Shown: piece by piece, positions 1 to 56,593 of the stretch
How positions within the stretch are numbered: position 1 is the first letter of the stretch
Layout: the number at the start of each line of letters is the position of its first letter
Assembly: GCA_944321985.1 (NCBI GenBank)
Contig: CALUNK010000136.1
Span: 1-56,593, forward strand
Length of the DNA: 56,593 nt
Source: Candidatus Methanomethylophilaceae archaeon
GTDB taxonomy: Archaea; Thermoplasmatota; Thermoplasmata; Methanomassiliicoccales; Methanomethylophilaceae
Reading direction: 5' to 3'
Notes under the pieces: model-generated
The model's input: only the letters and a program-made list of their open reading frames with translations
Told to the model about the DNA's origin: nothing
Databases searched by the model: none
Made by a program: the position numbers and the translations under genes

Positions 1-178
1 ACGAGATCACGGTGTCGGCGCGGAACACGACCGTCCGCCCGTCGCACCTCGGCCTCCCCTCGCCGGGTTCGACCCTGGTGTCCAGGGACAGCACCGCCCT
101 GGTCAGGAAGCGCATGTCGAGGCACAGCCTGCTGGCCGCGGCGGAGACGATGTCGTTGGCGACCCCCACCTTGTCCAT
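1..178 (-). CDS. Partial gene, N-terminus of a DUF2201-like (VWA-associated metallopeptidase-like) protein
   Basis: The reading frame begins with ATG at 178 on the minus strand and runs off the left edge. The visible 59 residues start MDKVGVANDIVSAAASRLCL and continue with a stretch in which ...MRFLTRAVLSLDTRVEPG precedes a CDGRTVVF segment. This helix-rich start followed by a 'DGR-x-hydrophobic' strand resembles the N-terminus of putative metallopeptidases of the DUF2201 family, which normally sit next to MoxR-type ATPases. A GAGG stretch lies just upstream of the ATG. It overlaps the end of the MazF-like gene by 76 bases, which is long for an operon overlap. Family assignment rests on a short piece and is tentative. 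Confidence 0.5.
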   Translation of the reverse strand, partial: MDKVGVANDIVSAAASRLCLDMRFLTRAVLSLDTRVEPGEGRPRCDGRTVVFRADTVIS

Positions 179-561
179 GTCCTGCCTCGGTAGTCCCCGC
201 GGCGGTACATGCGGGTGTCCTTCGTCCTGCTCTCGAAGATGGCGCGCACCATCTCGGAGTCGTCGTGGCTCAGCTCCCCCAGCCTGTAGTTGAAGCTGGA
301 CGCCCGGAGCTTGAACGGGCGGTCGGTGCGCACATGGGAGGTCCTGTCCAGCATGACCTCGTAGGGGTCCATGAGCCTGATGTCGGTCTCCGGGTGGTGC
401 GGGTGGGAGGTGACCATGTACACGGTGAAGTCCTCTCCCCTCCTCTCCAGCACGATGACGGGGCGGTTCTTCGCCCCCGACCTGTCGTCGAAGTAGACGT
501 TGGCGTTCCAGACCTCCATCGGCCTGGGGTTCCCGGTCTGCGTCTGGTTCCGGAGCTTCAT
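103..561 (-). CDS. PemK/MazF-family toxin-like protein
   Basis: This 152-residue protein has the opening layout of MazF/PemK endoribonucleases: an early strand with MEVWNANVYFDD, the near-invariant KNRPVIVLE motif around residues 31-40, a TVYMVTSHPH strand with the T/S-S residues, and a later 'S-x-V-R-T-D' segment (about residues 75-82) followed by RLGELSHDD. In the family these form the dimeric RNA-cleaving fold and the strand carrying the Arg and Thr/Ser active-site residues. No antitoxin gene is visible upstream; the next feature on that side is a tRNA. The last 40 residues overlap another gene start and look low in family similarity, so the natural C-terminus may be different. Solitary PemK-like proteins are common, so active toxin function is not assured. 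Confidence 0.68.
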   Translation of the reverse strand: MKLRNQTQTGNPRPMEVWNANVYFDDRSGAKNRPVIVLERRGEDFTVYMVTSHPHHPETDIRLMDPYEVMLDRTSHVRTDRPFKLRASSFNYRLGELSHDDSEMVRAIFESRTKDTRMYRRGDYRGRTWTRWGSPTTSSPPRPAGCASTCAS

Positions 562-626
562 GCATCGGATGAACGCATGCCAGGGTTTAAGTTAACGCCG
601 GGCTGGCAGCCGTTACGAGACCAAGG

Positions 627-634
627 TTTATATT
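627..634 (+). promoter_or_regulatory. TATA-like box for tRNA-Ala
   Basis: TTTATATT lies about 36-43 bases before the mature tRNA 5' end, the place expected for an archaeal TATA element driving a tRNA with a short leader. It is a good match to the AT-rich octamer in otherwise mixed sequence. Confidence 0.45.
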
Positions 635-669
635 CGGGGTCTGATTAGGGGGCTTCACCGGATTCAAAT

Positions 670-743
670 GGGCAAGTAGATCAGCCCGGTAGATCGCTGC
701 CTTCGCAAGGCAGAAGTCGCGAGTTCGAATCTCGCCTTGTCCA
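670..743 (+). tRNA. tRNA-Ala (anticodon CGC)
   Basis: A full cloverleaf can be drawn. Acceptor stem 670-676 (GGGCAAG) pairs with 736-742 (CTTGTCC) and contains the G3:U70 wobble that marks alanine tRNAs. The D stem is GATC/GATC (679-682 with 692-695). The anticodon stem CTGCC/GGCAG (697-701 with 709-713) holds a loop with anticodon CGC at 704-706. The T stem GCGAG/CTCGC (719-723 with 731-735) has loop TTCGAAT. Discriminator A is at 743 and CCA is encoded at 744-746. No intron is seen. The 3' end faces a decayed tyrosine recombinase, so it is a likely integration site. Confidence 0.96.
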
Positions 744-782
744 CCATTCCCTTCTGACTCACCCTTGTCGATTACCATAGTT

Positions 783-1400
783 TTAAACAAAGAGTAAAAC
801 GGTCGACTTGTTCCTCAGTCGTTCCTGTGCCTCCTTCCGATGCCCTCCTCGTAGTTTCTTTCCATCGATCATCCTCGTCGGATTGTCCGCGATGAACTCC
901 AAAGTCGTTTGGATGTTCTCTTGGCGCAAGAACTCCCCTACGTCCTCGATGGGCATTCAGGAGTTCTTCAGGATGGTCGCGTGCGACCGCCTGAAGGTGT
1001 GAATGGAGAACCTTATGCCCAGCTCCTGAGAGCCGGATAATCCGGTTCCCGAGGCTCTTGTGGCTGTACGGTGGGGCGATGACGTTCGTTTTCCAGTTGT
1101 GGAGCATGAGATTTTCCGGAACTGGATCTCCGGATGCATTTTCAGATGCCCTTCGACCATCGCGTTCCTTTGAGACATCCATCCATCGATTAGGCTCTGT
1201 GTGTCGTCATGATGGTGAATCCTGGCGAACTCCCCCTCCAAGTGTCCCTTCCCATAGGACGTGAATCCATGGGTTGCGCAGTCCCGACAGCTTCAGGTTC
1301 GCAGTCTTCTCGTATCTGAGACCCGTTATGCCTGCCAGATAGACGATCAGCTTGTCCACGTCTCCGGCGTAGGATGACCCGCAGGCCCCGCAGCACCTAC
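783..1400 (-). pseudogene. Decayed tyrosine recombinase (integrase)
   Basis: Pieces of an integrase catalytic domain occur in order on the minus strand but in different frames. One piece, near 1375-1270, has LIVYLAGITGLRYEKTANLK, containing the first catalytic Arg (TGLRxEK). A second, near 1010-960, has SIHTFRRSHATIL, the His-x-x-Arg box. A third reads FLRQENIQTTLEFIADNP, the position where the nucleophilic Tyr normally falls; I see only Phe there. The frame changes at a run of five G near 1233, shifts again between the Arg and His boxes, and an in-frame TGA follows the His box near 957. The gene ends at TAA 783-785, 37 bases past the encoded CCA of the tRNA. This is the usual arrangement for an element integrated at a tRNA 3' end. 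It cannot make a working recombinase as written. Confidence 0.75.
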
Positions 1401-2045
1401 GATGCACTCCCGATCTCAATATTAAAATTAAGATTCGATGAGACATTGAAGGGAATAGGAGAGATACGGACCGATGAGACTTGCAGTAAGAAATGGAAGA
1501 TGATGATTGATTCCGGTATATTCTTCCCTGTTGGTGATGATGAATGCAGGATCGATGGGATCATCTGGTGAATCTTATGATCAAGTTTCACAAAGACATA
1601 ATGTATGACGGAGAGGCGGCTACGAGAACAAATCGTTGATTCAGAATCTCTTGAAAAGGCATGTCGATGTGAATCAATCTATTCATTATGATAGGTAAAC
1701 AACATTTTCATTATAACAAACAAAGGATGTGTTTATTAGAGAAGATCTCAACTACTCCAGCTCTTATCGTTATCGGAATTATTCTTTATTGATTTACTTT
1801 AAGAATAAAACATAAACTTGGAGAATGAGCACAAGAAAACGAACGGGCACGATCTATTTCTATTATTAAGAATTTGAATATGTATTTTACAAAAACCGAG
1901 TGAATTTCTTTAAAAAACTAGAATCTTCTGATTGTAAATACTACAAGTCGTCTGAATCAAATATAAAATGTTGTGCTTATGATTTATAATTATACAATGT
2001 TTGAACCAAAACTTATCAAAGTACACAAGCACTGCTGTTGAATAT
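1401..2045. other. AT-rich stretch without a supported gene
   Basis: Base composition falls sharply at about 1410 and stays AT-rich. Short open frames here (for example 1374-1571) have no coding character or recognisable motif. I see no RNA gene or repeat. It reads as the left margin of the AT-rich island, lying next to the decayed integrase. Confidence 0.5.
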
Positions 2046-3317
2046 TTACGTGTGGTGTATGTTTCTCCTTGATTTTATATTATGATACTTGGCTGAGAAC
2101 TTAGCTACTTCTCCTTCCCATATAGGCTGGTTTTTTTTCTTTTTGATTTTTTCTATTCCCTTGGGGATCGTCCCTCCGAGTTCAAGATAAACACGATATA
2201 GGCAATAAGATATCAATGGCGCAAGCATCAAAATAATCATATTGTTCAACCTTATCCCATCGAGGTATACAGACTCTATGGCTTTTGGATCTAAATTAGG
2301 CTCTTCGAATGGGAATAATGATTCTTCATGCCAGAATAGATTACTCCATCCCCGAGGATCATCAATACCTAAGTAGAAACAATATACCTCCTGAGCTGTA
2401 CAATCTTCTCCTAGGCAATCCATTGCCGATTTAAACATAGGTTCACCAGAAGTGAAAACATAGATGGTTGTAATGTTCAATGCAATTCTCATCGGAGTCC
2501 AATCCTGAACAGGCTTCCTTTCATGCACATTTTGTAGACCGTTTATAAGACTTATAACTGCAGGTATCAACCATTCTGGATTTGATTCTTTCAACCTTTC
2601 TACAAGGCATAAGGTTGATGTTACCAAATCATTTTTTCTAATCCTGTATTTGTACTGTTTACCATTATGCTTGTTCACAAAAACAATGTCATTTCCTTCA
2701 AAATACACATTCATATGCCTTAGAGCATGCCTTATGTGAACCGGAATCGGTCTGCTATCGTTATAGTCTGGATCTTTAGGAAACAGTTGATTAAGATCAG
2801 TAAGGAGTTTATTTGCCTCTTCATTTTTGTAGGAATGGCCCATGCCTGCAAGACAAATGATTGACAAACCTACCTCACACATTTCATAATCATAGTTGGT
2901 TGCCCATGGGCGGGTTGTAAATGTCTTGAATAGAAGTGATTTCAATTCTTCACTCTATTTGTATTTAGGCTTCCAAAGTATCGGGTCATCCTTTTCTCTA
3001 CGTACATGTGCAGAAAACCACATTTGCAGAAAATCTTCGATTGTTCCACAAATTTTGTATCTTTTTAAATGAACTTCTATTATTTTAACAAGGTCTAGTA
3101 CAGATGCAGGATCATTGTAAACTCCTATATTCATCATTCTGAATTCTTTCAGATAATCTTTTCCATATGGACATTTAATCTTGTCTAGAATCAACTCAAG
3201 GGTTGTGAATACATCCTCGATAGATGTCAAATCAATGGTTGATTCAGAATTATCGTTCAATCCGGTATGACATGTTCCGGTTGTTTCAAGCGTTTTTGTT
3301 ATGTTATTTCTGTTCAT
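2046..3317 (-). CDS. HEPN-like protein with an in-frame amber codon (possible pyrrolysine protein)
   Basis: Two open frames on the minus strand, 3317-2958 and 2945-2046, are in the same frame and are separated only by TAG at 2955-2957. Read through, they give one 423-residue protein with the amber residue at position 121. The second part has no ATG near its start, only TTG at 2945 with no Shine-Dalgarno sequence, which argues against a separate gene. The N-terminal part ends ...DDPILWKPKYK and continues SEELKSLLFKTFTTRPW. A segment HIRHALRHMNVYFEGNDIVF (second part, about residues 70-90) resembles the R-x4-H motif of HEPN RNases and the 'RN-A-x-A-H' strand of HEPN-type plasmid proteins. One hydrophobic helix lies near the C-terminus. 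I do not recognise the family beyond that. It lies in a defense island, upstream of RloA/RloB on the same strand orientation. Confidence 0.6.
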
Positions 3318-3425
3318 GGATTGATACAGATGTATGGGGACTGCAATTTCGAAACAATTTCATCAAACGTAGTTTGTTTTAGTTTATTCACACCAATAGA
3401 ATTGGTTAGAAGATGAGCCAAGTTG

Positions 3426-3959
3426 TTACTTCTCCTCCAATATCAGCTCAGCAATAGTATGCATACAAGTGGAGTTGAGTTTGCTATAGCATTCCATAGG
3501 ATCCCCCGAAGGCAATCTCTTATGAGAACGTGTTATTGCATCAGTTGCTGTTTCTTTAGTGATTAAACTTTTCAATCCCTCTGCTTTAATGTATTTTCTT
3601 CCAAGCAGTTTTGACAGTTCCTTTTCATACAAGTCTTCAGTATCTAGACGCATTGAAGGTTCCTCAAAATGAAGTAGCAGCCAGTATTCAAAACATAGAT
3701 TTGATACCAATACCAATACATTTTTTTTCTTGGCCATAGTAATTGCCTCCTCCATATCTTCCTTCGATATGGTATCACAATCGAATAAAACTGCACGAAC
3801 ATCTGATGGCATCAAACCTTCACGTGATGATAGTTTGACACATTCTGCCACTATGTCAACAGCCTTCTTTTTATTGGTCACCTTTACCTTCATGGAAACA
3901 TTTGGATTGAGCCTGTGAAGACGCTCAAGATATACCTTTTCGGATGATCCCTCAACCAC
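3426..3959 (-). CDS. rloB: RloB-like protein (AbiLii-type)
   Basis: The protein carries the RloB layout: VVEGSSEKVYLERL at the start, then AVLFDCDTISKEDMEEAI with the acidic D-x-D pair, then LVSNLCFEYWLLLHF, which matches the family 'SNP-x-FE-W-LLLHF' signature. RloB has a Toprim-like nuclease fold and works with an SMC-like ATPase partner, RloA or AbiLi. That partner is the adjacent upstream gene, 55 bases away. The start given is GTG at 3959, the first standard start. However, the frame is open up to 4025 and encodes a basic stretch of the form R-K-T-G-S-R-K-P-L-R-T-V-Y-S before the GTG. That stretch is typical of true RloB N-termini, yet it contains no ATG, GTG or TTG. Confidence 0.8.
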   Translation of the reverse strand: MVEGSSEKVYLERLHRLNPNVSMKVKVTNKKKAVDIVAECVKLSSREGLMPSDVRAVLFDCDTISKEDMEEAITMAKKKNVLVLVSNLCFEYWLLLHFEEPSMRLDTEDLYEKELSKLLGRKYIKAEGLKSLITKETATDAITRSHKRLPSGDPMECYSKLNSTCMHTIAELILEEK

Positions 3960-4014
3960 AGAATAAACTGTTCTTAGAGGTTTTCTAGATCCAGTTTTTC
4001 TTCCTGAATGGCGA

Positions 4015-5280
4015 TTATTCGAGATTCAACCACCCCTCATCAATAATGAGCGGCCTCCCACCAAACTTTCCAAGCGTGAAACCTTTGCGTGGATCGTAGC
4101 TCTTACGTATGTTGAAGTCCGCCAATGAGTATAGCTCTGCAACCTGATTGGTACGATTCTTGGTTGTAATGTAAATCTGATCTCTTCTGAGAAGGCTATC
4201 TGTGTCCATTAGAAGCTGATTATGTGTGTTGAAAATCAGCTGTGCTCCCCTCTTGTTTCTGTTTCCAGAAAACAGCTCCACTATCCACCTGCAGAGATCA
4301 TTGTCAAGATATGAACCGAACTCATCTATGGCCAACACTCCGCCAGAACGGAGTGTACTGATAACAGGCCCCATTATGCATATCATTCTAATTGTTCCAC
4401 TTGACTCCATTACATATGGGAACGTGCGATCCGTATCGGTAACACCTTCTGTACTGACCTTATGACTCATACTCAGCTGCAGTTGATTTATCTTCTGACT
4501 GCCTGTGGCCATCATGAATCCAATAATCTGTGGGGGCACCGTACCTTCCAATTCTGAAACCTTCATCTCACGGACCGAACCGTTGAGATCGTCAATACCG
4601 AAATCTGCAACAAGCATCGCCTCCACAACAAGACTCTTAAATTCAGGGTCGCGCTCCATCTCGGCAACAGTCGAGTTCAGAAGTGTGTTCATGTCTCCCG
4701 ATAAGACGGTAACCAAGGACATGGCTTCTGCCACACCACGACATACTTCATGGTTGAATTGCGCAGCCACCGAGAGGAAGGTGGAGTTCCTACCGACCAT
4801 TCCAGTAAGATTTTTGAGTTTTACTTTTGATCCCCCTGTTGAACAACTGAATTTGCTACCATTACGGGTGAATACTTTTGTCCGTCTCTCATTAGGATAA
4901 TAATACAGAGACTCGGAAATCACTTCTTGTGCTGTGTAAGATAGATTGTAATCATAAAGTACATTATCATGGTAGAAATGCACTCCCATTGATGTGGGTG
5001 CAGTCTTGGTCTCAGGAGAGAGTCTGAATGGATTGTATGGCATAGGAACATTTACCGGAAGAGGAAACCTCATAAGATTCGATAAGAGTCCTAGTGCGTT
5101 CACAACACACGACTTTCCTGAAGCATTTGATCCAAATATTGCTATCGATGATACAGTCAACTTTCCATCAGGTGTTTGGATCAGATTCTCAGATGTATCT
5201 TTCAGTTTCGTTGCTCTGAAATCCAGAACAATCTCATCTTTGAATGGACCGAAGTTTTGTAGACGGAACTCCGATATCAT
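4015..5280 (-). CDS. rloA: RloA / AbiLi-like AAA ATPase
   Basis: This 421-residue ATPase opens MISEFRLQNFGPFKDEIVLD, the usual start of RecF/SMC-like AAA proteins of defense systems. Walker A is FGSNASGKS near residues 49-57. A late LAIDEFGSYLD supplies the Walker B acidic pair, followed by AQLIFNTHNQLLMD with the His switch. The C-terminus has the sensor region DQIYITTKN that is common in AAA_15/AAA_21 proteins. The next gene downstream is RloB, so the pair matches the RloA-RloB or AbiL abortive-infection architecture: the ATPase is thought to gate a toxic Toprim partner. It is transcribed divergently from a winged-helix gene across a 102-base AT-rich gap. Confidence 0.85.
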   Translation of the reverse strand: MISEFRLQNFGPFKDEIVLDFRATKLKDTSENLIQTPDGKLTVSSIAIFGSNASGKSCVVNALGLLSNLMRFPLPVNVPMPYNPFRLSPETKTAPTSMGVHFYHDNVLYDYNLSYTAQEVISESLYYYPNERRTKVFTRNGSKFSCSTGGSKVKLKNLTGMVGRNSTFLSVAAQFNHEVCRGVAEAMSLVTVLSGDMNTLLNSTVAEMERDPEFKSLVVEAMLVADFGIDDLNGSVREMKVSELEGTVPPQIIGFMMATGSQKINQLQLSMSHKVSTEGVTDTDRTFPYVMESSGTIRMICIMGPVISTLRSGGVLAIDEFGSYLDNDLCRWIVELFSGNRNKRGAQLIFNTHNQLLMDTDSLLRRDQIYITTKNRTNQVAELYSLADFNIRKSYDPRKGFTLGKFGGRPLIIDEGWLNLE

Positions 5281-5345
5281 GAGTATGCCATATACTAGTT
5301 TTTATAAATAATCTCGTATTCATGCAATATTATTGCAAAAATAAC

Positions 5346-5354
5346 ATTTAAAAT
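5346..5354 (+). promoter_or_regulatory. TATA-like box before the winged-helix gene
   Basis: ATTTAAAAT is centred about 33 bases before the ATG at 5383. This spacing would give a leaderless or near-leaderless transcript. No Shine-Dalgarno sequence precedes the ATG, which fits. The gap is shared with the divergent RloA-like gene. Confidence 0.35.
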
Positions 5355-5382
5355 TTGAATTTATTGATTTAAATTTAGATTA

Positions 5383-5769
5383 ATGCAAAATATTGAAATT
5401 ATTTCATATGCAATAACATCGGGAACCGTGGAAGGGGAAGTAGATTTCAAGGAATTAGGAAAGAACAACCTGTTTTCGATTCTGATCCATCTCTATAGTA
5501 ACGGACGCTGTATGAAGTCCGCTCTCTACAGCACCTCAAACACTGGTTCACTTCCTTCCAAAGTGAAGTATCTCATCGAACTCGGATTGATTTTGGAGGA
5601 TCAGAGACGCTTCGAGAACAACACGAAGTATATCGAGCTCACGGACAAGGGCATGAGGATCGCCAGGAGAATTGCCGACATTGAGGATATGATGAACGGC
5701 TTGGATCTGGAGTCGGAACAATCGAATCACGGCTCACCTGAGATGGAAGAGAGTGAGGTGAGATCTTGA
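5383..5769 (+). CDS. Winged-helix (MarR/PadR-like) DNA-binding protein
   Basis: The 128-residue protein has a helix-turn-helix core: LFSILIHLYSNGRCMKSALY, then a KVKYLIELGLILEDQ helix-strand pair and a wing with NNTKYIELTDKGMRIARRI. The pattern 'L-x-x-LGLI...Y-x-LT-x-KG' is typical of archaeal winged-helix regulators. It begins apparently leaderless after a TATA-like box and overlaps the next open frame by 4 bases (TTGACAGATG region). Its position between RloA/B and the TIR-DUF4145 group suggests local regulation, which is inference. Confidence 0.65.
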   Translation: MQNIEIISYAITSGTVEGEVDFKELGKNNLFSILIHLYSNGRCMKSALYSTSNTGSLPSKVKYLIELGLILEDQRRFENNTKYIELTDKGMRIARRIADIEDMMNGLDLESEQSNHGSPEMEESEVRS

Positions 5770-6517
5770 CAGATGAAATCCGCAATGTTTCTGACTACAA
5801 TAAAATCCACATAAATCCAGAAAAGGACTATTCCTGTTATTGCCCGAAATGTAGAACAATGAGCTATGGTCAATTTCAGCGTTTTGGTAATAAAAGCGAA
5901 CTTGGCATTATTACGGGCGAATTGAAATTACGTCTCGGAGATATTCCAAATCTACTATTGGATCTATATCTCAATTCATATGATGGCAGCTCTCTTGTAT
6001 GTGTACACACATGTAGGCAAGTCACAATAAACGTTTTTGATCAGACATACAATAGATGGAAAACCGACACTAACTTTCGTGTATTCAACCGCCTTGCAGT
6101 ATGATACTTCCTGTGTTCCGGAAGGAATCAACTACTACATGGGGCAGGCTTTCAAGTCCAAATCTGGGTGCATACAGTGCAGTGATGGCGATGTACTGTT
6201 CTACCCTGGAATTCCTTCTCTACGAAAATGGATTCGATGAAAACAGACTGGTTGACAAGATCAAATCCTTCAAAGATAACCCACTCGCTTGGGCGACCAG
6301 CCTCAGCTCACAATTCATGGATGTTATTAAGGATCTCGGAAACAATTCCGTACATCCGAACGGCGGAGACATATCCGAGCAGGAGAAGTTCGATTTCGAA
6401 ATGCTGGAGACTGTAGAGGAAACTATGAACGAGCTCATCGAAAGGGCGTACATACTTCCAAAGAGGGAGAAAGACCGTCTCCATGTTCTGAGTAATGCCA
6501 GTAGAAAAACTAATTGA
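5766..6517 (+). pseudogene. Broken DUF4145-like gene (zinc ribbon plus HEPN-type domain)
   Basis: Three frames in series encode one diverged copy of the intact gene at 7947-8714. Frame 1 (to about 6040) has the zinc-ribbon start YSCYCPKCRTMSYGQF. Frame 2 (about 6037-6165) has DGKPTLTFVYSTALQYDTSC and EGINYYMGQAFKSKS. Frame 3 (about 6168-6517) has GAYSAVMAMYCSTLEFLLY and IKDLGNNSVHPNGGD, the DUF4145 'GN-x-x-VH' helix. The same segments occur in order in the intact copy (INYYMAQAFKSRS, GANSAAMAMYRSALEWLL, LRLLGNNAVHVNDGD). Lesions lie near 6015-6037 and 6162-6168. Its end overlaps the TIR gene start by 23 bases. Real decay or assembly errors are both possible. Confidence 0.75.
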
Positions 6518-7346
6518 AATTCCGGTCGTGGTTCAAGTGTCGATAAAGATTTCAGAGCACATCCAGAATGGAGAAACTCTCTACAAAGAAACAATCGATG
6601 AGATCTGGAAAATATGCGGCGGAAAGTTCGATTACGATTACAGAAACATCAACAACCAAATGTCCATAGGGAACCTGAACTCCAGGTTCAGGGCGTGGGC
6701 CAGAGTCTCCATGGACATATTCAAAGAAAGATGTGATGTGAATGATTTGGACAACCTTTCCTACGAGTACGAAAAAGTACTGTTTGCATTAAGTCCGGAT
6801 TATTTCAGTAACGATCCAGACCGTGAGTTTGAGGGGCCTGTTCTTCCCCTTGTAATAAGCGGGTTCTCAGCACTGATTGGAGAACTCAAAGGGATAAGGG
6901 GGTCCGCCCTTGTTCTGAACAAAGGCGGTGACAGGGTGTTCATCGTCCATGGACGGGATGACCTTCTCCGCGATTCCGTCAGGGATTATGTGGAGGCAAT
7001 GGAGCTAGAACCGGTTATTCTCAAGGACGAGGTCAACGAGGGCAGGGTACTATTCGAGAAGTTCATCGAGGAATCGGACGATGCAGGCTTCGCGATCATC
7101 TTGATGACCGCCGATGACTACGGGGGGCTGAAAGGTTCCGAGTCCAGTCCCCGCGCGAGACAGAACGTGGTCTTCGAGTACGGATACTTCGTTGGAAAGC
7201 TGGGAAGGAAGAACATTTGCGTCATCATGGATTCGGGAATTGATTGTCCCACCGATCTTTCAGGCGTTGTCAGAATCAACTCTTCGGACTGGAAATCCGA
7301 TCTTCGCAGAGAGCTCAGGAACTGGAGCGAAAACCGGCTAGTTTGA
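6495..7346 (+). CDS. CAP12/PCTIR-type TIR-domain protein (PF10137-like nucleotide-binding)
   Basis: The C-terminal half is a clear TIR-like domain of the CAP12/Pycsar type. It has GDRVFIVHGRDDLLRDSVRD (about residues 145-164), LEPVILKDEVNEG, FAIILMTADDYGG, then RARQNVVFEYGYFVGKLGRK with the expected catalytic Glu in VFEYG, and IDCPTDLSGVVRI. Enzymes of this family cleave NAD+ when activated, as the killing arm of CBASS, Pycsar or stand-alone systems. The N-terminal 140 residues are helical and of no family I know. No cyclase gene is adjacent, so the trigger is unknown. The DUF4145-like genes on both sides are candidate partners. Start ATG at 6495 overlaps the broken DUF4145 copy. Confidence 0.8.
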   Translation: MPVEKLIEIPVVVQVSIKISEHIQNGETLYKETIDEIWKICGGKFDYDYRNINNQMSIGNLNSRFRAWARVSMDIFKERCDVNDLDNLSYEYEKVLFALSPDYFSNDPDREFEGPVLPLVISGFSALIGELKGIRGSALVLNKGGDRVFIVHGRDDLLRDSVRDYVEAMELEPVILKDEVNEGRVLFEKFIEESDDAGFAIILMTADDYGGLKGSESSPRARQNVVFEYGYFVGKLGRKNICVIMDSGIDCPTDLSGVVRINSSDWKSDLRRELRNWSENRLV

Positions 7347-7425
7347 AATAATTCGGGGTGCAGATGCTATTTTCCCAATACACATTAACAAATATTTAAA
7401 TATCAGACTTAACCATATAGTTAAT

Positions 7426-7905
7426 GTGAATCGTATACCAATTGATCCTCATCCAGAAAACAAGACTCCGTATATTGTTTACATTAACGATGTAATAATC
7501 AGCCAAGGAAAAGATCCGGTTGAAGTATTCAAAGAAGCGGAGTCAAAGATTCATCAAAGCGGACATTTGATTATTTATCAGGGTGCTCTGATTTCTCAAT
7601 ATTGTAAAATCACTCCAGTTGAAGCAAAAATACTATTCAGAGGACTATCAAAAGGTGCTGCACTGTGGGTGATAGACAATGCATACCGGGAAGTCAGAAT
7701 GAGACTTTCTGACATGATGGTAATGGGCCTTACCGTGTCTGAAGCTGTCGTGTATATTGTGAAGGAGTATGCAAAGATACTTCCCACGGATTGCCAGAAA
7801 TGTTCGGAAGCCATCTTGAATACTGAATTCACTCCACAGTACTTTTCTAAAACCTATGCTCGTGCTAAGATGAAAATATCAGATTACACAACCGAGACAG
7901 AATGA
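7426..7905 (+). CDS. Hypothetical protein between TIR and DUF4145 genes
   Basis: The 159-residue frame starts with GTG at 7426, after an AT-rich stretch with AATATTTAAATATC about 30-40 bases upstream, so transcription may start almost at the start codon. The protein has a mixed strand/helix look: TPYIVYINDVIISQG, a central SKGAALWVIDNAYREVRMR, and a helical C-terminus with a C-x-x-C (LPTDCQKCSEAI). There is no signal peptide or membrane segment. I do not recognise a family. Its place between two defense-like genes is the only functional hint. Confidence 0.55.
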   Translation: MNRIPIDPHPENKTPYIVYINDVIISQGKDPVEVFKEAESKIHQSGHLIIYQGALISQYCKITPVEAKILFRGLSKGAALWVIDNAYREVRMRLSDMMVMGLTVSEAVVYIVKEYAKILPTDCQKCSEAILNTEFTPQYFSKTYARAKMKISDYTTETE

Positions 7906-7946
7906 CACAGGATAATCGAATGAATGAATCAATCTAATGTGATCAT

Positions 7947-8714
7947 ATGAGAGGAATCATACGTAATCTGTCTGATTTTGACGAAGTCATAAAGAATAAT
8001 TTGAAAAACGTGGCATGTTTTTGTCCTAAATGTAAAATGATGTGCTATGGCGAATTAGAATTTTTGTATACTGACGAGATACGTGGATTATCCATAAATC
8101 CTCAATCTAAACATGAAAGTATTTATAAACACACCTGTGCACAATGTGAGAATGAGATCTTTCTGATTAAACATCCTGTAGACGGACAGAGTTCATTGAC
8201 ATTCGTATACAATGCTGAAATACAATACGATTGGTCCTGCGTACCTGATGGAATTAATTACTACATGGCGCAAGCCTTCAAATCCAGGTCAGTCGGTGCA
8301 AACAGCGCAGCAATGGCCATGTACCGGTCCGCCCTTGAATGGTTATTGTTCTCTCTGGGATTCAAAGAAAAGGATCTGAACATTAGAATAGATAAATTCG
8401 GAGAGTCGGAATATAGTGAAAAGATCGGAACCGAGTTCATGGACATACTTCGTCTTTTGGGCAACAATGCTGTTCATGTTAACGATGGTGATCTGTCTCT
8501 GCAAAAATCATTTGATGATGATCTGTTGAATTCAACAGAGGAACTGTTGAACGAATTGATTAGTCTGATATTCATAGGTCCTGATGAACATAAGAAACGT
8601 GTAGAAAAAATGAAATCCGGACTGACAGAGGCACAGTTAAAACGGTATCAGAAAGAGTATGAATCTCCAGGTCCAAAAGTAAGGCCTGTGATAACCATTG
8701 ATGATGACCACTAA
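7947..8714 (+). CDS. DUF4145 protein with N-terminal zinc ribbon
   Basis: This 255-residue protein has a four-Cys zinc ribbon at its start (CFCPKCKMMCYG near residues 26-37 and HTCAQCENEIF near 70-80). A linker with LTFVYNAEIQYDWSCVPDGI follows, then the DUF4145 all-helical domain: ANSAAMAMYRSALEWLL, then LRLLGNNAVHVNDGD with the conserved G-N-x-x-x-H, and a C-terminal ELLNELISLIFI helix. DUF4145 proteins share a HEPN-type fold and occur as accessory or nuclease-like parts of restriction and abortive systems. A frameshifted paralog lies at 5766-6517, and a TIR gene lies between the two copies. Confidence 0.75.
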   Translation: MRGIIRNLSDFDEVIKNNLKNVACFCPKCKMMCYGELEFLYTDEIRGLSINPQSKHESIYKHTCAQCENEIFLIKHPVDGQSSLTFVYNAEIQYDWSCVPDGINYYMAQAFKSRSVGANSAAMAMYRSALEWLLFSLGFKEKDLNIRIDKFGESEYSEKIGTEFMDILRLLGNNAVHVNDGDLSLQKSFDDDLLNSTEELLNELISLIFIGPDEHKKRVEKMKSGLTEAQLKRYQKEYESPGPKVRPVITIDDDH

Positions 8715-8866
8715 TTATGGGGTATGTATGTCATGTTTCTTTAATATTATATGATTAAACCGATTTGCCTTTTGTTAATTTTCAAGAGGAGTATATACAA
8801 TATTATGAATTTCTAAACCATGTATCTTCAGTAGTTTTATTTCTAAATATTACATAGTAGTCACTC

Positions 8867-9934
8867 ATGGCGACTCATTTCGAAATACAAAGCGTCACGG
8901 ATGATTCCAAGACCTATGCTCGTAGTTGCCATGTTAGACTCGGTACTGGACGGACATCCTTCGACATTCCTTTCAGAGCTGGCAGTGGGAATAATGTAAA
9001 AGCAGAATTTTATGAGGCATACCGTAGTCTAAAACCAGAGACAATTCAGAACTCCATGAAAAATGAGAATGTTGCACGCATCATCGACAAGGATCTATTG
9101 AATCGTTGCAATGGACAATTCAATATGTTGATTATGGAATATGATAGCAAGGAGGTTGTACCAACACCTCGGATGGTGGATCAAATGTCTGATATCCAGT
9201 ACAACCACACGGACGTCATAATCACGCCATCATGGTTCTCTCTTATAACTCATGACGAATCTACTGATGTTGATCTTTATCTGAAGATGACTGACGAATA
9301 TCTCGATGCCGCCAGTCGGCTTAATCGTAAGCCAATTGTAATTAACATTCCACAAAGCATTCCTTCTGATAGAATAGATGATGTTCTGAATCGTTATATC
9401 AACAAAGATGTAACAGCATTCTGTATAGACTCACATAGCAGATCTCTTATGAACGGATCATGGATGAGGAAGTTTCATACAACACTCGATGTTGTTAAAA
9501 AAGAATATAAGATTGAAAAGGAGTCATTAATACTTTCTGTGAATGCTTATCAGGGACCAGTCAAGAAAAATGAAATGGCGATTGAAGCTCGTGATTTCTT
9601 AGGATTCTGTGCAGGAATTGATGTTATATGTGGAAAACATACTAGGGCATATGGTAGTAATAATAGTGAAGAAAGAAGTACTACTGTAGCTCGTGTGTTT
9701 CAGCCAGAAACATACAACTACATCAAAATTATGTGCCTCAAGGAAAAGAAAGATATGATAACAGATTCCTCGATTGCATCACAGATTAAAGAAATGGGCA
9801 ATGTTCGTATGAACATCAAGGAAGATAGCCTTGAACAACTTCTTCAGTCTAAATCTATTTCTCCAGGAACGATGAGTACGATTTATCGTATGAAGGAGAA
9901 AGGTCGTAAGACAACTCTTGAGAACTTTATCTGA
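8867..9934 (+). CDS. Unknown protein, possible TIM-barrel fold
   Basis: I do not recognise this 355-residue protein. Predicted alternation of strands and helices (FNMLIMEYD, HTDVIITPSW, KPIVINIPQ, VTAFCIDSHSR, SLILSVNAYQG, GIDVICGKHTR) suggests a TIM-barrel or similar alpha/beta fold. The early DIPFRAGSG and late GKHTRAYG resemble loops of nucleobase or sugar-handling enzymes, such as the tRNA-guanine transglycosylase superfamily, but no signature residues confirm this. Start ATG at 8867 follows an AT-rich stretch with no Shine-Dalgarno sequence. Its stop overlaps the stop of the convergent PIN gene by 8 bases. The defense-island context makes a role in conflict or DNA/RNA modification possible but unproven. 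Confidence 0.55.
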   Translation: MATHFEIQSVTDDSKTYARSCHVRLGTGRTSFDIPFRAGSGNNVKAEFYEAYRSLKPETIQNSMKNENVARIIDKDLLNRCNGQFNMLIMEYDSKEVVPTPRMVDQMSDIQYNHTDVIITPSWFSLITHDESTDVDLYLKMTDEYLDAASRLNRKPIVINIPQSIPSDRIDDVLNRYINKDVTAFCIDSHSRSLMNGSWMRKFHTTLDVVKKEYKIEKESLILSVNAYQGPVKKNEMAIEARDFLGFCAGIDVICGKHTRAYGSNNSEERSTTVARVFQPETYNYIKIMCLKEKKDMITDSSIASQIKEMGNVRMNIKEDSLEQLLQSKSISPGTMSTIYRMKEKGRKTTLENFI

Positions 9935-10472
9935 GAAGACTTAGAAGATCGCTGGAAATACGAAAATCACTCTTTTCAAGGTCAAAACCAATATCTTGCT
10001 TTATCTTATCAGATATTATTCCATTATCATGAAAATGGAGTACAATACCTATCGTCCCAGTAACATTTAGGCTTAACTTTTTTCCTAGAATAGATTCAAT
10101 TTCGTTTAAATTTCCAATATTATTCGCGACAGTTCTGGCTTTCTTGTCATCAAGTACTACATAGTTAGGTATACCTTTGGCTGTGAGTATCAGGGAAGCA
10201 GCCATAGATGCACGTTCTCCAGGACCAAGCATGGGATAATGTGAGAGTATTATGTTGGAAATGTTATTCAAACGTGGATCATCCATTACATTGATTGTCT
10301 CTACAATATACTCAGGATTACTGTCTTTGTCATCTCTACACTCATCAATAACACTCGGAGTTATCACTACATCATACTTAGAGGTTAAGATAGACATAAG
10401 ATCGATACACTGAATATTCCTATCCATTGCCGATATGGCAGATGTATCCAGAATCTTTTTCAAGATTTCCAC
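9927..10472 (-). CDS. PIN-domain toxin-like RNase (VapC / DUF3368 type)
   Basis: The protein opens with ILDTSAISAMDRN, giving the first catalytic Asp of PIN nucleases. VITPSVIDECRDD supplies the acidic residue after a strand (E-C). LGPGERASMAASLILTAKG holds the conserved Glu, and NYVVLDDKKARTVANNI holds the D-D pair near residues 120-130. The C-terminus (LNVTGTIGIVLHFHDNGIIS) is the DUF3368-type 'GT-x-G-x-L' ending. It starts with GTG at 10472, 13 bases inside the end of the upstream antitoxin gene, so translation is probably coupled. The pair forms a type II toxin-antitoxin module. Confidence 0.82.
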   Translation of the reverse strand: MEILKKILDTSAISAMDRNIQCIDLMSILTSKYDVVITPSVIDECRDDKDSNPEYIVETINVMDDPRLNNISNIILSHYPMLGPGERASMAASLILTAKGIPNYVVLDDKKARTVANNIGNLNEIESILGKKLSLNVTGTIGIVLHFHDNGIISDKIKQDIGFDLEKSDFRISSDLLSLLR

Positions 10473-11053
10473 CTGACCTTATGCTTCCTAAGGAGATCTT
10501 CGAAATCAAAATATCTCATCTCCAGAAGTTCTGCACCTCTTCCTGCAGTTATTTTGTCCTTGTTAACTAAAGATATGGTATTCTTAACTGCATCTTTTTG
10601 TATGCGATCAACGACCTCGGAGTTTTCTACAGTATCCGGATAGGAATAATATATGAACGTCAGAAATTCATCTTCTGTCAAATCATAACAGAACTTTTTC
10701 CAATAGTCTAGTGAAGATTTTAATGGGTCCTTAATTTTTTCATTTATGAAATCATAAACACATTTGCCCTTATCAGTAAGTAATAGATTTTTGGAACAAA
10801 CGAGACCATTACTTGTGAAGTCCATAACAGTTTCGTCTATGTCTTTGCTATACGGGCCTTTTTTGTGCGTCTCGAAGAAAAAGGAACCATCTAGAATGTC
10901 AGGAAGACATCTGCTAGATATAAAAATAACCTTCTGTAGATTGACAAGACTCTTTATAGGTATGTTATCAGCACCGATAACATACAGAATGAGTCTTTCC
11001 TGTACCTCCAGATTATCAAATATCCTGGAACACATGTCATTATCTACAGACAT
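10460..11053 (-). CDS. Antitoxin: Panacea-like N-terminus plus UPF0175-like C-terminus
   Basis: Two parts are visible in this 197-residue protein. The N-terminal 110 residues (LILYVIGADNIPIKSLVNLQK, FFFETHKKGPYSKDIDETV, NGLVCSKNLLLTDKGKCV) resemble 'GPYS' winged-helix domains of the DUF4065/SocA-Panacea type. The last 45 residues (KNTISLVNKDKITAGRGAEL, then LEMRYFDFEDLLRKHKVRW) fit the UPF0175 antitoxin pattern, in which a short helix-turn-helix is followed by a toxin-binding 'F-x-x-LL-x-x-x-x-V' tail. UPF0175 is a known partner of DUF3368 PIN toxins, and a PIN gene follows with a 13-base overlap. The fusion of the two antitoxin-type domains is unusual. Confidence 0.68.
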   Translation of the reverse strand: MSVDNDMCSRIFDNLEVQERLILYVIGADNIPIKSLVNLQKVIFISSRCLPDILDGSFFFETHKKGPYSKDIDETVMDFTSNGLVCSKNLLLTDKGKCVYDFINEKIKDPLKSSLDYWKKFCYDLTEDEFLTFIYYSYPDTVENSEVVDRIQKDAVKNTISLVNKDKITAGRGAELLEMRYFDFEDLLRKHKVRWKS

Positions 11054-11342
11054 CAGTTAAAGAATTGCATACGACTAGATAACAACTTCCAATTCTGTAA
11101 TTAAACCACCATTTACCAATAGCCTAGCATAGAGTATTGTTGTACATCTTCTTAGCTAGTCTGTATGTTTTTATAGCATTTGAGATGTTGAAAATATTAT
11201 TTCAGTGATTCTATTCGAAGTCTTATTCTTTATATTCCTACTTCTATTAAAATGAATTAACGAATAGATTTCATTAACCCACATCTCTCTCTTTCGGCGC
11301 TTCCAGTAGTAATTCTCGCAAATTTTCTGCTCTCAAGATAGT

Positions 11343-12040
11343 TCATGAAGACGACCTCCTGAAGAGTGTGGTCTGTTTCATCCTGTTGGCTGGAACTGCG
11401 ATACTCGGCCTTCCGGCTGTGGCGTTGTTGATCTCAACTTTCGCAGACTTCTCCCCCTTCTTCTCAGTCCTCGGCTTGGCCATCGAAACTGGGCGGACGT
11501 TGCCATACATCCTCGCCATCACGTTCACGGCCATCCCCCCGTCGATGAACAACCTTGAGATGTGCGACCTCTCCCAGTTCTGCTCCACGGATCTCGGGGT
11601 CTCGTCGCCCTTCAGCCTCTTATTCCTTCCGTAGGTGAACAGCAGGGGGTCCTCGTCGGCCTTCCTCCTAGCCTCCGCCGTGGTGGGCTTCCTCCAGGCG
11701 AGCTTCCCCTCGTCGTAGACGGCGACGCTCATGTAGTAGCTTGTGTAGTCAGGTTTGTCCGTTCTGGCCATTTGCTTGGCCACCGTGCAGCTCTCCTCTA
11801 TGCCGATGCTGTTCCGGTTGAACCTCGTGATCACGTTGTTTCTGTCAGGATCGGTATTCCTGAGCATGTGGCCACCCTCGTGGGCGATGGTGCCCCCTGG
11901 TTAAGCCCATCCTTCCGGTCCAGCTCGATCCTGTCCCTGGACGGGATGTAGCGACCGGAATAGCCGACACCGGTAGGCTTGATGGCGATCATTGGATGGC
12001 TGGCGGCGAACTTCCTGATGTCCTCTAGGGAGTAGGTCAT
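11343..12040 (-). pseudogene. Frameshifted zinc metalloprotease-like gene (HEGGH motif)
   Basis: The first part (12040 to about 11895) encodes MTYSLEDIRKFAASHP and PSRDRIELDRKDGLNQG. One base later in a run of G at about 11896-11900, a new frame gives IAHEGGHMLRNTDPDRN, which contains the zincin HExxH motif, and then GIEESCTVAKQMART, probably the third zinc ligand (Glu). The rest runs to TGA at 11343. No single ATG-initiated frame contains both parts. Strand-then-HExxH before a helix fits ImmA/IrrE-like or mobile-element zincin peptidases. The lesion sits in a G homopolymer, so a sequencing error is as likely as true inactivation. Start at 12040 was chosen because the upstream codons look non-coding. 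Confidence 0.55.
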
Positions 12041-12205
12041 CACGAGCTCGCTACGGAACCTCTGCTTTTCCGACGGTCTGGAGTATGACATACAGGTTCT
12101 CATCATGCTGAAACCAGACAAGCGGACCCACATCCGTCACGGTGAGGGAGTCGTCGGGCATGTCCAGATAGAGGGTGTCCACCAGACGGCATATGATGTA
12201 CCCCA

Positions 12206-12427
12206 TCAGATGGCCTGCATCGGCAGCATACCAGCACAGTCTATGGCAAGCGCCAGAGCCTTCAGCATTAGCAGCAACAGGAACACCGGGTCCCTGACAG
12301 GGAATATCGCATGGGTGATTCCGCGCATCTTATACCCCGCGATGACGGCGACTGCCATCACCAGTATGCCGATGCACACCGACGATACACCTATCGGCAC
12401 TCCCTCATCAGAACACTCCGCCAACAC
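12206..12427 (-). CDS. Small two-helix membrane protein
   Basis: A 73-residue frame encodes two hydrophobic segments, VSSVCIGILVMAVAVIAGYK and DPVFLLLLMLKALALAID, separated by a short basic loop. It lies between a broken zincin gene and the DUF1269-like gene on the other strand. The start is uncertain (codons before 12427 lack a stop only briefly) and there is no clear Shine-Dalgarno sequence. I do not recognise a family. Confidence 0.4.
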   Translation of the reverse strand: MLAECSDEGVPIGVSSVCIGILVMAVAVIAGYKMRGITHAIFPVRDPVFLLLLMLKALALAIDCAGMLPMQAI

Positions 12428-12524
12428 TTCGCCCTCCGACGAAACTTCGTCCGCGATGGAAGAGGTTGTAAGAAAATCCTTTTATAGAAGCGATAATGGA
12501 GTTTCAAAATGAGGGGATACCGAC

Positions 12525-13079
12525 ATGGAAAACATAGTCATCTGCAGGTTCGGGGTTGAGAGCGAAGCCTACTAGGCGTTCAGCGACCTGAAGAACGATC
12601 CACACAACCACAGCTGTGACATCAGGCAGGTCACACTCGTCAAGCGCGAACTCGGCACATTCAAGGCGATCGACGAGTTCAACGATGGCAAATATGTCGA
12701 CGATACGTTCACCGGCGGTTTATTGGGAGCGTTCATCGGCATACTCGGCGGATCCATCGGGGTCCTCCTCGGGAGCGGGATTGGGTTCCTGGGAGGCTCC
12801 GCTAAAGACGCCAAGGACTTCGACAACGACGCCTCCATGATAGAGCGCGTGATCGACGACATCAGAGACGAGTGCGTATTCCTCGCGATCCTGGTGGACG
12901 AGGCGGGCCCCGAGATGCTGGACGCAAAGCTCTCCAGGTACGACCACACCGCCGAGAGGTACGACGCGTCCGAGATAAGGGCTGAGGTGAAGGGCGTCGA
13001 GAAGCTCCAGAAGCAGATGAGGAAGGACGCTCGCAAAGCCCTGCGTGAGAGCAAAAAGAACCGCCGCGAGGCCGAGTGA
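12525..13079 (+). CDS. DUF1269-like glycine-zipper protein with an in-frame amber codon (probable pyrrolysine)
   Basis: ATG at 12525 follows a good Shine-Dalgarno (GAGGGGAT). The frame reads MENIVICRFGVESEAY, then TAG at 12573-12575 as codon 17, then AFSDLKNDPHNHS and on without interruption to TGA at 13079, giving 184 residues. The segment before the amber codon (strand, then ESEAY) and after it (AFSDLK helix) together make the normal N-terminus of DUF1269-type proteins, 'F-x-x-E-x-x-A-x-x-A-x-x-x-L'. The early part QVTLVKRELGTFKA is followed by a glycine zipper with GGLLGAFIGILGG and GFLGG, and a charged helical tail. The TAG differs by one base from CAG, so the residue could be Gln in relatives. 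The first in-frame standard start after the TAG lies deep inside the domain, which argues for readthrough. Confidence 0.72.
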
Positions 13080-13359
13080 CCATCCGGACCTCCTGCGAGC
13101 GGACCGAAGGCCGATTCACGTCCCGTCGGTCCAATCGGGTGGGGGCTGGCGGGCCATTCCGCCAGTCGTCCACTCATGCCACTGGATGCAACCGTCAATG
13201 CGAGGTGGTTCGGGCATCCTCTCCACATCTTCACCCAACCATCGGGAAGGAAACACAGTTCCGGCTCAGGGTCATATCCACAGAGTCGGCGAAGGACGCG
13301 GCGATCCCGGGACCGGTCTCCTTCTGGTGTCGGTCTTCTGGCCGAAATTGGATAATTAA

Positions 13360-13387
13360 GGTCGGAGGGAACCCTCCGACCGTTTTT
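13360..13387 (+). terminator. Hairpin terminator between convergent genes
   Basis: A perfect 10-base-pair stem, GGTCGGAGGG / CCCTCCGACC, with a two-base loop (13360-13381) is followed by GTTTTT on the plus strand. It sits between the DUF1269-like gene and the convergent BspA-like gene. The 280 bases before it (13080-13359) hold no gene that I can support. Confidence 0.75.
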
Positions 13388-13396
13388 CAGGTAAGG

Positions 13397-14977
13397 TCAG
13401 ATTTCGCGTCTGCTCTTGACGATCAGGAGTATGGCCGCTATCACAACGATGACGCCGATTATCGCAGTCAGCCAGAGGGTGCTGTTGCTCGACCCCTCCC
13501 CTTCCGGTTCGGCATCCAGGGTGTCGTCATCACCGTCAGGCGTCACACCGGGGTCGTCGCCTCCGGGCTGACCCGGCACATCCCTGATGTATCCGCAGCC
13601 GTTGTTGCATTCGGCATCGTATTCGTTGTCGAACACATGGCCGACGGTGGCGCCGGCGGCGGCACTGTTACCGTTGCAGACGCCATTGAACGCTGACAGA
13701 GAGATGGAGGTTACGGTTGAAGGTATGGTGACCGAGGTCAGGGAAACGCAGTCCTCGAATGCATACATCCCGATTATCGTCATGCCGTCAGGTATGGTTA
13801 CCGTCTCGAGCGACTTGCATCCGGAGAACGCATTGGCCCCGATCGTCGTCACTCCGGACGGTATCGCATATGCGCCTCCCCTGCTGGCAGGGAACTGGAT
13901 CAGCGTCGTCATTTCCCTGTCGAACAGCACCCCGTCCTTCGAGACGTAGTTCGCGTTGCCGGAATCCACGTCTATCCTGGTAAGGGACGTGCAGTAATCG
14001 AACGGACCGTATCCGATAACGGTCACGCTTGAAGGTATGGCGACCGTCCCGAGGGATGTGCATCCTGAGAACGCATAGTTTCCGATCTCCTTCACTCCGG
14101 ACGGTATGACGATCGATTCGAGCGATTCGCATCCTGCGAACGCAGAGTCATAGATCTTTGTCACGCTTGAAGGTATGACGATCGATTCGAGCGACGTGCA
14201 TCCTACAAACACAGAAGACGAGATGTATTTCAGGCCATCCGATATCTCGACGGTCTTGAGTGACTTGCATCCTCTGAACGCCTCCTGGTACAGGTCGGTC
14301 ACGCTTGAGGGTATGGCGACGGACGTCAGCGACGTGCATCCCCTGAAAGCGGAAGCCCCGATCGTGGCTACGGAGTCAGGTATGGTGACCGATTCGAGCG
14401 ACGTGCATCCCCTGAAAGCGGAAGCCCCGATGGACGTCACACTTTCCGACATGTCGACGGACTTGATCGACGAGCAGTCGTAGAAAGCTGAACCGCATAT
14501 GCTGGTCACGCTGTCCGGTATGTCGACGGATTTGAGCGAAGTGCATCCCTCGAATGTATTGAAGCCAATTACCGTCAAGCCGTCCGGTATGGTGATGGAT
14601 GTGAGAGACGAGCATCCGTAGAACGCGTAGGAACCGAGTTCGACAACTTTGTATGTGACGCCATTGTATTGGACCGTCCCGGGGATATTGACCGAGACTA
14701 CAGAAGGGTCGACGGCGACATCTCTGACGGTGCTGGTACCGACTTGTACGGTGCTTCCATCCGCTTTGATCATGTATTCGATATCTATGCCGTCCCCATT
14801 CGCAACGGTGAAGGTGTCCCCCGCCTCCGCATAACCGTCATCGCTTCCGATGCCGATGACAAGGGCGACGCTCGCGGTCACGAGAATCAACGCCAGTGCG
14901 AAAGTCATGACGCGGTCGCTTCTCCTCGACGATGGGATGAGGTCCCGCATTGAAACATCATTACTTTTAAGAGTCAT
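13397..14977 (-). CDS. BspA-like leucine-rich-repeat surface protein
   Basis: Starting at ATG 14977, the protein has an N-terminal membrane segment (RVMTFALALILVTASVALVI near residues 22-41), then a linker domain, and about a dozen BspA-type leucine-rich repeats of 23 residues. The consensus reads A-F-x-G-C-x-S-L-x-S-V-x-I-P-x-S-V-x-x-I-G. The repeats are visible in DNA as 69-base near-repeats at about 13690-14640. A proline/aspartate-rich stretch (GQPGGDDPGVTPDGDDD) and a C-terminal membrane helix (STLWLTAIIGVIVVIAAILL) with basic tail follow. This is a cell-surface anchored, outward-facing layout, common in gut and rumen Methanomassiliicoccales. Ligands are unknown. Codons upstream of 14977 lack protein character. 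Confidence 0.85.
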   Translation of the reverse strand: MTLKSNDVSMRDLIPSSRRSDRVMTFALALILVTASVALVIGIGSDDGYAEAGDTFTVANGDGIDIEYMIKADGSTVQVGTSTVRDVAVDPSVVSVNIPGTVQYNGVTYKVVELGSYAFYGCSSLTSITIPDGLTVIGFNTFEGCTSLKSVDIPDSVTSICGSAFYDCSSIKSVDMSESVTSIGASAFRGCTSLESVTIPDSVATIGASAFRGCTSLTSVAIPSSVTDLYQEAFRGCKSLKTVEISDGLKYISSSVFVGCTSLESIVIPSSVTKIYDSAFAGCESLESIVIPSGVKEIGNYAFSGCTSLGTVAIPSSVTVIGYGPFDYCTSLTRIDVDSGNANYVSKDGVLFDREMTTLIQFPASRGGAYAIPSGVTTIGANAFSGCKSLETVTIPDGMTIIGMYAFEDCVSLTSVTIPSTVTSISLSAFNGVCNGNSAAAGATVGHVFDNEYDAECNNGCGYIRDVPGQPGGDDPGVTPDGDDDTLDAEPEGEGSSNSTLWLTAIIGVIVVIAAILLIVKSRREI

Positions 14978-15524
14978 GACTGAACATCGGATTGCTTTCT
15001 CTAAATACTTTCTTTGTAAGAGCATATAGTCCGCTCGGGTCAATGGAACAGGAAGCTTCGTCTCTCCCCATGGGCATGTGTCGTGTTTGGAACGGAAATC
15101 CGTCGCAGGAGTGGAGATTGAAATCGTCACACTGCACGGGATGTCTGTCGGAGATGTGTTCTGAGGCGGTTCTCCGGCGATGTCCGGCCTTTGCACATTC
15201 TCTGAAATGTCGACTGCATCCAGGTATTATGTGCAGCGTCTGGTAGACGGATCGTACGGAATCGTCAATCCGGATGTTCGCTGAGCATGGGAGACATACG
15301 TTCGATCGGGACATTTTTTGAGAGAGTCGATCGATCAACGGGATTCTCATCGTCATCCGATTGCTGTTTCGTACAGTGTATTCAGCTTTTCGAAGTCCGG
15401 GGGCAGCTCTTCGTCGATGTCCCGCGTCCGGGCAGGGGTAATGTGCGTCACCGGCATTCCCCCATCCACCGCAGCAGGGCGGAGGCCCGGGTGGGGGAGG
15501 AGGGGGATCACCCCCTCCAGGGTT

Positions 15525-16979
15525 TCAACGGCTCATCAGGTAGGTGAGGACGCCCTTGCTGTCGGATTCCGCAGCGAGCTCCAGCGCGTCCTTCCCCTCG
15601 GAGTTCCTGAACGACAGGTCGGGCTCGCAGAAGTCGTACATGAGGCGGATCAGGTCCAGGCCCTCGTCGTGGTACAGGGAGGATGCGTACATGATGGCTG
15701 ACATCCCCACGGAGTCCCTGGCGTCGCAGTCCGCTCCCAGCTCCAGCAGCGTGGACACGATGTTCTCTGAATCCATGCCGGAGACGGTGCAGGCGCGTAT
15801 GAGCGGGGTCATCCCCGTGGAGGCGCGGGACGCTATGTCCGCCCCCATGGACACAAGCTTCTCGAACGCGATCGTCCTCACGGACTTCCCGTCGGATGTC
15901 CCGCCCAGCCTTTCGTTCCCGGCCACGAAGCACATCGCCGTCCCCTCTTCGTCCCCGACGGGGAGGTCCGGCGACCCCTGTGCCTTCAGGATCCTCTCGA
16001 GCATCCTGATGTACGCTCCAGAGCTCCTGTCGTTTCCGCCGGTGCCGACCAGGGACTGGAGGGACCTGAGGAGGTAGTAGAGGGCGGTCCTCCCATCGGA
16101 ACCGCGGGAGTACGCGGCGTTTGCTCCGCCGTCCAGCAGGGCGTTGATGGAATCCTCGGCTACCATTTTGCAGGCGATCATTAGCGGGGTCATGCCCTGG
16201 AACGAGTTCTCCTCGTCCAGAGTCTCTTCGGGATCGGCGCCCGAGGACAGCAGCGCGGCGACGGCCTCGGAATCGTTGACCATGACCGCCTGCGCCAGAC
16301 TCATGCCTCCGGAGACGTCGCTGCTGTCCCCGTTCAGGAACGCGGAGGTCTTCTTGATCCTGTTCGAGATGGCGAAGTCCACCGCCTTGCGGCCAATCTT
16401 CGTCTCCGCATCCGGATCTATGCCGCAGCCCACAAGCCATTCCGCCATCTGGCGGCACATCTCGTCCTTCTCCGCGAACTCCTTCGGATCCCTCTCGTAG
16501 GTGTAGTCGTACCTCTGGGCCGCTTCGCAGAGCATGTGGAGGGCGTTCATCCCCGTGCTCTCGTCGGTCGAATCGCATCTGATCTTCATCTTGCCGATGA
16601 CCTCTATCATCGGGTAGTTGTGCATGTACGCGGCTATGTGGTAGAAGCACCTGCCCTGGTCGTCCCTCCTGCCAGGAGGGCATTTGTGGGAGAGCAGGAT
16701 CTCGGTGCACTCGTACATCTCCGACCTCCTCTTCTCCCAGCTCTGGGATGCCAGGAGGTGGAGGGGGGTGCGTCCGTACTCGTCGGTCATCCCGGCCCTG
16801 AATCCACGGTCCAGCAGGATCCTCAGCACCTCGGGGTCCACCATGTCCGCCGCCAGGTGTACGGCGGTCTTCCCGTGAGGGCCCATGTCCGAGGGGTCTA
16901 TGGTGGATGCGATGGAGACGATCACATCACGCGGTCTGTCGTAGCTGTAATAGGCCGATTCCAGTTCTTCGAATTTCAT
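15525..16979 (-). CDS. Ankyrin-repeat protein
   Basis: This 484-residue protein starts at ATG 16979 (MKFEELESAYYSYDRPRDV) and is built of ankyrin repeats. Clear ones read GKTAVHLAADMVDPEVLRIL, GRTPLHLLASQS, GMNALHMLCEAAQRY, GMTPLMIACKMVAEDSINAL, GRTALYYLLRSLQSL, GMTPLIRACTVSGMD and MSAIMYASSLYHDEGLDLI. There is no signal peptide or membrane helix. The ATG overlaps the stop of the upstream gene (ATGA), so both are translated from one mRNA. Ankyrin proteins recur in polymorphic-toxin immunity arrays. The neighbours here carry other such domains, which suggests toxin neutralisation by protein binding. Confidence 0.85.
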   Translation of the reverse strand: MKFEELESAYYSYDRPRDVIVSIASTIDPSDMGPHGKTAVHLAADMVDPEVLRILLDRGFRAGMTDEYGRTPLHLLASQSWEKRRSEMYECTEILLSHKCPPGRRDDQGRCFYHIAAYMHNYPMIEVIGKMKIRCDSTDESTGMNALHMLCEAAQRYDYTYERDPKEFAEKDEMCRQMAEWLVGCGIDPDAETKIGRKAVDFAISNRIKKTSAFLNGDSSDVSGGMSLAQAVMVNDSEAVAALLSSGADPEETLDEENSFQGMTPLMIACKMVAEDSINALLDGGANAAYSRGSDGRTALYYLLRSLQSLVGTGGNDRSSGAYIRMLERILKAQGSPDLPVGDEEGTAMCFVAGNERLGGTSDGKSVRTIAFEKLVSMGADIASRASTGMTPLIRACTVSGMDSENIVSTLLELGADCDARDSVGMSAIMYASSLYHDEGLDLIRLMYDFCEPDLSFRNSEGKDALELAAESDSKGVLTYLMSR

Positions 16980-18034
16980 GATATCGCGCTCACCCAGGGG
17001 AAGTCCTTCCACTCGCCCTCGGTCAGGAGATGCTCGACTGCAAACATAAGCCCAGCGGCGTTCTCGTAGCATGCGTCAGGTCCATAGGGGCACTTCCAGA
17101 ACATGCTTCCGAAGATGTACGACTGCGCGAAGGAGGTCCATGACTCGAAGGCGTCTATGCATCCGTCCGCTATCTGGTCGAGCACGTCCCATGCCTCGTC
17201 CTCGGTGATGAATCCGACGAAGTACCTCCAGCGTGTGACGTTGGCCGCCCTTCCGAGGTCCCATCCGCGAAGCATCATCGGCCCGTACCGGACGGCATAG
17301 GCCTCGGTGAAGGCGAACCTCGAGTCCGAGACCGCGATGTCGTCGTCATCCATGTCCTCGCCATGGAGGTCCTGAGCAGACCCGCCGTTTGCGATCACCT
17401 CGAGGTTGTTGGCGTAGTCCATCGAGTGGCCGCTTGCAATCAGGTATCTCAGGGTGTCGATGAGGCTCTCCCTGTCCTCAACCCCCCAGTAGTTCGAGAG
17501 CAGGGACCTGATCAGGTCCAGGCTGTCCTCGTCCCTTGGCTCCACATCCAGCCCGTCCAGCCTGTGGTCGTTGAGGGTGGAGAGTATCCCCGTGAGGAGG
17601 ATCTCGAACCTGCGCTTCCTCTCGGGGTCGGCAGGCTCGGGCTGCACCTCGGGCAGCTGGGCAAGGGAGGAGACGATCGACTCTATGTCGCCGTATCCGA
17701 ACTGGGACGGTTCCATCGCCCCCATGACGGACTCGGTGAGGGTCTCCTCCTCATCTCCTCCGAGCATCTGCGACATCTGTTCATCGTCGTATCCCATCTG
17801 CTGCATCACCATCCTCGCCTGCGCTTCGGGGTCGACGAATCCGCTCCCGTCTGCGGCGCCCATCATCTGGGTCAGCATCTGTATCTGCATCTGCAGGCTC
17901 TGGTCGATCTGCGAGCACATCTGCTCGACCATAGCAGGGTCGGAGGTGTACATCTGCCTGAACATGTTCTTCTGCGTCTCTGCCTGTGCCTTAATCATCT
18001 CAATCTGCATCTGGATTGGGTCCATGTCTGCCAT
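16976..18034 (-). CDS. DUF1266-containing protein with Met/Gln-rich N-terminus
   Basis: Starting at ATG 18034 (MADMDPIQMQIEMIKAQAET), the first 120 residues are a Met- and Gln-rich coiled helix. A central acidic linker follows. The C-terminal 170 residues fit DUF1266: AFTEAYAVRYGPMMLRGWDL, GRAANVTRWRYFVGFITEDE, and AFESWTSFAQSYIFGSMFW with the typical 'W-DLGR' and 'SW-x-x-F-x-x-SY-x-x-G' signatures. The upstream possible extension (to 18220) has no coding character. The stop overlaps the next gene in ATGA. DUF1266 proteins are of unknown biochemistry and appear with other immunity-like domains. The gene is divergent from the giant gene at 18318. Confidence 0.78.
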   Translation of the reverse strand: MADMDPIQMQIEMIKAQAETQKNMFRQMYTSDPAMVEQMCSQIDQSLQMQIQMLTQMMGAADGSGFVDPEAQARMVMQQMGYDDEQMSQMLGGDEEETLTESVMGAMEPSQFGYGDIESIVSSLAQLPEVQPEPADPERKRRFEILLTGILSTLNDHRLDGLDVEPRDEDSLDLIRSLLSNYWGVEDRESLIDTLRYLIASGHSMDYANNLEVIANGGSAQDLHGEDMDDDDIAVSDSRFAFTEAYAVRYGPMMLRGWDLGRAANVTRWRYFVGFITEDEAWDVLDQIADGCIDAFESWTSFAQSYIFGSMFWKCPYGPDACYENAAGLMFAVEHLLTEGEWKDFPWVSAIS

Positions 18035-18205
18035 GGTCAGGTGATGGCGATGCTTGTTATTAAACTTACATACCGATTCATCATTTTGGACTTTAAAAAT
18101 TTCAGAAGCAATTCCCAAAAACGGCCGATTCCCGCCACAAATCGAGTCATTTTTAATCGCTGTCATCCCGAATCGAGTGGTCGGTACCTCAAGTATTCGA
18201 GATGG

Positions 18206-18216
18206 ATATATAAAAA
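18206..18216 (+). promoter_or_regulatory. TATA box in divergent promoter region
   Basis: ATATATAAAAA lies in the 283-base gap between the DUF1266 gene (leftward) and the large rightward operon. It predicts a start near 18240 and a leader of about 75 bases before ATG 18318, which has AAGGAT just upstream. Confidence 0.45.
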
Positions 18217-18317
18217 CCAAATCAAACTAAAAGTTTTTATTAACTGCAACGGATATACGATACAAACGGTACGACCGTCTCGGGGCGCCTGTGTCCGGCA
18301 GGTTTCGTCAAGGATCA

Positions 18318-21300
18318 ATGGAGAGTTTGATGATGGATTTGGAAGGTCTGCTGAGGCAGTGCCAGGACTGGCACGAGAGCCAGGATTATGAAAGGATAGT
18401 CGAGGCGCTCGAAGGGGTCCCGCCAGGACAGCGCACGACGGAAGTCGACATGGAGCTGGCCAGGGCGTACAACAACCTGGGGACTCAGGAAAACGGCAAC
18501 GAGGCCGATTCCCGGAGGTTGTTGAGAAAGGCCCTGGGGATCATGGAGCAGCATGAGGCCGAGCTCTCAGACGACTACAGCTGGAACTTCCGCATGGGCT
18601 ACTCCCTATTCTTCCTAGAGAGGGAGGGGGAGGCGCTCCCTCACTTCGGGAAGGCCCTGGAACTGCATCCCGGGGACGATCCGAAGTACAACACCAGGGA
18701 GGAGATCCAGACACTGATCGACTCTTGCAGGGAGAGCATGTCGCTCCCGATGTTCGAAACGACGTTCAGGAACAGGGTCATCCGGGCGTGGGAGGAGTTC
18801 GAGAGGGAGGAGGCGGAGATCCGTAGGATGATGGACTCCGACAGGAGGGACGAGTACTCCGATGAGCTGATTCGGAGGATCCAGGACATCCTCGAGATGG
18901 CTTTGGACGACCCGACGTTCGAGTTCGGGATCGACGATGGGAAGCACGACCTCGTGCTCGTGACCCAGGGTGACAAGGTCCGGCTGTTCGAGTACGTCTA
19001 CTTCAGGGACCACGCCCCTGGATCCGTACTGGAGAACTGGAAGATAACTGTCGGACGCCCTCCCAGGCCCGACTTCCATCTGCGCGCCTTCGACCTCGAC
19101 GTCTGCGGCGACGATGTGGAGGCATGGGTCGAGAGGACGGAGGAGGACCGCGTATCCCTCAGGGTATGTTGCGACAAGGTGCAGGATCCGATGGACGATG
19201 AGGACAGAGTCTGGTGGATGCTGTTCACGATCGTCGACAGCGTAATCGGCGAGGTCGCCAACATGAGGCACATAGACAGCTTCGAGGTGGTCGACCATCC
19301 CCCAGAGGGCCAACCCGTCAAGCTGAGCGACCTGCCTAAGGCCATCGAGGACATGGGCATCGTGCTGACCAACGACGCGGAATCCTTCCTGCAGAGGTAC
19401 ACGGTGTACAAGGCGGACCCCGACGAGGAATCCGACGGTCCGTGGCGCATCGACATCCTGTCCGGATCCAACTGCTGCCCTCCCATCATCAACGAGTACT
19501 ACTCCGGCGAGAGGAGGTGCGTCGATACCCTCCATGCCGACGGCGCCGTCGCAGGGTACCTCGCCTACTCCCTCGACATCTTCGACGGTGAGGACAGGAG
19601 CGACAGGATATTCGACTTCCGCGACAGCCTCGAGGGTGCCCTGATGGACAAGGCCGGGGAGGATGCCCTCGCCGTGATCGGAGGGGCCACAGGCCTGCAC
19701 TACGGATACCTGGACTTCATAGCATGGGACCTGCCGTCGGTTCTCAATGCCGCCCAGGATTTCCTCGCGGATTCCGGCGTCTCGAAGGCATTCTTCCGTG
19801 TGTTCGCCACGGATGTCCCCACCTGCATCATAGTCAACAACAGCGATTGGGAGGGGGACTCGATGCTCGGCCCCATGGACATAGCTACACTCGAGTCATT
19901 CATAGGGGAGACACAGGGGCAGTTCGGCGGGGCTCTCGCCTATCTTCTCGATTTCATCGACCGTGGAACGTCGGAGGGGAGATTCACCGAGGAGCAGGCT
20001 CAGCAGGACCTACAGATCGCGCTGTGGTACTCTTACGCATGCATCAACATGCATCAGTACGAGTATTACTACAAGGCAGCGCAGTGGATGCCATCGTCGA
20101 TGTGCAATGCCTCAGGGTGCGGGACGTGGTTCTATCGCTACGTCTGCGCGCTGATGTACTGCGGTAGGTTGGAGAAGGCCCTGGAGATGGCGGAAAGGGG
20201 GACCGAGGAGGAGCCGGACTATCCGTGGGCGTGGCTGCTGCTCGGGGAGCTCCGCGCCCATTTCGGAGACACGGTCGGTGCACTTCATGCTGTAGATCGC
20301 GGCCTGGAGATCGTTCCTGGGGACTACGAGTTCGAGACACTCCGCAGGGAGATCAACGAGGGGGCGACCCTGGATGTCATGTTGAGGCATTGGATAGATC
20401 CGGAACTGGATGCGGATCTCCAGGCGGGGAAGGAGGACGAGGATTCGGAGGCGCTGGACAGGGCAATCCGTTGCGTGGTCCTCGACAATGCCGGGATGGA
20501 GAGGTTCATGGGCATCTTCGGTCCGGAGCCCAGGGACTGGACCGCAGACGATCCGTACTGCTCCTTTAGCCGCGACATGATGGGCCGCAGTATCCGGATT
20601 GAATTCAGGATGAACCGTGCCGGGCTCTCCAAGATGGACGAGAGCTTCCTTGAGAACCTGAGGGGATGGTTCGACGAGGGCCGCTGGCTCAGGTATCCGT
20701 TCGGAAAACCAGACGACTCGCCGGACATACTCCTGGACACGGTCATCGTCTTCCTTGACGGGACCGCTGCCCTCTCTTATCGCGACCCGGAGGGTAGCGA
20801 CGACATCATCCTCGGACTAGACCCTATGGGACATCCGTCGCCTCCTGTGATTCCGGACAACGATCCGGAGGGAGACGACAGTGATCGTTCCGAAGATGGC
20901 GAGGACGACGAGACCGGCGTGTTCGCAGGGTTCGTGCTCATGTCCAGGGTATCCTGGAGCAAGAGGCGGCTCATCCGCGATCTGAAGGAGATGTGGGGAA
21001 TCGAGGCCGAGGAGGACGATGACGACTCCAATGACGACGCCCTCGTATTCGAGGTCGACGGAAGGGTGGCGGCCGTGAGCCTGATGAGGGGACCGATTCC
21101 CGAGGGGGAGGCGGAGGCCAACGCCGAGAACAACTACATGTGGCCGGAGGCCGTGGAAATCGCCAAGGAGCACAGGGCACACCTCCTAGTGTTCGTCGGG
21201 GCGAAGGAAGATGACGATCTGATCGAGAGGGGGAAGCTGTTCGTGAAGCTCCTCTCGTCGTGCTGCCGTCAGGAGAATGTCTCAGGCGTGTACACCAGCG

Positions 21301-22907
21301 GAGTCGTGTTCCAACCCGAGTTCTACGAGGCCATGGCCGAGATGATGAGGGAGGGCGAGCTCCCGATCTTCAACTGGATCTGGTTCGGACTGTACAGGAC
21401 TGAGGGCGGCATTTCGGGGTACACGTACGGGATGAGGACCTTCGGAAGGGAGGAGGTCGAGGTCCTTGATGCGGAAGCGGAACCCGATGAGGTCAGGGAC
21501 TTCCTCGCGAACATCGTCTCGTACCAGCTCGAATGCGACGTCCGCCTGAAGGACGGGGAGACGATAGGGTTCTCGCAGAACGACAGGCACACGATCTCCC
21601 TCAGCGAGGGCGTCGCTCTCCCGGGGATGACGCTCAAGGTATCCTACAGTGCTGCCGAGATATGGATGGACGATGCCGAATGCCATCTGGAGAGCATACG
21701 CGAGAAATCCCTTCCCGTGGACGAGATCGCCGCATACAACCACATGGCGATCTACCTGAGATGGTGCGTCGAGCACGGCCTGATGGGCGACGACTTCATG
21801 GAGGAGCACGGGGAACAGGTCGCCGGGAACGACCTGCGCCCGTTCATCAGGGACGTGCTCGGTGGCAGACTGGATGCGGGCATGTTCAACAGCGACGGTT
21901 GGGGGTTCGCCAGGTACTACTACAACTACTGCAGCGAATTGGATTCCCCGCACTACCCCTCCGACATCGATGACCACGCTCTGAGGTACTTCGGTCCGGA
22001 ACGCTACAACTCGGACGAGTTCAAGACGGAGGCTTATCTGTTCATCCCGTTCGACGAGGAGTACTACGGCGACATGGCCGAGGTCATCGGTCGGCGCTAC
22101 GCCAACTGGAAGAACCAGGAGATTGACCCCGGAACCCGGAACCCCTCCGATCTCGCGAAGGCCATGATGGACTATCTGGGTTGCGAGTGCCAGTACTTCC
22201 CGTCCATGAGGGACGACGACCCCATCATGTCGGCGTACGGGTACGCCCGGCGTCTCGGTGTCAGGGAGGGGTACATACCCGTCCTGGTGAAGGTCGATGA
22301 GATCCTCTGGGAGTGCCTGATACTCAATTCCGACCCGGAGAGCGACGGCTCCGAGGACCACTCGTTCGACCGGGAGAAGGTGGAGGAGTACCGCGAGAGC
22401 ATCCTCTCCGCCCCGACCGGGGACGGCAGGAAGGTCCTGGACTCCATGGTGGGACAGCGCAGATTGGAAGCCGAGGACGACGACATGGACTGGGATGAGG
22501 AAATCATCGGAAGCGTTCAAGGAGGGGAGGGACGCGACCGTCTGGCCAGCTACTGGAACTACGAGACGCAGATGACGGACCCGATGATCCTGGCCAAGAT
22601 TCCGGTGAAGGACCCCTGGGAGGTCTTCGCCTGGCTGCCCTTCGGGAACTGGAACGAGTGCCCCGACACACCTGAACTGATGTCCGCCGCAAGGTACTGG
22701 TTCGAACGCTACGGCGCCGTCCCGGCCGCCATCACCCATGACGAGCTGGAGTTCATCCTGCAGGAGCCGGTCCCGGAGGACGAGGCGCTGGAAGTCGCGG
22801 TGGACCAGTACGGGCTGTGTCCGGACATGGACCAGGGCCACGAGACTATGGGGCACCTCGCTGATGAGCTGCGCCAGTCCACGGTGTGGTACTTCTGGTG
22901 GGACTGA
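18318..22907 (+). CDS. Giant multi-domain immunity-like protein (TPR - TPR - DUF4261 - shared module - DUF4253)
   Basis: The protein is about 1,529 residues if read from ATG 18318; GTG 18291 and ATG 18330 are other possible starts. Residues 1-145 form tetratricopeptide-like helices (ARAYNNLGTQENGNEADSRR, FFLEREGEALPHFGKALELH). A SUFU-like or related mixed domain seems to follow up to about 590. A second TPR block lies at about 617-680. A DUF4261 domain runs at about 865-1112 (GFVLMSRVSWSKRRLIRDL, HRAHLLVFVGAKEDDDLI, GVYTSGVVFQPEFYE, LFKS-type ending). A module at about 1135-1270 (DEIAAYNHMAIYLRWCVEHG) is shared with the next gene. The C-terminal 110 residues fit DUF4253, with VFAWLPFGNWNECPDTPELM and the terminal WYFWWD. 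It has no signal peptide. It leads a compact operon. Confidence 0.8.
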   Translation: MESLMMDLEGLLRQCQDWHESQDYERIVEALEGVPPGQRTTEVDMELARAYNNLGTQENGNEADSRRLLRKALGIMEQHEAELSDDYSWNFRMGYSLFFLEREGEALPHFGKALELHPGDDPKYNTREEIQTLIDSCRESMSLPMFETTFRNRVIRAWEEFEREEAEIRRMMDSDRRDEYSDELIRRIQDILEMALDDPTFEFGIDDGKHDLVLVTQGDKVRLFEYVYFRDHAPGSVLENWKITVGRPPRPDFHLRAFDLDVCGDDVEAWVERTEEDRVSLRVCCDKVQDPMDDEDRVWWMLFTIVDSVIGEVANMRHIDSFEVVDHPPEGQPVKLSDLPKAIEDMGIVLTNDAESFLQRYTVYKADPDEESDGPWRIDILSGSNCCPPIINEYYSGERRCVDTLHADGAVAGYLAYSLDIFDGEDRSDRIFDFRDSLEGALMDKAGEDALAVIGGATGLHYGYLDFIAWDLPSVLNAAQDFLADSGVSKAFFRVFATDVPTCIIVNNSDWEGDSMLGPMDIATLESFIGETQGQFGGALAYLLDFIDRGTSEGRFTEEQAQQDLQIALWYSYACINMHQYEYYYKAAQWMPSSMCNASGCGTWFYRYVCALMYCGRLEKALEMAERGTEEEPDYPWAWLLLGELRAHFGDTVGALHAVDRGLEIVPGDYEFETLRREINEGATLDVMLRHWIDPELDADLQAGKEDEDSEALDRAIRCVVLDNAGMERFMGIFGPEPRDWTADDPYCSFSRDMMGRSIRIEFRMNRAGLSKMDESFLENLRGWFDEGRWLRYPFGKPDDSPDILLDTVIVFLDGTAALSYRDPEGSDDIILGLDPMGHPSPPVIPDNDPEGDDSDRSEDGEDDETGVFAGFVLMSRVSWSKRRLIRDLKEMWGIEAEEDDDDSNDDALVFEVDGRVAAVSLMRGPIPEGEAEANAENNYMWPEAVEIAKEHRAHLLVFVGAKEDDDLIERGKLFVKLLSSCCRQENVSGVYTSGVVFQPEFYEAMAEMMREGELPIFNWIWFGLYRTEGGISGYTYGMRTFGREEVEVLDAEAEPDEVRDFLANIVSYQLECDVRLKDGETIGFSQNDRHTISLSEGVALPGMTLKVSYSAAEIWMDDAECHLESIREKSLPVDEIAAYNHMAIYLRWCVEHGLMGDDFMEEHGEQVAGNDLRPFIRDVLGGRLDAGMFNSDGWGFARYYYNYCSELDSPHYPSDIDDHALRYFGPERYNSDEFKTEAYLFIPFDEEYYGDMAEVIGRRYANWKNQEIDPGTRNPSDLAKAMMDYLGCECQYFPSMRDDDPIMSAYGYARRLGVREGYIPVLVKVDEILWECLILNSDPESDGSEDHSFDREKVEEYRESILSAPTGDGRKVLDSMVGQRRLEAEDDDMDWDEEIIGSVQGGEGRDRLASYWNYETQMTDPMILAKIPVKDPWEVFAWLPFGNWNECPDTPELMSAARYWFERYGAVPAAITHDELEFILQEPVPEDEALEVAVDQYGLCPDMDQGHETMGHLADELRQSTVWYFWWD

Positions 22908-22918
22908 GGGGTGATCCC

Positions 22919-24847
22919 ATGCGCGGAAGATCTATTGCGAGGATCCGCGAGAAGGCGGAGCTCCTGATACGGCTCAGCGAGTACTCGAAATGCATCAGGG
23001 AGATCGAATCCGTCCCCGAGGACGAGAGGGGATACGGCCTGACCGTCCTCCTGGGGTGGGCGTACAGCAACCTGGCGGTTCTTGGAGACCGCGATGCCAA
23101 CAGGGACGACATCGACCCGGACCAGGCGATGCTGGAGAAGGCCGTCGGGATACTCGGTTCTGTGGAGGGACAGGGCAGTGGCGACCCGCTCTGGAACTCC
23201 CGCATGTGCTACGCCCTGTGGATGATTGACGGCAGGGAGGGCGAGGCCCTCACGTACGCCGAGAGGTGGGCGGAGCTGGAACCCGACAACGGGGATGCCA
23301 GGAGGCAGGTCGAGACGATCAGGGAGTTCATCGACGATGCCCCGTCGAGAGCCCCGGAGATGTACGATGAGGGCCAGTGGGATGCGGTGGAGAGGCACAT
23401 CGCTGAGCACTTCGGGGACTTCCCGAACGTGTACCACGAAATTGTGTCCCCGGACATCCATGTGGACATCTGCCTCATACCCCCCAGGAGGGACCACGAC
23501 TACCACACGCTGGTCACGATGGGGATGGGTGCCCACGAGATGGACATCCCGGAAGGGGTCGAGGACGTGCGCAGACGCGCCGAGGTCATGATCAACCTGC
23601 CCAGGGATTGGAGACTTGACGAGGATTCCCTACGGGACAGCAGGTGGTACTGGCCGATCAGGATGCTCAAGGATGTGGCAAGGCTACCGATAAACACCGG
23701 ATGCTGGCTGGGATGGGGGCACACTGTCGGCATGGATGACGAGGGCACATATGACGACAGCACGAGTCTGTGCGGATGCATACTGCTCAGCCCGGGCGTG
23801 TTCGGAGGCGGTTCGTACATCTGCGACCTGCCGGATGGGGACCAGGTGGAGTTCTTCCAGGTCATCCCTCTTTACAGAGAGGAGATCGAGTACAAGATCG
23901 GGAACAGTGCGGAGGATCTGCTGGATCTCAGCAACGACGACCTCCTGGAGGTCATAGATCCATGCAGGCTCAACATCGTCAGCGATTTCGACAGGTTCGA
24001 GCACGACGATGCGGTCATGGATGCCGTCGGAAAGCACCAGGGCATCATAGACCGTCTGGGACTGGAGGTTGATGCACTTGCCGCGTACAACCATATGGCC
24101 ATCTACCTGAGATGGTGCATCCTGAACGGGAAGGTCAACAGGAGGTTCGTCAACAGACATCGGGACATCGTATCCAAGGTCACATCGGGGGAGGTCACCG
24201 ATCTACGTGCATTCGTGCGTGACGATCCGGATCTAGAGGGGAAACTGACCACTCTGCATCTGAACCCCATAGGATCTTGGTTCACCCAGTGGTACAACTG
24301 GGGTGACCGCTCTAACCCCTATGAGTTCTTAAGGGACGTCAAAGATTATGCGGACCGGTTCTTCGCGGAAAAGGAGTGGGGAAGCGAGGAGGAGATGTTC
24401 TACGCCTACCTTCAGGTGCCCTGGTCGGAGGAGTACTGCAGCGATATGACGGAGGTCATCAACGGACGTTTCGGACAGTGGCTTGAATCCAATCCTTCCG
24501 TGTCACAAGATTACGAGGATGATTGCCGTCCGGATCCTGAGGGATGGGAGGGGGCGAGAGACTGCATTGTCAGCGAGGCCGTATCCTCAGGGAGCGTCCC
24601 TATCGGATTCTGCATACGTCGGGAGCCCGAGAGGGAGGACCAGGGATGGGACTCCGGATGGCGCTTCTTCGCCTATGACGATGATGACATCGACGAGGGA
24701 CGGATCGTGTTCCGCAGCCTGTGGTCCGTGTGCGATTCGGATCCCGACATCAGGAGGATACTGGACCTGCCGTTCGGAACGGCTTTCGTACGTGGAAAAG
24801 ACGGCAAGCTCCATCCGTACGAGGAAGACGATCCAGCGGAGCTGTGA
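22919..24847 (+). CDS. TPR - SUFU - shared module - DUF2185 (Imm33) immunity-like protein
   Basis: ATG 22919 follows GAGGGGTGAT and lies 11 bases after the preceding stop. The 642-residue protein has TPR-like helices (1-140), then a suppressor-of-fused (SUFU) domain at about 168-354 with IHVDICLIPPRRDHDYHTLV, TMGMGAHEMDIPEGVEDV and AEVMINLPRDWRLDEDSL, all family hallmarks. The same module as in the giant gene (DALAAYNHMAIYLRWCILNG, about 386; AYLQVPWSEEYCSDMTEVIN) comes next. The last 95 residues fit DUF2185, now Imm33: RDCIVSEAVSSGSVPIGFCI, WRFFAYDDDDIDEGR, RRILDLPFGTAFVRGKDGK. SUFU and Imm33 are established immunity families of polymorphic toxins. Four domains in one chain suggest a poly-immunity protein. 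Confidence 0.85.
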   Translation: MRGRSIARIREKAELLIRLSEYSKCIREIESVPEDERGYGLTVLLGWAYSNLAVLGDRDANRDDIDPDQAMLEKAVGILGSVEGQGSGDPLWNSRMCYALWMIDGREGEALTYAERWAELEPDNGDARRQVETIREFIDDAPSRAPEMYDEGQWDAVERHIAEHFGDFPNVYHEIVSPDIHVDICLIPPRRDHDYHTLVTMGMGAHEMDIPEGVEDVRRRAEVMINLPRDWRLDEDSLRDSRWYWPIRMLKDVARLPINTGCWLGWGHTVGMDDEGTYDDSTSLCGCILLSPGVFGGGSYICDLPDGDQVEFFQVIPLYREEIEYKIGNSAEDLLDLSNDDLLEVIDPCRLNIVSDFDRFEHDDAVMDAVGKHQGIIDRLGLEVDALAAYNHMAIYLRWCILNGKVNRRFVNRHRDIVSKVTSGEVTDLRAFVRDDPDLEGKLTTLHLNPIGSWFTQWYNWGDRSNPYEFLRDVKDYADRFFAEKEWGSEEEMFYAYLQVPWSEEYCSDMTEVINGRFGQWLESNPSVSQDYEDDCRPDPEGWEGARDCIVSEAVSSGSVPIGFCIRREPEREDQGWDSGWRFFAYDDDDIDEGRIVFRSLWSVCDSDPDIRRILDLPFGTAFVRGKDGKLHPYEEDDPAEL

Positions 24848-24849
24848 CG

Positions 24850-25077
24850 ATGTACATCGAGGGCAGATTCTGGAACAACCCCATCGGTGACACCGACTAC
24901 AGCCTGAACCTCGTGGCCTTCCTCGAGGACAGGGGGAAGGAGGAGATCGCGCTAGCCGAGATCTTCTCAGCGATCGGTCTTGACAGACAGGGATGGGACT
25001 TCCACCGTACGGTGGAGTACATGGAGGATACCCCTTCCAACGGAGTGGAGACGGATCTCCATTTCGCCTCGACCTGA
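24850..25077 (+). CDS. Small hypothetical protein in the immunity-like operon
   Basis: A 75-residue protein starts with ATG 24850, two bases after the TGA of the preceding gene, so it is almost certainly cotranscribed. It reads MYIEGRFWNNPIGDTDYSLN and continues with LVAFLEDRGKEEIALAEIF, suggesting a small mixed strand-helix fold. I do not recognise it. Its position and length suggest another single-domain immunity-type protein. Confidence 0.65.
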   Translation: MYIEGRFWNNPIGDTDYSLNLVAFLEDRGKEEIALAEIFSAIGLDRQGWDFHRTVEYMEDTPSNGVETDLHFAST

Positions 25078-25093
25078 TGAAAGAGGAATAACA

Positions 25094-25273
25094 ATGAGCA
25101 TTTATTGGTGGTTTTTGATTCCAGCTATTGTTTTAGCAGTCTTTTCCGGATCAATCGATGCGGCTTTAAAATCCAACGGAGAACTGAAGAAAGTAATTCT
25201 GGTTTTTTCTGTGGGTGTGGTGCTCGTGTGCTGCATCGCAATCACAGCTTCCCTATTTGCGAAATTAGTGTAA
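25094..25273 (+). CDS. Small two-helix membrane protein
   Basis: ATG 25094 follows GAGGAATAACA. The 59 residues hold two hydrophobic helices, WWFLIPAIVLAVFSGSID and VILVFSVGVVLVCCIAITAS, joined by a short loop with KSNGELKK. Base composition is more AT-rich than its neighbours, which suggests separate origin. There is no known family. Confidence 0.6.
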   Translation: MSIYWWFLIPAIVLAVFSGSIDAALKSNGELKKVILVFSVGVVLVCCIAITASLFAKLV

Positions 25274-25304
25274 ACTATTGTTGAAAACAGAAAAAGGAGG
25301 CATC

Positions 25305-25472
25305 ATGTTGGGACTCGACATCTACGCCGGGACGCTGACCCGGTACTATTCTCACAACTGGAAGGCCGTTGTTCAGCAATGGGCGGATGATTACGGAGTA
25401 GAGTTGGAAATAGAAATCGGAGGAAGACAGGTTCGCACTGTAGCGAGCCGAGCATCAGAATACAACGATTGA
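25305..25472 (+). CDS. Short protein, possible truncated immunity-like gene
   Basis: A strong Shine-Dalgarno (AAAAAGGAGG) precedes ATG 25305. The 55-residue product begins MLGLDIYAGTLTRYYSHNWK, a start that I associate with a larger uncharacterised family. Here the frame ends at TGA 25472 after a short tail (GGRQVRTVASRASEYND). It may be a truncated remnant or a true small protein. The next gene begins 32 bases later with its own strong ribosome site, so the operon continues. Confidence 0.5.
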   Translation: MLGLDIYAGTLTRYYSHNWKAVVQQWADDYGVELEIEIGGRQVRTVASRASEYND

Positions 25473-25504
25473 TGCAAACTTATGATTGCAAAGGAGGAGA
25501 GAAG

Positions 25505-26227
25505 ATGACAGACGAATGGATGAAGAGATACAGAGACGAGAAGGACAAGCTCACAAGCCGGATAGACCTGGACGCGTACTTCACAGAGAGAAAGATCGGG
25601 AACACCGATGTGGATACCATGGACATCGGCACCGTCAGTTTCCCCACGGGACGGATACTGGCATGCGACCCGCTGATCGAACTCGAGGACAGGCCGCCGT
25701 ATTTCCAGGCCGTACCTCCGGGAACCTACCCTGTGACGATCTGCGTGATACCGAGCGAGAAGTACGGGGACCGCTACGCCTGTGTGAAGGTGACGGTCTC
25801 GGATGCCAGGCCGGTGCGCTACGACATGGCGATGGTTGGCGACGAGAATCTTGACGAGGACCTGGAGGAAGGGGACTACTTCGGATTCATCGTCGACACC
25901 GGCATGGGATGCATCGCGGACGTCGGGACCCAGAAGGCGTTCAGGGAGTACTGGGCGAAGCGTCTGGAGGAGGACGAGGATATAGATGCGTACAACGACC
26001 TGTTCTGCGACCTCCTCGAGGAGAGCTACAACGAGAACCCCCGTTATCAGAGGGATGGAGGGGACTGGGCGAACTGGACCGTTCCCGGGACGGACCTGAG
26101 CATCCCGATATTCTCGTCGGGATGGGGCGACGGGGTCTACCCGTGCTACTTCGGATACGACTCCGACGGTAACGTCAGCGGTGTGTACATCCTGTTCATT
26201 GAAATCGAGGACGATCCCGAGGAGTGA
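25505..26227 (+). CDS. DUF4241 protein
   Basis: ATG 25505 has a near-ideal Shine-Dalgarno (AAAGGAGGAG) just upstream. The 240-residue protein fits DUF4241: SFPTGRILACDPLIELEDRP, PPGTYPVTICVIPSEKY, VRYDMAMVGDENLDEDLEEG, YFGFIVDTGMGCIADV, and SSGWGDGVYPCYFGYDSDG with the typical 'SGWGDG-x-YP' loop. It is a soluble protein of unknown activity. DUF4241 genes are often found among immunity-like proteins. Its stop overlaps a possible GTG start of the next frame. Confidence 0.82.
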   Translation: MTDEWMKRYRDEKDKLTSRIDLDAYFTERKIGNTDVDTMDIGTVSFPTGRILACDPLIELEDRPPYFQAVPPGTYPVTICVIPSEKYGDRYACVKVTVSDARPVRYDMAMVGDENLDEDLEEGDYFGFIVDTGMGCIADVGTQKAFREYWAKRLEEDEDIDAYNDLFCDLLEESYNENPRYQRDGGDWANWTVPGTDLSIPIFSSGWGDGVYPCYFGYDSDGNVSGVYILFIEIEDDPEE

Positions 26228-26430
26228 CCACGGTTGGGATCCGTCGCTTCTGGACAAACGTGGATGCGGAGGATGAAAACAACATCGGATTGTTCGGTCG
26301 CGCCCGAGCGTCAGTTCTTGCTGACAAGCACATCTTGGCCTGGTGCAGGCAGATGCGGTCGGCCGCATCATTGGTCGGTGTCCGATGCGAGGGTTTTCAG
26401 GGGAACCTGGGTAATGAAGGAGAACCAACG

Positions 26431-27435
26431 ATGAACGAGGACCTGTTCCGTCCGCAATTCGATAGGTTGGAGCCGCCAGAGAGGCTCCGTCTGATGCAGA
26501 CACTGGCAGATCGCCACAACATGACATTCAGGGGGCTACGCGAATTTTCCCGCTGGGGACAGAGCTGCACCACCGGGCTGTTCGAAAAAGGCGGTAGGGA
26601 GTTCGTCTTCGTCCCGGGCGACACCGTCGTCCTCGGCTGGGAGCGGTTCGCCGTGGGGATGGATCAAGAAAGCAGGGAGGAGCTGGAGGATGTGTTCCTT
26701 GAATGGGGGATCGACTGCACTCCGGAGGAGTTCATCGGTGAAGACATGGCTCCGGTGCGCCAGGCGACCATCGGCCCGATGTTCGTGGGCCGGAAACTGG
26801 AGGAGATCGGATGGGAGAGCGTGCCCATGGACGATCCCCGCATCACCGCCCACCCGGAATGGCTGGAGGGCCTTAAGAGGTGGGCCGAGAAGGGTGGCCA
26901 GAGCCTCGAGGTCAGCCAGACCGTCCGCTTCGAGCGCGATGGCGATGGGTGGCGCGCATGGCTGTGCCACCGCATGACCTACCCCGAGTTTCAGCTGTCC
27001 CTGCTGTGGGAACTGGCAGCCACCCTCCCCACACCGGATGAGTGGGCCTATCTGTGCGGAGGCGGATGCCGCACCCTGTTCCCCTGGGGGGATGGCATGG
27101 ACTACGAGATGAGGCTGCACCATTTCGAAGATTCGGAGGACCGGGGAAGGCCGTACGACATGGAGGAACCCAACTTCTTCGGCCTGTCCATCGCCTACGA
27201 CCCCTATAGGCGGGAGTTGGTGGACGGAGGAACGTTGACCACATGCGGAGGCGACGGGGGCCGCAACATCTGCGGCGGTCTGGGGCCCCTGCTCGGATAC
27301 CTGCCCTGTTCGCCTCACTGCAGGCCGGAGGTCCGGGATGATGACGAGATCTCTAGCGATTTCGACTTCTTCCGTCCTGTCATCAGGGTGAAGACGTCCG
27401 GGTGGAGGATGGTATCGCCCAAGGATAAGAAATGA
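26431..27435 (+). CDS. Formylglycine-generating-enzyme-like (C-type-lectin-like fold) protein
   Basis: ATG 26431 is preceded by AAGGAG at a good distance; an upstream GTG at 26224 is less likely. The C-terminal half has LPTPDEWAYLCGGGCRTLFP followed by WGDG, which matches the FGE/SUMF1 'LPTEAEWE-YA-RGG...PWG' motif. Then come PNFFGLSIAYDPYRREL and FFRPVIRV, the 'N-x-x-GL' and 'GFR' positions of the fold. The N-terminal 200 residues are not recognised. In this fold many members have lost enzymatic cysteines and act as binding modules, so I do not claim sulfatase activation. It is the last gene of the rightward operon. Confidence 0.65.
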   Translation: MNEDLFRPQFDRLEPPERLRLMQTLADRHNMTFRGLREFSRWGQSCTTGLFEKGGREFVFVPGDTVVLGWERFAVGMDQESREELEDVFLEWGIDCTPEEFIGEDMAPVRQATIGPMFVGRKLEEIGWESVPMDDPRITAHPEWLEGLKRWAEKGGQSLEVSQTVRFERDGDGWRAWLCHRMTYPEFQLSLLWELAATLPTPDEWAYLCGGGCRTLFPWGDGMDYEMRLHHFEDSEDRGRPYDMEEPNFFGLSIAYDPYRRELVDGGTLTTCGGDGGRNICGGLGPLLGYLPCSPHCRPEVRDDDEISSDFDFFRPVIRVKTSGWRMVSPKDKK

Positions 27436-27779
27436 TGGTACTGATGAACGGTGTCCCATCTAATTTAGTACACCCAAAACGTTATAAATTTCATCAATTT
27501 CGAAAGATGTTTCAAGTTTTTTTATTTTGAATTAGATAGTCGTCGACTTCAAAAACATCTGTTCGTCCGTTTATGCTTATTTCAAAACGTATGTAGCATC
27601 TGGTCGAAAATGGGATCATCACATCTATCAATCTAAGTTTATAATACAATATACTAACATGACACATATAGTGTCAAAGCTACATTAGGATTTAATCTAT
27701 GCATGAAGTCATTTGGTTTTATATTGTAATATTATCGTAAAAACTCCGTTGTGGCCACAACCAAATGGAGGATAGAAAG
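27436..27779. other. AT-rich intergenic region before the secreted protein gene
   Basis: No gene is supported here. TTTATAATACAA near 27640 is TATA-like, and the palindrome at 27660 lies close behind it. Together they may drive the gene at 27780, with a leader of roughly 100 bases. Confidence 0.45.
27660..27676. promoter_or_regulatory. Interrupted palindrome, possible operator
   Basis: TGACAC-ATATA-GTGTCA has perfect six-base arms around a five-base spacer. It lies about 20 bases downstream of a TATA-like sequence and 100 bases before the gene at 27780, which suits a repressor site. No second copy was noticed nearby. Confidence 0.35.
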
Positions 27780-28856
27780 ATGAAAATGACTTGTGTTGTT
27801 GTCGTCTCTGCGGTAATATTATTCTGTACTGTTTTACCATGCCTTGGAGGCTTGGATGCTGACAGTAGTGTGGAATATTATGATGCAGATGACGCTTCAT
27901 ATGCTAATGTAGTATTTGTCGATTCAACAGTTCTGACAAATTCAGAAGAGATTCTTGTCTCTACTACATCTTCCAATACACTTGTTATGGACGAGATCGC
28001 ATTCCAAACTGTGTGTACAAACAATCAAAATCTGTTCACTGAAAAAATAATGTCTGGGGTACCTATGGTTGTTGAGGGTGACGCTACAACTCTTACCGAT
28101 CTTGGAATCACCGTCGCGGTTGATCCCGAATCAGACGTGTCAGCAATTTATCGTGATCCAGTTAGCGGCACGGTGTATTGCTATGGTGTAGAGTCCGACT
28201 CTGACAATGCCCTGGATCTTGCGATGGTTTGGCTGGATTCTATCAAGAGCCAAAGCTCATCTGCTGACTCAGACGTGGTGCTTTCTTATACCAAGACCCT
28301 TGATTGTGACGGCAAGAAGGCGCAAATCAATGGAACTGCTGTTTACACAGAGCTCGGCAATAGTCTTGGTAAGACCTACTATTCAGTAAGGTACTATGCG
28401 GAATCCGTCTGTTTAGACAGTGAATGGTCGACTGCCCACATCATGGTGACCTGTGATGTAGATGCTAAGAATGCTTTCCAGGGGCTTGTTTCCTATGGTC
28501 CTTCCAACACAGATGGACAGGTGTCGCAGGAGGTCGGTGTGAGCATTTCCGCGGGAGGCCCGGAGCTATCAGCATCTTGGTCGTACACTATCTCAGAGAC
28601 GACTATCGAGAACCGTTGCAATACTGGGGAGAACTTCTTCCAGATATATCATGACACCAACGAGAACAATCGTAAGCCGACAATCGTTGTGGAACCTGGA
28701 ATGATTGTATACGTGCAGGATGGTTCCCATTACAATGCTACAGATGAGTATAATGTCTGTTATTACAAGCCGTACTATGAACATCTGTGGCCTTGGGACC
28801 CCTATTATGAGTTCGAGGATTACACTCTGACTGCGGATGTAATCATTGATCCGTAA
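27780..28856 (+). CDS. Secreted protein of unknown function
   Basis: ATG 27780 follows a GGAGGAT ribosome site that itself includes the upstream ATG at 27765. The protein starts MKMTCVVVVSAVILFCTVLP, a signal peptide ending near CLGGLDADS. The remaining 330 residues are acidic, Ser/Thr/Tyr-rich and beta-prone, with 'PVSGTVYCYG' and 'CDVDAKNAFQGLVSYGPSN' segments and several Cys. There is no second membrane helix, so it is probably released or loosely attached outside the cell. I do not recognise a family. A strong hairpin terminator follows within 20 bases, so this is a single-gene unit. Confidence 0.7.
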   Translation: MKMTCVVVVSAVILFCTVLPCLGGLDADSSVEYYDADDASYANVVFVDSTVLTNSEEILVSTTSSNTLVMDEIAFQTVCTNNQNLFTEKIMSGVPMVVEGDATTLTDLGITVAVDPESDVSAIYRDPVSGTVYCYGVESDSDNALDLAMVWLDSIKSQSSSADSDVVLSYTKTLDCDGKKAQINGTAVYTELGNSLGKTYYSVRYYAESVCLDSEWSTAHIMVTCDVDAKNAFQGLVSYGPSNTDGQVSQEVGVSISAGGPELSASWSYTISETTIENRCNTGENFFQIYHDTNENNRKPTIVVEPGMIVYVQDGSHYNATDEYNVCYYKPYYEHLWPWDPYYEFEDYTLTADVIIDP

Positions 28857-28874
28857 TTTTAGTATGTTTAAAAC

Positions 28875-28900
28875 AGCCGGCCTTTAGGCCGGCTTTCTTT
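28875..28900 (+). terminator. Hairpin terminator after the secreted protein gene
   Basis: A perfect 8-base-pair stem, AGCCGGCC-TTTA-GGCCGGCT (28875-28894), is followed by TTCTTT. It lies 19 bases after the stop at 28856 and before the ABC cassette. Confidence 0.75.
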
Positions 28901-28914
28901 ATGTCGAGGTATGT

Positions 28915-29877
28915 ATGAAAAAGCAGTTAGTCGTGCTGGCGATGATTCTGGTTCTGACAGGAGTCTCCGTGACGGCACTATGCGTTTATCAGGACGATGT
29001 AAGGTCGGACGTCCATGTGCTGACTCCGGGGTATCTGGAAAGCGACGATTATGACGCTATGGTAAGACTGGGCGATTCGAACTATTGGAACGTATCCCTG
29101 GAGTCTAGGGTGGACGCGTCATGCTGGACCGATTCAGGCATGGTCTGTTTGATAAGCGTGACCGTCAGCGTCAACCAGGACTACGTCTTTGAGACGTTCG
29201 GGCTCCGTTACAGCTATGTTTCTGACGGCGACTCGCTCATTCCCTCCGACGCCGCCTCGGACCAGGACATGGGGCCAGACGTGTCTCGCCAATATGTCGA
29301 TCCTGTGACGGGCGACACGCTGTTGTTCCGTGAATCCGGTGGTATGCTGGAGAGCATAAGGTTCAATGGAACCACCGTCGTGGGCGGTGAGGGTGATTTC
29401 GAGTATGCGGAATTCGACCTGGTGGTGACCTACGAGCCACAGCTGAAGTATGTGAGCAAACTCATCCTTCGCGATGCAGGCGATAAGACCGAGATGGCGG
29501 TCCAGGGGACGGAGAACGGGATTCCGGTCTCGGGGAGCCTGTTGATCTCGCCGATGCCTGCGGTCGTGAACTCCGCAGCCTATGTCTCCGAAAGACACAT
29601 TCTGTCACTGGAACTGTCCGGAACCCTGATTCCCCAGGAGCTGCTGTCCGTGGTTATGCCTGCCAACGGAGGGACTATCAATCAGATGCTATGCACAACA
29701 TCGTATCTGAGACAGGACAGTACATACATAGTTCCTGAAATCGAGTACGATTATGGGGTTGACGAGTACGGAAAGACAATGTTCACCATGTCTGGAACTG
29801 TAATGATGTATCATCTCGACGGAGACTGCTACGCGATCTCCAAAGAAACGGTCGAGTTCGACTACGAGGTGGTGTGA
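28915..29877 (+). CDS. Membrane-anchored exported protein of ABC cassette A
   Basis: This 320-residue protein has an N-terminal export helix (KKQLVVLAMILVLTGVSVTA) and an otherwise extracellular beta-rich body with motifs such as SYVSDGDSLIPSDAASDQD, YVDPVTGDTLLF and EYAEFDLVVTYEP. A paralog of the same layout at 49777-50733 shares 'SYM/V-x-D-x-x-x-LVP-x-DA', 'DP-x-TG-x-x-L-x-F' and the C-terminal 'ETVEF-x-YEV'. Its TGA at 29877 directly abuts the ATG of the ATPase. It probably works outside the membrane with that ABC transporter, either as a substrate-handling partner or as an immunity/sensor protein. This is inference. Confidence 0.7.
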   Translation: MKKQLVVLAMILVLTGVSVTALCVYQDDVRSDVHVLTPGYLESDDYDAMVRLGDSNYWNVSLESRVDASCWTDSGMVCLISVTVSVNQDYVFETFGLRYSYVSDGDSLIPSDAASDQDMGPDVSRQYVDPVTGDTLLFRESGGMLESIRFNGTTVVGGEGDFEYAEFDLVVTYEPQLKYVSKLILRDAGDKTEMAVQGTENGIPVSGSLLISPMPAVVNSAAYVSERHILSLELSGTLIPQELLSVVMPANGGTINQMLCTTSYLRQDSTYIVPEIEYDYGVDEYGKTMFTMSGTVMMYHLDGDCYAISKETVEFDYEVV

Positions 29878-30801
29878 ATGGGCGGTACGCTCGTCGTGGA
29901 GGACGTCATCAAGACGTTCAGGGGCTTCCGCGCGGTGGACGAGGTCTCGTTCACCGTGTCGGAGGGGAGCTTCACCGCCCTCCTCGGTCCTAACGGATCC
30001 GGAAAGAGCACCACGCTGAAGATGTGCACCAACCTGTTCCAGCCGGATTCCGGCAGGATCCTGGTCAACGGGATCGACGTCCGCGAGGACACCGTCGGGG
30101 CCATGTCCGGCGTGGGGTGCGTCATAGAGACGCCCGAGATCTATCCTGACGTGACCGGCAGGAGGTACCTGGAGTATCTCGCCGAGGTGTCCGGGATGAC
30201 GTCGGAGTCCGCCGCGTCCGAGGCCGAGAGAGTCCTCGGCATCGTCGGCATGTCGGACCGCGCCGACGGGAAGGTGAAGGGATACTCCAAGGGCATGAGG
30301 CAGAGGGTGGTCCTGGCACAGTCGCTGCTGGGCGACCCGTCCCTTCTGATACTGGACGAGCCCACGTCCGGCCTGGACCCGCAGGGGTCCGCGGAGTTCG
30401 GGAGGATCCTCACGGACCTGAACTCGCGGGGGAAGACCATACTGATGAGCTCCCACATGCTTCATGAGGTCGAGGGGCTCTGTGACAGCGCCGTGATAAT
30501 CAACCGCGGGAGGGTCGCCAGGCAGGGAAGCATCGAGGAGATCGTCAGCAGGTCCACAATCACCGTATCCACGGTAGGGGACGTGAGCCGTGACATTATC
30601 TCGATGGTTTCCGATATGCCTGCGGTCACCGAGGCCTCCGCCATCGACGGTGGATTGACCGTCAGGCTGGACGGCGGTCCGGAGAGGCAGGCGGACCTCG
30701 TGAAGGCGCTTGTTTCGATGGGCGTGCGCGTGTACGCGGTCAGAAAGGAGGATCCCCTGGAGGAGGCCTTCATGGACATAACCGGGGGTGCCGGCTCATG
30801 A
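29878..30801 (+). CDS. ABC transporter ATP-binding protein (cassette A)
   Basis: A complete ATPase subunit of 307 residues. Walker A is ALLGPNGSGKSTTLKMCTNL (about residues 34-53). A Q-loop region follows with GVGCVIETPEIYPDVTG. The signature is YSKGMRQRVVLAQSLLGDP, Walker B is LLILDEPTSGLDPQG, and the H-loop is MSSHMLHEVEG. The C-terminal 80 residues are the 'ISRSTITV...VRKEDPLEEAFM' extension of the CcmA/NatA-type exporters. ATG directly follows the preceding stop, and its own stop overlaps the permease ATG by 4 bases, so the three genes form one unit. Confidence 0.95.
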   Translation: MGGTLVVEDVIKTFRGFRAVDEVSFTVSEGSFTALLGPNGSGKSTTLKMCTNLFQPDSGRILVNGIDVREDTVGAMSGVGCVIETPEIYPDVTGRRYLEYLAEVSGMTSESAASEAERVLGIVGMSDRADGKVKGYSKGMRQRVVLAQSLLGDPSLLILDEPTSGLDPQGSAEFGRILTDLNSRGKTILMSSHMLHEVEGLCDSAVIINRGRVARQGSIEEIVSRSTITVSTVGDVSRDIISMVSDMPAVTEASAIDGGLTVRLDGGPERQADLVKALVSMGVRVYAVRKEDPLEEAFMDITGGAGS

Positions 30802-31598
30802 ACGCCGCATACGCGCTCAGGCAGGTGTCCGTGATCACGCGGTTCGAGGCCCGCAGGAAGGTCCTGAGCTGGAGGATGCTGTTCCCGATGCTCTGCGCGG
30901 CGGTCATATGCGTGCTGGCGTACACCACAGGGAGCGGCGCCGCATCGGGGATGGACGGCACGGAGGCGTCCAACGCGTTCCTGAGGCCGTTCATCGCCTC
31001 CGCGTCGCTGGTCCTGGCGATAAGCGCCACCGTGATGTCCACCGAGTCCCTCTCGGAGGAGTTCGAGCGCAGGTCGGGATACATAACGTTCACCAAGCCC
31101 CTCGGCAGGAACGTGCTGTTCGCCGGGAAGTTCCTGTCGGGGTTCCTGCCGTCCGTCGCCGTTCTGGCGTTCTACTACGCGGTGACGTACGCCCTGTGCC
31201 TAGCGGTCGTCGGCGGCGTACCCGGCTCGGCGTTGACCTCGGTGCCCCTTGCGCTGCTGTACCTCGCGGCGGTCACGGGCGTGTGCATGCTGTTCAGCGC
31301 CCTGGCGCCCAGGGGCAGCATGGCCATGATGGTGGCCTTCCTGCTGCTCGTGGTGCTGCAGATCTTCATGCAGAACGTGGGGTTCGACAGCGAGCCGTGG
31401 TACAGCCTGGGGTACGAGGCGGGGATAATCGCCGACTACCCCATAGGCAACCAGACGGTGTTCAGAATTGACGCGTCAGGGAACCTTTACACATCGGACT
31501 ATGTCCCGGACATCAGGATGGCCTGCGCGGTGATGTCCGTATACGCCATACTGTCGACGGCGTTCGCGGCGTTCGTGTTCAGGTACAGGAACATGTGA
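30798..31598 (+). CDS. ABC-2 type permease (cassette A)
   Basis: This 266-residue integral membrane protein has about six hydrophobic segments, including FPMLCAAVICVLAYTTGS, PFIASASLVLAISATVMS, SVAVLAFYYAVTYALCLAVV, SALTSVPLALLYLAAVTGVC and MVAFLLLVVLQIFMQNVG. The motif ESLSEEFERRSGYITFTKPL with the linked 'R-x-x-LFAGKFLSGFLPS' is the cytoplasmic coupling loop of NatB/ABC-2 permeases. ATGA overlap with the ATPase ensures cotranslation. The cargo is unknown. A RiPP-like cluster begins 14 bases downstream, so the pair may export its product. Confidence 0.88.
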   Translation: MNAAYALRQVSVITRFEARRKVLSWRMLFPMLCAAVICVLAYTTGSGAASGMDGTEASNAFLRPFIASASLVLAISATVMSTESLSEEFERRSGYITFTKPLGRNVLFAGKFLSGFLPSVAVLAFYYAVTYALCLAVVGGVPGSALTSVPLALLYLAAVTGVCMLFSALAPRGSMAMMVAFLLLVVLQIFMQNVGFDSEPWYSLGYEAGIIADYPIGNQTVFRIDASGNLYTSDYVPDIRMACAVMSVYAILSTAFAAFVFRYRNM

Positions 31599-31612
31599 AA
31601 GGGGTTGAATGA

Positions 31613-32626
31613 ATGGTTGAAAACAACAATAATGGGTATAAAGACGAAGTCGTACCGTTTTCATTATCCATTGACGTAACTCATAGATGCAATTTAAGAT
31701 GTAGGCATTGTTATAATGAAAGTGGTTCTGGATCCCGTAAAGAGTTGACAGATGATCAATTATTGAGAATTACAAAACAAATAGCGAATTTACCTGTAGA
31801 ATCTGTTTGTCTTAGTGGAGGAGAACCGCTCATACGTAGCAACATTCTCATCTCTTTAGTAAAGGAATTGAAGGATTCTGGAGTAGGAACAATCAGTATG
31901 ACTTCCAACGGAATGATGATTTCTAAGGAAATTGTTTACAATCTGGCTAAAGCAGGTATGAACAATGTACAAGTAAGTGTGGATGGATTGCGTGATGCAC
32001 ACGATTGGCTTCGCAACAAGTCTGGATCATTTGATAAAGTAATGGAATCAATAAAAGTCATCATCGAAGCTGGTTTAGAGGTTAGTGTTGCATGTATTCC
32101 AAATAAGAAAAACTTCAACGATTTTGAGGATTTAATTTGCAATCTTGATTCTATGGGAGTGTCGATGTTTCGTGTCCAACCAGTTATGATTTTAGGACGT
32201 GCTTGTCAACTCAAAACAGCTTTACTATCTCAGTCCGATTATATCCGCTTATCGTTGATGCTTTCCAGAATGGCAGTCAATTCTAGAATGAAAATCGAAT
32301 GGGGTGATCCTGCTCAGCATCTTTTATATTTAGCCTCTGGCAATCAAGCGAAAATGTTGTTTATTGATGATTGTGGAAATATTTCTCTCTCTCCATTCGT
32401 GCCTATTCACTTTGGAAATGTAATGAAAAAGACTTTGAAAGAATATGTTGAAGCAGGACTTTTAAATGTATGTACGTCGAATGATGAACTTCGTCAATTT
32501 TTTGGTTTATTCGGAAGTTCCATATTGATGTCTCCAGACGAACTTTCTGAACAGACTGTTAGTCACAGACTTCATTGTTCTAATTTTTCAAACATGTATT
32601 TCGTTAATCTTAATCGGTATGTCTAA
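31613..32626 (+). CDS. Radical SAM enzyme of a RiPP-like cluster
   Basis: Residues 26-33 read C-N-L-R-C-R-H-C, the CX3CX2C motif that binds the [4Fe-4S] cluster. SLSGGEPLIRSN (about residues 66-78) gives the GGEP SAM-binding motif, and SVDGLRDAHDWLR follows. The C-terminal part has a single DDCGNISLSPFVPIHFGNV strand and few Cys, so it lacks a full SPASM set of clusters. The base composition falls sharply (AT-rich) relative to the ABC genes. It starts 14 bases after the permease stop and overlaps the next gene by 8 bases. A PqqD-like RRE and a candidate precursor peptide downstream make a peptide-modifying role likely. Confidence 0.85.
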   Translation: MVENNNNGYKDEVVPFSLSIDVTHRCNLRCRHCYNESGSGSRKELTDDQLLRITKQIANLPVESVCLSGGEPLIRSNILISLVKELKDSGVGTISMTSNGMMISKEIVYNLAKAGMNNVQVSVDGLRDAHDWLRNKSGSFDKVMESIKVIIEAGLEVSVACIPNKKNFNDFEDLICNLDSMGVSMFRVQPVMILGRACQLKTALLSQSDYIRLSLMLSRMAVNSRMKIEWGDPAQHLLYLASGNQAKMLFIDDCGNISLSPFVPIHFGNVMKKTLKEYVEAGLLNVCTSNDELRQFFGLFGSSILMSPDELSEQTVSHRLHCSNFSNMYFVNLNRYV

Positions 32627-33080
32627 CCATTTGGAGTTAATTCATATGCTGAGAGTTTTGGGACCAGATGATGCCGAATCAATTTTGGCAACTGTTGGAG
32701 ATGTGAATATGGATTCTGGCAAGGACGTGGCTGTCTTTCACAACATTATGATGTTGAGAGAGTATATTCTGTTCGGTAAACTGATTATTGTGGGGGAGGA
32801 ATCGAAAAATAATAGGTTCAATATGCTTATTGTTTCAATTCCTAATATTACCTCAACACTTCAAGCTCTTACAATATTGTATTGTATTGGCGATTGTAAA
32901 TTCGTAGAAAGATCATGCTATCTGATCAAGTCACAATTTGGCGATATGTTCAGCAAGATTAGTGTCCATTTCTATACGGATAATATTCCAGAATGGATGA
33001 GTCCGATATTTAAACAAGAGATAACACATTATTGTACGCCGAGTTTATTTGTTTATTCATTCATATTTAACAAAGGGTAA
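32619..33080 (+). CDS. Hypothetical protein of the RiPP-like cluster
   Basis: The 153-residue product begins MSNHLELIHMLRVLGPDDAE and overlaps the radical SAM gene by 8 bases (ATGTCTAA). It has a mixed helix-strand pattern: MLREYILFGKLIIVGEE and NMLIVSIPNITSTLQALTIL are followed by VERSCYLIKSQFGDMF. There is no signal peptide. I do not recognise the family. The overlap suggests a stable partner of the enzyme, perhaps a substrate-binding or scaffold protein. Confidence 0.6.
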   Translation: MSNHLELIHMLRVLGPDDAESILATVGDVNMDSGKDVAVFHNIMMLREYILFGKLIIVGEESKNNRFNMLIVSIPNITSTLQALTILYCIGDCKFVERSCYLIKSQFGDMFSKISVHFYTDNIPEWMSPIFKQEITHYCTPSLFVYSFIFNKG

Positions 33081-33177
33081 CTTCCGGAACAAACAATTCA
33101 TCCCCTAATTCTTAATCATTAGATTCTGTAATAGTTAGTTCATGTTTTTTGAACACTTTAGTTAGCAGGTGAAGTTA

Positions 33178-34755
33178 ATGAAGATAACTTATGTTGAACG
33201 TAATGGTAAGCAGTATGCGTATTCTTGCACCTCCACCCGTGTTCCAGGCAAGAAGAATCCCATTTCTAAGATGACATATCTTGGTACATACGATCCGAAA
33301 ACAGGACTTATATCTCCAAAGAAAATCAGACCGGAGGCGTTAGAAGATTCTGTACATGATGGAAGTTTTACGTCATTAGATTATGGTAGTGTAATATTGT
33401 GTTATAGTATTGCTGAAAAATTAGGAGTTGTCGATGCAATTAAAACCACTTTCGGTGAGGATTTTGGAACCATCTTGGCATTGTCTATTGCTTATGCGGC
33501 AAATCCCTCCTCCAGCAGCGATCCTTTCGACGCAGTTCAGGGTTTTTATTTCCTGCCTTTCACAAATACCGTGTCTGTCTCTAAAACGGAAATGCGTAGA
33601 ATTAGTAAGATTATTGGAGAACGTATGTGGAAATACTATCTGGAACTAGGTTGTAAGAAAAAATCATTCCTTTTTGAATGTACGGATTTTAACAGAGAAT
33701 TGGAAAGCACGAGTAATGTAGAAGGATTGAATCTAAACTATTACCCCACATTTTTTATTGTAAACAGCGAGGGGCGTTTTATCATCAACGGATCCGCTAC
33801 TGGTTTGCAAGATCCAGATAGTGCTATAGGGTATGTCTTGGATAGAGGTAAAGAGTTATCAGAACGTATATCTGTAGTTCTTCCATGGGACTCCCGGAGA
33901 AAGTCCATTATCAAATTAATTATGAACAATCGTGACATGGTCGTTCCAATAAATCCATCATTGCCAGTTTTTAGATCAATGTATAGTGCGGATGCATTCG
34001 AGGACTCATATGGTATTCAAGAATGTATTTTTGACGGTCATATGTATCAGGTCATATCGTCAGTAGTGGGCCTTATATCATCGGGGGGAGGTTGGATTTT
34101 GATTGATAAAAAAGATTCGAGATTCGACGATAGAAATTACACGCTTAATGTTTACATATGGCGTGATGAAACTGAGGGCCTAAATGTTCTAGACACTGTG
34201 AGAAAGTTTTTCAAATTAAGATGTGAGGAGATGAAGAACATGACTCAGAGGCAAATCGAAGATGTTATCAATCCGAACTCATGGGAGTCGCAGTTCGTTG
34301 ATTTTAGTAAAGATGCATATGGTGAATATAATTGCTCAATAAAAACAGAACAAACCAGATATATTAGTTCAAACGCAGGATTGCATGCTTTCATAACGAC
34401 GACTTGTAGTTGGTACGAGTGTATGTCTGCAATCAAGCTATATAATAGACTTAATAAGTATATGAGATCCCTAACTGACCTATACAGCGGTCATTCGAGG
34501 TATAAGATTTCTTTTGATTCAAGATATATGCAGTATTTTATTCGTTGTATTTCTATAGATATCAGAATGGAGATCGAACGTGTGTTGGATATCAAAGAAT
34601 CTGAAATGACAGCAGATGACGTGTTTAGGATCGCTTCATCATATCGTACTGTTATTTCTGGAGAAACCACATATATTAGTTCTATGAGCCGTAAAACAAA
34701 GATGTTATTTGATTTGTTTGATGTATACACCGTCTCGACCTTGTCGAATGATTAA
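33178..34755 (+). CDS. IS1634/IS4-family transposase-like protein, probably degenerate
   Basis: ATG 33178 has AGGTGA just upstream (GTG 33169 is an alternative). The N-terminus (MKITYVERNGKQYAYSCTST and KMTYLGTYDPKTG) and the LDYGSVILCYSIAEKLGVVD segment match the start of IS1634-type transposases. The middle FLFECTDFN and VVLPWDSRRKSIIKLI stand where the first two catalytic Asp residues are expected, and the C-terminal helix ERVLDIKESEMTADDVFRIA is typical. I cannot find a convincing third catalytic acidic motif (Y-x-x-R-x-x-IE). No terminal inverted repeats are seen. It sits inside the RiPP-like cluster in the same direction, so it may be an inserted remnant or a recruited protein. Confidence 0.5.
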   Translation: MKITYVERNGKQYAYSCTSTRVPGKKNPISKMTYLGTYDPKTGLISPKKIRPEALEDSVHDGSFTSLDYGSVILCYSIAEKLGVVDAIKTTFGEDFGTILALSIAYAANPSSSSDPFDAVQGFYFLPFTNTVSVSKTEMRRISKIIGERMWKYYLELGCKKKSFLFECTDFNRELESTSNVEGLNLNYYPTFFIVNSEGRFIINGSATGLQDPDSAIGYVLDRGKELSERISVVLPWDSRRKSIIKLIMNNRDMVVPINPSLPVFRSMYSADAFEDSYGIQECIFDGHMYQVISSVVGLISSGGGWILIDKKDSRFDDRNYTLNVYIWRDETEGLNVLDTVRKFFKLRCEEMKNMTQRQIEDVINPNSWESQFVDFSKDAYGEYNCSIKTEQTRYISSNAGLHAFITTTCSWYECMSAIKLYNRLNKYMRSLTDLYSGHSRYKISFDSRYMQYFIRCISIDIRMEIERVLDIKESEMTADDVFRIASSYRTVISGETTYISSMSRKTKMLFDLFDVYTVSTLSND

Positions 34756-34843
34756 ATCAACAGAAGCGTATTCGTAATCGAGGGCTATCTAGATTTGTGG
34801 TGATATAACAATTTATATTTACTTTAGTTTGTTTTAATATTCT

Positions 34844-35050
34844 ATGGTTGAAGAGTATATCGCTCCAAGGATAGAAACAGAGTCGTCATCTTCTAACTTC
34901 TCAGTCATAATCGCACCGTTAATTGTGGGAAGTACAACCAATAATTTACGGCAAAAACAAGAGCTTGCTAATGATTATTCTTTATTAAAGTTTACAACAG
35001 AAGTTTTGTCGGTGACCAAATGTCAGAATGCTCATCACACAAAATATTGA
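34844..35050 (+). CDS. Candidate RiPP precursor peptide
   Basis: A 68-residue peptide begins MVEEYIAPRIETESSSSNFS. The Y-x-A-P-x-I stretch at residues 5-10 resembles the YxxP-type leader motif bound by PqqD-like RRE domains in lasso-peptide and related precursors. It is followed by a Ser-rich hinge, a hydrophobic VIIAPLIVGSTTNN segment, and a C-terminus ending in C-Q-N-A-H-H-T-K-Y. The gene directly precedes and overlaps by 31 bases the RRE gene, with a TATA-like sequence (TTTATATTTA) about 30 bases upstream. The boundary between leader and core is unknown, and so is the modification. Confidence 0.55.
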   Translation: MVEEYIAPRIETESSSSNFSVIIAPLIVGSTTNNLRQKQELANDYSLLKFTTEVLSVTKCQNAHHTKY

Positions 35051-35346
35051 AAAATGTGCTTTATGGTTGTGTTGCATCTTTACCGGAAAACATAAGCGGT
35101 TGGTACGAAGATGGTGAACTAGTAGTTGTTACGACGATCTTCAATAAAGATGATAAATTTAGTTTTAATAAAACAGCCATTTTCATTTATGAATTACTTG
35201 CCGGGAGAGAGCATGTGGAGGTGGATGTTTTAATTACTGAAGTTGCCACTCATTATCACTTGTCAAATCTAAAATTAATACGTGAAGATGTTTACACATA
35301 TATTCGTGAATTATGGTCTTTGGCTTTGATAAAGTGGGTTGGATAG
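35020..35346 (+). CDS. PqqD-like RRE protein (RiPP recognition element), followed by in-frame amber
   Basis: ATG 35020 has GGTGA five bases upstream. The 108-residue product fits the PqqD fold: a strand LVVVTTIFNKDDKFS, then NKTAIFIYELLAGREHVEVD, TEVATHYHLSNLK and REDVYTYIRELWSLALIKWV, the family pattern 'N-x-T-A-x-x-I-x-E-L-L-x-G...V-x-x-D-V-x-x-F-x-x-x-L-x-x-x-G-L-I-x-W'. The last codon is TAG at 35344. The same frame stays open to 35443 and, past a second TAG, to 35799, so read-through would yield a 259-residue RRE-GNAT protein. The RRE would bind the leader of the upstream precursor candidate. Confidence 0.7.
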   Translation: MSECSSHKILKNVLYGCVASLPENISGWYEDGELVVVTTIFNKDDKFSFNKTAIFIYELLAGREHVEVDVLITEVATHYHLSNLKLIREDVYTYIRELWSLALIKWVG

Positions 35347-35364
35347 AATCCATTATGCGACATT

Positions 35365-35799
35365 TTGCTCGAATCAGACATATTTACGATACGTCGTGCC
35401 ACTCACGATGATGCAAATGCTATTACAATATTTTTATCAAATTAGGATGTATGCACAGATCCATCTGTACAGATTGGTTTGACCGAATCTGAGATTATTA
35501 AATATTCTAGAGATGATACAATAAATATATTTCTGATGGAATGTAATAGAACATTAGCTGCATTGGTCATCATAAACAAATCAAAATATGGGGAGGTTTT
35601 ATTGTCCGGGGGATCATGTACAAACGTTAAATTAATAATGGATTGTCTTAGGAGGAGTGGATTTTATATTGCTTTTATAACCAGAGTCGCATTGGATGAT
35701 TGGTGTACAAGTAAATATTATAGGGAGGTTGGAATGGATTTTTGTGGCACTCTTGAAAAAGAGTTAAAAAGCGGAGATGTAAATATTTATATTTATTGA
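35365..35799 (+). CDS. GNAT-like acetyltransferase domain with an in-frame amber codon
   Basis: In the same frame as the RRE gene, residues read ESDIFTIRRATHDDANAITI, the first strand and helix of GNAT acetyltransferases. Then TAG at 35443-35445 is followed by DVCTDPSVQIGLTESEIIKY, LMECNRTLAALVIINKSKYG and later DDWCTSKYYREVGMDF, resembling the 'Y-x-x-x-GF' end of a GNAT domain. The only standard start near the beginning is TTG 35365. The usual coenzyme-A loop (Q-x-x-G-x-G) is not seen, so activity is uncertain. Its amber codon interrupts a region that continues naturally on both sides, which suggests pyrrolysine or a recent nonsense mutation. Confidence 0.5.
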
Positions 35800-36181
35800 A
35801 TTTGACAACTTTAAACAATTCGAATATCGTTACTTATTACCTCTCCATCACACATACAATAGACAGGGACTCCAGCGCAGTCACCAACACATTCTATTGC
35901 GAGCCGGTGCTCTCATAAATGCAAGTATGGAAACGATGAGTACTCCCATCACTGCATAGACAACTACCCAGTCACTTTTGACTGTAGGAAGAACATTCTG
36001 CACTGGAATTCGGAGACATTCGAGGTAGCACTTAATCCACACCTGTACAGTGGGCTGCGATACCTGGTGAACAAACAGGGGAGAAACCCCATTATTATAA
36101 TCGATAGGGAGGATTCGATCTATGCAGTCCTCCCAATAATACATCGATGAAAGATAAGAGATGTCGGGGTGATGCTCTCTC
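35800..36181. other. Stretch without a supported gene
   Basis: A leftward frame (36222-35881) could encode a peptide ending in one membrane helix (DWVVVYAVMGVLIVSILAFM). It resembles the tail of a surface protein. I see no start, ribosome site or upstream domain that would make it a gene. It may be a remnant of a lost surface protein. Confidence 0.35.
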
Positions 36182-36705
36182 ATGGAGAAGAAGATGGCGA
36201 TGGCGACTGTCATCGCGCTCATAGCGATTGTAATGGCGGGTAGATCCTACTACTATCTGGGGAATCACGACACAAGGGATCATGTCGCCGATGATGAACC
36301 AAGATTGAGCATAGGAGATGTCAGAATAGGGATACGATTGGGGTGGTCTGCTCATTCCCAGGAACGTCGAATGATACTGTGTACGCGAAGGTAACAGTCT
36401 CCGCATATGAGGGTGACAACTATGTGGTTTCCGAGATAGCCGATGGAGATGCTCGTGTGATGACAGTGTCCAAGGAGGATTTCACATTGGAGTATCCGGA
36501 GGAGGATATGTACTTCTTCGGCCAAGACACGATGATGACTGCATTCGGAAAGATCGAATGCGAGGTGTACTCGATCGACCATCAGGGAAGCCAGATGAGA
36601 GTCTGGTATCATGACGGCATAGGAATGAAGGTCGACACGACCATCGACGGGGTAAGGACCGTCATGGTGAGGGTCAGCGTATCCTTCGTGACGAGTGCTG
36701 CGTGA
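36182..36705 (+). pseudogene. Frameshifted exported protein gene
   Basis: The first frame starts MEKKMAMATVIALIAIVMAG, an export helix, and continues DEPRLSIGDVRIGIRL. At a run of four G near 36340 the reading moves one base to VVCSFPGTSNDTVYAKVTVS and then to CEVYSIDHQGSQMRVWYHDG, ending at TGA 36705. Joined, they would make a protein of about 174 residues with a signal/anchor and a small extracytoplasmic domain. It is in the AT-rich accessory region. The homopolymer makes an error in the sequence possible. Family unknown. Confidence 0.5.
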
Positions 36706-37091
36706 TGCCATTCTGGACAAACCCTGTCGGGCGGTATGTTCCGCTCGACAGGAATATTTATGATATGCGTGGGAAGATGGAATTTGTTCATAAGCATAAC
36801 ATCAAGTGATGAAGATGAAACATCCACATTGAACGTTAGGATAAATCCATATGGGAACTATTCAAACATAATGTATGAACAGGGAGATTCAATACATACG
36901 ACTTCGGGTCAAAAACCCTAAACAATAAAATTTCTGAAAAACTGGAAAGAAAACTGAATAGGAACAAGTAATCATCGAGAAAATAATCCTCATCCACCAC
37001 ATCAGATGCGGTCGTATAATCCCTCATACCCACGGTATGTTTACTGCGGCAGATACATGAATCCCTGTAGTGTTATTCTAACATCAGATAT
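36706..37091. other. AT-rich stretch without a supported gene
   Basis: Short frames such as 36736-36921 lack a ribosome site and recognisable motifs. Nothing else is seen apart from general AT-richness before the SIR2-like gene. Confidence 0.4.
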
Positions 37092-38420
37092 GTGGGACAG
37101 AAAACCACAGTTATATCTGTAGAAAGTAATACGATGCCAGTGCTGAGAAGCCTGTATGTAAGGAATGCTACAGGTCACATAAGAATCTCGTGTATGTCAA
37201 GTGCAGCATCATGCAGGCCGTCAGATGATGAAAATCGTGTGGCTGCAGCTAAATATAATGCCCGATCCTATTTTGAAACCATGGTTCGTTGCACTGTGAT
37301 TCTGGGAGCAGGTGCTGTGTATGAGGCAAGTGGCGAGATGAACGATGGAAAATCTGTGAGTACAGAATCCATAACCTGTTCCCTTTATACTCAGTATGGC
37401 GATCCAATAGAATCAGAAGAATGTATCACATTGAGAAGGATTGTGGAATCCAACGGGGGTCCAGGCAACTTCAATTTTGAGGACGTCTACGAATTGCTCA
37501 TGGAGATCAGGGATTATGTCATGGGCATCTCTGAAGATCAAGATGGTTCCATGAGAAAAACCATGGAAACCTGTGGATTGAAGAAAGATGCCACTGTCGG
37601 TTATATAAATAGTCTGATTGACCGCCTCCTTCTAAGAGTCTTGCTTTCCATAACACCATATGATGGGAAGGAACCTCCTGCATGGTTCTCTGGTTTCTTC
37701 TCCAGATTGGAATCATTGAACGATGACGCGATTTCGTTTGATTTTTGCGTGCTCAATTATGACACCTGGGTGGAAAAATCTCTCAATCGGTATAATGACG
37801 GGTTCGTCAGAGCTAAACTTGATTCTGGAGATCCTGATGAATATTCCATTTTCAAGAAATCAATGATCGCATCTTCTGATGATTCTAATAGGCTGTGTCA
37901 TCCTCATGGATGTGTGAATTACGGCGGACCTCTTAATGGAAAACCCCATGGAGATGCGGAAATTTGCCTGTGGAATCATTGTATTTCGGTATCAAGGAAT
38001 GGAATGCAGTATTCGGAAGGGGATAGTAGCAAACCTGTGCTGTCACCGATAGTAACCGGAAAAAGGAAAAAGAGGAACTTCTACTACGAACCTTTCAAAA
38101 CGTATTTAGATTTGATAGAGGGCCCAATGGCATCCAATGAGATCGTATTGATCATTGGATATGGTTTCGGAGATCCACACATCAATGAGATCATAAGAAA
38201 ATACAAGAAAGGTTCTGGAAAACACCTAATCGTAATTTCGCCGTTCTCAGAAAAGACCAAGGAAGATATCAGAACTGTGTGCGAATATGATGTCGAACAA
38301 AAAGAGGGAGCGTGGATGTCGGATGATGCTTATGCAGTATGGTTTATGTCCGGATTTAAAGAGATGACTATGAACGATGATGTCATAGAAACTATAAGGG
38401 ATATGGCAAAGCAACATTGA
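37092..38420 (+). CDS. SIR2-like NAD-binding protein
   Basis: Key SIR2-type motifs appear in order: CTVILGAGAVYEASG (the glycine-rich NAD site), DFCVLNYDTWVEKSL (the 'T/L-NYD-x-x-E' motif), RLCHPHGCVNYGG (the active-site His region) and EIVLIIGYGFGDPHINEII, the 'GYS/GF-x-D-x-x-I' end. Such SIR2-like proteins lack the histone deacetylase zinc module and act as NAD-consuming defense effectors (Thoeris ThsA, DSR, SIR2-HerA). GTG 37092 is the earliest start; ATG 37281, seven codons before the glycine-rich motif, is a strong alternative. No ThsB or HerA partner is directly adjacent; a TIR gene lies 1 kb downstream. Confidence 0.7.
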   Translation: MGQKTTVISVESNTMPVLRSLYVRNATGHIRISCMSSAASCRPSDDENRVAAAKYNARSYFETMVRCTVILGAGAVYEASGEMNDGKSVSTESITCSLYTQYGDPIESEECITLRRIVESNGGPGNFNFEDVYELLMEIRDYVMGISEDQDGSMRKTMETCGLKKDATVGYINSLIDRLLLRVLLSITPYDGKEPPAWFSGFFSRLESLNDDAISFDFCVLNYDTWVEKSLNRYNDGFVRAKLDSGDPDEYSIFKKSMIASSDDSNRLCHPHGCVNYGGPLNGKPHGDAEICLWNHCISVSRNGMQYSEGDSSKPVLSPIVTGKRKKRNFYYEPFKTYLDLIEGPMASNEIVLIIGYGFGDPHINEIIRKYKKGSGKHLIVISPFSEKTKEDIRTVCEYDVEQKEGAWMSDDAYAVWFMSGFKEMTMNDDVIETIRDMAKQH

Positions 38421-38731
38421 ATCCGGATACTGTTGGATTTAATCTTCATTAAATGAGAATTAATGGAAAAATAGTCTGCATGATCTGTTATCTCGAATAC
38501 AAGAATAAGCTGGACAAAAATGAATTATGAAAAATTCAATTTTGGACTATAGTTTTGCTTTTATTGAAGACTTTCCTAAATTATCTGTACGATTCGTAAG
38601 CATGCAATACGTTGAATATGACTCGTTCCCGGAATCAGCCAGATACCGTATCGATAAGCATTTGACATAGCAAATACAAACAAAATGCATGATTGCAAGA
38701 ATATAAGAAGGGATCTGTCGGCTCGGTTTGA
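38421..38731. other. Stretch without a supported gene
   Basis: AT-rich sequence between two convergent genes. No frame with protein character, hairpin or RNA gene is seen. Confidence 0.4.
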
Positions 38732-39196
38732 TTACAGGTATCGCCTCCTGAAAGCTCTCATGAATCCGAAGTCGGTGGGTCCGTTCATCTTGGGCGGCCA
38801 TCCATTATGGATCGCCGATTGATCGGAATTCTTCAGGAAGATGTTCGCATCGGGTGCGTGGGAACCTATTCTGGCTATGCCCTTCATGCAGGCGGACTTG
38901 TCCGCATACGCCTGGGACACGGCTGTGATCTCACCGTTCGAAGCCTTGAGCCTGAACCTCGGCTTGCCGCCTACATCGAGGTAAACCTCGTACTTTGGAT
39001 GCCTTAGGACCTCGCAGCCTTCCACCGTCTGGTCCTCGACCGGTGCGGCGCAGTTTGTGCGGACGCTCTCGATTCCGATCTTCGCGTTGGCGACGGATGC
39101 GTACGTCTGGGAGCTGCTGATCACGCGGTTGTTGTTGGCGATTAGGTTGAACATGTACCTTCCGTCGGACGTTTGCTTGACTGAGAACCTTCCCAT
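38732..39196 (-). CDS. DUF1508 (YegP-like) protein with altered C-terminus
   Basis: ATG 39196 has GGTGA seven bases upstream. Two DUF1508 repeats are visible: GRFSVKQTSDGRYMFNLIAN followed by NNRVISSSQTYASVANAKIG, and YEVYLDVGGKPRFRLKASNG followed by TAVSQAYADKSACMKGIARI. The family forms small beta proteins of unknown function, often induced by stress. A close paralog lies at 49152-49532 on the other strand. After the shared APDA, this copy has a longer unrelated tail (NIFLKNSDQSAIHNGW...), so its end may be shifted by an indel or rearrangement. Confidence 0.78.
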   Translation of the reverse strand: MGRFSVKQTSDGRYMFNLIANNNRVISSSQTYASVANAKIGIESVRTNCAAPVEDQTVEGCEVLRHPKYEVYLDVGGKPRFRLKASNGEITAVSQAYADKSACMKGIARIGSHAPDANIFLKNSDQSAIHNGWPPKMNGPTDFGFMRAFRRRYL

Positions 39197-39393
39197 TTGC
39201 ATTCACCGCGTGTGTATTGAGCCATGATTTAAACTTTGAATTTTCATGACATTTCAGTACAAATGATGTAGGTCTGTTGGAATCCGAAATTAAATTAATC
39301 AAATCATCGTCCAAAAGTGATTGAAGTCCCTCATTGATTGTATGTCTTCCAAACAATCAGTAATTTCAAAAACCCGCATGAATATGATCCTGT

Positions 39394-40029
39394 GTGTCGC
39401 ATAACTGTTTCATATCGTTCAAAAAAGAAGATGAGTACTATTGCAAGAAGATTGCTGAACTATTAAAAATCGAATCGATGTCCGGAAAATATCTGGATGA
39501 ATGGATCGACTCCGAGGATCTTGATTATGTCATGCAGAGGATCAGAAAAGAATACATGAAGGGATCCAGCGTGACTCTTTATCTCATTGGTAAACACTCG
39601 TCTGAAAATGAAGGACTGGATGAATTCGGTCGTTCAAAACAGAGTTTCATGATCAGAGAACTGCAAGCCACATTGTTCGATAGAAAAGGAAACAGTTTGA
39701 GCGGTCTCATCGGAATTGTGTTACCTGAGATGGAATCCGAGATATTCGGCGATTCATACCGCTGTGAGACGTGCGGAAAGGAGATCAGCATTGTTCGCAT
39801 CAATGATGAAACCGTTTTAAGGGAGTTCTCACAGAACTATTTGTTGGAGAAAGGTGATTGCGATCATTATCCTGAAGATGGCAGATTCTGCGTTTTGGTA
39901 AAATATTCTGATTTTATTTACAACCCCCAAAAGTATATAGATCAGGCATTCGACAAAACGAAATCCAAAATTGCCGAGAAGGTTCATTACAGGGACATCT
40001 CACACAAGGGTCTGAAATCATACAAGTGA
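39394..40029 (+). CDS. thsB: TIR-domain protein, ThsB-like (DUF1863)
   Basis: The 211-residue protein starts with GTG 39394, reading (M)SHNCFISFKKEDEYYCKKI. This is the 'F-I-S-x-K-x-D' start of MTH538/ThsB-type TIR domains. A loop with DEWIDSEDLDYVMQRIRKEY, a strand GSSVTLYLIGKHSSEN, the region KQSFMIRELQATLFD containing the Glu of the 'W-x-x-E-I' motif, and LSGLIGIVLPEM follow, as in the family. TIR proteins of Thoeris sense infection and make an NAD-derived signal. The next gene overlaps by 4 bases (GTGA) and encodes a membrane-anchored macro domain, the expected signal receptor in type II Thoeris. A cysteine pair insertion (CETCGKE) may form a zinc knuckle. Confidence 0.78.
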   Translation: MSHNCFISFKKEDEYYCKKIAELLKIESMSGKYLDEWIDSEDLDYVMQRIRKEYMKGSSVTLYLIGKHSSENEGLDEFGRSKQSFMIRELQATLFDRKGNSLSGLIGIVLPEMESEIFGDSYRCETCGKEISIVRINDETVLREFSQNYLLEKGDCDHYPEDGRFCVLVKYSDFIYNPQKYIDQAFDKTKSKIAEKVHYRDISHKGLKSYK

Positions 40030-40778
40030 TTGGAATGTACCTGGTGTTTCGTAGTCTGTCCGTCATATCGTTAGCACTGGCAATGCTTACTGCAGCACTA
40101 CCCAGATATTCCATTTATTTTGTTGTCGCAATCATCGTTATCATTCTGTTACTATGTCTTGTTGAATGGTTTGTTCCAAAGACGATAAAGATCAACGGTG
40201 AAAAGACAAATATAGTTCTGGAATACGGCGATCTGCTGAAAAAGACGGATGGAATCATAGTCATACCTGTAGATAGGAACTACAATACGACCGTAGACGA
40301 CATCATCATATCCGGTAATACTCTGCATGGAAAATTCATCAACAATATTGTCAGAAACAAGGATGCATTTGTCAGTGAACTCTCATCGGCACTGGAATCT
40401 GAACCCGATGAGAAGGGAGCGTTCGAAACACAACAGCCAGGACACGTTGTTCCCGTAACAATACAGGGTTGCACCTATTATCTGTTGGCTTTATCGAAAC
40501 TTGATCAGAACAACAAAGCTCATTGCACGCCGGAAGAATACGCAAAAGCCATTGAAACCCTAATGGGATACATAGATACGAACTTCAATGGTAGGAAAAT
40601 ATACATGCCATTGATTGGTGGCGGGTTGTCTGACGTTTTTGGTTCGATAAATGATACAGAGTCTCTTCAGATTCTGGTTTCTTTGATAAAATTGAGTCAA
40701 CATGCCAGAATAGATGAGATCCATATCGTCATCTACAAACACTCGAAACATCACGCCTTGATTCAAATGGTGAATTGA
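40026..40778 (+). CDS. Membrane-anchored macro-domain effector (type II Thoeris-like)
   Basis: Two membrane helices (LSVISLALAMLTAALPR and YFVVAIIVIILLLCLVEWFV) precede a macro-like domain. The latter has KTNIVLEYGDLLKKTDGIIV, then NTLHGKFINNIVRNKDAFV, GHVVPVTIQGCTYYLLAL and PLIGGGLSDVFGSIND with the G-G-G loop of ADP-ribose binding. In type II Thoeris a two-helix macro protein binds the TIR-made ADPR derivative and disrupts the membrane. GTG 40026 overlaps the TIR stop (GTGA); ATG 40035 is also possible. The pair is cotranscribed. The assignment is by architecture and motif; the archaeal occurrence is notable. Confidence 0.78.
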   Translation: MIGMYLVFRSLSVISLALAMLTAALPRYSIYFVVAIIVIILLLCLVEWFVPKTIKINGEKTNIVLEYGDLLKKTDGIIVIPVDRNYNTTVDDIIISGNTLHGKFINNIVRNKDAFVSELSSALESEPDEKGAFETQQPGHVVPVTIQGCTYYLLALSKLDQNNKAHCTPEEYAKAIETLMGYIDTNFNGRKIYMPLIGGGLSDVFGSINDTESLQILVSLIKLSQHARIDEIHIVIYKHSKHHALIQMVN

Positions 40779-41046
40779 ACAGATACAAAATCTTTCACTT
40801 AACAATTGCTGTATCGCTCTTTGAATTCTTTCTTATTTTACTAATGGGAAAAACGATAATACTGAAAAATACGTAATCCGATAAACCTTTTAAAATTACA
40901 AACACAACTGATTACCTTTTTTTTGCCTCCGGACAACCCCTCGTGCACTGTCGCCTGCGACATATCGCCCTTTCCGATTCCATCGTAAAGTGACGTAAGC
41001 CGCAGGCGCCCGGCCGTTCCCTCGGGGTTTCCCCGGGAGGCGGCAA

Positions 41047-41370
41047 ATGCCTGTGAAGAAGACCACGAAGAAAGATAATGAGACGAAGAAGGAGAACATC
41101 AACAGACATCCGGACGTCATCAGACTGAAGAACGAGCATATCAGGGAACTGAACAGATTCCTGGCGGAGAACAGATTCTACGCCTTCGAAGGTGGAGAGA
41201 AGTTCGATGAAGGGATGAGGAAACTCGGACTTGAACCGACGGACACAGACAAGATCGTCGATGTCGGCGGCGGAGCGATGAGACGTGACAAGGTCCCGGA
41301 ACTGAAGGCCCTGATCGAGAAACAGGGGAAGGAGCTGCGGGAGATGAAGAAGGCCCTCAGGGGATCCTGA
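41047..41370 (+). CDS. Hypothetical small charged protein
   Basis: ATG 41047 follows GGGAGGCGGCAA, a good ribosome site. The 107-residue protein is Lys/Glu-rich and helical: MPVKKTTKKDNETKKENINR, then LKNEHIRELNRFLAENRFYA and KALIEKQGKELREMKKALRG. This suggests a coiled segment. Base composition is GC-rich unlike the island genes around it. A hairpin terminator follows at once. No family is recognised. Confidence 0.62.
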   Translation: MPVKKTTKKDNETKKENINRHPDVIRLKNEHIRELNRFLAENRFYAFEGGEKFDEGMRKLGLEPTDTDKIVDVGGGAMRRDKVPELKALIEKQGKELREMKKALRGS

Positions 41371-41375
41371 GGGCA

Positions 41376-41397
41376 AGGGGCGGAACGCCCCTCTTTT
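41376..41397 (+). terminator. Hairpin terminator
   Basis: A seven-base-pair stem, AGGGGCG-GAA-CGCCCCT (41376-41392), is followed by CTTTT, five bases after the stop of the small charged protein gene. Confidence 0.72.
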
Positions 41398-41483
41398 ACA
41401 AAGTGTCCTGGTACAACTCGAAGAAATCTCAGCCAATGGTCGATGGCAATATAATCACATAATGTATCAGTGATTTGAACCTT

Positions 41484-43346
41484 ATGCAGATACAATCGAA
41501 TCGTGATGAGCTCGATAGCATCATCTTCGGTACAGGAGATTCGGTCAGGACGATGGATTCCGATATACCTTTGGAGGACAGACTAAAGATCCTCCGCAGG
41601 GAGTTCCGCGTGGAATGCGAGACAAATGTCCTTCGTATCAGTCCCGTCTGCTCCCAGACGACGGTAACGTTGGTATTGGAAAACCACACGGCCATCGTTC
41701 AGGACCGCCATATCATCGGATACGTGTTTGACTCCGCCATTAGTCCTGGGCCTGGGGTAGAACTTGCCTTCTGCCGCTTCGATGACGTAATGGCCGATGC
41801 CCGCTTTGACGGGGACCTGATGATGATAGGCTGCGTGTTTGGGGGAAATGTCCGTATGTGTCACAGCACCATACACGGCGATCTGTCCCTGGACTGCTCG
41901 ATGTTCGAGAACGATGCAATCTTCAACAGGATGGTGTGTGACGGTACCGCTTCCTTCGACCACTGCACATTCGTGAAGAAGGCCGGGTTCAACAGCTGCG
42001 ATTTCAAAGGAAAGGCATCCTTCAGATCCGTTGGGTTCCACGGAGAGGCGGATTTTGCTGATGCCACGTTCTCCAACAAAGCACTGTTCGACCGCGTTAT
42101 CATCGACAGTGATGATACGGAGACAGACTACACCGTATTCACCGATGCTGTTTCCTTCTCCGCCGCAAGATTCGACCATTTCGCGAACTTCCATGGGACA
42201 TCGTTCCTAAAATCGGCCAATTTCAATGGCACCATCTTCAACAGTAAGACATTCTTCGAGGGATTGGGTCTTTCCAATAGAGCATGTTACGTCGGAATGT
42301 CGTTCAAAAACACCCATTTCGGCATATACACCTCGATCTCCGACGTCAGCATAGAGGGCGAATTCAGATTCGAGTCTGTAACCTGTGACGGCGAACTCTT
42401 TGTCTCCGGCACAAGGTTTCTCAAAAGTCCCATACTATCCGACCTAATTGTCAACGGGTACACCACGTTCCAGCGCCTAGAGTTTGGAGACGATGCGAAG
42501 AAGATGTCCGTGATCCGTTCGACCTTCCATGGTGATTTGGATGTTGATTTCCTCGTCAGGGACATGGATAAACAGAATCTCAGGACCCTCCTCCTGTCCA
42601 CTTGTTGGATCACAGGACATCTACACATCGCCGGTGCCGTCAATCTCATCGATTTACAGGAGACGGTCATCGACGGGGCTACAAGGCTGGATATCCAGAG
42701 GAAGGATGGAGAGGATGCGCCCGATCTATGGCTGGATCTGAGATATGCGTCGTTCGGTTCCACCGTCCAATTCAGATGGGTGTGTCTGCATGACAACAAC
42801 GGACATCTGGAAGGTAACGTCCTGTCGGAGATCGGGAAGGAGGAGCTCTTCGAAGCCGTTCGCATCCTGATGGATAAGCCAGGAGGTCCGAACAACAAGC
42901 AGATGGCTGCACAGATGCTCATGCTCCGCAACGCATTCGACAGGATCGGACGCTTCGACGAGGCGGACTTCTTCCTTCGGAAGTACAACAACTATCAGTG
43001 CAGGACTGACACCGGCTCGAAGGGTGCTGATAGTCCCTCACGCTTTCTCAAGAGAGCCGGCATGGAAATCATGAAGGTGTTCGGTCAGTACGGAACGAGC
43101 ATCGCACTCATTGCGTTATGGATGGTTGTCATCCCAACCATTGTGGGGGTGATCATGACAGTCCTTGGGAGCCAACCTTTGGATGCCTTCAAGGACTCGT
43201 TCGTGGCCTTCATCACCATGAGCCTCGGAGTCACCCCAGACGGGCTGAGCGATGTCCAGCACATCCTGCTGATTGCCGAGGGATTCCTAGGCGTCTTCCT
43301 GATGTCCTTCCTGGTGACATCGATCGCCAGGAAGCTGTTCAGATGA
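41484..43346 (+). CDS. Pentapeptide-repeat protein fused to a two-helix ion-channel-like domain
   Basis: From ATG 41484 the first 380 residues contain pentapeptide-type repeats, with recurring Phe-x-x-Ala/Cys-x-Phe: DHCTFVKKAGFNSCDFKGKA, SFRSVGFHGEADFADATFSN, SFSAARFDHFANFHGTSFLK. These build a right-handed beta helix. The last 100 residues have two membrane helices (GTSIALIALWMVVIPTIVGV and HILLIAEGFLGVFLMSFLVT) around a pore-like FVAFITMSLGVTPDG loop, as in two-helix K-channel-type domains with an altered filter. The C-terminus ends in SIARKLFR. Possible roles are a gated pore in cell suicide or stress sensing. A 41-codon frame overlaps the stop (ATGA). Confidence 0.75.
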   Translation: MQIQSNRDELDSIIFGTGDSVRTMDSDIPLEDRLKILRREFRVECETNVLRISPVCSQTTVTLVLENHTAIVQDRHIIGYVFDSAISPGPGVELAFCRFDDVMADARFDGDLMMIGCVFGGNVRMCHSTIHGDLSLDCSMFENDAIFNRMVCDGTASFDHCTFVKKAGFNSCDFKGKASFRSVGFHGEADFADATFSNKALFDRVIIDSDDTETDYTVFTDAVSFSAARFDHFANFHGTSFLKSANFNGTIFNSKTFFEGLGLSNRACYVGMSFKNTHFGIYTSISDVSIEGEFRFESVTCDGELFVSGTRFLKSPILSDLIVNGYTTFQRLEFGDDAKKMSVIRSTFHGDLDVDFLVRDMDKQNLRTLLLSTCWITGHLHIAGAVNLIDLQETVIDGATRLDIQRKDGEDAPDLWLDLRYASFGSTVQFRWVCLHDNNGHLEGNVLSEIGKEELFEAVRILMDKPGGPNNKQMAAQMLMLRNAFDRIGRFDEADFFLRKYNNYQCRTDTGSKGADSPSRFLKRAGMEIMKVFGQYGTSIALIALWMVVIPTIVGVIMTVLGSQPLDAFKDSFVAFITMSLGVTPDGLSDVQHILLIAEGFLGVFLMSFLVTSIARKLFR

Positions 43347-43468
43347 ACCATCTGTTCATCGAATCGGAGGGGCCCTATGAGGGCACGACCGCGGAGTACA
43401 ACGGACACGGCTCGGTGGACAAAGAGGTCGTGGATGACATCGCGGGATTCATCCTGAACCGATCGTGA
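43343..43468 (+). CDS. Tiny protein overlapping the channel-like gene
   Basis: ATG 43343 overlaps the preceding TGA as ATGA, and the 41-residue frame ends just before a terminator, so it looks like a cotranscribed cistron. It reads MNHLFIESEGPYEGTTAEYN, then VDKEVVDDIAGFILN. Family unknown. Confidence 0.5.
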   Translation: MNHLFIESEGPYEGTTAEYNGHGSVDKEVVDDIAGFILNRS

Positions 43469-43471
43469 AAC

Positions 43472-43493
43472 GCCGACCCCTTCCGGGGTCGGC
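43472..43493 (+). terminator. Hairpin terminator
   Basis: GCCGACCCC-TTCC-GGGGTCGGC is a perfect nine-base-pair stem (43472-43493), followed by ATCTTCCCTT. It ends the pentapeptide/tiny-protein unit four bases after its last stop codon. Confidence 0.75.
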
Positions 43494-43659
43494 ATCTTCC
43501 CTTATCATTTCCGAACGGATTTGGGGACGACGTGAACGATGACCGGAACTGTCGGTATATCCATGTTGTCCTCAATGGATGATTCGAACAGGCCTGGTTC
43601 CATCCGGATTCCTGCCATGTCAGCACCGGTCCGTCCGCGTGTCCTCAGAACTGACATAA

Positions 43660-44175
43660 ATGGGAATGGAAAAGTATGACCAGGAACGAAAGTTGATTAA
43701 TCGAAATTGCCTTGCGATCCCTATGGATTCGGAGATAACCTTCAGGAGCGCCTACGGCCCCGTCGTCTACATTTCGATGGTTCTGTTGCTCCTGATCTTC
43801 GCCGTTCTCATATTCGTCCTCCCGAGCATCGGCTTGGTTTTGGTGGTACTCCTCATCATCCTGGAGACCTTCGTCGCACTGACCCCGTTCATGCTGAGGT
43901 ACACCTTCGACGACGAGAAGGTCACGGTGTCCAACCCGTTGGCAACTCCGGAACCCCCGGCGTACTACGACAGGATCTGGAAGGTCGAGGATTCAAGGAA
44001 GGAGTACGCCTCGAACATGCACGGCGCATCCCCCGACTCCATCAGGATATGGTACGACCGCGGAACCGGGCACTACATCTGCATCTCGCCCAGCGACAAG
44101 AGGCGCGCGATGGACATACTCAGGGAACGGTGTCCGGATGCGGAATTCATACCCAGTGATGATGCCTGTTCCTGA
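43660..44175 (+). CDS. Membrane protein with bacterial PH-like domain (bPH_6 type)
   Basis: The 171-residue protein has two adjacent hydrophobic helices (GPVVYISMVLLLLIFAVLIF and SIGLVLVVLLIILETFVALT), then a C-terminal PH-like domain: LRYTFDDEKVTVSNP, AYYDRIWKVEDSRKEYASNM, DSIRIWYDRGTGHYICISPS and a final helix AMDILRERCPDAEF. The 'S-x-D-x-I-x-I-x-Y...ISP-x-D-x-x-x-F/M' pattern is that of YvcQ/bPH_6 proteins. The domain probably faces the cytoplasm. A start at ATG 43666 is equally possible. Function unknown. Confidence 0.68.
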   Translation: MGMEKYDQERKLINRNCLAIPMDSEITFRSAYGPVVYISMVLLLLIFAVLIFVLPSIGLVLVVLLIILETFVALTPFMLRYTFDDEKVTVSNPLATPEPPAYYDRIWKVEDSRKEYASNMHGASPDSIRIWYDRGTGHYICISPSDKRRAMDILRERCPDAEFIPSDDACS

Positions 44176-44196
44176 TAATCGCCGGAGATGGGATCC

Positions 44197-44331
44197 ATGG
44201 AAGACGGCACGATGGTCGCTGTTGCGATGGTGTTCGGCCCCGCCCTCATCCTGATCGGATTGGTCGCCACACTGATCCTCGTCTGGCTTCTCTGGTACAT
44301 CAACGTACGCTGTCGCAATACACCACACTGA
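44197..44331 (+). CDS. Tiny single-helix membrane protein
   Basis: ATG 44197 lies nine bases after GGAG; an in-frame ATG lies at 44188. The 44 residues include a long hydrophobic helix (MVAVAMVFGPALILIGLVAT then LILVWLLWYI) and a short basic tail. It is 21 bases after the PH-like gene and probably shares its mRNA. Confidence 0.5.
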   Translation: MEDGTMVAVAMVFGPALILIGLVATLILVWLLWYINVRCRNTPH

Positions 44332-44491
44332 AAAACGACATTTGGATAGTTTAATATCCACGATATTCGAACGCACCGGCCAATTCGATCGTCTAGGCAC
44401 CATTTTCCGTTCTGCTGGAACGAAATCCTGAAGCGTTTTGTGTTTCATGTTTTTAGGAAATAATGACTCGCGAATCGGGTTAATCGTCGTT

Positions 44492-45700
44492 TCATTTCAA
44501 CGACTCTATGACGTTATGCAATCTGTCAATCAGATCGTCATATGTGATGATGTCTACAATATGAGAATACTGTCTTCTCAGGAGTTCGATGGAATCCAAT
44601 ATCTCATCATCCTCTGTATTACTACGGCCCATTATGATGATTCCGCGAGGGTTTAATACCTTCAGTTTTAGCGAGTCTGGTAATGGTTTACCGGATTCGG
44701 AAAAATGCTTTTTTACATTATTAACAGCCGCTGTGCTGTTTTTATTAAGACCGTATAAATAGTTCTCAACCTGGGCAACAACATTACCCAGATATCTGCT
44801 AGGAACGTAATTGTTGCGATCTCTGACCAGATGTTCGTTGTATGTCGCCAACAGATCGACCTTCGGGTCCTTTATTTCGATGATGTCGATGTATCCGGAA
44901 CTGTTGACGACAACGAAATCCACACGTTTCCCCTTGCCGTACATCTCAGTGAGTTTGGATTCACGCGTAACGTATGCATACTGCGGATAAAGGAGCTTTA
45001 CGATTTCCATGATCCGCTCCTGCCAATCGGTTTCCTTGTAGCTCTCGACATTATTCAGCATCTCCCTCATCTCCTCATAAAGAAAAGTATACTTCTGCAG
45101 ATCGAAGGTACGTATGTCCGGGAGATCATCCATCTTCTTTCCTTTCCTGAGTTTCTCCACATACCTGTCATAAGCGTAACGGTAATCCTTTGGCAATTCC
45201 AACTCGGCACTCAGTATCTCTGCGGCCCTCAATCTTTTGTAATGCCTGTATTCTGTACTATTAGGATACTTCCCCATAGCTGATTTCAATAACTCTGGTG
45301 AAAGATCTCCATCCTCATTTCCGATTGTAATATCTCTCTTCAATACTTCGAAGACGACGTCCATCGCGTTAGGCATATAGTAGTCTTTGAAGTATGACGA
45401 ATCGAGTTCAGACATCTCCCTTATAGAGAGGGTGTATTTTTCCGACAGGACAGGTGGCCTGATAACATACAACCCATTCTCGTAATCTCCGATTTTGAAG
45501 TGAACGTGCTCTTCTATCGGGTCTTCTAAAAATCCCTTCCCCGCATCTATGTTGGATTGTGTTATCTCGAATATCCTGCATAATTTGATGGAAGAGTTCC
45601 ATTTCAACAGTTCTTTAATCCAGTCTGTACCATCGCGAGGAGTGTAGTCTACATAAACACCCGTTTCATCATATTCTAGTTCGAAAACCACAGTGGTCAT
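44492..45700 (-). CDS. sduA: Shedu-type defense nuclease (DUF4263)
   Basis: This 402-residue protein has the Shedu C-terminal nuclease: DWQERIMEIVKLLYPQYAYV, then KRVDFVVVNSSGYIDIIEIK with the D...E-x-K catalytic set, DLLATYNEHLVRDRNNYVPS and RYLGNVVAQVENYLYGL. All are conserved in DUF4263 proteins. The N-terminal 200 residues are the sensing part (LSIREMSELDSSYFKDYYMP and others). Shedu is a single-gene anti-phage system whose oligomer nicks DNA. The ATG at 45700 stands directly on an AGGAGG, so a GTG nine bases later may be the true start. It follows a TIR gene on the same strand, 73 bases away, and may be a separate unit. Confidence 0.85.
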   Translation of the reverse strand: MTTVVFELEYDETGVYVDYTPRDGTDWIKELLKWNSSIKLCRIFEITQSNIDAGKGFLEDPIEEHVHFKIGDYENGLYVIRPPVLSEKYTLSIREMSELDSSYFKDYYMPNAMDVVFEVLKRDITIGNEDGDLSPELLKSAMGKYPNSTEYRHYKRLRAAEILSAELELPKDYRYAYDRYVEKLRKGKKMDDLPDIRTFDLQKYTFLYEEMREMLNNVESYKETDWQERIMEIVKLLYPQYAYVTRESKLTEMYGKGKRVDFVVVNSSGYIDIIEIKDPKVDLLATYNEHLVRDRNNYVPSRYLGNVVAQVENYLYGLNKNSTAAVNNVKKHFSESGKPLPDSLKLKVLNPRGIIIMGRSNTEDDEILDSIELLRRQYSHIVDIITYDDLIDRLHNVIESLK

Positions 45701-45773
45701 CCTCCTAACGTAGCGATATGATCACCGCATTGCTGTGAACAGTATCTGAAATCCGACGATAGATGGCAATTAC

Positions 45774-46448
45774 TCATGAAATCCATCTTTCGTCTATCCT
45801 TTTCACCATATCGAACCGATCCCATTCCATACGGTTCCTAAGTGCCAGATCGATAGCTTGTTCCGGGTTGGAGCGGAAATCCGACCACGTCGTCAACTCT
45901 ATGTAGCTGTCCCCGTGAACGTACATAGGGTTACCATATCTGTCTTTGAAATGATCGACCCCCCGTCTGTTGAACATATTCTCTAGGATTATCCTGAAGA
46001 AAGCTCTTTTTTTCACGAAGATATTGCGGCCGTCTGAATACATGGCATAGTTGTAGCTCCCGTTCCTGTCGGGTAGAACGACCGCAAGTATAGCGTTCAT
46101 GTTACTGCTTCCGTCGGAACGGGTCTTGTTCTTCAGAGAATATGATATCTCCCATGGAATCCACTGTTCTATCTCCCGGACATTCTCGAACATCCCCGGA
46201 GAGATGAGGACTATGGTTACGCTCGTATAGAACATCCTGTCGGCCAGCTTCCTTTCAATCGTCCTGTAATCCAAATAGGAAAGATCCTCTCCGTCATTCT
46301 CTCCTCTGAAATAGAACCTGTCGGTCCCTTCCAGGATTCTGGATATTACATCCACATAATCTCTGACTGTAGTCCTGTGTCCAGAATTGACGAACTGTCT
46401 GACGTTGGAATCTGCATACTTGTACGATACGAACACATTCCTTCCCAC
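45774..46448 (-). CDS. TIR-domain protein 1, ThsB/DUF1863-like
   Basis: GTG 46448 gives (M)GRNVFVSYKYADSNVRQFVN, the typical 'N-x-F-V-S-Y-K-Y-x-D' opening of MTH538-type TIR domains. YFRGENDGEDLSYLDYRTIE, SVTIVLISPGMFENVREIEQ, WIPWEISYSLKNKTRSDG (with the Glu of the W-x-x-WEI-x-YSL motif) and AILAVVLPDRNGSYNY follow. This 224-residue protein is a close relative of TIR 2. It begins four bases after the stop of the small membrane protein. The cluster TIR-membrane-TIR suggests a Thoeris-like signalling module. A start at 46535 is unlikely because its extra codons overlap the membrane gene. Confidence 0.78.
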   Translation of the reverse strand: MGRNVFVSYKYADSNVRQFVNSGHRTTVRDYVDVISRILEGTDRFYFRGENDGEDLSYLDYRTIERKLADRMFYTSVTIVLISPGMFENVREIEQWIPWEISYSLKNKTRSDGSSNMNAILAVVLPDRNGSYNYAMYSDGRNIFVKKRAFFRIILENMFNRRGVDHFKDRYGNPMYVHGDSYIELTTWSDFRSNPEQAIDLALRNRMEWDRFDMVKRIDERWIS

Positions 46449-46452
46449 AGAA

Positions 46453-46830
46453 TCACCACAGATAATTGATAACGGAAACCGACACCAGCAAGGCCACCAT
46501 CGAAAGATAGAACGGCCAGACTGACCATGATACAAAGGAGTCTTTTTTCGGAACAGGTGTGAAATGCATCGAGAAGTCTATTTCCGAGTCGTTCTTCTGA
46601 CGCACTTCGTCGTACAGGTTACGATATGCCTTCTCCAGCGACAGGTAGTTCACATCCAGATAGCAGAAAAGCATTACCGGCAATACACATGCAACAATGA
46701 TGACGCTACGGGAAAGGACAATAGCCGCACTCACGATTGCGAGACTCCAACATTTAATCTGTAGAGAATTCCCTGCCATCCTCGTGATAGCTGATTCAAT
46801 TATGTTCAGATGATCTATCTTGTCCGACAT
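46453..46830 (-). CDS. Small membrane protein between two TIR genes
   Basis: From ATG 46830 the protein reads MSDKIDHLNIIESAITRMAG followed by NSLQIKCWSLAIVSAAIVLS, then a second helix VIIVACVLPVMLFCYLDV and YLSLEKAYRNLYDEVRQ. A last helix WPFYLSMVALLVSVSVINYL ends the 125-residue chain. The 'I-x-RMA-x-NS-x-x-x-K-W' start and 'D-x-x-YL-x-x-E-x-x-YR-x-LY' segment resemble a widespread small membrane family that I associate with TIR genes. It starts 10 bases after the stop of TIR 2 and its end is 4 bases before TIR 1. It is the likely membrane effector or anchor of the module. Confidence 0.68.
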   Translation of the reverse strand: MSDKIDHLNIIESAITRMAGNSLQIKCWSLAIVSAAIVLSRSVIIVACVLPVMLFCYLDVNYLSLEKAYRNLYDEVRQKNDSEIDFSMHFTPVPKKDSFVSWSVWPFYLSMVALLVSVSVINYLW

Positions 46831-46840
46831 ATTCGTGCCA

Positions 46841-47505
46841 TCATCCTTCCAATTTCTTGCAGATGTTGAAAGACTCCCAGTTCTCTTTGTTGTCCAGCGC
46901 CATCCTGATAAATCTACCATGGTCTTTGATGAAATCCGCCCATGTCACCAGAGGGATGTAACTGCACACACCATGATAAACCTGGCATCCACATTTGCAA
47001 CTGCCCGTTTCGGGTTTCTTTATGTTGAACATATTTTTTTCTTTATTATTGGAAAAAAATCTATCCGTGTGGATCCCTCTATGACAATCATATTGATTCA
47101 CAGCATAATCGTATCTTCCGTTGCGGTCTGGTAGGACGACCGCGAGAACGGCATTCATATGACTTTTCCCAGATTCGCGGCGGGTTTCTCTCAAGGAATA
47201 TGAGATTTCCCACAGAATCCACTGTTTATTCTCTGGCAGGGACATGTCGTACATGTTAGGTGATATGAGTACAATGGTGACCGTTGTGTAGAAAATCTTA
47301 TCCGACAGATACTGACGAATAGTATCTTCTGTGAAATCTGATAAACCATTACCGTCTTCCTCTCCGCGATAAAACACTTTTTCAGATGTTTCGAATATCC
47401 TCTCCAGATAGTTGACATAGTCACGGACCGTTGTTGTACTACCATTCAACGGTTTTACGTCGCTGTCGTGGTACTTGTAGGAACGAATATATTATTAGCG
47501 GACAT
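46841..47505 (-). pseudogene. TIR-domain protein 2, frameshifted in the first motif
   Basis: ATG 47505 begins MSANNIFV, then one base is missing near 47484-47488. The next frame gives YKYHDSDVKPLNGSTTTVRD, restoring the 'F-V-S-Y-K-Y-x-D' opening seen in TIR 1. The rest is intact to TGA 46841: SEKVFYRGEEDGNGLSDFTE, TTVTIVLISPNMYDMSLPEN, KQWILWEISYSLRETRRESG, NAVLAVVLPDRNGRYDY, and a CKCGC pair near the end. Without the missing base the protein could start only at 47449 and would lose the first strand. True inactivation or a sequence error are both possible. Confidence 0.7.
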
Positions 47506-49151
47506 ATGCTGGTATGATTCTTGTAACAAGTATAAAGATGCGATCACACCAAACTAAAGACAAAGCAAATCTAACCCTGTTCCTACAACTGTCGAATATT
47601 AACTGCTTTTGAATCTGAAAAGATTCGTGTGAATGTCTCACCAGTGATGAATGCACGGTAATATCACGAGACCGAAGTTCTTCAGACACCGTACTAACTA
47701 ATCGTCTTTAACGAGCTGGTGCTGGTTTGCAGGAATTAGTTCAAATGAGATATCGTTAAGTGTATGATGATCCTGTTCTCTTGAAGCGTCTCGGGAAGGA
47801 CAGGGAGTATGGTAATCTGATGATTCCGATTATATGAGGACGATAGACTCCAATTCTGTCTGAAGCATGTGTACTTTGACATCAAATGAGTTGTGTCGAT
47901 CAGAGTTCAACGGTTGCAAGAATGTCTGCGCCTAATTGTCCTAGTACATGACAACTGCTTTGCTTGGAATCACACACTTTCACATCTTCCCTGAGAATCG
48001 CCAGAGACTTCAAGGGTCACATTTTCAGATTGCCTTTTACACTCACATATGAAAAGTGCTACAGGAACAAGGACATCCACCTATTAAAGGGGATTCGAAG
48101 AGAGAATCGTATATTTGTAAGAAACAAAAGAGGAAGAACAAATCACAATCTCGTTGGGCATATCTCAACATGGTGGACTAATCAACCGTCCTCGAACACA
48201 TCCATCGTCACAGAGGTCTTTCCGAATCCGAGGATTCACACGGCCTTCGACGATGGGATGATGGTTCCAACTAGGTCACAGATTGATAATTACTGGAGTC
48301 AGGATTCCTAGTTTCAAGAGAAGAAAGAAGATGCTGACTCCAATTGTTGTGTGCATGAACAGCTCGCTGGATTTACCGTCCCCACAGGTATCTCCTTTTT
48401 ACGACTTTCGAAACACCCATGGATGCCAAACATATGATAGTAATGAGCGTGGGCGCGATAGGAAGCTTAAATCTTTACCCTTAGGGTTTTTAAGCTTCTA
48501 GATAATTCTGACTATGTTCTATTTCGGTTACCGAGTTAGCGGCGACCGACCAGAGTGTAGCGAGGGTCAGACCTGATATGGTTGCAGTGATGGACGTTAT
48601 GAGTTCTGAAAAGTTTATGCTATCTCTGTAGACGCAGATTTTGAACTGACGGTATACTTCGATTTTCTTAAACAGAGTAATCGGATCGAATTCTAGAATG
48701 TCCTTCTACTCTCTGGTACCCGATTGTATCTGTAATTTAAATTCCAGGTACAGTATGGTGGAAGAGATCTCTCGTCAACCTGCTTTTAGGAGTTATGAAC
48801 CAGATTGATGACAGGTTTAGATTGATGTCTCATCATGAAGCGTGTGGACGACAATTGGAATATCATGATGGTGCAGATTACTTAGGAAGGCTATTAACAC
48901 ACGGGATTGTGGTAATCGCTGATTCGGATTTCTTATTGTTGACATGCTTTCGAAGGGGTTTCACGTTTCAATCCATACTATCGTCATTTTTTAGTGTATG
49001 GTATTTCTAATTGACGGTTATCGCGGAACACAGTGTTCACAATATGTTATCTTATAACATTCAATTTTGAATCAGCAATAATCAGAATCAGTACACGTTT
49101 TGATGCATACTATTTAAAGTAGTATGGTGATTTCAAATATGAGGGATGTAA
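47506..49151. other. Long stretch without a supported gene
   Basis: About 1.6 kb of AT-rich sequence contains only short frames (47964-48311, 48795-49010 and similar) without ribosome sites, motifs or codon bias. Runs such as ILGFGKTSVTMDVFEDG, readable on the minus strand near 48230 with stops close by, hint at decayed P-loop genes. No tRNA, CRISPR or clear repeat is seen. It probably is a graveyard between the TIR operon and the DUF1508 gene. Confidence 0.45.
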
Positions 49152-49532
49152 ATGGGAAAGTTCGCAATCAAGCCGACTAATGACGGGAAGTACATGTTCA
49201 ACCTGATCGCCAACAACAACCAGGTCATATGCACATCCCAGACGTACACATCAGTAGCCAACTGCAAGGTGGGTGCGGAGAGCGTCCGTAAGAACTGCGC
49301 CGTCGATGTCGAGGATCAGACCGTGGAGGGTTACGAGGTCCTCAAGAACCCCAAGTACGAGATGTTCTTCGATGTTGGAGGGAAGTACAGGTTCAGGCTC
49401 AAGGCGTCGAACGGCGAGATCATTGCCGCCTCCCAGGCATATGCAGACAAGGCCTCCTGCATGAAGGGGATCAGGAGCATAGGGAGCCACGCACCAGATG
49501 CGGAGATCGTGATGATAGAGCCCGAGGAGTGA
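49152..49532 (+). CDS. DUF1508 (YegP-like) protein
   Basis: ATG 49152 follows GAGGGATG with normal spacing, and a TATA-like TATTTAAAG lies about 40-45 bases upstream. The 126 residues hold two DUF1508 repeats: GKFAIKPTNDGKYMFNLIAN, then NNQVICTSQTYTSVANCKVG, and YEMFFDVGGKYRFRLKASNG, then IAASQAYADKASCMKGIRSI. It ends normally at VMIEPEE. The paralog at 38732-39196 is similar up to APDA. Confidence 0.88.
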   Translation: MGKFAIKPTNDGKYMFNLIANNNQVICTSQTYTSVANCKVGAESVRKNCAVDVEDQTVEGYEVLKNPKYEMFFDVGGKYRFRLKASNGEIIAASQAYADKASCMKGIRSIGSHAPDAEIVMIEPEE

Positions 49533-49776
49533 ACCAGGACTTTTCAAAAGGACAAGACGTCCGTCCAAACGGGTCGCCTTCTGCGGAATGCGGCCCTTTT
49601 AGTATTTAAATCCATTGTATCGGTAAGTTGTCTCCTACAGGTTTGGTGTTCTGATCGTCAGCATTTGTCCAGTGTCCGGTCACATTTTAATCGGATATAT
49701 CATCCAATCATTTTTCGTTTATATATCGAGCACTGCAATGAGTTCTCAGAAATCGTAAAATGACCGAGAGGGTATC

Positions 49777-50733
49777 ATGAGGGGGAAGCAGCTCGTTTGT
49801 CTGGCGACCGTTGTAATCATAATAGTCGCAACTTTTGCGGGATTGTCCTGGTATCGTGACGAAGTTAGATCTCAGACATTTCCAGAGGACGGTGCTCTAG
49901 ATGGTTCGGTCTACGGAAATGTCGGCGTGTTCGTAGAGGGGGTGTCCCTGACAGCACTGACACTCAAATCGAAAGTGACTCCAATCTACAGTACGGATGA
50001 AGGAACATATTGTGAACTCACCATGAACGTCTACTCTAACAACACCGATTCCATTCAATTCTATCTAAGATACAGCTATATGACAGATAGTAAAGAACTG
50101 GTTCCCGTGGATGCTATACGGGGGTCAGGCGGAGGGTCGCAATGGGAGTACCTGTACACCGATCCGCTGACTGGACACGAGCTCACGTTCTTCGTGAATG
50201 ACGGTAGCTTGGAATCTGTCAGGGACAAGGGGCGGACGGTGATCGAGTACGATGGATCTCTGGAATTCGCTGAGTTAGACATGAGTGTAGGCTATCATCA
50301 GAATGTGAGGTACGTCAACAGTGTCATGAACATGGACCCTACGCCTACAACAGTCTATCGTATTTCTGGATACGAGAACGGCACCCCCAGGCAGGGCACC
50401 GTCACTGTGACTTCGGTATCTTCCAACCTGGCTAACTACAACATTACGGAGTATGTGAGGGTCGAGGCGGACATTCCAGGAACCCTCCTTCCCGAGTTCA
50501 TTACGAACTTCTATTCCCGTCTCAGTGAGAGTGGGTCGTTCTACAATCAAAATGGCAATCTTTCAATTCTTCTCGCAGATGGAACATACGTAGAATCAGA
50601 TTTCGTTTTCAAGGTAGACACGACGCAAGGCTGGGAATTCCTCATGAATGGAACTGTAACCTACTACACGTTAGACGATCAATGTGATGTAGTCACAGAG
50701 GAGACATTGGAGTTCTACTACGAGGTGATGTGA
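49777..50733 (+). CDS. Membrane-anchored exported protein of ABC cassette B
   Basis: ATG 49777 follows GAGGGTATC. An export helix (QLVCLATVVIIIVATFAGLS) precedes a beta-rich extracytoplasmic body of about 290 residues with YSYMTDSKELVPVDAIRGSG, YTDPLTGHELTFFVNDG, EFAELDMSVGYHQNVRYVN and a C-terminal EETLEFYYEVM. Layout and motifs match the cassette A protein at 28915. The TGA directly abuts the ATG of the ATPase. It probably acts outside the membrane with this transporter. Confidence 0.7.
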   Translation: MRGKQLVCLATVVIIIVATFAGLSWYRDEVRSQTFPEDGALDGSVYGNVGVFVEGVSLTALTLKSKVTPIYSTDEGTYCELTMNVYSNNTDSIQFYLRYSYMTDSKELVPVDAIRGSGGGSQWEYLYTDPLTGHELTFFVNDGSLESVRDKGRTVIEYDGSLEFAELDMSVGYHQNVRYVNSVMNMDPTPTTVYRISGYENGTPRQGTVTVTSVSSNLANYNITEYVRVEADIPGTLLPEFITNFYSRLSESGSFYNQNGNLSILLADGTYVESDFVFKVDTTQGWEFLMNGTVTYYTLDDQCDVVTEETLEFYYEVM

Positions 50734-51657
50734 ATGGGAGGAACGCTTGTAGTGGAGGATGTTGTGAAGACGTTCAGGAATGTCACGGCAGTCGACCACG
50801 CCTCATTCACCGTCGATGAGGGAAGTTTTACCGCACTGCTAGGGCCGAACGGTTCTGGAAAGAGTACCACGCTGAAGATGTGCACAAATCTGTTCCAACC
50901 GGATTCCGGTAAGATATTGGTGAACGGCATTGACGTTCGTGAGGATACGGTAGCGGCAATGTCGGGCGTGGGATGTGTCATCGAGACCCCGGAGATCTAT
51001 CCGGATGTGACCGGCAGGGCGTACCTGGAGTATCTGGCGAGAGTGTCAGGAATGTCGTCCGAATCCGCGCGTTCGGAGGCAGAGAGGGTCCTGGACATCG
51101 TAGGGATGTCCGATCGCGCTGATGGAAAAGTGAAGTCCTATTCGAAGGGAATGAGGCAGAGGGTTGTTCTGGCGCAGTCCCTGCTAGGGGACCCTTCAAT
51201 GTTGATACTCGATGAGCCGACTTCGGGTTTGGACCCCCAGGGGACCATCGAGTTCGGAAGGATACTTACCGAACTGAACAGGGAGGGGAAGACCATACTG
51301 ATGAGCTCTCATATGCTTCACGAGGTAGAAGGTCTGTGTGACAGCGCTGTGATAATCAACCATGGTAGGACGGCCGCACAGGGGAGTCTGGAGGACATTA
51401 CCCGCAGATCCACTGTCACCATTTCCGTCATCGGTGATGTCGAATCTGGTGTGATCTCAGTGGTTTCCGGCATGTCAGGTGTTATAGAGGCATCAGAAGT
51501 GAGCGGAGGGCTCAAAGTCAGATTGGAGGGCGGTCCCGAGAAACAGGCGGACCTGGTCAAGGATCTCGTATCCATGGGTGTGCGCGTATACGCTGTTAGG
51601 AAGGAGGATCCGCTGGAGGAAGCCTTCATGGACATTACCGGGGGCGATTCCGAATGA
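50734..51657 (+). CDS. ABC transporter ATP-binding protein (cassette B)
   Basis: This 307-residue ATPase is close to cassette A in protein. Walker A is ALLGPNGSGKSTTLKMCTNL, signature YSKGMRQRVVLAQSLLGDP, Walker B MLILDEPTSGLDPQG and H-loop MSSHMLHEVEG. The C-terminal VRKEDPLEEAFMDITG is almost identical in both. Codons differ at many third positions (more AT here), so the copies are not a recent duplication. It overlaps the permease gene by 4 bases. Confidence 0.95.
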   Translation: MGGTLVVEDVVKTFRNVTAVDHASFTVDEGSFTALLGPNGSGKSTTLKMCTNLFQPDSGKILVNGIDVREDTVAAMSGVGCVIETPEIYPDVTGRAYLEYLARVSGMSSESARSEAERVLDIVGMSDRADGKVKSYSKGMRQRVVLAQSLLGDPSMLILDEPTSGLDPQGTIEFGRILTELNREGKTILMSSHMLHEVEGLCDSAVIINHGRTAAQGSLEDITRRSTVTISVIGDVESGVISVVSGMSGVIEASEVSGGLKVRLEGGPEKQADLVKDLVSMGVRVYAVRKEDPLEEAFMDITGGDSE

Positions 51658-52454
51658 ACGTTTGGTATCCGTTCAGACAGGTCTTCGTGATTACCGGGTT
51701 CGAAGCTCGTAGGAAAGTGATAAGCTGGAGGATGTTGTTCCCGATGCTTTGTGCTGCTGTGATATGCATTCTGGCGTGGAACACAGGTAGCAACGAGATG
51801 ACTAGGTATGAGGGAACCGAGGCCGCATTGATACTTTTGAGACCGTTCGTCGCATCTGCATCTTTGGTTCTGGCGATTAGCGCAACGGTCATGTCCACCG
51901 AGTCCCTCTCCGAGGAGTTTGAGCGCAGGTCTGGTTACATCACATTCACCAAGCCCCTAAGCAGGCACGTGTTGTTCGCAGGCAAGTTCCTCTCGGGGTT
52001 CTTGCCGTCTCTTGTGGTCTTGGTGTTCTATTATGCGGTTACGTTCATCGTCTGTGCAGTGCTCGCGGGCGAGGTCCCATCCAGGGCTTTAGTGGCGATT
52101 CCACTTGCTGTGCTCTATCTGTTTGCCGTTACCGGGTTGTGTATGCTGTTCAGTTCGCTTGCTCCAAGGGGTAGCATGGCCATGATGGTCTCGTTCCTCT
52201 TGTTGGTAGTGTTGCAGATATTTATGCAGAATGTCGGATTCGAGAACGAGCCATGGTACAGCATAGGCTATGAAGCTGGGATACTCGGTGATTATCCGGT
52301 GGGCGTACAGACCGTGTTCAATATGGGCGATAACGGGGTTCTCTACACTAATGATTATGTCCCTGACATAAGGATCGCTTGCCCAGTCATGGCAGCATAC
52401 GCCTTGATATCCACAGTTATTGCGGATTTAGTGTTCAGGTATAGAAACATGTGA
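51654..52454 (+). CDS. ABC-2 type permease (cassette B)
   Basis: The 266-residue permease is collinear with the cassette A protein, with the same coupling loop ESLSEEFERRSGYITFTKPL, LFAGKFLSGFLPS and MVSFLLLVVLQIFMQNVG. About six hydrophobic helices are visible. The ATGA overlap couples it to the ATPase. No RiPP-like genes follow this copy; the next 460 bases hold no gene. Confidence 0.88.
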   Translation: MNVWYPFRQVFVITGFEARRKVISWRMLFPMLCAAVICILAWNTGSNEMTRYEGTEAALILLRPFVASASLVLAISATVMSTESLSEEFERRSGYITFTKPLSRHVLFAGKFLSGFLPSLVVLVFYYAVTFIVCAVLAGEVPSRALVAIPLAVLYLFAVTGLCMLFSSLAPRGSMAMMVSFLLLVVLQIFMQNVGFENEPWYSIGYEAGILGDYPVGVQTVFNMGDNGVLYTNDYVPDIRIACPVMAAYALISTVIADLVFRYRNM

Positions 52455-52920
52455 CGCTCCCCCTGTCAACGATGTATCGCTGAACGATCGGCGGTCACAC
52501 AATGCCATAGAGGACATACTAGGGATCCTGATAGCTCCAATCTAAGACACTTTCTTTGAAAGTGACGTGTACGTGTATTCGGAACGAAGATCGAATCGGC
52601 TACAATCCAGCGGATGCTTTACGAGTGGATGGTCCGATTATATGGCTTTCGGTCTGCTAAGAGTCGGTATCGATCCGTTCTTCTGTTAATGTCACAAGAT
52701 TGTGTCAGATGCAGCCACATGGTCAGAATCCATGCTCGCTCTCATGTTTTCATAGGAGTGCTCGGACGGCAGTGTTTCCATCAGGTTCAATCGGGGGTTT
52801 TTCAAGTTTTTTCAATGCTGCGTAAAAAGGATAAAAAATCCCACGGAGAGGGGATCGATAAGAAGAGAGCGGACCGTTCCGATCCGCAACGTCGTGTTCG
52901 TAGGATGATGTTTGAAGGGT
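52455..52920. other. Stretch without a supported gene
   Basis: The frame 52614-52922 has no ribosome site or recognised motif, and ends in basic residues only. I see no other feature, apart from the terminator hairpin at its right edge. Confidence 0.4.
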
Positions 52921-52938
52921 GAGGGGCGGTGGCCCCTC
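52921..52938 (-). terminator. Hairpin downstream of the ferredoxin-type gene
   Basis: GAGGGGC-GGTG-GCCCCTC is a seven-base-pair stem six bases beyond the stop of the leftward gene. The trailing T tract is weak, so the call is moderate. Confidence 0.5.
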
Positions 52939-52944
52939 GATTCC

Positions 52945-53442
52945 TCAGGAGTTGAACCTCATCCTGGACAGAAGCTCCTTCGCCGCCTCGACGGGGAATC
53001 CCTCCGGAGGGTTGGCAACGAAGGATTCCAGCATCCTCCTGACCTCTCCGCTCTGGGGGAGCAGGTAGCCAGTCTCCCTGATCAGGTCCTCGCCCATCAG
53101 GCGTTCCGACCTGCGGACGGCGCTCATGAGGACCCTCAGGTTCGGGTCGTCGGTCGATGACGCGATCTGCTTGGCGATGTTCTCCTGGGCGGCCTTGCTC
53201 CTGGCTATCGCCCTTACCTTTTCCTTCACCTTCCCGTCCTTGGGCTGCTGATGGGGGTAGTCCAACGGGATCATGGATATCGCCGAGTTGGGACAGGACT
53301 TGGCGCAGTCCCCGCATCCGACGCACTTGGAGAAGTCTATCTGTCCCGTCTCGGTGTCGGTGGCCCCCGTGGGGCAGACGTACAGGCACATGCAGTCCTT
53401 GGTGCATATCCTGAGGTTCCTCGAGGCTATCATCTTAGGCAT
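52945..53442 (-). CDS. Two-[4Fe-4S] ferredoxin-type protein
   Basis: From ATG 53442 (GTG 53451 is an alternative) the protein has two clusters. The first is CTKDCMCLYVCPTGA (about residues 13-27) and the second CVGCGDCAKSCPNSAI, with the C-x2-C-x2-C-x3-CP pattern of bacterial-type ferredoxins. The C-terminal 100 residues form a helical extension (RVLMSAVRRSERLMGEDLIR) without known motifs. GGGAGG stands nine bases before the ATG. The gene starts inside the last bases of the rubredoxin gene, so the two are cotranslated and probably exchange electrons. Confidence 0.85.
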   Translation of the reverse strand: MPKMIASRNLRICTKDCMCLYVCPTGATDTETGQIDFSKCVGCGDCAKSCPNSAISMIPLDYPHQQPKDGKVKEKVRAIARSKAAQENIAKQIASSTDDPNLRVLMSAVRRSERLMGEDLIRETGYLLPQSGEVRRMLESFVANPPEGFPVEAAKELLSRMRFNS

Positions 53443-53443
53443 G

Positions 53444-54124
53444 TCAGGCACCTCCCTGTATCCTGAGTATCATGTGGCCGGGGACCTTGCACACGGGGCA
53501 GACCTCCGGGGGATTGTCGCCGATGTAGATGAACCCGCATATGTCGCACACGTAGACGCCGGTGTGCTCCAGGAACGACGGGTCCTTCTGGTATCTCTCG
53601 AGTACCGTCCTCATGATCAACGTCGCCTTCTCGCTCCATGTGAGCACCCTCAGGGCGCCCCTGTCGGACATGAGCGCGCTCGTGGCTTTGGCGTCGCCGT
53701 ACTCCATCAGGTCCGAGTTGATCAACCCGAGGAGGGAGGCGATCCCGTCGTGGTCCTCCTGCACGGTCACGGATTCGAAGTAGTCGGCAATCTGTCCGAA
53801 GAGCTCCGCTTCGCGTGCCAGCTGCTGGACGCCGCATCCGCGCTTCAGGTTAGAGCAGAGCGCGCTGAGCTGTCCGGCGGTGAGCTCGCGGAGGTCCTCC
53901 TCCTCGAACCCGGAGATCTCCGGGACGGATGTCGTCTGGGCGGGGGCGGCAGCGGGAACGGGGGCGGGAGCCGCCGGGGACTCGTCGTCCTCCTCGACGG
54001 GCTCGAAGCCCTCCTTCCCCTCGCCGCATACGGGGCATTGCCAGTCGTCAGGGAGGTCGGCGAACTTTACGCCTTCCTTCTCCTCGTCGTAGATGTATCC
54101 GCATACGCCACATCTGTACTTCAT
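53444..54124 (-). CDS. Double-rubredoxin-domain protein
   Basis: The N-terminus [18 protein letters not shown] and the later [15 protein letters not shown] form a canonical rubredoxin (C-x2-C...C-P-x-C). After an Ala/Pro-rich linker ([14 protein letters not shown]) there is a helical middle ([20 protein letters not shown] and [20 protein letters not shown]). A second, shorter rubredoxin-like knuckle ([23 protein letters not shown]) ends it. Rubrerythrin-like ferritin residues are not obvious. Start 54124 was preferred: a TATA-like TTTATAAA lies about 25-30 bases upstream, giving a leaderless transcript. Overlaps nothing upstream; leads the redox pair. Confidence 0.8.
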
Positions 54125-54171
54125 GCGGATGTGAGGTGAATGACTCATTTATAAAGGGGTTGGTTGAAATC

Positions 54172-55377
54172 TCACTCTTCCAGTACCGTTATGGATTTGC
54201 CCGGTTCCTTCCCGAACCTTCTACCATGGATGAACCAGTACATCACGAGGCTGATGAGGCTGATGAATGCGCAGATGAGGTACATTTCCCTGTATCCCGC
54301 GAAGGCTAGAATCATGCCCATGACCGAGGGCCCCAGTCCGCTTCCGAGGTCGACTATCGCCGCGAAGGTCGATGTCGTGACTCCGTACCTGCGAGCAGGG
54401 CTCTTGGACACCACGATGGCTTGGTTGATAGCGTAGACGATGGACACACCATACCCTATTATGAATCCGGCGCACAGGAGGACGATTGCACTGGTCGCCT
54501 GCGAGAAGGCCAACATGCCGATGAAGAACGCGATATACGCGGGGAACATGACGATATTCGGTCCGCGACTGTCGTATATCTTCCCGGTGGTGAGCCTGGA
54601 TATGAGCATGCCGACCGCGACGGCCAGGTAGAAGTACATGGCTGCCTCGACGAGGTCGATCGTCTCGGCGTAGGACGAGATGAAGCTCAGCACTCCGGAG
54701 TAGGCGAAGTAGAATACCATGCATGTGATGGCCAGCGGGACGGCGGAGAACTGGAACAGATGCTTCGGATCGAAGCTACGGGCCTCAGCCTTCTGCTCTT
54801 CGGTGAGGGTCTCCTCGGGAACCTTGAGGAACAGGGCGAGGACGAGTGCGACCGAGTACATTACTAGACCTACAGTGAACACGGCGGTGTAGTTGCCGTC
54901 CTGGCCGAATCCCATACCTAGGAACGGGCCTATGGCGGTCGCGATGGTTACGCTCAACAGGAAGTATCCGAGTCCCTCTCCTCTCCTGCTCTGGGGCAGG
55001 ATCCTGGCGACGATGTCGTTGGTGCATGTGCTGCTGATTCCGTATGCGGTACCATGCAGGAACCTGATCACGTACAGCACCGCCATGGATGAGACGAAGA
55101 AGTATGTCGCCGACATGATTAGCGCTATGGATAGGCCGAGGATCAGCATTTTCTTTCTTCCCACCATCTCCACATACTTTCCCAGGGTAACTCTGGAGAT
55201 TAGCCCCCCGATGACGTAGATTCCAGCCGCGAGCCCAGCTTCGGTGGAGGTGGCTCCGAACGTCAGCATGGCGTAGCCGGTAATGTTGATCAGTAGAGTG
55301 AAGTAATTCAAAGAACAGCAAAGCGAAATGGCTGTGTCTAGGATGAAGTCCTTGGTGAACAGCCTCTCTCTCCGCAT
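54172..55377 (-). CDS. MFS transporter
   Basis: About twelve hydrophobic segments in 401 residues, with the MFS loop motif between helices 2 and 3 (ISRVTLGKYVEMVGRKKMLI: 'G-x-x-x-D/E-x-x-GRK/R'). The helix-4 segment IRFLHGTAYGISSTCTNDIV and helix 5 GEGLGYFLLSVTIATAIGPF match drug or solute exporters. ATG 55377 was used; the TTG 55389 frame extension adds only four residues. Substrate unknown. The gene is leftward, directly before the redox pair but with a 47-base gap and its own AT-rich upstream sequence. Confidence 0.88.
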   Translation of the reverse strand: MRRERLFTKDFILDTAISLCCSLNYFTLLINITGYAMLTFGATSTEAGLAAGIYVIGGLISRVTLGKYVEMVGRKKMLILGLSIALIMSATYFFVSSMAVLYVIRFLHGTAYGISSTCTNDIVARILPQSRRGEGLGYFLLSVTIATAIGPFLGMGFGQDGNYTAVFTVGLVMYSVALVLALFLKVPEETLTEEQKAEARSFDPKHLFQFSAVPLAITCMVFYFAYSGVLSFISSYAETIDLVEAAMYFYLAVAVGMLISRLTTGKIYDSRGPNIVMFPAYIAFFIGMLAFSQATSAIVLLCAGFIIGYGVSIVYAINQAIVVSKSPARRYGVTTSTFAAIVDLGSGLGPSVMGMILAFAGYREMYLICAFISLISLVMYWFIHGRRFGKEPGKSITVLEE

Positions 55378-55746
55378 GATGATGCTCAAGTGTTTCCCCT
55401 ATTTAGAGAATCTGAGTCAGACTATCACAAAAAGGATAGCGGTGTCATCTCTAAGTGAAGCGCTGTTAAACAACCGGCTCGATTCCGTAATGATATGAGG
55501 TTCGATTTCGGTGTATTTATCAACGAACAGGAGGTAAGACTATCCTGGTCATGACACGGTCGTTCTCTAGTCTACAGGATGAAGCGCATGAGTGTGGTGA
55601 GCCAACCAATCAAACGGTGTCGTATTCCTCAATATTGGACTTTGTGTTCAGTCTGCGATAGGATTGGGACTCATTTTTCATTATCTTTCGGAAGGGTTCT
55701 GTGAAACTACTTTACGAGGTGCTGCCATAGGAGTGCCGAGTGCATC
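55378..55746. other. Intergenic stretch between divergent genes
   Basis: No frame with coding character is visible. It must hold the promoters of the MFS transporter (leftward) and the UvrA-like gene (rightward). No distinct operator was found. Confidence 0.35.
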
Positions 55747-56593
55747 ATGGATACGAGAAACATCAGCCATTCCCCGGTTCCCGACCATGTGGAGATCCGC
55801 GGGGCCAGGGTCCACAACCTGAAATCCGTCGATGTCGACGTTCCGCTAGGGAGGATCGTCGCTATAGCAGGCGTGTCCGGATCGGGGAAGTCGTCTCTCG
55901 CCCTGGGTGTGCTCTACGCGGAGGGGTCGAGGAGGTACCTGGAGGCTCTCTCCACCTACACACGGAGGCGTATGACTCAGGCGGCCGAGGCTAAGCTGGA
56001 CAGCATAGACAACGTCCCCGCCGCCCTCGCCCTGCACCAGAGGCCTGCCGTCCCCGGGGTCAGGAGCACGTTCGGAACGATGTCCGAGCTTCTGAACCAC
56101 CTCCGCCTCATGTTCTCCAGGCTGGGGAGCCATCGCTGCCCCAACGGCCACATCCATCCTCCCTCCATGGACGTCGCCATGGGGAGGAAGCTGGTCTGCC
56201 CCGAGTGCGGGGTCCCGTTCGACGGTCCCAGCGCAGAATCAATGGCGTTCAACAGCGAGGGTGCCTGCCCCCGGTGCTCGGGTACGGGGATCGTCAGGGA
56301 GGTCGACATGTCGAAGCTGGTGCCGGACTGGGGAAAGACCCTCGGTCAGGGGGCCGTGGAGTCCTGGAACATGTTCGGGATTAACTGGATGTACAGGGTC
56401 GCCGAGTCCTTGGGCGTCCGTGTGGACGTGCCCTTCAAGGACCTCACCGACGAGGAGAGGGACATCGTCTACAACGGTCCGGAGATCACCAAGCTCGTGG
56501 CGATAGAATCGGCCACAGGGAAGGTCTTCGACCTCAACTGCACCTACCGCAACGCCCGGCGCGCCGTGGAGGAGGCGCTGAACAACGCCAACT
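55747..56593 (+). CDS. UvrA-like ABC ATPase (partial)
   Basis: ATG 55747 opens a frame without stop to the right edge, giving 282 residues. The start (GARVHNLKSVDVDVPLGRIV) and Walker A AIAGVSGSGKSSLALGVLYA are those of UvrA. RRYLEALSTYTRRRM and PAALALHQRPAVPGVRSTFG (the 'I-x-Q-x-x-x-x-NPRSTVGT' counterpart) follow, then zinc-binding C-P-E-C and CPRCSGTGIV. The sequence AVPGVRSTFGT with altered residues and shortened early insertion suggests a class II UvrA / drug-resistance paralog rather than the repair protein itself. The rest lies outside the window. Confidence 0.85.
   Translation, partial: MDTRNISHSPVPDHVEIRGARVHNLKSVDVDVPLGRIVAIAGVSGSGKSSLALGVLYAEGSRRYLEALSTYTRRRMTQAAEAKLDSIDNVPAALALHQRPAVPGVRSTFGTMSELLNHLRLMFSRLGSHRCPNGHIHPPSMDVAMGRKLVCPECGVPFDGPSAESMAFNSEGACPRCSGTGIVREVDMSKLVPDWGKTLGQGAVESWNMFGINWMYRVAESLGVRVDVPFKDLTDEERDIVYNGPEITKLVAIESATGKVFDLNCTYRNARRAVEEALNNAN

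What the first reader, a model, noticed from the sequence alone, without database searches (positions are those of the whole stretch)
2046..3317. Two adjacent frames joined by a single amber codon in a HEPN-like defense-island gene
TAG at 2955-2957 is the only interruption of a 423-residue frame. The downstream part lacks a credible start. A mobile, AT-rich defense gene that needs pyrrolysine would limit its transfer to Pyl-decoding hosts. That would be a form of host locking.
Basis: partly seen in the sequence, partly recalled or inferred. Interest (0 to 1): 0.72.

Follow-up and report, generated by a model that had tools for sequence, protein, structure and literature searches.

The report
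UAG-interrupted accessory gene in a methanogen
A defence-island gene in a gut-type methanogen has a UAG "stop" codon in its middle that this microbe most likely reads as the amino acid pyrrolysine; such genes are already known in close relatives, and nothing suggests the codon locks the gene to its host.

Summary
It has 423 codons and one TAG, at 2957-2955, codon 121. The host is a Methanomethylophilaceae genome with tRNA-Pyl, pylS, pylB, pylC and pylD, and with methylamine methyltransferases carrying in-frame TAG. In a 796-kb sample of that genome, 15 coding-like frames are interrupted by a single TAG, against 4 by TAA and 4 by TGA, although TAG ends only 20 of 612 coding-like ORFs. UAG is therefore generally read through here. 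One such gene, a chloride channel, has its TAG inside one Pfam domain; 11 of 11 homologues in relatives lack TAG there.

The focal protein has one detectable homologue, a single 404-aa uninterrupted frame in a pylS-bearing congener. Only the core (residues 139-221, with a conserved Rx4H motif) is alignable; the N-terminal part is not demonstrably homologous. Best reading: UAG read as pyrrolysine gives one 423-aa HEPN-like accessory protein; the UAG looks sporadic. Host locking is not supported. Published genomes of the order already list in-frame amber codons in Cas1, Cas3, Fic and insertion sequences. A TTG restart or a nonsense mutation is not excluded.

The parts
2046..3317 (-). Joined frame, 423 codons plus TAA, read through one TAG
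2958..3317 (-). N-terminal part, 120 codons, ATG start without a Shine-Dalgarno match of 4 or more bases
2955..2957 (-). TAG codon 121, proposed pyrrolysine
2046..2954 (-). Part downstream of the TAG, 302 sense codons plus TAA
2943..2945 (-). TTG codon 125, the only possible restart between the TAG and the conserved core (rival reading)
2655..2903 (-). Conserved core, residues 139-221, the only part similar to the homologue
   Evidence: model
2715..2732 (-). RHALRH, Rx4H motif, residues 196-201, RHAVMH in the homologue
   Evidence: motif definition from PMC3710099 passages
3426..3959 (-). Upstream neighbour, RloB/AbiLii-like
4015..5280 (-). Upstream neighbour, AAA ATPase, AbiLi-like
670..746 (+). 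tRNA-Ala (CGC) near the AT-rich region; no second copy of its 3' end found in the window

Best explanation
This is one gene for a 423-aa accessory protein with an HEPN-like core, in a defence island of a pyrrolysine-decoding Methanomethylophilaceae archaeon. The UAG at codon 121 is read by tRNA-Pyl as pyrrolysine; incomplete suppression would also release a 120-aa N-terminal fragment. Shown: the frame, the complete Pyl machinery, the genome-wide excess of TAG-interrupted coding frames, and an uninterrupted homologue of similar length. Inferred: that UAG is decoded in this mRNA, that the UAG arose recently from a sense codon in a tolerant inter-helix stretch, and that the protein is an Rx4H RNase acting in defence, possibly with the AbiL-like pair just upstream.
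For: Pyl machinery: PylS, tRNA with CTA anticodon read by eye just upstream of pylS, PylC and PylD over NCBIfam cut-offs, PylB over cut-off. Methyltransferases with in-frame TAG: two mtmB-type frames and an mtbB, a second Dimeth_Pyl frame, MTTB. Single-stop coding-like frames in 796 kb: 15 TAG, 4 TAA, 4 TGA, while coding-like ORFs >=100 aa end in TAG 20, TAA 61, TGA 531 of 612 (approximate Fisher p 8e-17 against TGA and 2e-5 against TAA). Inside the window 1 of 47 ORFs >=120 aa ends in TAG, the focal one. Control gene: a chloride channel with TAG at codon 218 inside Voltage_CLC (residues 106-444); 11 of 11 homologues lack TAG and the site is T, P, R, A or a gap. Homologue: one 404-aa frame without stop; 34% over residues 142-221, E 8e-6; segment lengths 138/83/202 against 120/84/200.
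Against: Only one homologue; outside the core neither flank scores above shuffles (N part to residue 138 p 0.57-0.66, C part p 0.77-0.82), so homology across the TAG is not shown. TAG does end some genes here: a Dus gene ends in TAG and its listed extension runs antisense to another gene. The coding score of the downstream part is barely positive (0.012). A TTG restart lies four codons after the TAG. The sequence is a metagenome assembly seen once, so a base error cannot be excluded. No downstream RNA structure beyond chance (z -0.48), though none is obligatory according to PMC4153887.
Confidence: 0.72

Rival explanations
1. A sense-to-TAG nonsense mutation or an assembly base error in a decaying or unused island gene: the reading frame is intact by recent ancestry but no functional full-length protein matters.
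For: The gene is near broken coding-like frames by tRNA-Ala (a TGA-interrupted one at 783-1241), in AT-rich accessory DNA; the family is nearly absent from relatives (2 of 102 family genomes, own included); a single copy in an assembly.
Against: In this genome single-stop interruptions are strongly skewed to TAG (15) over TAA (4) and TGA (4), which decay or random error would not give; a TAG in a Pyl-decoding cell need not inactivate.
Confidence: 0.17
2. Two separate proteins: a 120-aa product ending at the TAG and a 299-aa product restarting at TTG 2945 by translational coupling.
For: TTG four codons after the TAG with a 4-base Shine-Dalgarno match GTGA at 4 nt, and the region similar to the homologue (from residue 139) lies wholly downstream. 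Same-frame neighbouring genes are common.
Against: The homologue carries about 120 aa in the same frame before the core; no independent relative of the N-terminal part was found in searches with the joined protein or its alignment; TAG is rarely a terminator in this genome.
Confidence: 0.11

Closest known systems
Predicted pyrrolysine proteins outside the methylamine methyltransferases in Methanomassiliicoccales (Borrel 2014, PMC4153887, section 12 read; ISO4-H5 genome, PMC5011839, passages seen)
   Same: In-frame TAG in accessory genes of a pyl-bearing genome with few TAG stops; published lists include Cas1, Fic and a prophage-type helicase in Ca. M. alvus (16 predicted besides the methyltransferases) and Cas3 and 10 insertion-sequence elements among 46 genes in ISO4-H5; half of the M. 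alvus set have TAG-free homologues.
   Different: The family here is not in those lists as far as the passages show, and its homology across the TAG is weaker than their criterion (one BLASTP hit shared by both sides).
HEPN superfamily (Rx4-6H) RNases of defence and toxin systems (PMC3710099, passages seen)
   Same: Conserved R-H-A-x-x-H in both homologues, predicted at the end of the third helix of the core
   Different: A predicted stranded insert follows the motif; no profile or fold match was obtained.
AbiL (AbiLi AAA ATPase plus AbiLii/RloB)
   Same: Both genes stand immediately upstream on the same strand
   Different: The focal gene matches no AbiL model, and its homologue in G076 has no such neighbours that I could recognise among the ORFs listed (read by eye).

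Membership tests
Pyrrolysine-containing protein | Host encodes tRNA-Pyl, PylS, PylB, PylC, PylD | tested here: met
   (tRNA read by eye; ARAGORN did not call it)
Pyrrolysine-containing protein | Single in-frame UAG with coding sequence on both sides | tested here: met
   scores 0.069 and 0.012, the latter marginal
Pyrrolysine-containing protein | Both sides of the UAG match one homologous protein | tested here: inconclusive
   Core after the UAG matches a single-frame homologue; the part before it does not align above chance
Pyrrolysine-containing protein | Pyrrolysine found in the protein | not testable with these tools
   needs mass spectrometry
HEPN superfamily | Rx4-6H motif, polar residue after R | tested here: met
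   RHALRH / RHAVMH, the R, H, A and final H identical in both sequences; definition in PMC3710099 passages
HEPN superfamily | All-helical bundle with the motif at the end of helix 3 | tested here: inconclusive
   Core model pLDDT 72, pTM 0.72: helices 20-40, 42-54, 67-76 (motif 72-77), strands, helix 104-121; no PDB match with E <= 0.001 and best VIA Z 3.9 to an unrelated entry
HEPN superfamily | Profile match to a known HEPN family | tested here: inconclusive
   None in Pfam, PADLOC, PHROGs or NCBIfam
AbiL system | AbiLi and AbiLii proteins | tested here: not met
   The focal protein matches neither; its two upstream neighbours do

The most novel reading that the evidence does not exclude
Accessory and defence genes in these archaea collect UAG codons often enough that the mobile gene pool of the clade becomes confined to pyrrolysine decoders, and the output of such defence genes varies with pyrrolysine supply, for example with methylamine growth, through the ratio of full-length protein to UAG-terminated fragment.
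Probability: 0.1. Interest if true: 0.55.

Novelty: new member of a known kind. Interest (0 to 1): 0.28.

Why it matters
It adds a likely UAG-containing accessory gene, and a genome-wide count, to the evidence that members of this methanogen family read UAG as sense in ordinary genes. Standard gene callers split such genes, so defence proteins in these genomes are probably under-annotated. It does not by itself show selection for host restriction.

Tried and rejected
More homologues: searches of viral contigs, phages and plasmids, genome contigs (one locus, with the contig length and range of G076 C5), 102 family genomes and 400 class genomes gave only the one relative, so codon-by-codon conservation at the TAG could not be tested. 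Structure of the whole protein: pLDDT 38, not used. Fold searches of the core against PDB and viral models gave nothing usable; HEPN entries were not among the listed rows, which does not exclude the fold. Solved-structure sequence search: no hit. Downstream RNA element: no signal. Start-site analysis: Shine-Dalgarno matches are only modestly enriched at the first start codons in this genome (script ended early with an error), so they decide little. My first unfiltered stop-codon tally mixed in antisense ORFs and was replaced by the coding-filtered ones. In one search one of the 15 TAG frames (L016) is a true TAG stop followed by an antisense extension, and five are methyltransferases; leaving these six and the focal gene out, 8 remain. 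The Fisher tests compare joined frames with ORF counts that are not strictly nested, so they are rough. Papers: the searches with 'Pyl code' (no paper) and 'all TAG codons' (three papers that by title and abstract concern engineered code expansion) gave no paper on a natural full reassignment of amber in archaea in this library.

Full report
Observation. The frame lies on the minus strand, 3317 to 2046: 423 codons of which one is TAG, at 2957-2955 (codon 121), and TAA at the end. It stands 108 bases after an RloB-like gene (Pfam RloB E 7e-25; PADLOC AbiLii E 3e-17), itself after an AAA ATPase (PADLOC AbiLi E 2e-70), all on the same strand. G+C of the frame is 0.36, against 0.57 in a 414-kb sample of the genome and 0.50 in the window. 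The open stretch after the TAG is far longer than chance (0 of 3000 simulations). However, same-frame continuations also arise from neighbouring genes, so the question is what the TAG does.

Host. The genome (G000, 1.78 Mb, 141 contigs, 86% complete) is of the same genus as G076, whose matching contig has the length of one titled a Candidatus Methanomethylophilaceae archaeon. It has PylS over the curated cut-off, PylC and PylD, PylB and, directly upstream of pylS, a tRNA-like sequence with the CTA anticodon, which I recognised by eye from recall (ARAGORN with the bacterial setting did not call it). Two mtmB-type frames and an mtbB frame with in-frame TAG lie in the same cluster. mtmB is named from recall: no NCBIfam model matched these two frames; the mtbB frame matched TIGR02368.

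Is UAG read as sense in general? I used 42 stretches (796 kb: 40 stretches of up to 20 kb, one 14-kb pyl-cluster stretch and the window) with a codon model trained on long ORFs. Coding-like ORFs of at least 100 aa ended in TGA 531, TAA 61 and TAG 20 of 612. Frames in which exactly one stop separates two coding-like parts of at least 50 codons numbered 15 for TAG, 4 for TAA and 4 for TGA. Fisher tests, approximate, give p 8e-17 against TGA and 2e-5 against TAA; without the five methyltransferases, one false case and the focal gene, 8 TAG frames still give p 6e-9 against TGA. The pyl-cluster stretch was chosen because it holds pyl genes, so it adds three methyltransferase frames by design; the last test leaves them out.

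Who are the others? Besides five methyltransferases, they are a chloride channel, an OLD-like nuclease (AAA_15 plus TOPRIM) with TAG at codon 516, a DUF5677 protein, a radical SAM protein, a GHMP kinase, a frame with only a sub-threshold TPR match, and two without Pfam match. In two of these eight the Pfam domain spans the TAG: the chloride channel (TAG 218, domain 106-444) and DUF5677 (TAG 111, domain 66-226). The Dus gene (L016) is the false case, a genuine TAG stop. For the channel, 12 of 41 genomes searched held a match at E <= 1e-40, one of them the own genome; none of the other 11 has TAG inside the match (one has a TGA), and at the site they have T, P, R, A or a gap. TAG there is private and sits at an unconserved place.

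The focal family. In 102 genomes of the family and 400 of the class (own included in both), only one other genome (G076, same genus, PylS present) has a relative: a single 404-aa frame without stop. The similarity covers residues 139-221 (33-34%; shuffle z about 15). The N- and C-terminal flanks do not score above shuffles. The C-terminal flank lies in the same uninterrupted frame as the core and is just as diverged, so a missing N-terminal signal does not argue for two genes; but it does not argue for one either. The lengths of the three segments agree (138/83/202 against 120/84/200). I recognised no AbiL-like genes next to the relative (by eye), so a functional tie to AbiL is not supported beyond adjacency here.

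Function. The core carries RHALRH (RHAVMH in the relative), fitting the published Rx4-6H rule with a polar residue after R and the motif at the end of helix 3 (PMC3710099, passages). A core model (pLDDT 72, pTM 0.72) places the motif at the end of its third helix, not counting a short poorly modelled one at its start, followed by strands and another helix. No profile or fold match confirms HEPN. I take it as a probable HEPN-like RNase of an accessory or defence gene, at perhaps 60%. The same region holds a CAP12/Pycsar TIR effector gene (6495-7346) and a DUF4145 gene (7947-8714), which makes a defence setting credible.

Literature. Borrel 2014 (PMC4153887, section 12 read) predicts 16 such proteins in Ca. 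M. alvus besides the methyltransferases, including Cas1 and Fic, with TAG ending only 1.6% of genes, and argues that in-frame amber codons would be stable there. The ISO4-H5 genome paper (PMC5011839, passages) reports 46 genes with in-frame amber, including Cas3 and 10 insertion-sequence elements. The smacovirus paper (PMC6336856, passages) reports reduced amber stops in viruses thought to infect this order. So defence and mobile genes with in-frame UAG are already in print for this order.

Verdict. The TAG is real and most likely read as pyrrolysine in one protein (0.72). It is a new member of a known kind, apparently a sporadic, tolerated change. Host locking as an evolved device is unsupported.

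Noticed in passing
L019:2073-3470 (G000 C5): Chloride channel gene with TAG at codon 218 inside Voltage_CLC; 11 of 11 relatives' homologues lack TAG.
   Followed up: yes
L020:13140-14858, L026:933-1832, L058:13103-15223 and 15210-18863, L071:11542-12405, L032:16346-17233, L066:11583-12038: Further TAG-interrupted coding-like frames: OLD-like nuclease, DUF5677, a frame with a weak TPR match, radical SAM, GHMP kinase, and two unknowns.
   Followed up: partly
G000 C11 versus C14:11509-12525: pylB lies on a different contig from the tRNA-Pyl, pylS, pylC, pylD cluster, in which pylC follows pylS directly.
   Followed up: no
window 6495-7346 and 7947-8714: CAP12/Pycsar TIR-domain effector gene and a DUF4145 gene in the same region.
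   Followed up: no
window 783-1446: Broken coding-like frames beside tRNA-Ala (670-746), one interrupted by TGA (783-1241); they resemble a decayed integrase by eye, but Pfam gave no match for the three tested.
   Followed up: partly
window 103-561: PemK/MazF-like gene near the tRNA-Ala end of the window.
   Followed up: no

Follow-up and report, generated by a model that had tools for sequence, protein, structure and literature searches.

The window analysed here, a stretch of 56,593 nucleotides of an archaeal genome of the order Methanomassiliicoccales, carries on its forward strand an otherwise open gene of 184 codons (12525-13079) which, read directly from the sequence, is interrupted by a single in-frame TAG at codon 17 (12573-12575). 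The reading frame starts with an ATG at 12525, runs through 16 codons to the TAG and continues for 167 open codons to a TGA at 13077-13079, and neither a second stop nor a frameshift was found in the 167 codons following the TAG. Together with a Shine-Dalgarno-like GAGGGG 8 nt before the ATG, this reading bears out the initial annotation, in which the TAG was described as splitting what is otherwise one protein. The features of the locus, all on the forward strand, are as follows:

12480..12486, forward: TTTTATA, which we take to be a possible archaeal TATA box (sequence, by eye only)
12511..12516, forward: GAGGGG, Shine-Dalgarno-like, 8 nt before the ATG (sequence, interpreted by eye)
12525..13079, forward: full gene, 184 codons through the TAG, for a DUF1269-like/glycine-zipper protein, predicted to be membrane-associated (translation, whole-length homolog alignment, coding score)
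12525..12572, forward: 16 codons before the TAG, for the initial Met, strand 1 and the opening turns of helix 1 (Met shared by homologs, shuffle test, structure model)
12573..12575, forward: in-frame TAG, codon 17, proposed pyrrolysine (Pyl) codon (sequence, sense codons in homologs)
12711..12809, forward: glycine-zipper/hydrophobic stretch, residues 63-95 (weak Pfam match, conserved glycines in six sequences)

A sigma-70 promoter scan of the region was disregarded, since the host is an archaeon and such a scan is not meaningful there. No PYLIS element was detected at E values up to 5 within 12400-13100, and the RNA-element test for PYLIS membership returned a fold z-score of -0.70 after the TAG; this element is optional for pyrrolysine decoding and its absence is no bar to it.

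Homologs and the position of the residue

Five homologs were identified, all bacterial: one in a Sphaerochaetaceae metagenome-assembled genome (MAG), two in further genomes of the same order, and two on the Streptococcus plasmids pSI01 and pFW213. All five begin at the same Met as the focal gene, so that none starts only after the TAG, and they align across the TAG site with 34-35% identity, the opposing residues being Q (CAA), Q (CAG), M (ATG), M (ATG) and K (AAG). The streptococcal plasmid proteins share the start, the length range and about 34% identity with the focal product, but carry Gln at the site and are bacterial. In the order to which the Sphaerochaetaceae genome belongs, 5 of 139 genomes gave matches, comprising, besides the query, the two full-length homologs and two weak partial matches that were left out of the homolog set. 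Within the phylum of the window, matches occurred in 4 of 389 genomes, and the three besides its own were rejected as orthologs as their matches extend over no more than 40-50 positions of the model, around the glycine zipper. The plasmid search returned the two Streptococcus plasmids and the phage search no homolog, while two rounds of searching in viral contigs revealed no relative encoded in 110 and 201 pattern stretches, respectively.

The 15 residues between the Met and the TAG yielded a summed BLOSUM62 score of 175 over the five homologs, a value reached by none of 5000 shuffles (maximum 124). Among 214 places in the sampled DNA where a start is followed by 15 open codons and a TAG, the focal one alone attained 175, the runner-up scoring 44. 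Based on the genome's own codon usage, the coding score amounted to 0.74 bits per codon before the TAG and 0.69 after it, compared to a mean of 0.47 for 305 training-set genes and -0.14 for the overlapping antisense ORF.

The initial annotation had termed the gene 'DUF1269-like', with family-like sequence on both sides of the TAG. The Pfam DUF1269 (PF06897) match is confined to residues 63-141 and scores 19.5 bits, below the gathering cut-off of 26.9, whereas the Sphaerochaetaceae homolog (L001) scores 31.3 bits against the same model. The database records of the pSI01 and pFW213 proteins name them as DUF1269 domain-containing (WP_015063313.1 and WP_012720136.1), and the focal protein aligns at full length, glycine-rich core included, with both of them. 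Judged by such sequence comparison, the focal protein is homologous to DUF1269 proteins, yet it is no PF06897 member by its own score; the family label therefore holds by homology but not by Pfam membership. Since the Pfam match covers residues 63-141 only and is sub-cut-off, the family likeness of the part before the TAG is upheld by the five homologs and not by Pfam. A match to Pfam Gly-zipper_YMGG at residues 63-95 is likewise weak and under its cut-off.

A structure model built on an alignment of two sequences (mean pLDDT 72.9) comprises a strand at residues 3-9, a helix at 12-24, strands at 33-42 and 45-53, helices within 65-83, a subsequent alpha/beta part and a long helix at 148-183. 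No fold in the PDB was matched by this model at an E value of 0.001 or better. In helix 12-24, residues E14, A15 and F19 are invariant in the homolog alignment, and residue 17 lies opposite A15 and F19 on a hand-drawn helical wheel and is thus probably exposed. Probable exposure, combined with the variable residues of the homologs, would indicate tolerance rather than function of Pyl at this position.

Genomic setting and distribution

The assembly is incomplete and MAG-like, being 86% complete in 141 contigs. The window contig belongs to this lineage, as in its tRNA-Ala region (640-780) it shares 92-97% identity with the five best matches from the genus. The window itself represents an accessory island, in which genes for defence (Shedu SduA, two ThsB-type TIR proteins, AbiLi and SIR2) occur alongside immunity-like ones. 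This island spans 670-55000 beside tRNA-Ala(CGC) and also holds a large DUF4253/DUF7832/SUFU/Imm33 immunity-like pair. Two look-alike three-gene ABC transporter cassettes, with nearly equal gene lengths, lie at 28915-31598 and 49777-52454, and a SIR2-domain relative of the window gene at 37092-38417, located in another same-genus genome (L042, G077:C6:89969-90841), carries one in-frame TAG. The focal gene gave no match to PADLOC models at an E value of 0.001.

No ortholog of the focal gene was found in the 146 other genomes of the order searched, its own being the only carrier among 147, and the five bacterial homologs have sense codons at the position of the TAG. We infer that the gene was transferred here from bacteria or is otherwise rare in the order.

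Pyrrolysine machinery and the use of TAG in the genome

The initial annotation had pointed to the pyl genes as a check on its proposal, and pylT, pylS, pylB, pylC and pylD are all present in the genome. On contig C11, a tRNA-Pyl-like sequence, pylS (without an N-terminal domain), pylC, pylD and a RamA-type activase are consecutive, while pylB is located on contig C14 (score 410 bits, cut-off 348). The tRNA-Pyl-like sequence folds into a cloverleaf with CUA in the anticodon loop; ARAGORN listed no tRNA on the stretch that includes it (L006). The mtbB gene scores above its NCBIfam cut-off and has a PYLIS match, and beside it two mtmB-like genes were recognised by their position and by PYLIS_1 matches below the gathering score, no NCBIfam match being obtained for either at 1e-10. 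All three MttB-family matches in the genome carry one TAG. Judging from this gene content, we regard the organism as a methanogen of the Methanomassiliicoccales type.

The use of TAG was assessed in 24 stretches totalling 474,369 bases, window included (approximately a quarter of the genome), in which TAG-read cases are over-represented, three of the stretches having been picked for pyl or mtt genes. The 363 coding-like ORFs of at least 60 codons and with a stop end in TGA (322), TAA (29) or TAG (12). Five of the 12 TAG-ended ORFs are interrupted genes, namely the two mtmB-like genes, mtbB, mttB on contig C66 and a CLC channel gene. The others, in L012, L021, L025, L031, L034, L037 and L039, leave at most seven real TAG stops in 363 (1.9%), a figure that still counts the ORFs in L037, where a TspO domain follows the TAG, and in L012. 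UAG hardly serves as a stop in this genome, at most 1.9% of the sampled ORFs having it as a plausible real stop.

Six TAG, nine TGA and three TAA places (from 6196, 16570 and 5275 stops in six frames, respectively) combine an in-frame stop with coding signal before and after it. At seven of the nine TGA places an ATG follows the stop within three codons, as expected of neighbouring genes, and the nine TGA and three TAA places are mostly neighbouring-gene-like, an assessment based on domains for the one in L023 and on the distance to the next ATG for the others. The L023 case (4668), a TGA-split look-alike, proved by its domains to be two genes and not an interrupted one. On this rough comparison, TAG interruption is without a clear TGA or TAA counterpart, the TGA place at L037 18863 and the three TAA places aside. 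A Dus gene in L021 (353 + 140 codons) was rejected as TAG-read, as its relatives match to about residue 343 and the extension resembles the antisense of another gene; its TAG is a probable real stop. Two TAG places in L026 with coding signal on both sides were set aside as they lack a Pfam match, and no family spanning the TAG was found for the other TAG-split frames of the window (2046-3317 and 1190-1723 on the reverse strand, 35020-35799 and 47964-48437 on the forward strand). The frame at 2046-3317 consists of about 120 and 299 codons divided by one TAG, with no family or plasmid match, while that at 35020-35799 is PqqD-like, its codons 109 and 142 being TAG, and lies downstream of a radical SAM gene (31613-32626).

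Two further genes in this genome carry stray in-frame TAGs. The CLC chloride-channel gene (L024:2076-3470, reverse strand, on contig C5 of this genome) is interrupted by a TAG at codon 218, which falls within the Pfam domain. Of 30 other genomes of the genus, 16 hold a relative, none of them with a TAG and one with a TGA, and the site varies in the 11 relatives retrieved, being T, P, R, A or G, or falling in a gap. Downstream of the TAG, comparison with four relatives gave a dN of 0.14-0.23 and a dS of 0.88-1.06 (dN/dS about 0.15-0.26), much of which may predate the TAG. The second gene, an MttB paralog (L012:98-1573, reverse strand, contig C31), has Ile in place of the canonical Pyl and carries a TAG at codon 19, where the other two MttB paralogs have Glu or Arg. 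By appearance, the TAGs of these two genes and that of the focal gene are events of one kind.

Interpretation of the in-frame TAG

The read-through proposed in the initial annotation is well supported by the full pyl set, a homologous frame on both sides, the rarity of TAG as a stop and the other TAG-containing genes. Two observations that would have refuted it according to the initial annotation, homologs beginning only past the TAG and a genome devoid of pyl genes, were looked for and not encountered. Decoding of the focal UAG as pyrrolysine is the best explanation of these data, to which, arguing from sequence, we would assign a probability of roughly three in four. The gene would then be intact, the organism's own tRNA-Pyl (CUA anticodon) decoding UAG to give one protein of 184 residues. 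This would consist of an N-terminal beta-alpha-beta-beta part, a membrane-seeking glycine-zipper stretch and, at the C-terminus, an alpha/beta part that includes a long charged helix. Where UAG is hardly a stop and tRNA-Pyl is available, replacement of a Gln codon (CAG) or a Lys codon (AAG) by TAG would be nearly neutral at a helix position that is exposed and variable, and could persist. The focal Pyl is probably a tolerated Gln- or Lys-to-Pyl substitution with no pyrrolysine-specific role.

Since the gene occurs in its own genome only, some probability remains for a newly arisen nonsense mutation and for an erroneous base. A recent nonsense mutation may have killed a dispensable, horizontally acquired gene whose decay is yet to follow, most mRNAs being translated only as far as the UAG; the strain-specific occurrence of the gene (1/147 genomes) in an accessory island, a setting in which gene decay is frequent, would suit such a history, which we nevertheless consider unlikely given that the 167 codons hold no further stop or frameshift, that the coding signal past the TAG is strong and that, of three possible stops, the gene acquired the one which the organism can read. 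Less probable again is a sequencing or assembly error in an ordinary gene whose true codon is CAG (Gln): TAG is one base off CAG, the codon of one homolog, and the assembly is a single draft, but the focal gene bears no other sign of error and stray TAGs occur in other genes of the genome. It is very improbable that translation truly ends at the UAG, leaving either a peptide of 16 residues or a short product initiated anew at TTG 12723. That TTG, the earliest of the usual in-frame starts past the TAG, opens a 118-codon frame, but no ribosome-binding site was seen before it by eye and initiation there costs the first 66 residues, including strand 1, helix 1 and strands 2-3, all kept in the homologs. 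Equally improbable is the reading of UAG by another tRNA, inserting for example Gln, which occupies the site in two of five homologs, as a dedicated tRNA-Pyl is present and no other suppressor tRNA was seen in the parts of the genome searched.

In the methylamine methyltransferases MtmB, MtbB and MttB, Pyl is conserved and catalytic. The same machinery reads UAG as Pyl in these enzymes as is proposed for the focal gene, in which, unlike in the methyltransferases, the position is variable and probably exposed. An archaeal code in which all TAG codons stand for pyrrolysine has reportedly been described, with proteomics, by Kivenson and colleagues (Science 2025).

The initial annotation regarded a protein of this type as an unexpected case, a view that is not supported, since predicted non-methyltransferase Pyl proteins are common in the order, according to the sections consulted of two studies (PMC4153887, PMC5011839). 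Borrel and colleagues reported that TAG accounts for 1.6% of stops in Candidatus Methanomethylophilus alvus and 11.3% in M. luminyensis, and predicted 16 further Pyl proteins in the former besides the methyltransferases; its sense-like TAGs occur in Cas1, MtxX and a transporter, among others, half with TAG-free homologs in relatives, and the authors proposed that a suppressing background stabilises such TAGs (PMC4153887, in the sections consulted). Very rare TAG stops and sense-like TAGs in unrelated proteins are thus common to that organism and the present genome, while a DUF1269-like family is not among the Pyl entries in the consulted part of its table (PMC4153887). The methanogenic archaeon ISO4-H5 possesses 46 amber-containing genes, methyltransferases included, and, as here, these are diverse and comprise hypothetical and accessory genes but, unlike here, no DUF1269-like protein is named in the consulted parts of that report (PMC5011839). 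The literature searched, which takes in a minority of subscription journals, yielded no DUF1269 protein reported to contain pyrrolysine. Most likely, the focal gene adds one more case to a phenomenon already described in relatives.

As such, the gene would be a clear-cut case of an apparently neutral pyrrolysine outside the methyltransferases, in a protein of bacterial type, and gene prediction under the standard code will cut genes of this sort short in these archaea. A broader and more tentative notion, which we consider possible though on balance doubtful, is that UAG has in effect turned into sense throughout the lineage, specifying pyrrolysine in every gene, whereby acquired bacterial genes gain Pyl by drift and a Pyl on an exposed helix might have gained a role. 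The weight of the finding would rise if the residue were shown by proteomics and the gain of the TAG shown to postdate the transfer and, if UAG is indeed read as sense in all genes, the focal gene would represent a horizontally acquired gene captured by a changed genetic code.

Follow-up and report, generated by a model that had tools for sequence, protein, structure and literature searches.

As listed in Table 1, it was found that a minus-strand pair of genes and a longer plus-strand series lie back to back inside the window (the whole analysed stretch of 56,593 nucleotides). The first-pass annotation had read them as a toxin-free poly-immunity locus, and had proposed HMM searches of the segments and a comparison among relatives. 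In the HMM searches, the ankyrin, DUF1266, DUF4261, DUF4253, SUFU, Imm33, and DUF4241 domains that it had named were all found with strong Pfam support, immunity-type domains included. These calls are Pfam matches above the curated cut-offs and hence not chance, except for that of the FGE-like gene. The domains do not sit in conserved housekeeping proteins, which was the finding that would have spoken against the annotation. It was also revealed that the locus has two DUF7832 domains, TPRs, an unannotated module of ~360 aa (U1), and a truncated Imm68 gene, all of which had gone unmentioned. The first gaps of the plus-strand arm are 11 and 2 bp and the later ones ~200 bp, the ank-DUF1266 pair being a second, divergent arm.

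Table 1. Features of the locus, with coordinates in the window.
Feature	Position	Strand	Evidence or remark
Ankyrin-repeat protein, 484 aa, Imm-Ank-like; second gene of minus-strand pair	15525..16979	-	Pfam Ank_2, E=7.8e-43
DUF1266 protein, 352 aa	16976..18034	-	Pfam PF06889, E=1.9e-32; 4-bp overlap with ankyrin gene
Divergent promoter region, 295-bp gap, TATA-like elements on both sides	18035..18329	.	Five-locus alignment
1525-aa multi-domain protein: TPR - U1 - TPR/U2 - DUF4261 - DUF7832 - mid - DUF4253	18330..22907	+	
U1, ~360-aa conserved alpha+beta module without Pfam family	18690..19829	+	Alignment of 31 sequences
DUF4261 domain	21420..21641	+	Pfam, E=4.8e-19
DUF7832 domain, copy 1	21666..22007	+	Pfam, E=1.5e-25
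DUF4253 domain	22590..22904	+	Pfam, E=4e-31
642-aa protein: TPR-like N-terminus - SUFU - DUF7832 - Imm33	22919..24847	+	Pfam
SUFU domain	23453..23968	+	Pfam, 2.5e-41; also matched in genome search
Imm33 (DUF2185) domain	24563..24817	+	Pfam, 1.5e-15
Imm68 remnant, 75 aa	24850..25077	+	Pfam Imm68, 1.5e-9
Block between two deletions	25079..25397	+	90.6% DNA identity to G051
Chimeric stub: 31-aa start of LDIYAG-family gene joined to tail of pre-DUF4241 gene	25305..25472	+	
DUF4241 protein, 240 aa	25505..26227	+	Pfam, E=5.1e-66
FGE-like protein (334 aa); nearest copies in gut Bacillota	26431..27435	+	Profile match to FGE/SUMF1, 7e-5

The ankyrin protein is 57-63% identical to DUF1266-adjacent genes of four same-genus genomes. 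In the divergent gap, the blocks TTATAAA and GTATTTATTA are conserved in the alignment of five loci. The 1525-aa protein is a mosaic when compared with its counterpart in the genome G051; residues 1-504 are 79% and residues 864-1525 are 88% identical, while the central block has been swapped, 359 aa replacing 172 aa. The U1 module inside this protein gave a good AlphaFold model (pLDDT 87, pTM 0.83). However, a fold assignment was dropped because the structure searches were weak, with a best Foldseek E of 0.03, a VIA Z of ~8 confined to an S6-like ferredoxin half, and no confident PDB match. Sequence profiles of U1 returned nothing from PDB and Pfam, and no correspondence was found between either U1 or the LDIYAG family and the Imm66, Imm67, and Imm69 families that Zhang et al. 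named.

The 642-aa protein, whose DUF7832 domain has a Pfam match of 3.4e-15, is 87%, 73%, and 70% identical to its relatives in G051, G079, and G053, respectively. SUFU and Imm33 share one polypeptide, with the Imm68 remnant and the ankyrin protein nearby, as expected from the claim of fused and clustered immunity domains. The SUFU tree requires at least four label changes. Where standalone homologues occur on plasmids, a directly neighbouring toxin gene was suggested in just one case, in Pseudomonas luteola (SUFU, HNH endonuclease, and ankyrin).

What follows the 642-aa gene was clarified by comparison with the same-genus MAG G051/UBA71, where the next gene encodes an 1850-aa protein with the order Imm68-Imm33-TPR-DUF4261-SUFU-DUF7832-DUF4253. 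Over 73 aa, the Imm68 remnant of the window matches the N-terminal end of this protein at 70% identity; it is the truncated first domain, the rest of the polyimmunity protein having been lost. The first deletion junction lies at 25072/25079. Within the following block lie a membrane ORF of 59 aa and the first part of an LDIYAG-family gene, and the block ends at a second junction (25380-25397) where the matching blocks overlap by 18 bp. The DUF4241 protein beyond it is 85% identical in G051 and is part of a TPR giant by fusion in G053. Judging from these alignments, the window copy arose by deletion, and two junctions can be identified relative to UBA71. It has lost most of the 1850-aa Imm68-Imm33-SUFU protein, along with many small genes, and is partly degraded.

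The last gene had been called FGE-like. As a divergent relative, this call stood; the profile of the family matches human FGE/SUMF1 structures at 7e-5 via lPTxxEWxYxCGGG..LFPWG. The window protein alone has no match in Pfam, and the FGE-sulfatase family gives a weak match in 36/40 homologues (best E 0.006, under the curated cut-off). A structure model from five sequences was unusable (pLDDT 44) and was set aside in favour of the profile searches. Thus, the protein is best described, from its sequence, as a distant FGE relative. It shares 74-77% identity with the Bacillota version and falls inside a Bacillota clade of 23 rows in the FGE tree (support 100/99).

Does the locus belong to an archaeon? 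The gene at the right end of the window is 92% and 88% identical to genes of two same-genus genomes, the former complete, and orthologues are found within the single-contig genome G053. Contamination of the contig was therefore ruled out. The host is a member of Methanomassiliicoccales, and named relatives of that order also back the archaeal origin. The GC content of the locus is 59.6% and that of a 202-kb sample of the genome 58.6%, confirming the reported match to the core genome. Pure adaptation to the host, which had been read from it, did not hold, since the locus is a shortened element that circulates horizontally and is interspersed with remnants. Moreover, the FGE-like gene has 62% GC against 39-54% in the measured Bacillota loci, which fits amelioration; a core-like GC content does not exclude import.

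In the genus, the locus is patchy. The SUFU-DUF7832-Imm33 gene is present in 4/31 genomes and a closely related version of the FGE-like gene in 2/31, so that the invariant presence in relatives that would have counted against the annotation was not seen. UBA71 has an intact extended version (>25 kb, about 20 genes), which includes an array of short genes and has a tyrosine recombinase nearby (Phage_integrase 3e-15), whereas the window has few genes and no recombinase was found among ten flank ORFs scanned. Contig C37 of the archaeon's own genome has an unoccupied orthologous site. Gene gain and loss are therefore visible as the two junctions, the unoccupied site, and the swapped central module. 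The plus-strand genes have a dN/dS of 0.13-0.18 relative to G051, indicating that they are maintained, and their long ORFs are intact; no positive selection was seen gene-wide. SUKH is absent from the genus.

I found that gut Bacillota have homologous multi-domain proteins with the same modules fused to SUKH, SUFU, Imm33, and Imm68. The 2072-aa homologue of Holdemania, for example, has the same modules plus SUKH (2.6e-23), and its array also contains DUF4259, DUF4304, DUF3885, and another DUF4261. The bacterial elements share 93-97% DNA identity over 8-16 kb between Erysipelotrichaceae, Lachnospiraceae, and Oscillospiraceae. In a survey of 80 loci, U1 modules were found in 72 and the FGE-like gene in 46. 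Since the bacterial homologues have SUKH and full-length Imm68 in the same polypeptide, their architecture is that of the polyimmunity proteins of Zhang et al. 2012 (PMC3482391).

The comparison lent support to the poly-immunity reading, in that the proteins have homologues among bacterial polyimmunity proteins, the locus changes as a mosaic, and its presence is patchy. It is thus probable that the locus is a heterogeneous polyimmunity locus circulating horizontally between the two domains of life, with a putative role in binding and neutralising toxins delivered by neighbours. The transfer presumably ran from bacteria to archaea. I infer toxin binding by these proteins, as well as the identity of the attackers and toxins. 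The multi-domain proteins would stay in the cytoplasm, where each domain (TPR, U1, DUF4261, DUF7832, and DUF4253 in one; SUFU, DUF7832, and Imm33 in the other) may attach to and block toxin domains that neighbouring microbes inject or release. The DUF4241, FGE-like, DUF1266, and ankyrin proteins may likewise present toxin-binding domains, and the TPR and ankyrin parts may be scaffolds or extra binding surfaces. The locus would evolve via module swapping, insertion, and deletion. For DUF4261, DUF4253, DUF7832, DUF4241, DUF1266, U1, and the FGE-like protein, the immunity role is putative, by association. I know of no toxin delivery route into these archaea, and found no report of toxin neutralisation by such multi-domain proteins for any organism.

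Might the proteins protect the archaeon from toxins of its own? In bacteria, SUFU and Imm33 usually accompany toxins as their self-immunity partners (PMC3482391). However, scans with Pfam, NCBIfam, and PADLOC revealed no recognisable toxin domain in the locus, as the first-pass annotation had claimed, and the lack of a co-encoded toxin indicates a defensive role. A search for the toxin markers RHS and WXG100 also found neither of them in the genome or the genus. Judged by these markers and the domain scans, self-immunity was disfavoured and is very improbable. It is unlikely, though less remote, that the locus is an uncharacterised anti-phage system, in which the TPR and ankyrin proteins would detect phage components, the Imm-like domains having been recruited as sensors. 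The window is indeed a defence island, with an AbiLi-like ATPase, TIR effectors, Thoeris ThsA/ThsB, SIR2, and Shedu flanking both sides, and the ankyrin protein has weak, generic PADLOC matches. Those of the multi-domain proteins, DUF1266, DUF4241, and the FGE-like gene are not above chance, and an effector enzyme is not recognisable in the locus. Rather, SUKH, SUFU, Imm33, and Imm68 are fused together in the homologues, and the locus has a GC content of 60% compared with about 40% in the phage-defence flanks.

The truncated Imm68 gene and the chimeric stub left by the two deletions may instead suggest a decaying passenger, a set of immunity genes imported from bacteria that now do little for the archaeon. 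This has a similarly small chance of being right; the intact long ORFs and the low dN/dS are contrary to decay, the GC contents of the FGE-like and DUF4241 genes are near the host's rather than those of donor-like loci, and UBA71 keeps the extended version intact.

Gut methanogens could be real targets of contact-dependent or secreted bacterial toxins, capturing and exchanging working bacterial polyimmunity islands, with one inter-domain pool of mobile antidote genes protecting bacteria and archaea alike in the gut; this wider proposal is tentative, the chances being slightly against it. That a methanogen has a locus with close homologues in gut Bacillota, kept by purifying selection and remodelled through swaps and deletions, suggests that toxins strike archaea in crowded communities and that these archaea keep antidotes of a bacterial type. 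The finding supplies defined proteins for testing, ties the modules without an immunity name to immunity, and opens a way to study the survival of methanogens next to bacteria.

Polymorphic toxin systems and polyimmunity loci have been described from bacteria, with most lineages of archaea generally lacking them (PMC3482391). The locus resembles the polyimmunity loci of Zhang et al. 2012 (PMC3482391) in its fusions of SUFU, Imm33, Imm68, ankyrin, and TPR (with SUKH in the homologues), the lack of a co-encoded toxin, variable content, co-oriented tight spacing (in part of the plus-strand arm), and, for the UBA71 locus, the nearby recombinase; several of the loci of Zhang et al. adjoin one of XerC/D type. 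It differs in its archaeal host, as extended loci were found there only in proteobacteria, bacteroidetes, firmicutes, and actinobacteria, in its modules without an Imm name (U1, DUF7832, DUF4261, DUF4253, DUF4241, DUF1266, and FGE-like), and in its divergent ank-DUF1266 arm. In the AID/rAID clusters of Bacteroidales, orphan immunity genes are likewise arrayed on mobile DNA, together with a tyrosine recombinase, although these are short, co-oriented single-domain genes against T6SS effectors (PMC12247911), while giant fused proteins dominate in the archaeon. A Bacteroides finegoldii array offers a parallel, in which DUF1266 adjoins ankyrin genes alongside genes annotated as Imm5 and PoNe immunity. 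The mobile element of gut Bacillota (Holdemania filiformis L125, Hungatella, and Faecalibacterium) retains SUKH and full-length Imm68, and has no DUF1266/ankyrin arm in the loci seen. It nevertheless shares with the archaeal locus the module set and order of the multi-domain protein and the FGE-like and LDIYAG-family neighbours, and the Imm68-Imm33 segment of G051 is up to 88-91% identical to it.

It was found by Pfam searches that the locus at window positions 15525-27435 has the domains listed by the first-pass annotation (ankyrin, DUF1266, DUF4261, DUF4253, SUFU, Imm33, and DUF4241), as well as an Imm68 remnant and two DUF7832 domains. These additions, and a module of about 360 residues (U1) in the 1525-aa protein, are absent from that list. 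U1 has no Pfam family; it is predicted to be an alpha+beta module by a confident structure model (pLDDT 87) with no confident relative in the PDB. The FGE-like fold proposed earlier, that is, a divergent relative of the formylglycine-generating enzyme, stands as distant homology only: FGE-sulfatase is weakly matched by 36 of 40 homologues, and the family profile matches human FGE/SUMF1 (7e-5) across the lPTxxEWxYxCGGG..LFPWG motif.

Features of the locus and its phage-defence flanks (window positions)
Feature	Position	Strand	Evidence or place
AbiLi-like AAA ATPase and CAP12/Pycsar-type TIR effector	4015-7346		AT-rich stretch left of locus; PADLOC 2.3e-70 and Pfam 1.3e-35, respectively
Ankyrin repeats	15525-16979	-	Pfam
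DUF1266	16976-18034	-	Pfam
1525-aa protein, TPR, DUF4261, DUF7832, DUF4253	18330-22907	+	Pfam
642-aa protein, SUFU, DUF7832, Imm33	22919-24847	+	Pfam
Imm68 remnant	24850-25077
DUF4241	25505-26227	+	Pfam
Anti-phage cluster, including a SIR2-like gene	37092-46535		right of locus
Thoeris ThsB	39394-40029		right of locus
Thoeris ThsA	40026-40778		right of locus
Shedu SduA	44492-45700		8.8e-87
Second ThsB	45774-46535		5.6e-62

Is the contig a bacterial contaminant? The genome is an archaeal MAG (1.78 Mb, 141 contigs, 86% completeness). Those of its relatives that have names belong to the Methanomassiliicoccales; UBA71 and another uncultured MAG are among them. Contamination is ruled out by the window's rightmost gene, whose counterparts in two genomes of the same genus are 92% and 88% identical to it. 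The GC content of the locus (59.6%) is like that of a genome sample (58.6%), as had been noted. The 642-aa gene is present in 4 and DUF1266 in 5 of the 31 genomes of the genus, and SUFU in 8 of 389 genomes in the phylum sample. A close FGE-like gene is shared by the window and UBA71 (2/31), while four other genus genomes have a distant N-terminal version. In the window's own genome, a second DUF1266 paralogue with 59% identity stands by itself on another contig (G000:C55:3128-4192, L197).

The 1525-aa protein is a mosaic relative to a 1334-aa protein of UBA71 (residues 1-504, 79% identity; residues 864-1525, 88%), with a central block of 359 residues in place of 172. Next to the 1334-aa gene, UBA71 has an intact 1850-aa Imm68-Imm33-TPR-U1-DUF4261-SUFU-DUF7832-DUF4253 gene followed by about 15 more genes, most of them co-oriented and many with 60-92% identity to genes of gut Bacillota. 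A short way upstream are a tyrosine recombinase and a TetR-family gene. The extended polyimmunity island on this archaeal contig (UBA71, DARO01000012.1; L058:4309-18284, L214:1-14540) comprises about 20 genes. DNA alignment shows the window copy to be the UBA71 locus with two deletions. At window 25072/25079 the match leaps from about position 31951 of the UBA71 contig to 41330; at window 25380-25397, where the segments before and after the junction have an 18-bp overlap, it leaps from 41649 to 46019. A chimeric 55-aa stub and the shortened Imm68 gene are the deletion scars. Elsewhere in the window's genome, contig C37 lacks, at the orthologous site, a 7.4-kb module (ankyrin, DUF1266, and a giant multi-domain protein) present in the same-genus genome G053. 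UBA71 and G079, another genus-mate, have a common flanking region (97% identity, 889 bp), beside which their gene numbers strongly differ.

A scan with a SUFU-alignment pattern gave 271 encoding stretches. Among the best 80 of these, 77 are bacterial, nearly all from Bacillota and mostly gut-associated; U1-containing modules occur in 72 and FGE-like genes in 46. A 2072-aa homologue of Holdemania filiformis (Imm68-Imm33-TPR-U1-SUKH-DUF4261-SUFU-DUF7832-DUF4253) belongs to an array that also contains FGE-like, DUF4259, DUF4304, DUF3885, LDIYAG-family, and DUF4261 genes. Bacterial elements from different families are 93-97% identical along 8-16 kb; thus, the elements move. Among FGE-like proteins, the one in the window lies inside a 23-row clade (support 100/99) with a Bacillota group to which it is 74-77% identical; it falls well apart from the FGE-like domains in its genus-mates, which are distant (38-44%). 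Archaeal SUFU domains are scattered in the SUFU tree with at least four label changes; the 642-aa type clusters with two Bacillota proteins sharing its architecture, while a second SUFU of UBA71 lies deep within Oscillospiraceae and Lachnospiraceae. Because of the wider bacterial diversity and this nesting, transfer probably went from bacteria to archaea, as judged from unrooted trees sampled via one SUFU pattern.

In another archaeal order, a MAG contig putatively assigned to Candidatus Methanocorpusculum faecipullorum (JAHLFR010000026.1, L119) encodes a U1-U2-SUFU-DUF7832-DUF4253 polyprotein (47-72% identity); its remaining genes resemble archaeal phosphate-transport genes. A 75.8-kb Subdoligranulum variabile plasmid (OY725843.1) has SUFU, DUF4241, and Imm68-Imm33 homologues (54-83%) inside 10 kb, and is a plausible vehicle for a polyimmunity element.

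The locus is flanked by two AT-rich stretches (about 40% GC) with anti-phage genes; the whole window is a conflict island, in which phage defence adjoins putative toxin immunity. An ABC-transporter gene set occurs twice (28915-31598 and 49777-52454; ATPases 84% identical), on either side of the right-hand stretch, with a 74% homologue in genus-mates G076 and G079; the copies are possibly duplicated flanks of an insertion. Two similar short genes with the motif MFNLIANNN...SVANxKxGxESVRxN lie in opposite orientation inside or at the edge of that stretch (38732-39202, minus; 49152-49532, plus).

What might the domains do? Most likely, each would bind and block incoming toxin domains in the cytoplasm, and the set as a whole would cover many toxins at once; the TPR and ankyrin parts may serve as a scaffold or a further binding surface. 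The targets, and the route by which toxins would enter the archaeal cell, are conjectural; in bacteria, SUFU and Imm33 are tied mainly to HNH-type nucleases (PMC3482391). Self-immunity against a visible polymorphic toxin of its own, of the RHS or WXG100 classes, is ruled out, since neither these domains nor SUKH were found in the genus. Compared with UBA71, the plus-strand genes have dN/dS values of 0.13-0.18, within the range of a single chromosomal control gene (0.18), and are therefore maintained; their dS (0.43-0.81) is lower than that of the one control (0.89), and no gene-wide positive selection was seen.

Polyimmunity proteins are fusions among SUKH, SUFU, Imm33, Imm66-69, ankyrin, and TPR, in operons without toxins, and their loci vary in content and, in several cases, have adjacent recombinases (PMC3482391). 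The definition, that of Zhang et al. (2012), covers DUF1266 and ankyrin in part only; a Bacteroides finegoldii array combines the two with genes annotated as Imm5 and PoNe immunity. The window family shares with polyimmunity the clustering, fusion, absence of toxins, and variability.

Follow-up and report, generated by a model that had tools for sequence, protein, structure and literature searches.

A radical SAM gene cluster in the genome of a Candidatus Methanomethylophilaceae archaeon, a gut-type methanogen, is probably a decayed and horizontally acquired copy of a radical-SAM RiPP cluster whose intact relatives may work as proposed below. The cluster was studied in a 56,593-nt stretch of DNA (CALUNK010000136.1, assembly GCA_944321985.1), hereafter the window, which is an entire contig of an incomplete draft genome (141 contigs, 86% complete). 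The cluster family is apparently undescribed: a literature search found no paper on such a cluster or peptide family, although novelty is not thereby proven.

Gene content of the window locus

All genes of the cluster lie on the plus strand. The first, rSAM1 (31613–32626), encodes a radical SAM enzyme of 337 aa (PF04055, E 8e-30) and starts 14 nt after the stop of an ABC permease (31598); both the enzyme and the spacing had been correctly recognized in an earlier, sequence-only reading of this DNA. An overlapping protein reported there is also real, being encoded by the 153-aa ORF2 (32619–33080), which overlaps rSAM1 by 8 nt. Both window genes are open over their full length. The other listed genes exist as well, but that account of the gene order lacked an open transposase-like ORF of 528 codons (33169–34755), which we class as IS1634-like and which lies between ORF2 and the precursor ORF. 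The precursor remnant (34844–35050, 68 aa) carries a YxxP leader motif, Y-I-A-P, at residues 5–8 (34856–34867). The PqqD-like RRE is present as first described, with a PF05402 match above the cut-off (E 1.8e-5 over the first 108 aa, 35020–35346). The RRE and a "GNAT" domain had been taken for separate items; both belong to one gene of 259 codons (35020–35799), whose one frame covers the PqqD-like RRE and a C-terminal domain and contains TAG twice, at codon 109 (35344–35346) and codon 142 (35443–35445). The GC content is ~35% in the cluster region and near 60% in much of the window.

The precursor ORF in the window

The 68-aa ORF is very likely a true relative of the family precursors, since it ranked first among the 484 small ORFs of the window (E 7e-4; next 1.8) against an HMM made from archaeal precursors with the window ORF left out. 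It keeps the leader and the first core residues (IAPLIVG), and the hydrophobic core is absent. The GRAVY value beyond the leader was -0.19 for the window ORF, versus +0.6 to +1.75 for nine relatives. The 68-residue YxxP peptide of the earlier reading is therefore real as an ORF with a Y-I-A-P leader, but its core half is unlike the family. We also considered a core displaced by frameshift, and no hydrophobic core was present in any of the three forward frames between 34800 and 35850; the window thus holds the leader of a precursor but no intact precursor. A search for a second precursor elsewhere in the source genome gave no match at E 0.1.

Related clusters in archaea and bacteria

Nine precursors in eight other genomes adjoin rSAM1 and the PqqD fusion gene. 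These precursors are 60–77 residues long and have a YxxP leader, in which the Tyr and Pro are invariant in all precursors, followed by a V/A/I/G-rich hydrophobic core. Motifs of the YxxP type are known to be recognized by RREs (PMC12710340). Across genomes, a precursor with a conserved leader and a variable core thus lies by a tailoring enzyme, and the idea of a RiPP cluster, first raised for the window alone, holds at the family level. None of the precursors reached a curated NCBIfam cut-off.

Within the taxonomic order of the window organism, clusters with the precursor, the PqqD fusion gene and rSAM1 occur at five loci in four other genomes (G042, G048, G113, and two loci in G057), to which a contig-end fragment in a fifth (G062; partial rSAM1, ORF2, and rSAM2) can be added. 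Bacterial clusters were found in Collinsella aerofaciens (NZ_OY725717), in two Lachnospiraceae MAGs, and in G484, whose family is that of the L012 genome. Among 147 genomes of the order, 6 clearly contain the rSAM1 family, counting that of the window, and none of the other searched genomes of the same genus has it. A plasmid search gave Collinsella matches only. Among viral contigs, all radical SAM matches were distant (23–27% identity over longer stretches and at best 35% over a short one).

Homologues of ORF2 were found in G057, G062, and G113, and L012 has one by position and weak similarity; ORF2 itself matched no Pfam or NCBIfam model. A relationship between ORF2 and the C-terminal domain of the fusion protein was unsupported (hhalign probability 2.7%). 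A second radical SAM enzyme (rSAM2) is encoded 3' of ORF2 in G057, G062, and L012. A homologous ABC half-transporter (~540 aa) lies alongside the clusters of G057, G048, G113, and Collinsella, with a weaker counterpart in L012. Small membrane proteins accompany most clusters: SdpI-type proteins in G113 and L013, with a homologue in G484, and DUF3784-type proteins in G042, with homologues in both G057 loci and a sub-threshold match in Collinsella. On the window contig, neither the half-transporter nor a DUF3784 or SdpI protein was found. A relative of rSAM1 also occurs in a larger cluster, L094 (G305:C67:30000-45000), in which no precursor was recognized and which contains AMP-ligase-like and methyltransferase-like proteins, a carrier-protein-like ORF, an ABC transporter, and a PqqD-like protein of 270 aa.

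The transposase-like ORF and neighbouring genes

The first ~125 residues of the transposase-like ORF match many proteins of the order at ~40% identity, and the whole aligns from end to end, at 19%, with a DDE_Tnp_1 protein of G057. The DDE region has diverged, with FECTDFN in the window ORF replacing FDITSFS of the G057 protein, and the ORF may therefore be catalytically dead. No convincing terminal inverted repeats flank it. In the window, this ORF occupies the slot of rSAM2 of G057, G062, and L012. The window ORF and two other long, open IS1634-like ORFs (L014:6073-7596 and 1676-3232) have apparently lost the first catalytic Asp; one such ORF immediately follows ORF2 in the window and likewise in G113.

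Upstream of rSAM1, the ABC-2 ATPase–permease pair (29854–31598) has a second copy at 50710–52454, with 75% DNA identity (1764 alignment columns), and the two copies align as far as the stop codon of the permease. The second copy, 21 kb away, is not followed by RiPP genes. Because the duplicate comes without RiPP genes, we rejected the ABC-2 cassette as the peptide exporter; it looks like a neighbour rather than a component of the cluster, with an accidental adjacency. The attachment to an ABC exporter that had been claimed is thus not supported, and the conserved, probable exporter of the family is a different protein, the half-transporter. With a gene for a secreted protein, the cassette spans 28915–31598 and 49777–52454.

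Defence-like genes lie beside the cluster (37092–45700), including a SIR2-like ORF (37092–38420), a TIR-like ThsB (39394–40029) with a macro-domain ThsA (40026–40778), and Shedu SduA on the minus strand (44492–45700). The window also contains an inverted repeat of ~360 nt with 78% identity (38846–39202 and 49146–49502), one arm of which is inside an ORF (38732–39202).

The PqqD fusion gene and amber codons in the genome

The frame 35020–35799 carries TAG at 35344 and 35443 and has zero frameshifts, and the fusion gene is uninterrupted in all nine relatives. Against a profile of these nine, with the window left out, the whole window frame scored 102.7 bits; the sequence past the second TAG alone scored 36.7 bits, compared with a maximum of 9.0 over 200 shuffles. 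For PF05402 (cut-off 23.4 bits), the stretch up to the first TAG (35020–35343) scored 25.4 bits, and the read-through protein was marginal at 23.1 bits. The C-terminal domain matched no GNAT family profile, and its AlphaFold model, built from a three-row alignment, had a pLDDT of 42 and was too poor for fold comparison. The C-terminal part has an identity of 0.30 to that of G042, as does the G057 copy, and this equal divergence would fit either readthrough or recent loss.

Two mtmB genes of the source genome contain an in-frame TAG, and PylS is encoded as well; TAG terminates just 19 of 303 long ORFs (457 kb of the 1.78-Mb genome). This avoidance of TAG is similar to that reported for the order (PMC3941956). 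The pyrrolysine genes agree with an assignment of the organism to Methanomassiliicoccales. Given PylS, the TAG-bearing mtmB genes, and the rarity of TAG stops, readthrough of both TAGs of the fusion gene as pyrrolysine is possible, and since the genome decodes TAG as pyrrolysine, the two codons need not inactivate the gene. Long free in-frame extensions followed 9 TAG, 4 TAA, and 40 TGA stops, counts that allow no firm conclusion because the following gene alone could account for such an extension.

TAG-containing frames also occur outside the cluster. A 423-codon frame on the minus strand of the window (2049–3317) has TAG at codon 121 and no family match, and in the source genome a DUF5677 match (residues 66–226 of L032:936-1832) spans an in-frame TAG at codon 111. 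These two frames are possible non-methyltransferase pyrrolysine genes or amber pseudogenes.

Decay versus function of the window copy

Decay of the cluster would explain why the leader survives while the core is lost and why the fusion gene has two ambers; it would also agree with a transposase-like ORF that splits the operon and with an exporter and membrane partners not found on the contig. The lost core and missing partners, together with the low GC content and the patchy distribution of the family in the order, point to horizontal acquisition followed by decay. Such decay would be at most recent or partial, as neither rSAM1 nor ORF2 is truncated or interrupted and the fusion gene is free of frameshifts.

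It is unlikely that the cluster is functional, with the TAGs read as pyrrolysine to give a 259-residue RRE fusion, the 68-residue ORF serving as a working precursor with a less hydrophobic, newly diverged core, and another exporter in use. The pyrrolysine genes and the rarity of TAG stops fit this reading, as do the single frame open through both TAGs, a C-terminal divergence from G042 no greater than that of another relative, and the accessory gene elsewhere in the genome whose DUF5677 domain extends across an in-frame TAG. However, the core is lost, a transposase-like ORF stands within the operon, the exporter and membrane partners are missing from the contig, and neither TAG position corresponds to a conserved lysine in the relatives. 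The coincidence of two TAGs is not strong either, since two random nonsense changes would both give TAG with a chance of ~11%. That pyrrolysine is present in a RiPP recognition protein, with both ambers translated and the cluster still making a diverged peptide, is improbable.

Errors of assembly or base calling in this metagenome-assembled genome, with the real gene intact, are a still more improbable explanation: the draft is fragmented and incomplete, but such errors would not typically produce two separate substitutions to one and the same stop codon, a 528-codon insert, and loss of the core, and the flanking genes are clean.

The radical SAM enzyme and its likeness to known systems

In a 12-member alignment of the rSAM1 family, the CxxxCxxC motif is formed by C26, C30, and C33, and the only other invariant Cys is C66. 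Position 68 is Cys in 11 of the 12 members and Ser in the remaining one, the window protein. No later Cys is conserved in this alignment, including any of the SPASM/twitch type that would hold an auxiliary cluster. SkfB was the best solved-structure match to rSAM1, both by sequence (E 5e-33) and by fold (E 1.4e-14, TM 0.64), and among solved structures the enzyme is thus nearest to a RiPP maturase, in keeping with the first RiPP reading. In a scan of 12 members, the window rSAM1 reached none of the curated NCBIfam cut-offs for radical SAM maturases; its best score was 117.7 bits against a cut-off of 395 (TIGR04053), and a nif11-type model gave just 104 of 725 bits. It is highly improbable that rSAM1 belongs to a non-RiPP family of heme or cofactor biosynthesis with the peptide incidental, because its generic matches to NirJ, AhbD, and MoaA models are all far under the curated cut-offs (e.g. 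112 vs 515 bits), archaea and bacteria alike have the precursor and PqqD fusion beside it, and SkfB is its best solved match.

SkfB is the peptide maturase of a small killing peptide, the sporulation killing factor sactipeptide, and rSAM1 would resemble it in this respect. SkfB differs in bearing an RRE fused at its N terminus and a cluster in a twitch domain (PMC8326336). In the present family, the RRE is in a separate fusion protein and the auxiliary-cluster Cys are not conserved. The conserved core Cys of sactipeptides and ranthipeptides is also lacking, five of the nine precursor cores being Cys-free, and the maturase does not have their SPASM/twitch Cys. Thioether chemistry is therefore unlikely as the common reaction.

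Proteusin epimerases of the PoyD/OspD type are reported to contain a sole radical SAM cluster and to require a critical Cys (PMC8326336). These two features and aliphatic cores are the points of likeness to this family, in which C66 is invariant. Proteusin epimerases differ by a C-terminal, fused RRE, and the leader in the present family is short and carries YxxP. We know of no PqqD fusion of the present type in the epipeptide system. The radical SAM epimerase of that system with a structure, YydG/EpeE, matched rSAM1 at E 1e-9 by sequence and ranked 46th by fold; unlike rSAM1, EpeE has a second [4Fe-4S] cluster (PMC8326336). Discrete RREs of the PqqD fold with YxxP-type motifs are known from PqqD/PqqE and lasso systems (PMC12710340), but PqqE carries auxiliary clusters and its precursors differ too. 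In the loci read, none of the ORFs was recognized as a lasso cyclase (Asn-synthetase-like) or leader peptidase. The SDP system of Bacillus subtilis resembles this family in its hydrophobic peptide and in the SdpI-family proteins found with the G113 and L013 clusters; no homology between SDP and the family precursors was established. The SDP toxin is not known to be made by a radical SAM enzyme.

Proposed mechanism in intact clusters

We infer the chemistry, export, and immunity of the intact relatives from gene content. Judging by motif and domain, the PqqD-like domain of the fusion protein would bind the YxxP leader of the precursor. Linkage places rSAM1, with its single conserved [4Fe-4S] site, beside the V/A/I/G-rich core that it would modify. 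Perhaps the reaction is Calpha epimerisation, which we take as the first hypothesis, ahead of carbon-carbon crosslinking, in view of the aliphatic core, the lack of a conserved core Cys, and the invariant extra C66 in rSAM1; the proteusin epimerases, with a radical SAM cluster only, a critical Cys, and aliphatic cores, suggest the same. The dedicated ABC half-transporter, by its linkage, would export the product, and the SdpI/DUF3784-type membrane proteins may provide self-immunity. SdpI is the immunity protein against the SDP toxin in B. subtilis, and on this ground the product of the intact relatives, a very hydrophobic and presumably modified peptide, is probably a membrane-active bacteriocin.

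The useful outcome of this analysis is the intact family, the window copy being only modestly interesting. A further question from the window copy is how common tolerated ambers are among horizontally acquired accessory genes of pyrrolysine-using methanogens. If our guess from the anatomy of the clusters is true, archaea and gut bacteria would have in common a class of radical-SAM bacteriocins that comes with a precursor, a recognition protein, an exporter, and membrane partners of its own; Collinsella aerofaciens, a gut bacterium that can be cultured, makes the family accessible to tests.

Follow-up and report, generated by a model that had tools for sequence, protein, structure and literature searches.

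Pyrrolysine is the 22nd amino acid and is encoded by TAG. For the Methanomassiliicoccales, the passages on amber genes in two genome reports count 46 such genes in ISO4-H5, ten insertion elements among them (PMC5011839), and, with the methyltransferases left aside, 16 in Ca. M. alvus (PMC4153887). In the latter paper, Borrel et al. argued that an in-frame amber, once it has newly arisen in Ca. M. alvus, is stable as a mutation. Insertion of pyrrolysine is thought to be governed by competition with the release factor, with no need for an mRNA element (PMC9499178). RRE proteins of RiPP pathways, as presented in the main texts of two surveys (PMC7470986, PMC12710340), have a PqqD-like domain (PF05402) and are encoded next to a radical SAM enzyme and a short precursor whose leader is conserved. 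The locus described here shares this arrangement but differs in that its RRE is fused to a GNAT-fold domain.

The window analysed is a stretch of 56,593 nucleotides from a Candidatus Methanomethylophilaceae archaeon. On its forward strand, a single ATG frame at 35020-35799 runs for 259 codons to a final TGA (35797-35799) and contains two in-frame TAG codons, TAG1 at 35344-35346 (codon 109) and TAG2 at 35443-35445 (codon 142). The frame, the coordinates, the codons and the 32-codon spacing from TAG1 to TAG2 were given in an initial annotation of this DNA and were confirmed when the sequence was re-read. Throughout the 259 codons there is no TAA, no TGA and no frameshift. For random sequence of the same composition the expectation is about 11 stops per 151 post-RRE codons (5.3 TAA, 3.1 TAG and 3.1 TGA), whereas the 150 codons beyond TAG1 hold no TAA, no TGA and one further TAG. 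Therefore, the frame is coding or was coding until recently. The chance that both nonsense codons would be TAG is 0.07-0.10, an argument that rests on two codons.

To the N-terminal side of TAG1 lies a PqqD-like RRE part (35020..35343, forward strand, codons 1-108). PF05402 matches codons 47-104 (E 9.3e-5), and while the 23.1 bits of the window protein are slightly below the cut-off of 23.4, four of its five homologues pass with scores up to 32.0 bits. The read-through sequence, with lysine put at both TAG sites, was modelled by AlphaFold2 on the homologue alignment and gave a pLDDT of 88 and a pTM of 0.83. The secondary structure of this model (wHTH, three strands, three helices) is consistent with an RRE. 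Since the last RRE strand comprises residues 104-107 and TAG1 stands two codons past the end of the fold, a product halted at TAG1 could be a whole RRE. The C-terminal GNAT-like part (35347..35796, forward strand, codons 110-259) has the GNAT fold according to Foldseek, which matched it to RimL, SpeG and MccE, the best PDB match being RimL 1z9u (E 1.8e-7). TAG2 falls inside this part, so that GNAT-like sequence flanks it on both sides as the initial annotation had stated. A Pfam search of the same part matched zero GNAT models. The canonical acetyl-CoA loop of GNAT proteins reads Q/R-x-x-G-x-G/A; looked for by eye in the homologue alignment, it was not conserved. As judged from fold and alignment, GNAT-like is the correct label and acetyltransferase only a putative one.

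Of 102 genomes of the same family, four besides the window's, namely G019, G034, G090 and G025, yielded five homologues of the RRE-GNAT protein (two of them in G034), the nearest being about 29% identical to the window protein. Every one of the five is a single open frame across both TAG positions, with N, T, K, G and S opposite TAG1 and C, S, S, S and C opposite TAG2, and a TAG at either site occurs in none of them. Coding sequence and homology in the window gene extend on both sides of TAG. A 400-genome sample of the class added only weak and partial matches; no relatives were found in the viral contigs searched or in 84,980 species genomes queried with a single RRE-GNAT protein, and a second RRE-GNAT gene was not found in the window's genome. 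Because the five homologues in four other genomes are unbroken and the read-through model is confident, the RRE and GNAT-like parts are one gene, best regarded as an ancestral fusion, which occupies 35020..35799 on the forward strand. The initial annotation, which had placed both domains in one frame, had raised the alternatives that related genomes hold such fusions, with or without the TAGs, or always carry the two domains as separate genes; in the four genomes they are fused, without TAG at these positions. At L045:4356-4507 in G034, a 322-codon frame of the family is extended at its N-terminus by sequence that includes a (YI)n repeat; the extension probably reflects a miscalled start and overlaps a divergent precursor gene. 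A stand-alone protein of G019 (L043:8460-8909) adjoins an ABC exporter, matches the family C-terminus with its own C-terminus (E 7.9e-6) and is possibly a free GNAT-like partner.

The GNAT-like part had been credited with TTG as its only possible start. Two TTG codons are indeed in frame (35365 and 35479), yet the domain itself also contains an in-frame ATG (35536). The accompanying view that separate translation is unlikely stands, given homologues that are unsplit in five of five cases and starts that are TTG or late. A GNAT gene with its own start was rejected as a candidate on the same grounds.

The window's genome is a fragmented draft of 141 contigs that is 86% complete. Its contig C11 carries pylS, scoring above the curated cut-off, with pylC-like and pylD-like ORFs and, immediately ahead of pylS, a pylT-like tRNA with a CTCTAAA anticodon loop, these three being recognised by sequence and position. 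PylS, a probable tRNA-Pyl(CUA) and pyrrolysine synthesis genes are accordingly all encoded. The same contig holds two copies of mtmB with one TAG each, and an mtbB with one TAG and an Rfam PYLIS match. Stop usage was counted in about 0.78 Mb of the window's genome, where TAG terminates 13 of 548 called genes (2.4%), and in about 1.89 Mb from another genome of the genus, where it terminates 45 of 1376 (3.3%). In the window's genome, frames run on past a terminal TAG for a median of 111 codons compared with 28-30 codons past TAA or TGA, as expected if many TAGs are not stops, with miscalled frames perhaps contributing. Because of these pyl genes, the amber mtmB and mtbB genes and the low share of TAG among called stops, pyrrolysine could be inserted at both RRE-GNAT ambers. 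Pyrrolysine decoding had been proposed in the initial annotation, for which the absence of pyl genes would have been fatal. PylS is also encoded by three of the four homologue genomes (G019, G034 and G025), and in G090, which is 85% complete, none scored above the cut-off.

Ambers elsewhere were surveyed with the codon-model version of the search, in which some antisense shadow frames remain; the interrupted genes named here were picked by eye. At L059:12711 a TAG stands inside conserved sequence opposite Asp of a 70% identical homologue, and at L028:10466 and 10544 two TAGs lie inside conserved sequence relative to a homologue that is 46% identical. The former belongs to a conserved gene (L059:12642-13031) whose single TAG precedes the end of the alignment by 23 codons, and the latter two to a conserved gene (L028:10283-10987) with a third TAG near its end. 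The window itself contains another TAG-bridged frame of 423 codons (2046-3317, reverse strand), located next to AbiL-type genes where the sequence is AT-rich, with a weak homologue in G076 that is open and 34% identical over 80 aa. A sequencing or assembly error may be suspected behind one or both RRE-GNAT TAGs in so fragmented a draft, but errors that twice gave the same stop by independent substitution, without an indel, would form an unusual pattern and other ambers of the genome are conserved or expected, and we consider this explanation very improbable. RNA folding 3' of TAG1 and TAG2 was no better than that of shuffles (z 0.78 and -0.18), and an Rfam search around both TAGs gave zero matches. 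These results are consistent with incidental ambers, and incidental is how the ambers of the RRE-GNAT gene look.

The RRE-GNAT gene is part of a putative RiPP cluster on the forward strand. The radical SAM enzyme (31613..32626) matches PF04055 (E 8.4e-30), has an intact CxxxCxxC motif and lacks a cysteine-rich SPASM tail. On its 3' side follows a 153-aa protein without a recognised fold (32619..33080), with counterparts in G034 and G090 and a low-confidence model (pLDDT 53). The 153-aa gene is separated from the precursor by a transposase-like ORF of 528 aa (33169..34755), whose IS1634-type resemblance was seen by eye; Pfam and NCBIfam searches of it gave zero matches, and similar ORFs also flank the G090 cluster. 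The cluster is located inside an island of defence genes (3426-5280, 7947-8714 and 37092-46535) whose members include AbiLi/AbiLii (RloA/RloB-like), PD-T7-4-like, SIR2, ThsB and ThsA (Thoeris), Shedu SduA and a second ThsB. Two three-gene modules at 28915-31598 and 49777-52454 resemble each other in the lengths (about 320, 307 and 266 aa) and the arrangement of their ORFs; in the former, an ABC ATPase and an ABC-2 membrane protein were identified, and 15 bases separate its end from the radical SAM gene.

The precursor-peptide gene (34844..35050, forward strand) keeps the family leader and has lost the core. The five precursors of the relatives share the leader M.EEY..P.I, continued by I.P.LV, and the window leader is retained through IIAPLIV, beating all 200 shuffles against L043. 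Ala, Val and Gly make up 55-57% of the core in three measured relatives versus 17% in the window precursor, whose GRAVY is -0.19 versus 1.4-1.7. The core was probably lost by frameshift, and a frameshift-aware alignment of the window precursor found no significant continuation of it. No other precursor match was found in the window's genome. In the relatives' clusters, a 540-aa ABC exporter is present in G019, G090 and G025 and a DUF3784 gene in G019 and G034; neither was recognised adjoining the window's cluster, which looks damaged and may be decaying.

The coreless leader, the transposase-like ORF within the cluster, the exporter and DUF3784 genes unrecognised beside it and the lack of further RRE-GNAT or precursor copies elsewhere in this genome all speak for a decaying pseudogene, in which both TAGs would be ordinary nonsense mutations that arose after selection lapsed and the read-through product would be functionless. 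However, neither the radical SAM ORF nor the 153-aa ORF is broken, and ambers alone interrupt the RRE-GNAT frame. Nor does its GNAT half appear accelerated relative to other members of the family, being 29.3% identical to L007 where the other members give 31.0, 27.6 and 24.3%. A recent gene death would fit each of these three points too, and we regard a dead gene as a serious competing explanation, if one held at less than even odds.

The initial annotation had suggested that the ambers tie precursor modification to pyrrolysine supply. As a switch, scarce pyrrolysine would leave a free RRE and plentiful pyrrolysine would yield the RRE-GNAT protein, and peptide maturation would track methylamine supply. 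The position of TAG1 directly past the RRE fold, with a short product that could be complete, and the pyrrolysine machinery in the genome would suit such control. But none of the five homologues has either TAG, though G019, G034 and G025 have PylS; the sites are variable; TAG2, within the GNAT-like part, contributes nothing to such control; a recoding RNA structure is absent; the core of the precursor is gone; and unrelated genes carry ambers as well. The switch is therefore very unlikely. If it were true, peptide modification in a methanogen would be coupled to methylamine metabolism via stop-codon read-through. In sum, the fusion and the capability for pyrrolysine are supported and the regulatory link is not.

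We favour, at about even chances, the reading that the RRE-GNAT fusion is ancestral and that its two ambers are incidental and probably suppressed as pyrrolysine, in a possibly decaying cluster. On this reading the frame goes back to a single ancestral gene whose product is a RiPP protein of two domains. Its N-terminal RRE, from the gene neighbourhood and the conserved leader, is inferred to bind the precursor leader, and the GNAT-fold domain, possibly without acetyltransferase activity, would act on the substrate or hold it for the radical SAM enzyme. Two codons at unconserved places would have mutated to TAG in the window's genome. Because the cell would make pyrrolysyl-tRNA(CUA), ribosomes could decode both TAGs as pyrrolysine or stop at them, and the outcome would be part full-length fusion and part RRE-only product. 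The ambers would be tolerated substitutions in a TAG-suppressing cell, not an evolved switch, and weakened selection on a cluster with a coreless precursor would help them to persist. Incidental ambers and a dead gene shade into one another as explanations.

The radical SAM and RRE-GNAT genes co-occur in exactly the same 5 of 102 genomes, on the same contigs. Five complete or near-complete radical SAM copies were aligned besides the window's; four of them keep CxxxCxxC, one G090 copy is without its N-terminal part as called, and the aligned copies lack the cysteine-rich SPASM tail. Enzyme, RRE and precursor are adjacent in the relatives; in the window the precursor lacks a core. The words 'GNAT' and 'acetyltransferase' are absent from the main texts, supplements aside, of the RRE-Finder surveys PMC7470986 and PMC12710340. 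Because the GNAT fusion is absent from both main texts, the combination of radical SAM enzyme, RRE-GNAT protein and Ala/Val-rich precursor may be an undescribed archaeal RiPP family. Our guess, given a hydrophobic Ala/Val core, is that the radical SAM enzyme may be an epimerase or carry out comparable chemistry. The analysis exposes a small methanogen RiPP family with a conserved EEYxxPxI leader, which gene callers would truncate or miss.

Compared with the GNAT acetyltransferases RimL, SpeG and MccE, the C-terminal half has the same fold, but at 10-19% identity, with no Pfam match and an unconserved acetyl-CoA loop. The MtmB and MtbB methyltransferases use the same codon and decoding machinery and are present in the window's genome; their TAG is conserved and mtbB has a PYLIS (Rfam), whereas the window gene has neither. 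The two-amber gene joins the debated pyrrolysine genes outside methylamine metabolism, and its homologues reveal the prior residues at the amber sites, so that tolerance and selection become separable. Closest to it are the non-methyltransferase amber genes of Methanomassiliicoccales (cas1, MtxX and others in Ca. M. alvus, PMC4153887; ISO4-H5, PMC5011839), in whose amber-gene passages the RRE-GNAT gene is not named. As described there, these genes likewise have an in-frame TAG that is missing from relatives, in genomes with a pyl cassette and few TAG stops; the RRE-GNAT gene differs from them in carrying two ambers within its short length and in belonging to a variable accessory cluster with a lost precursor core.
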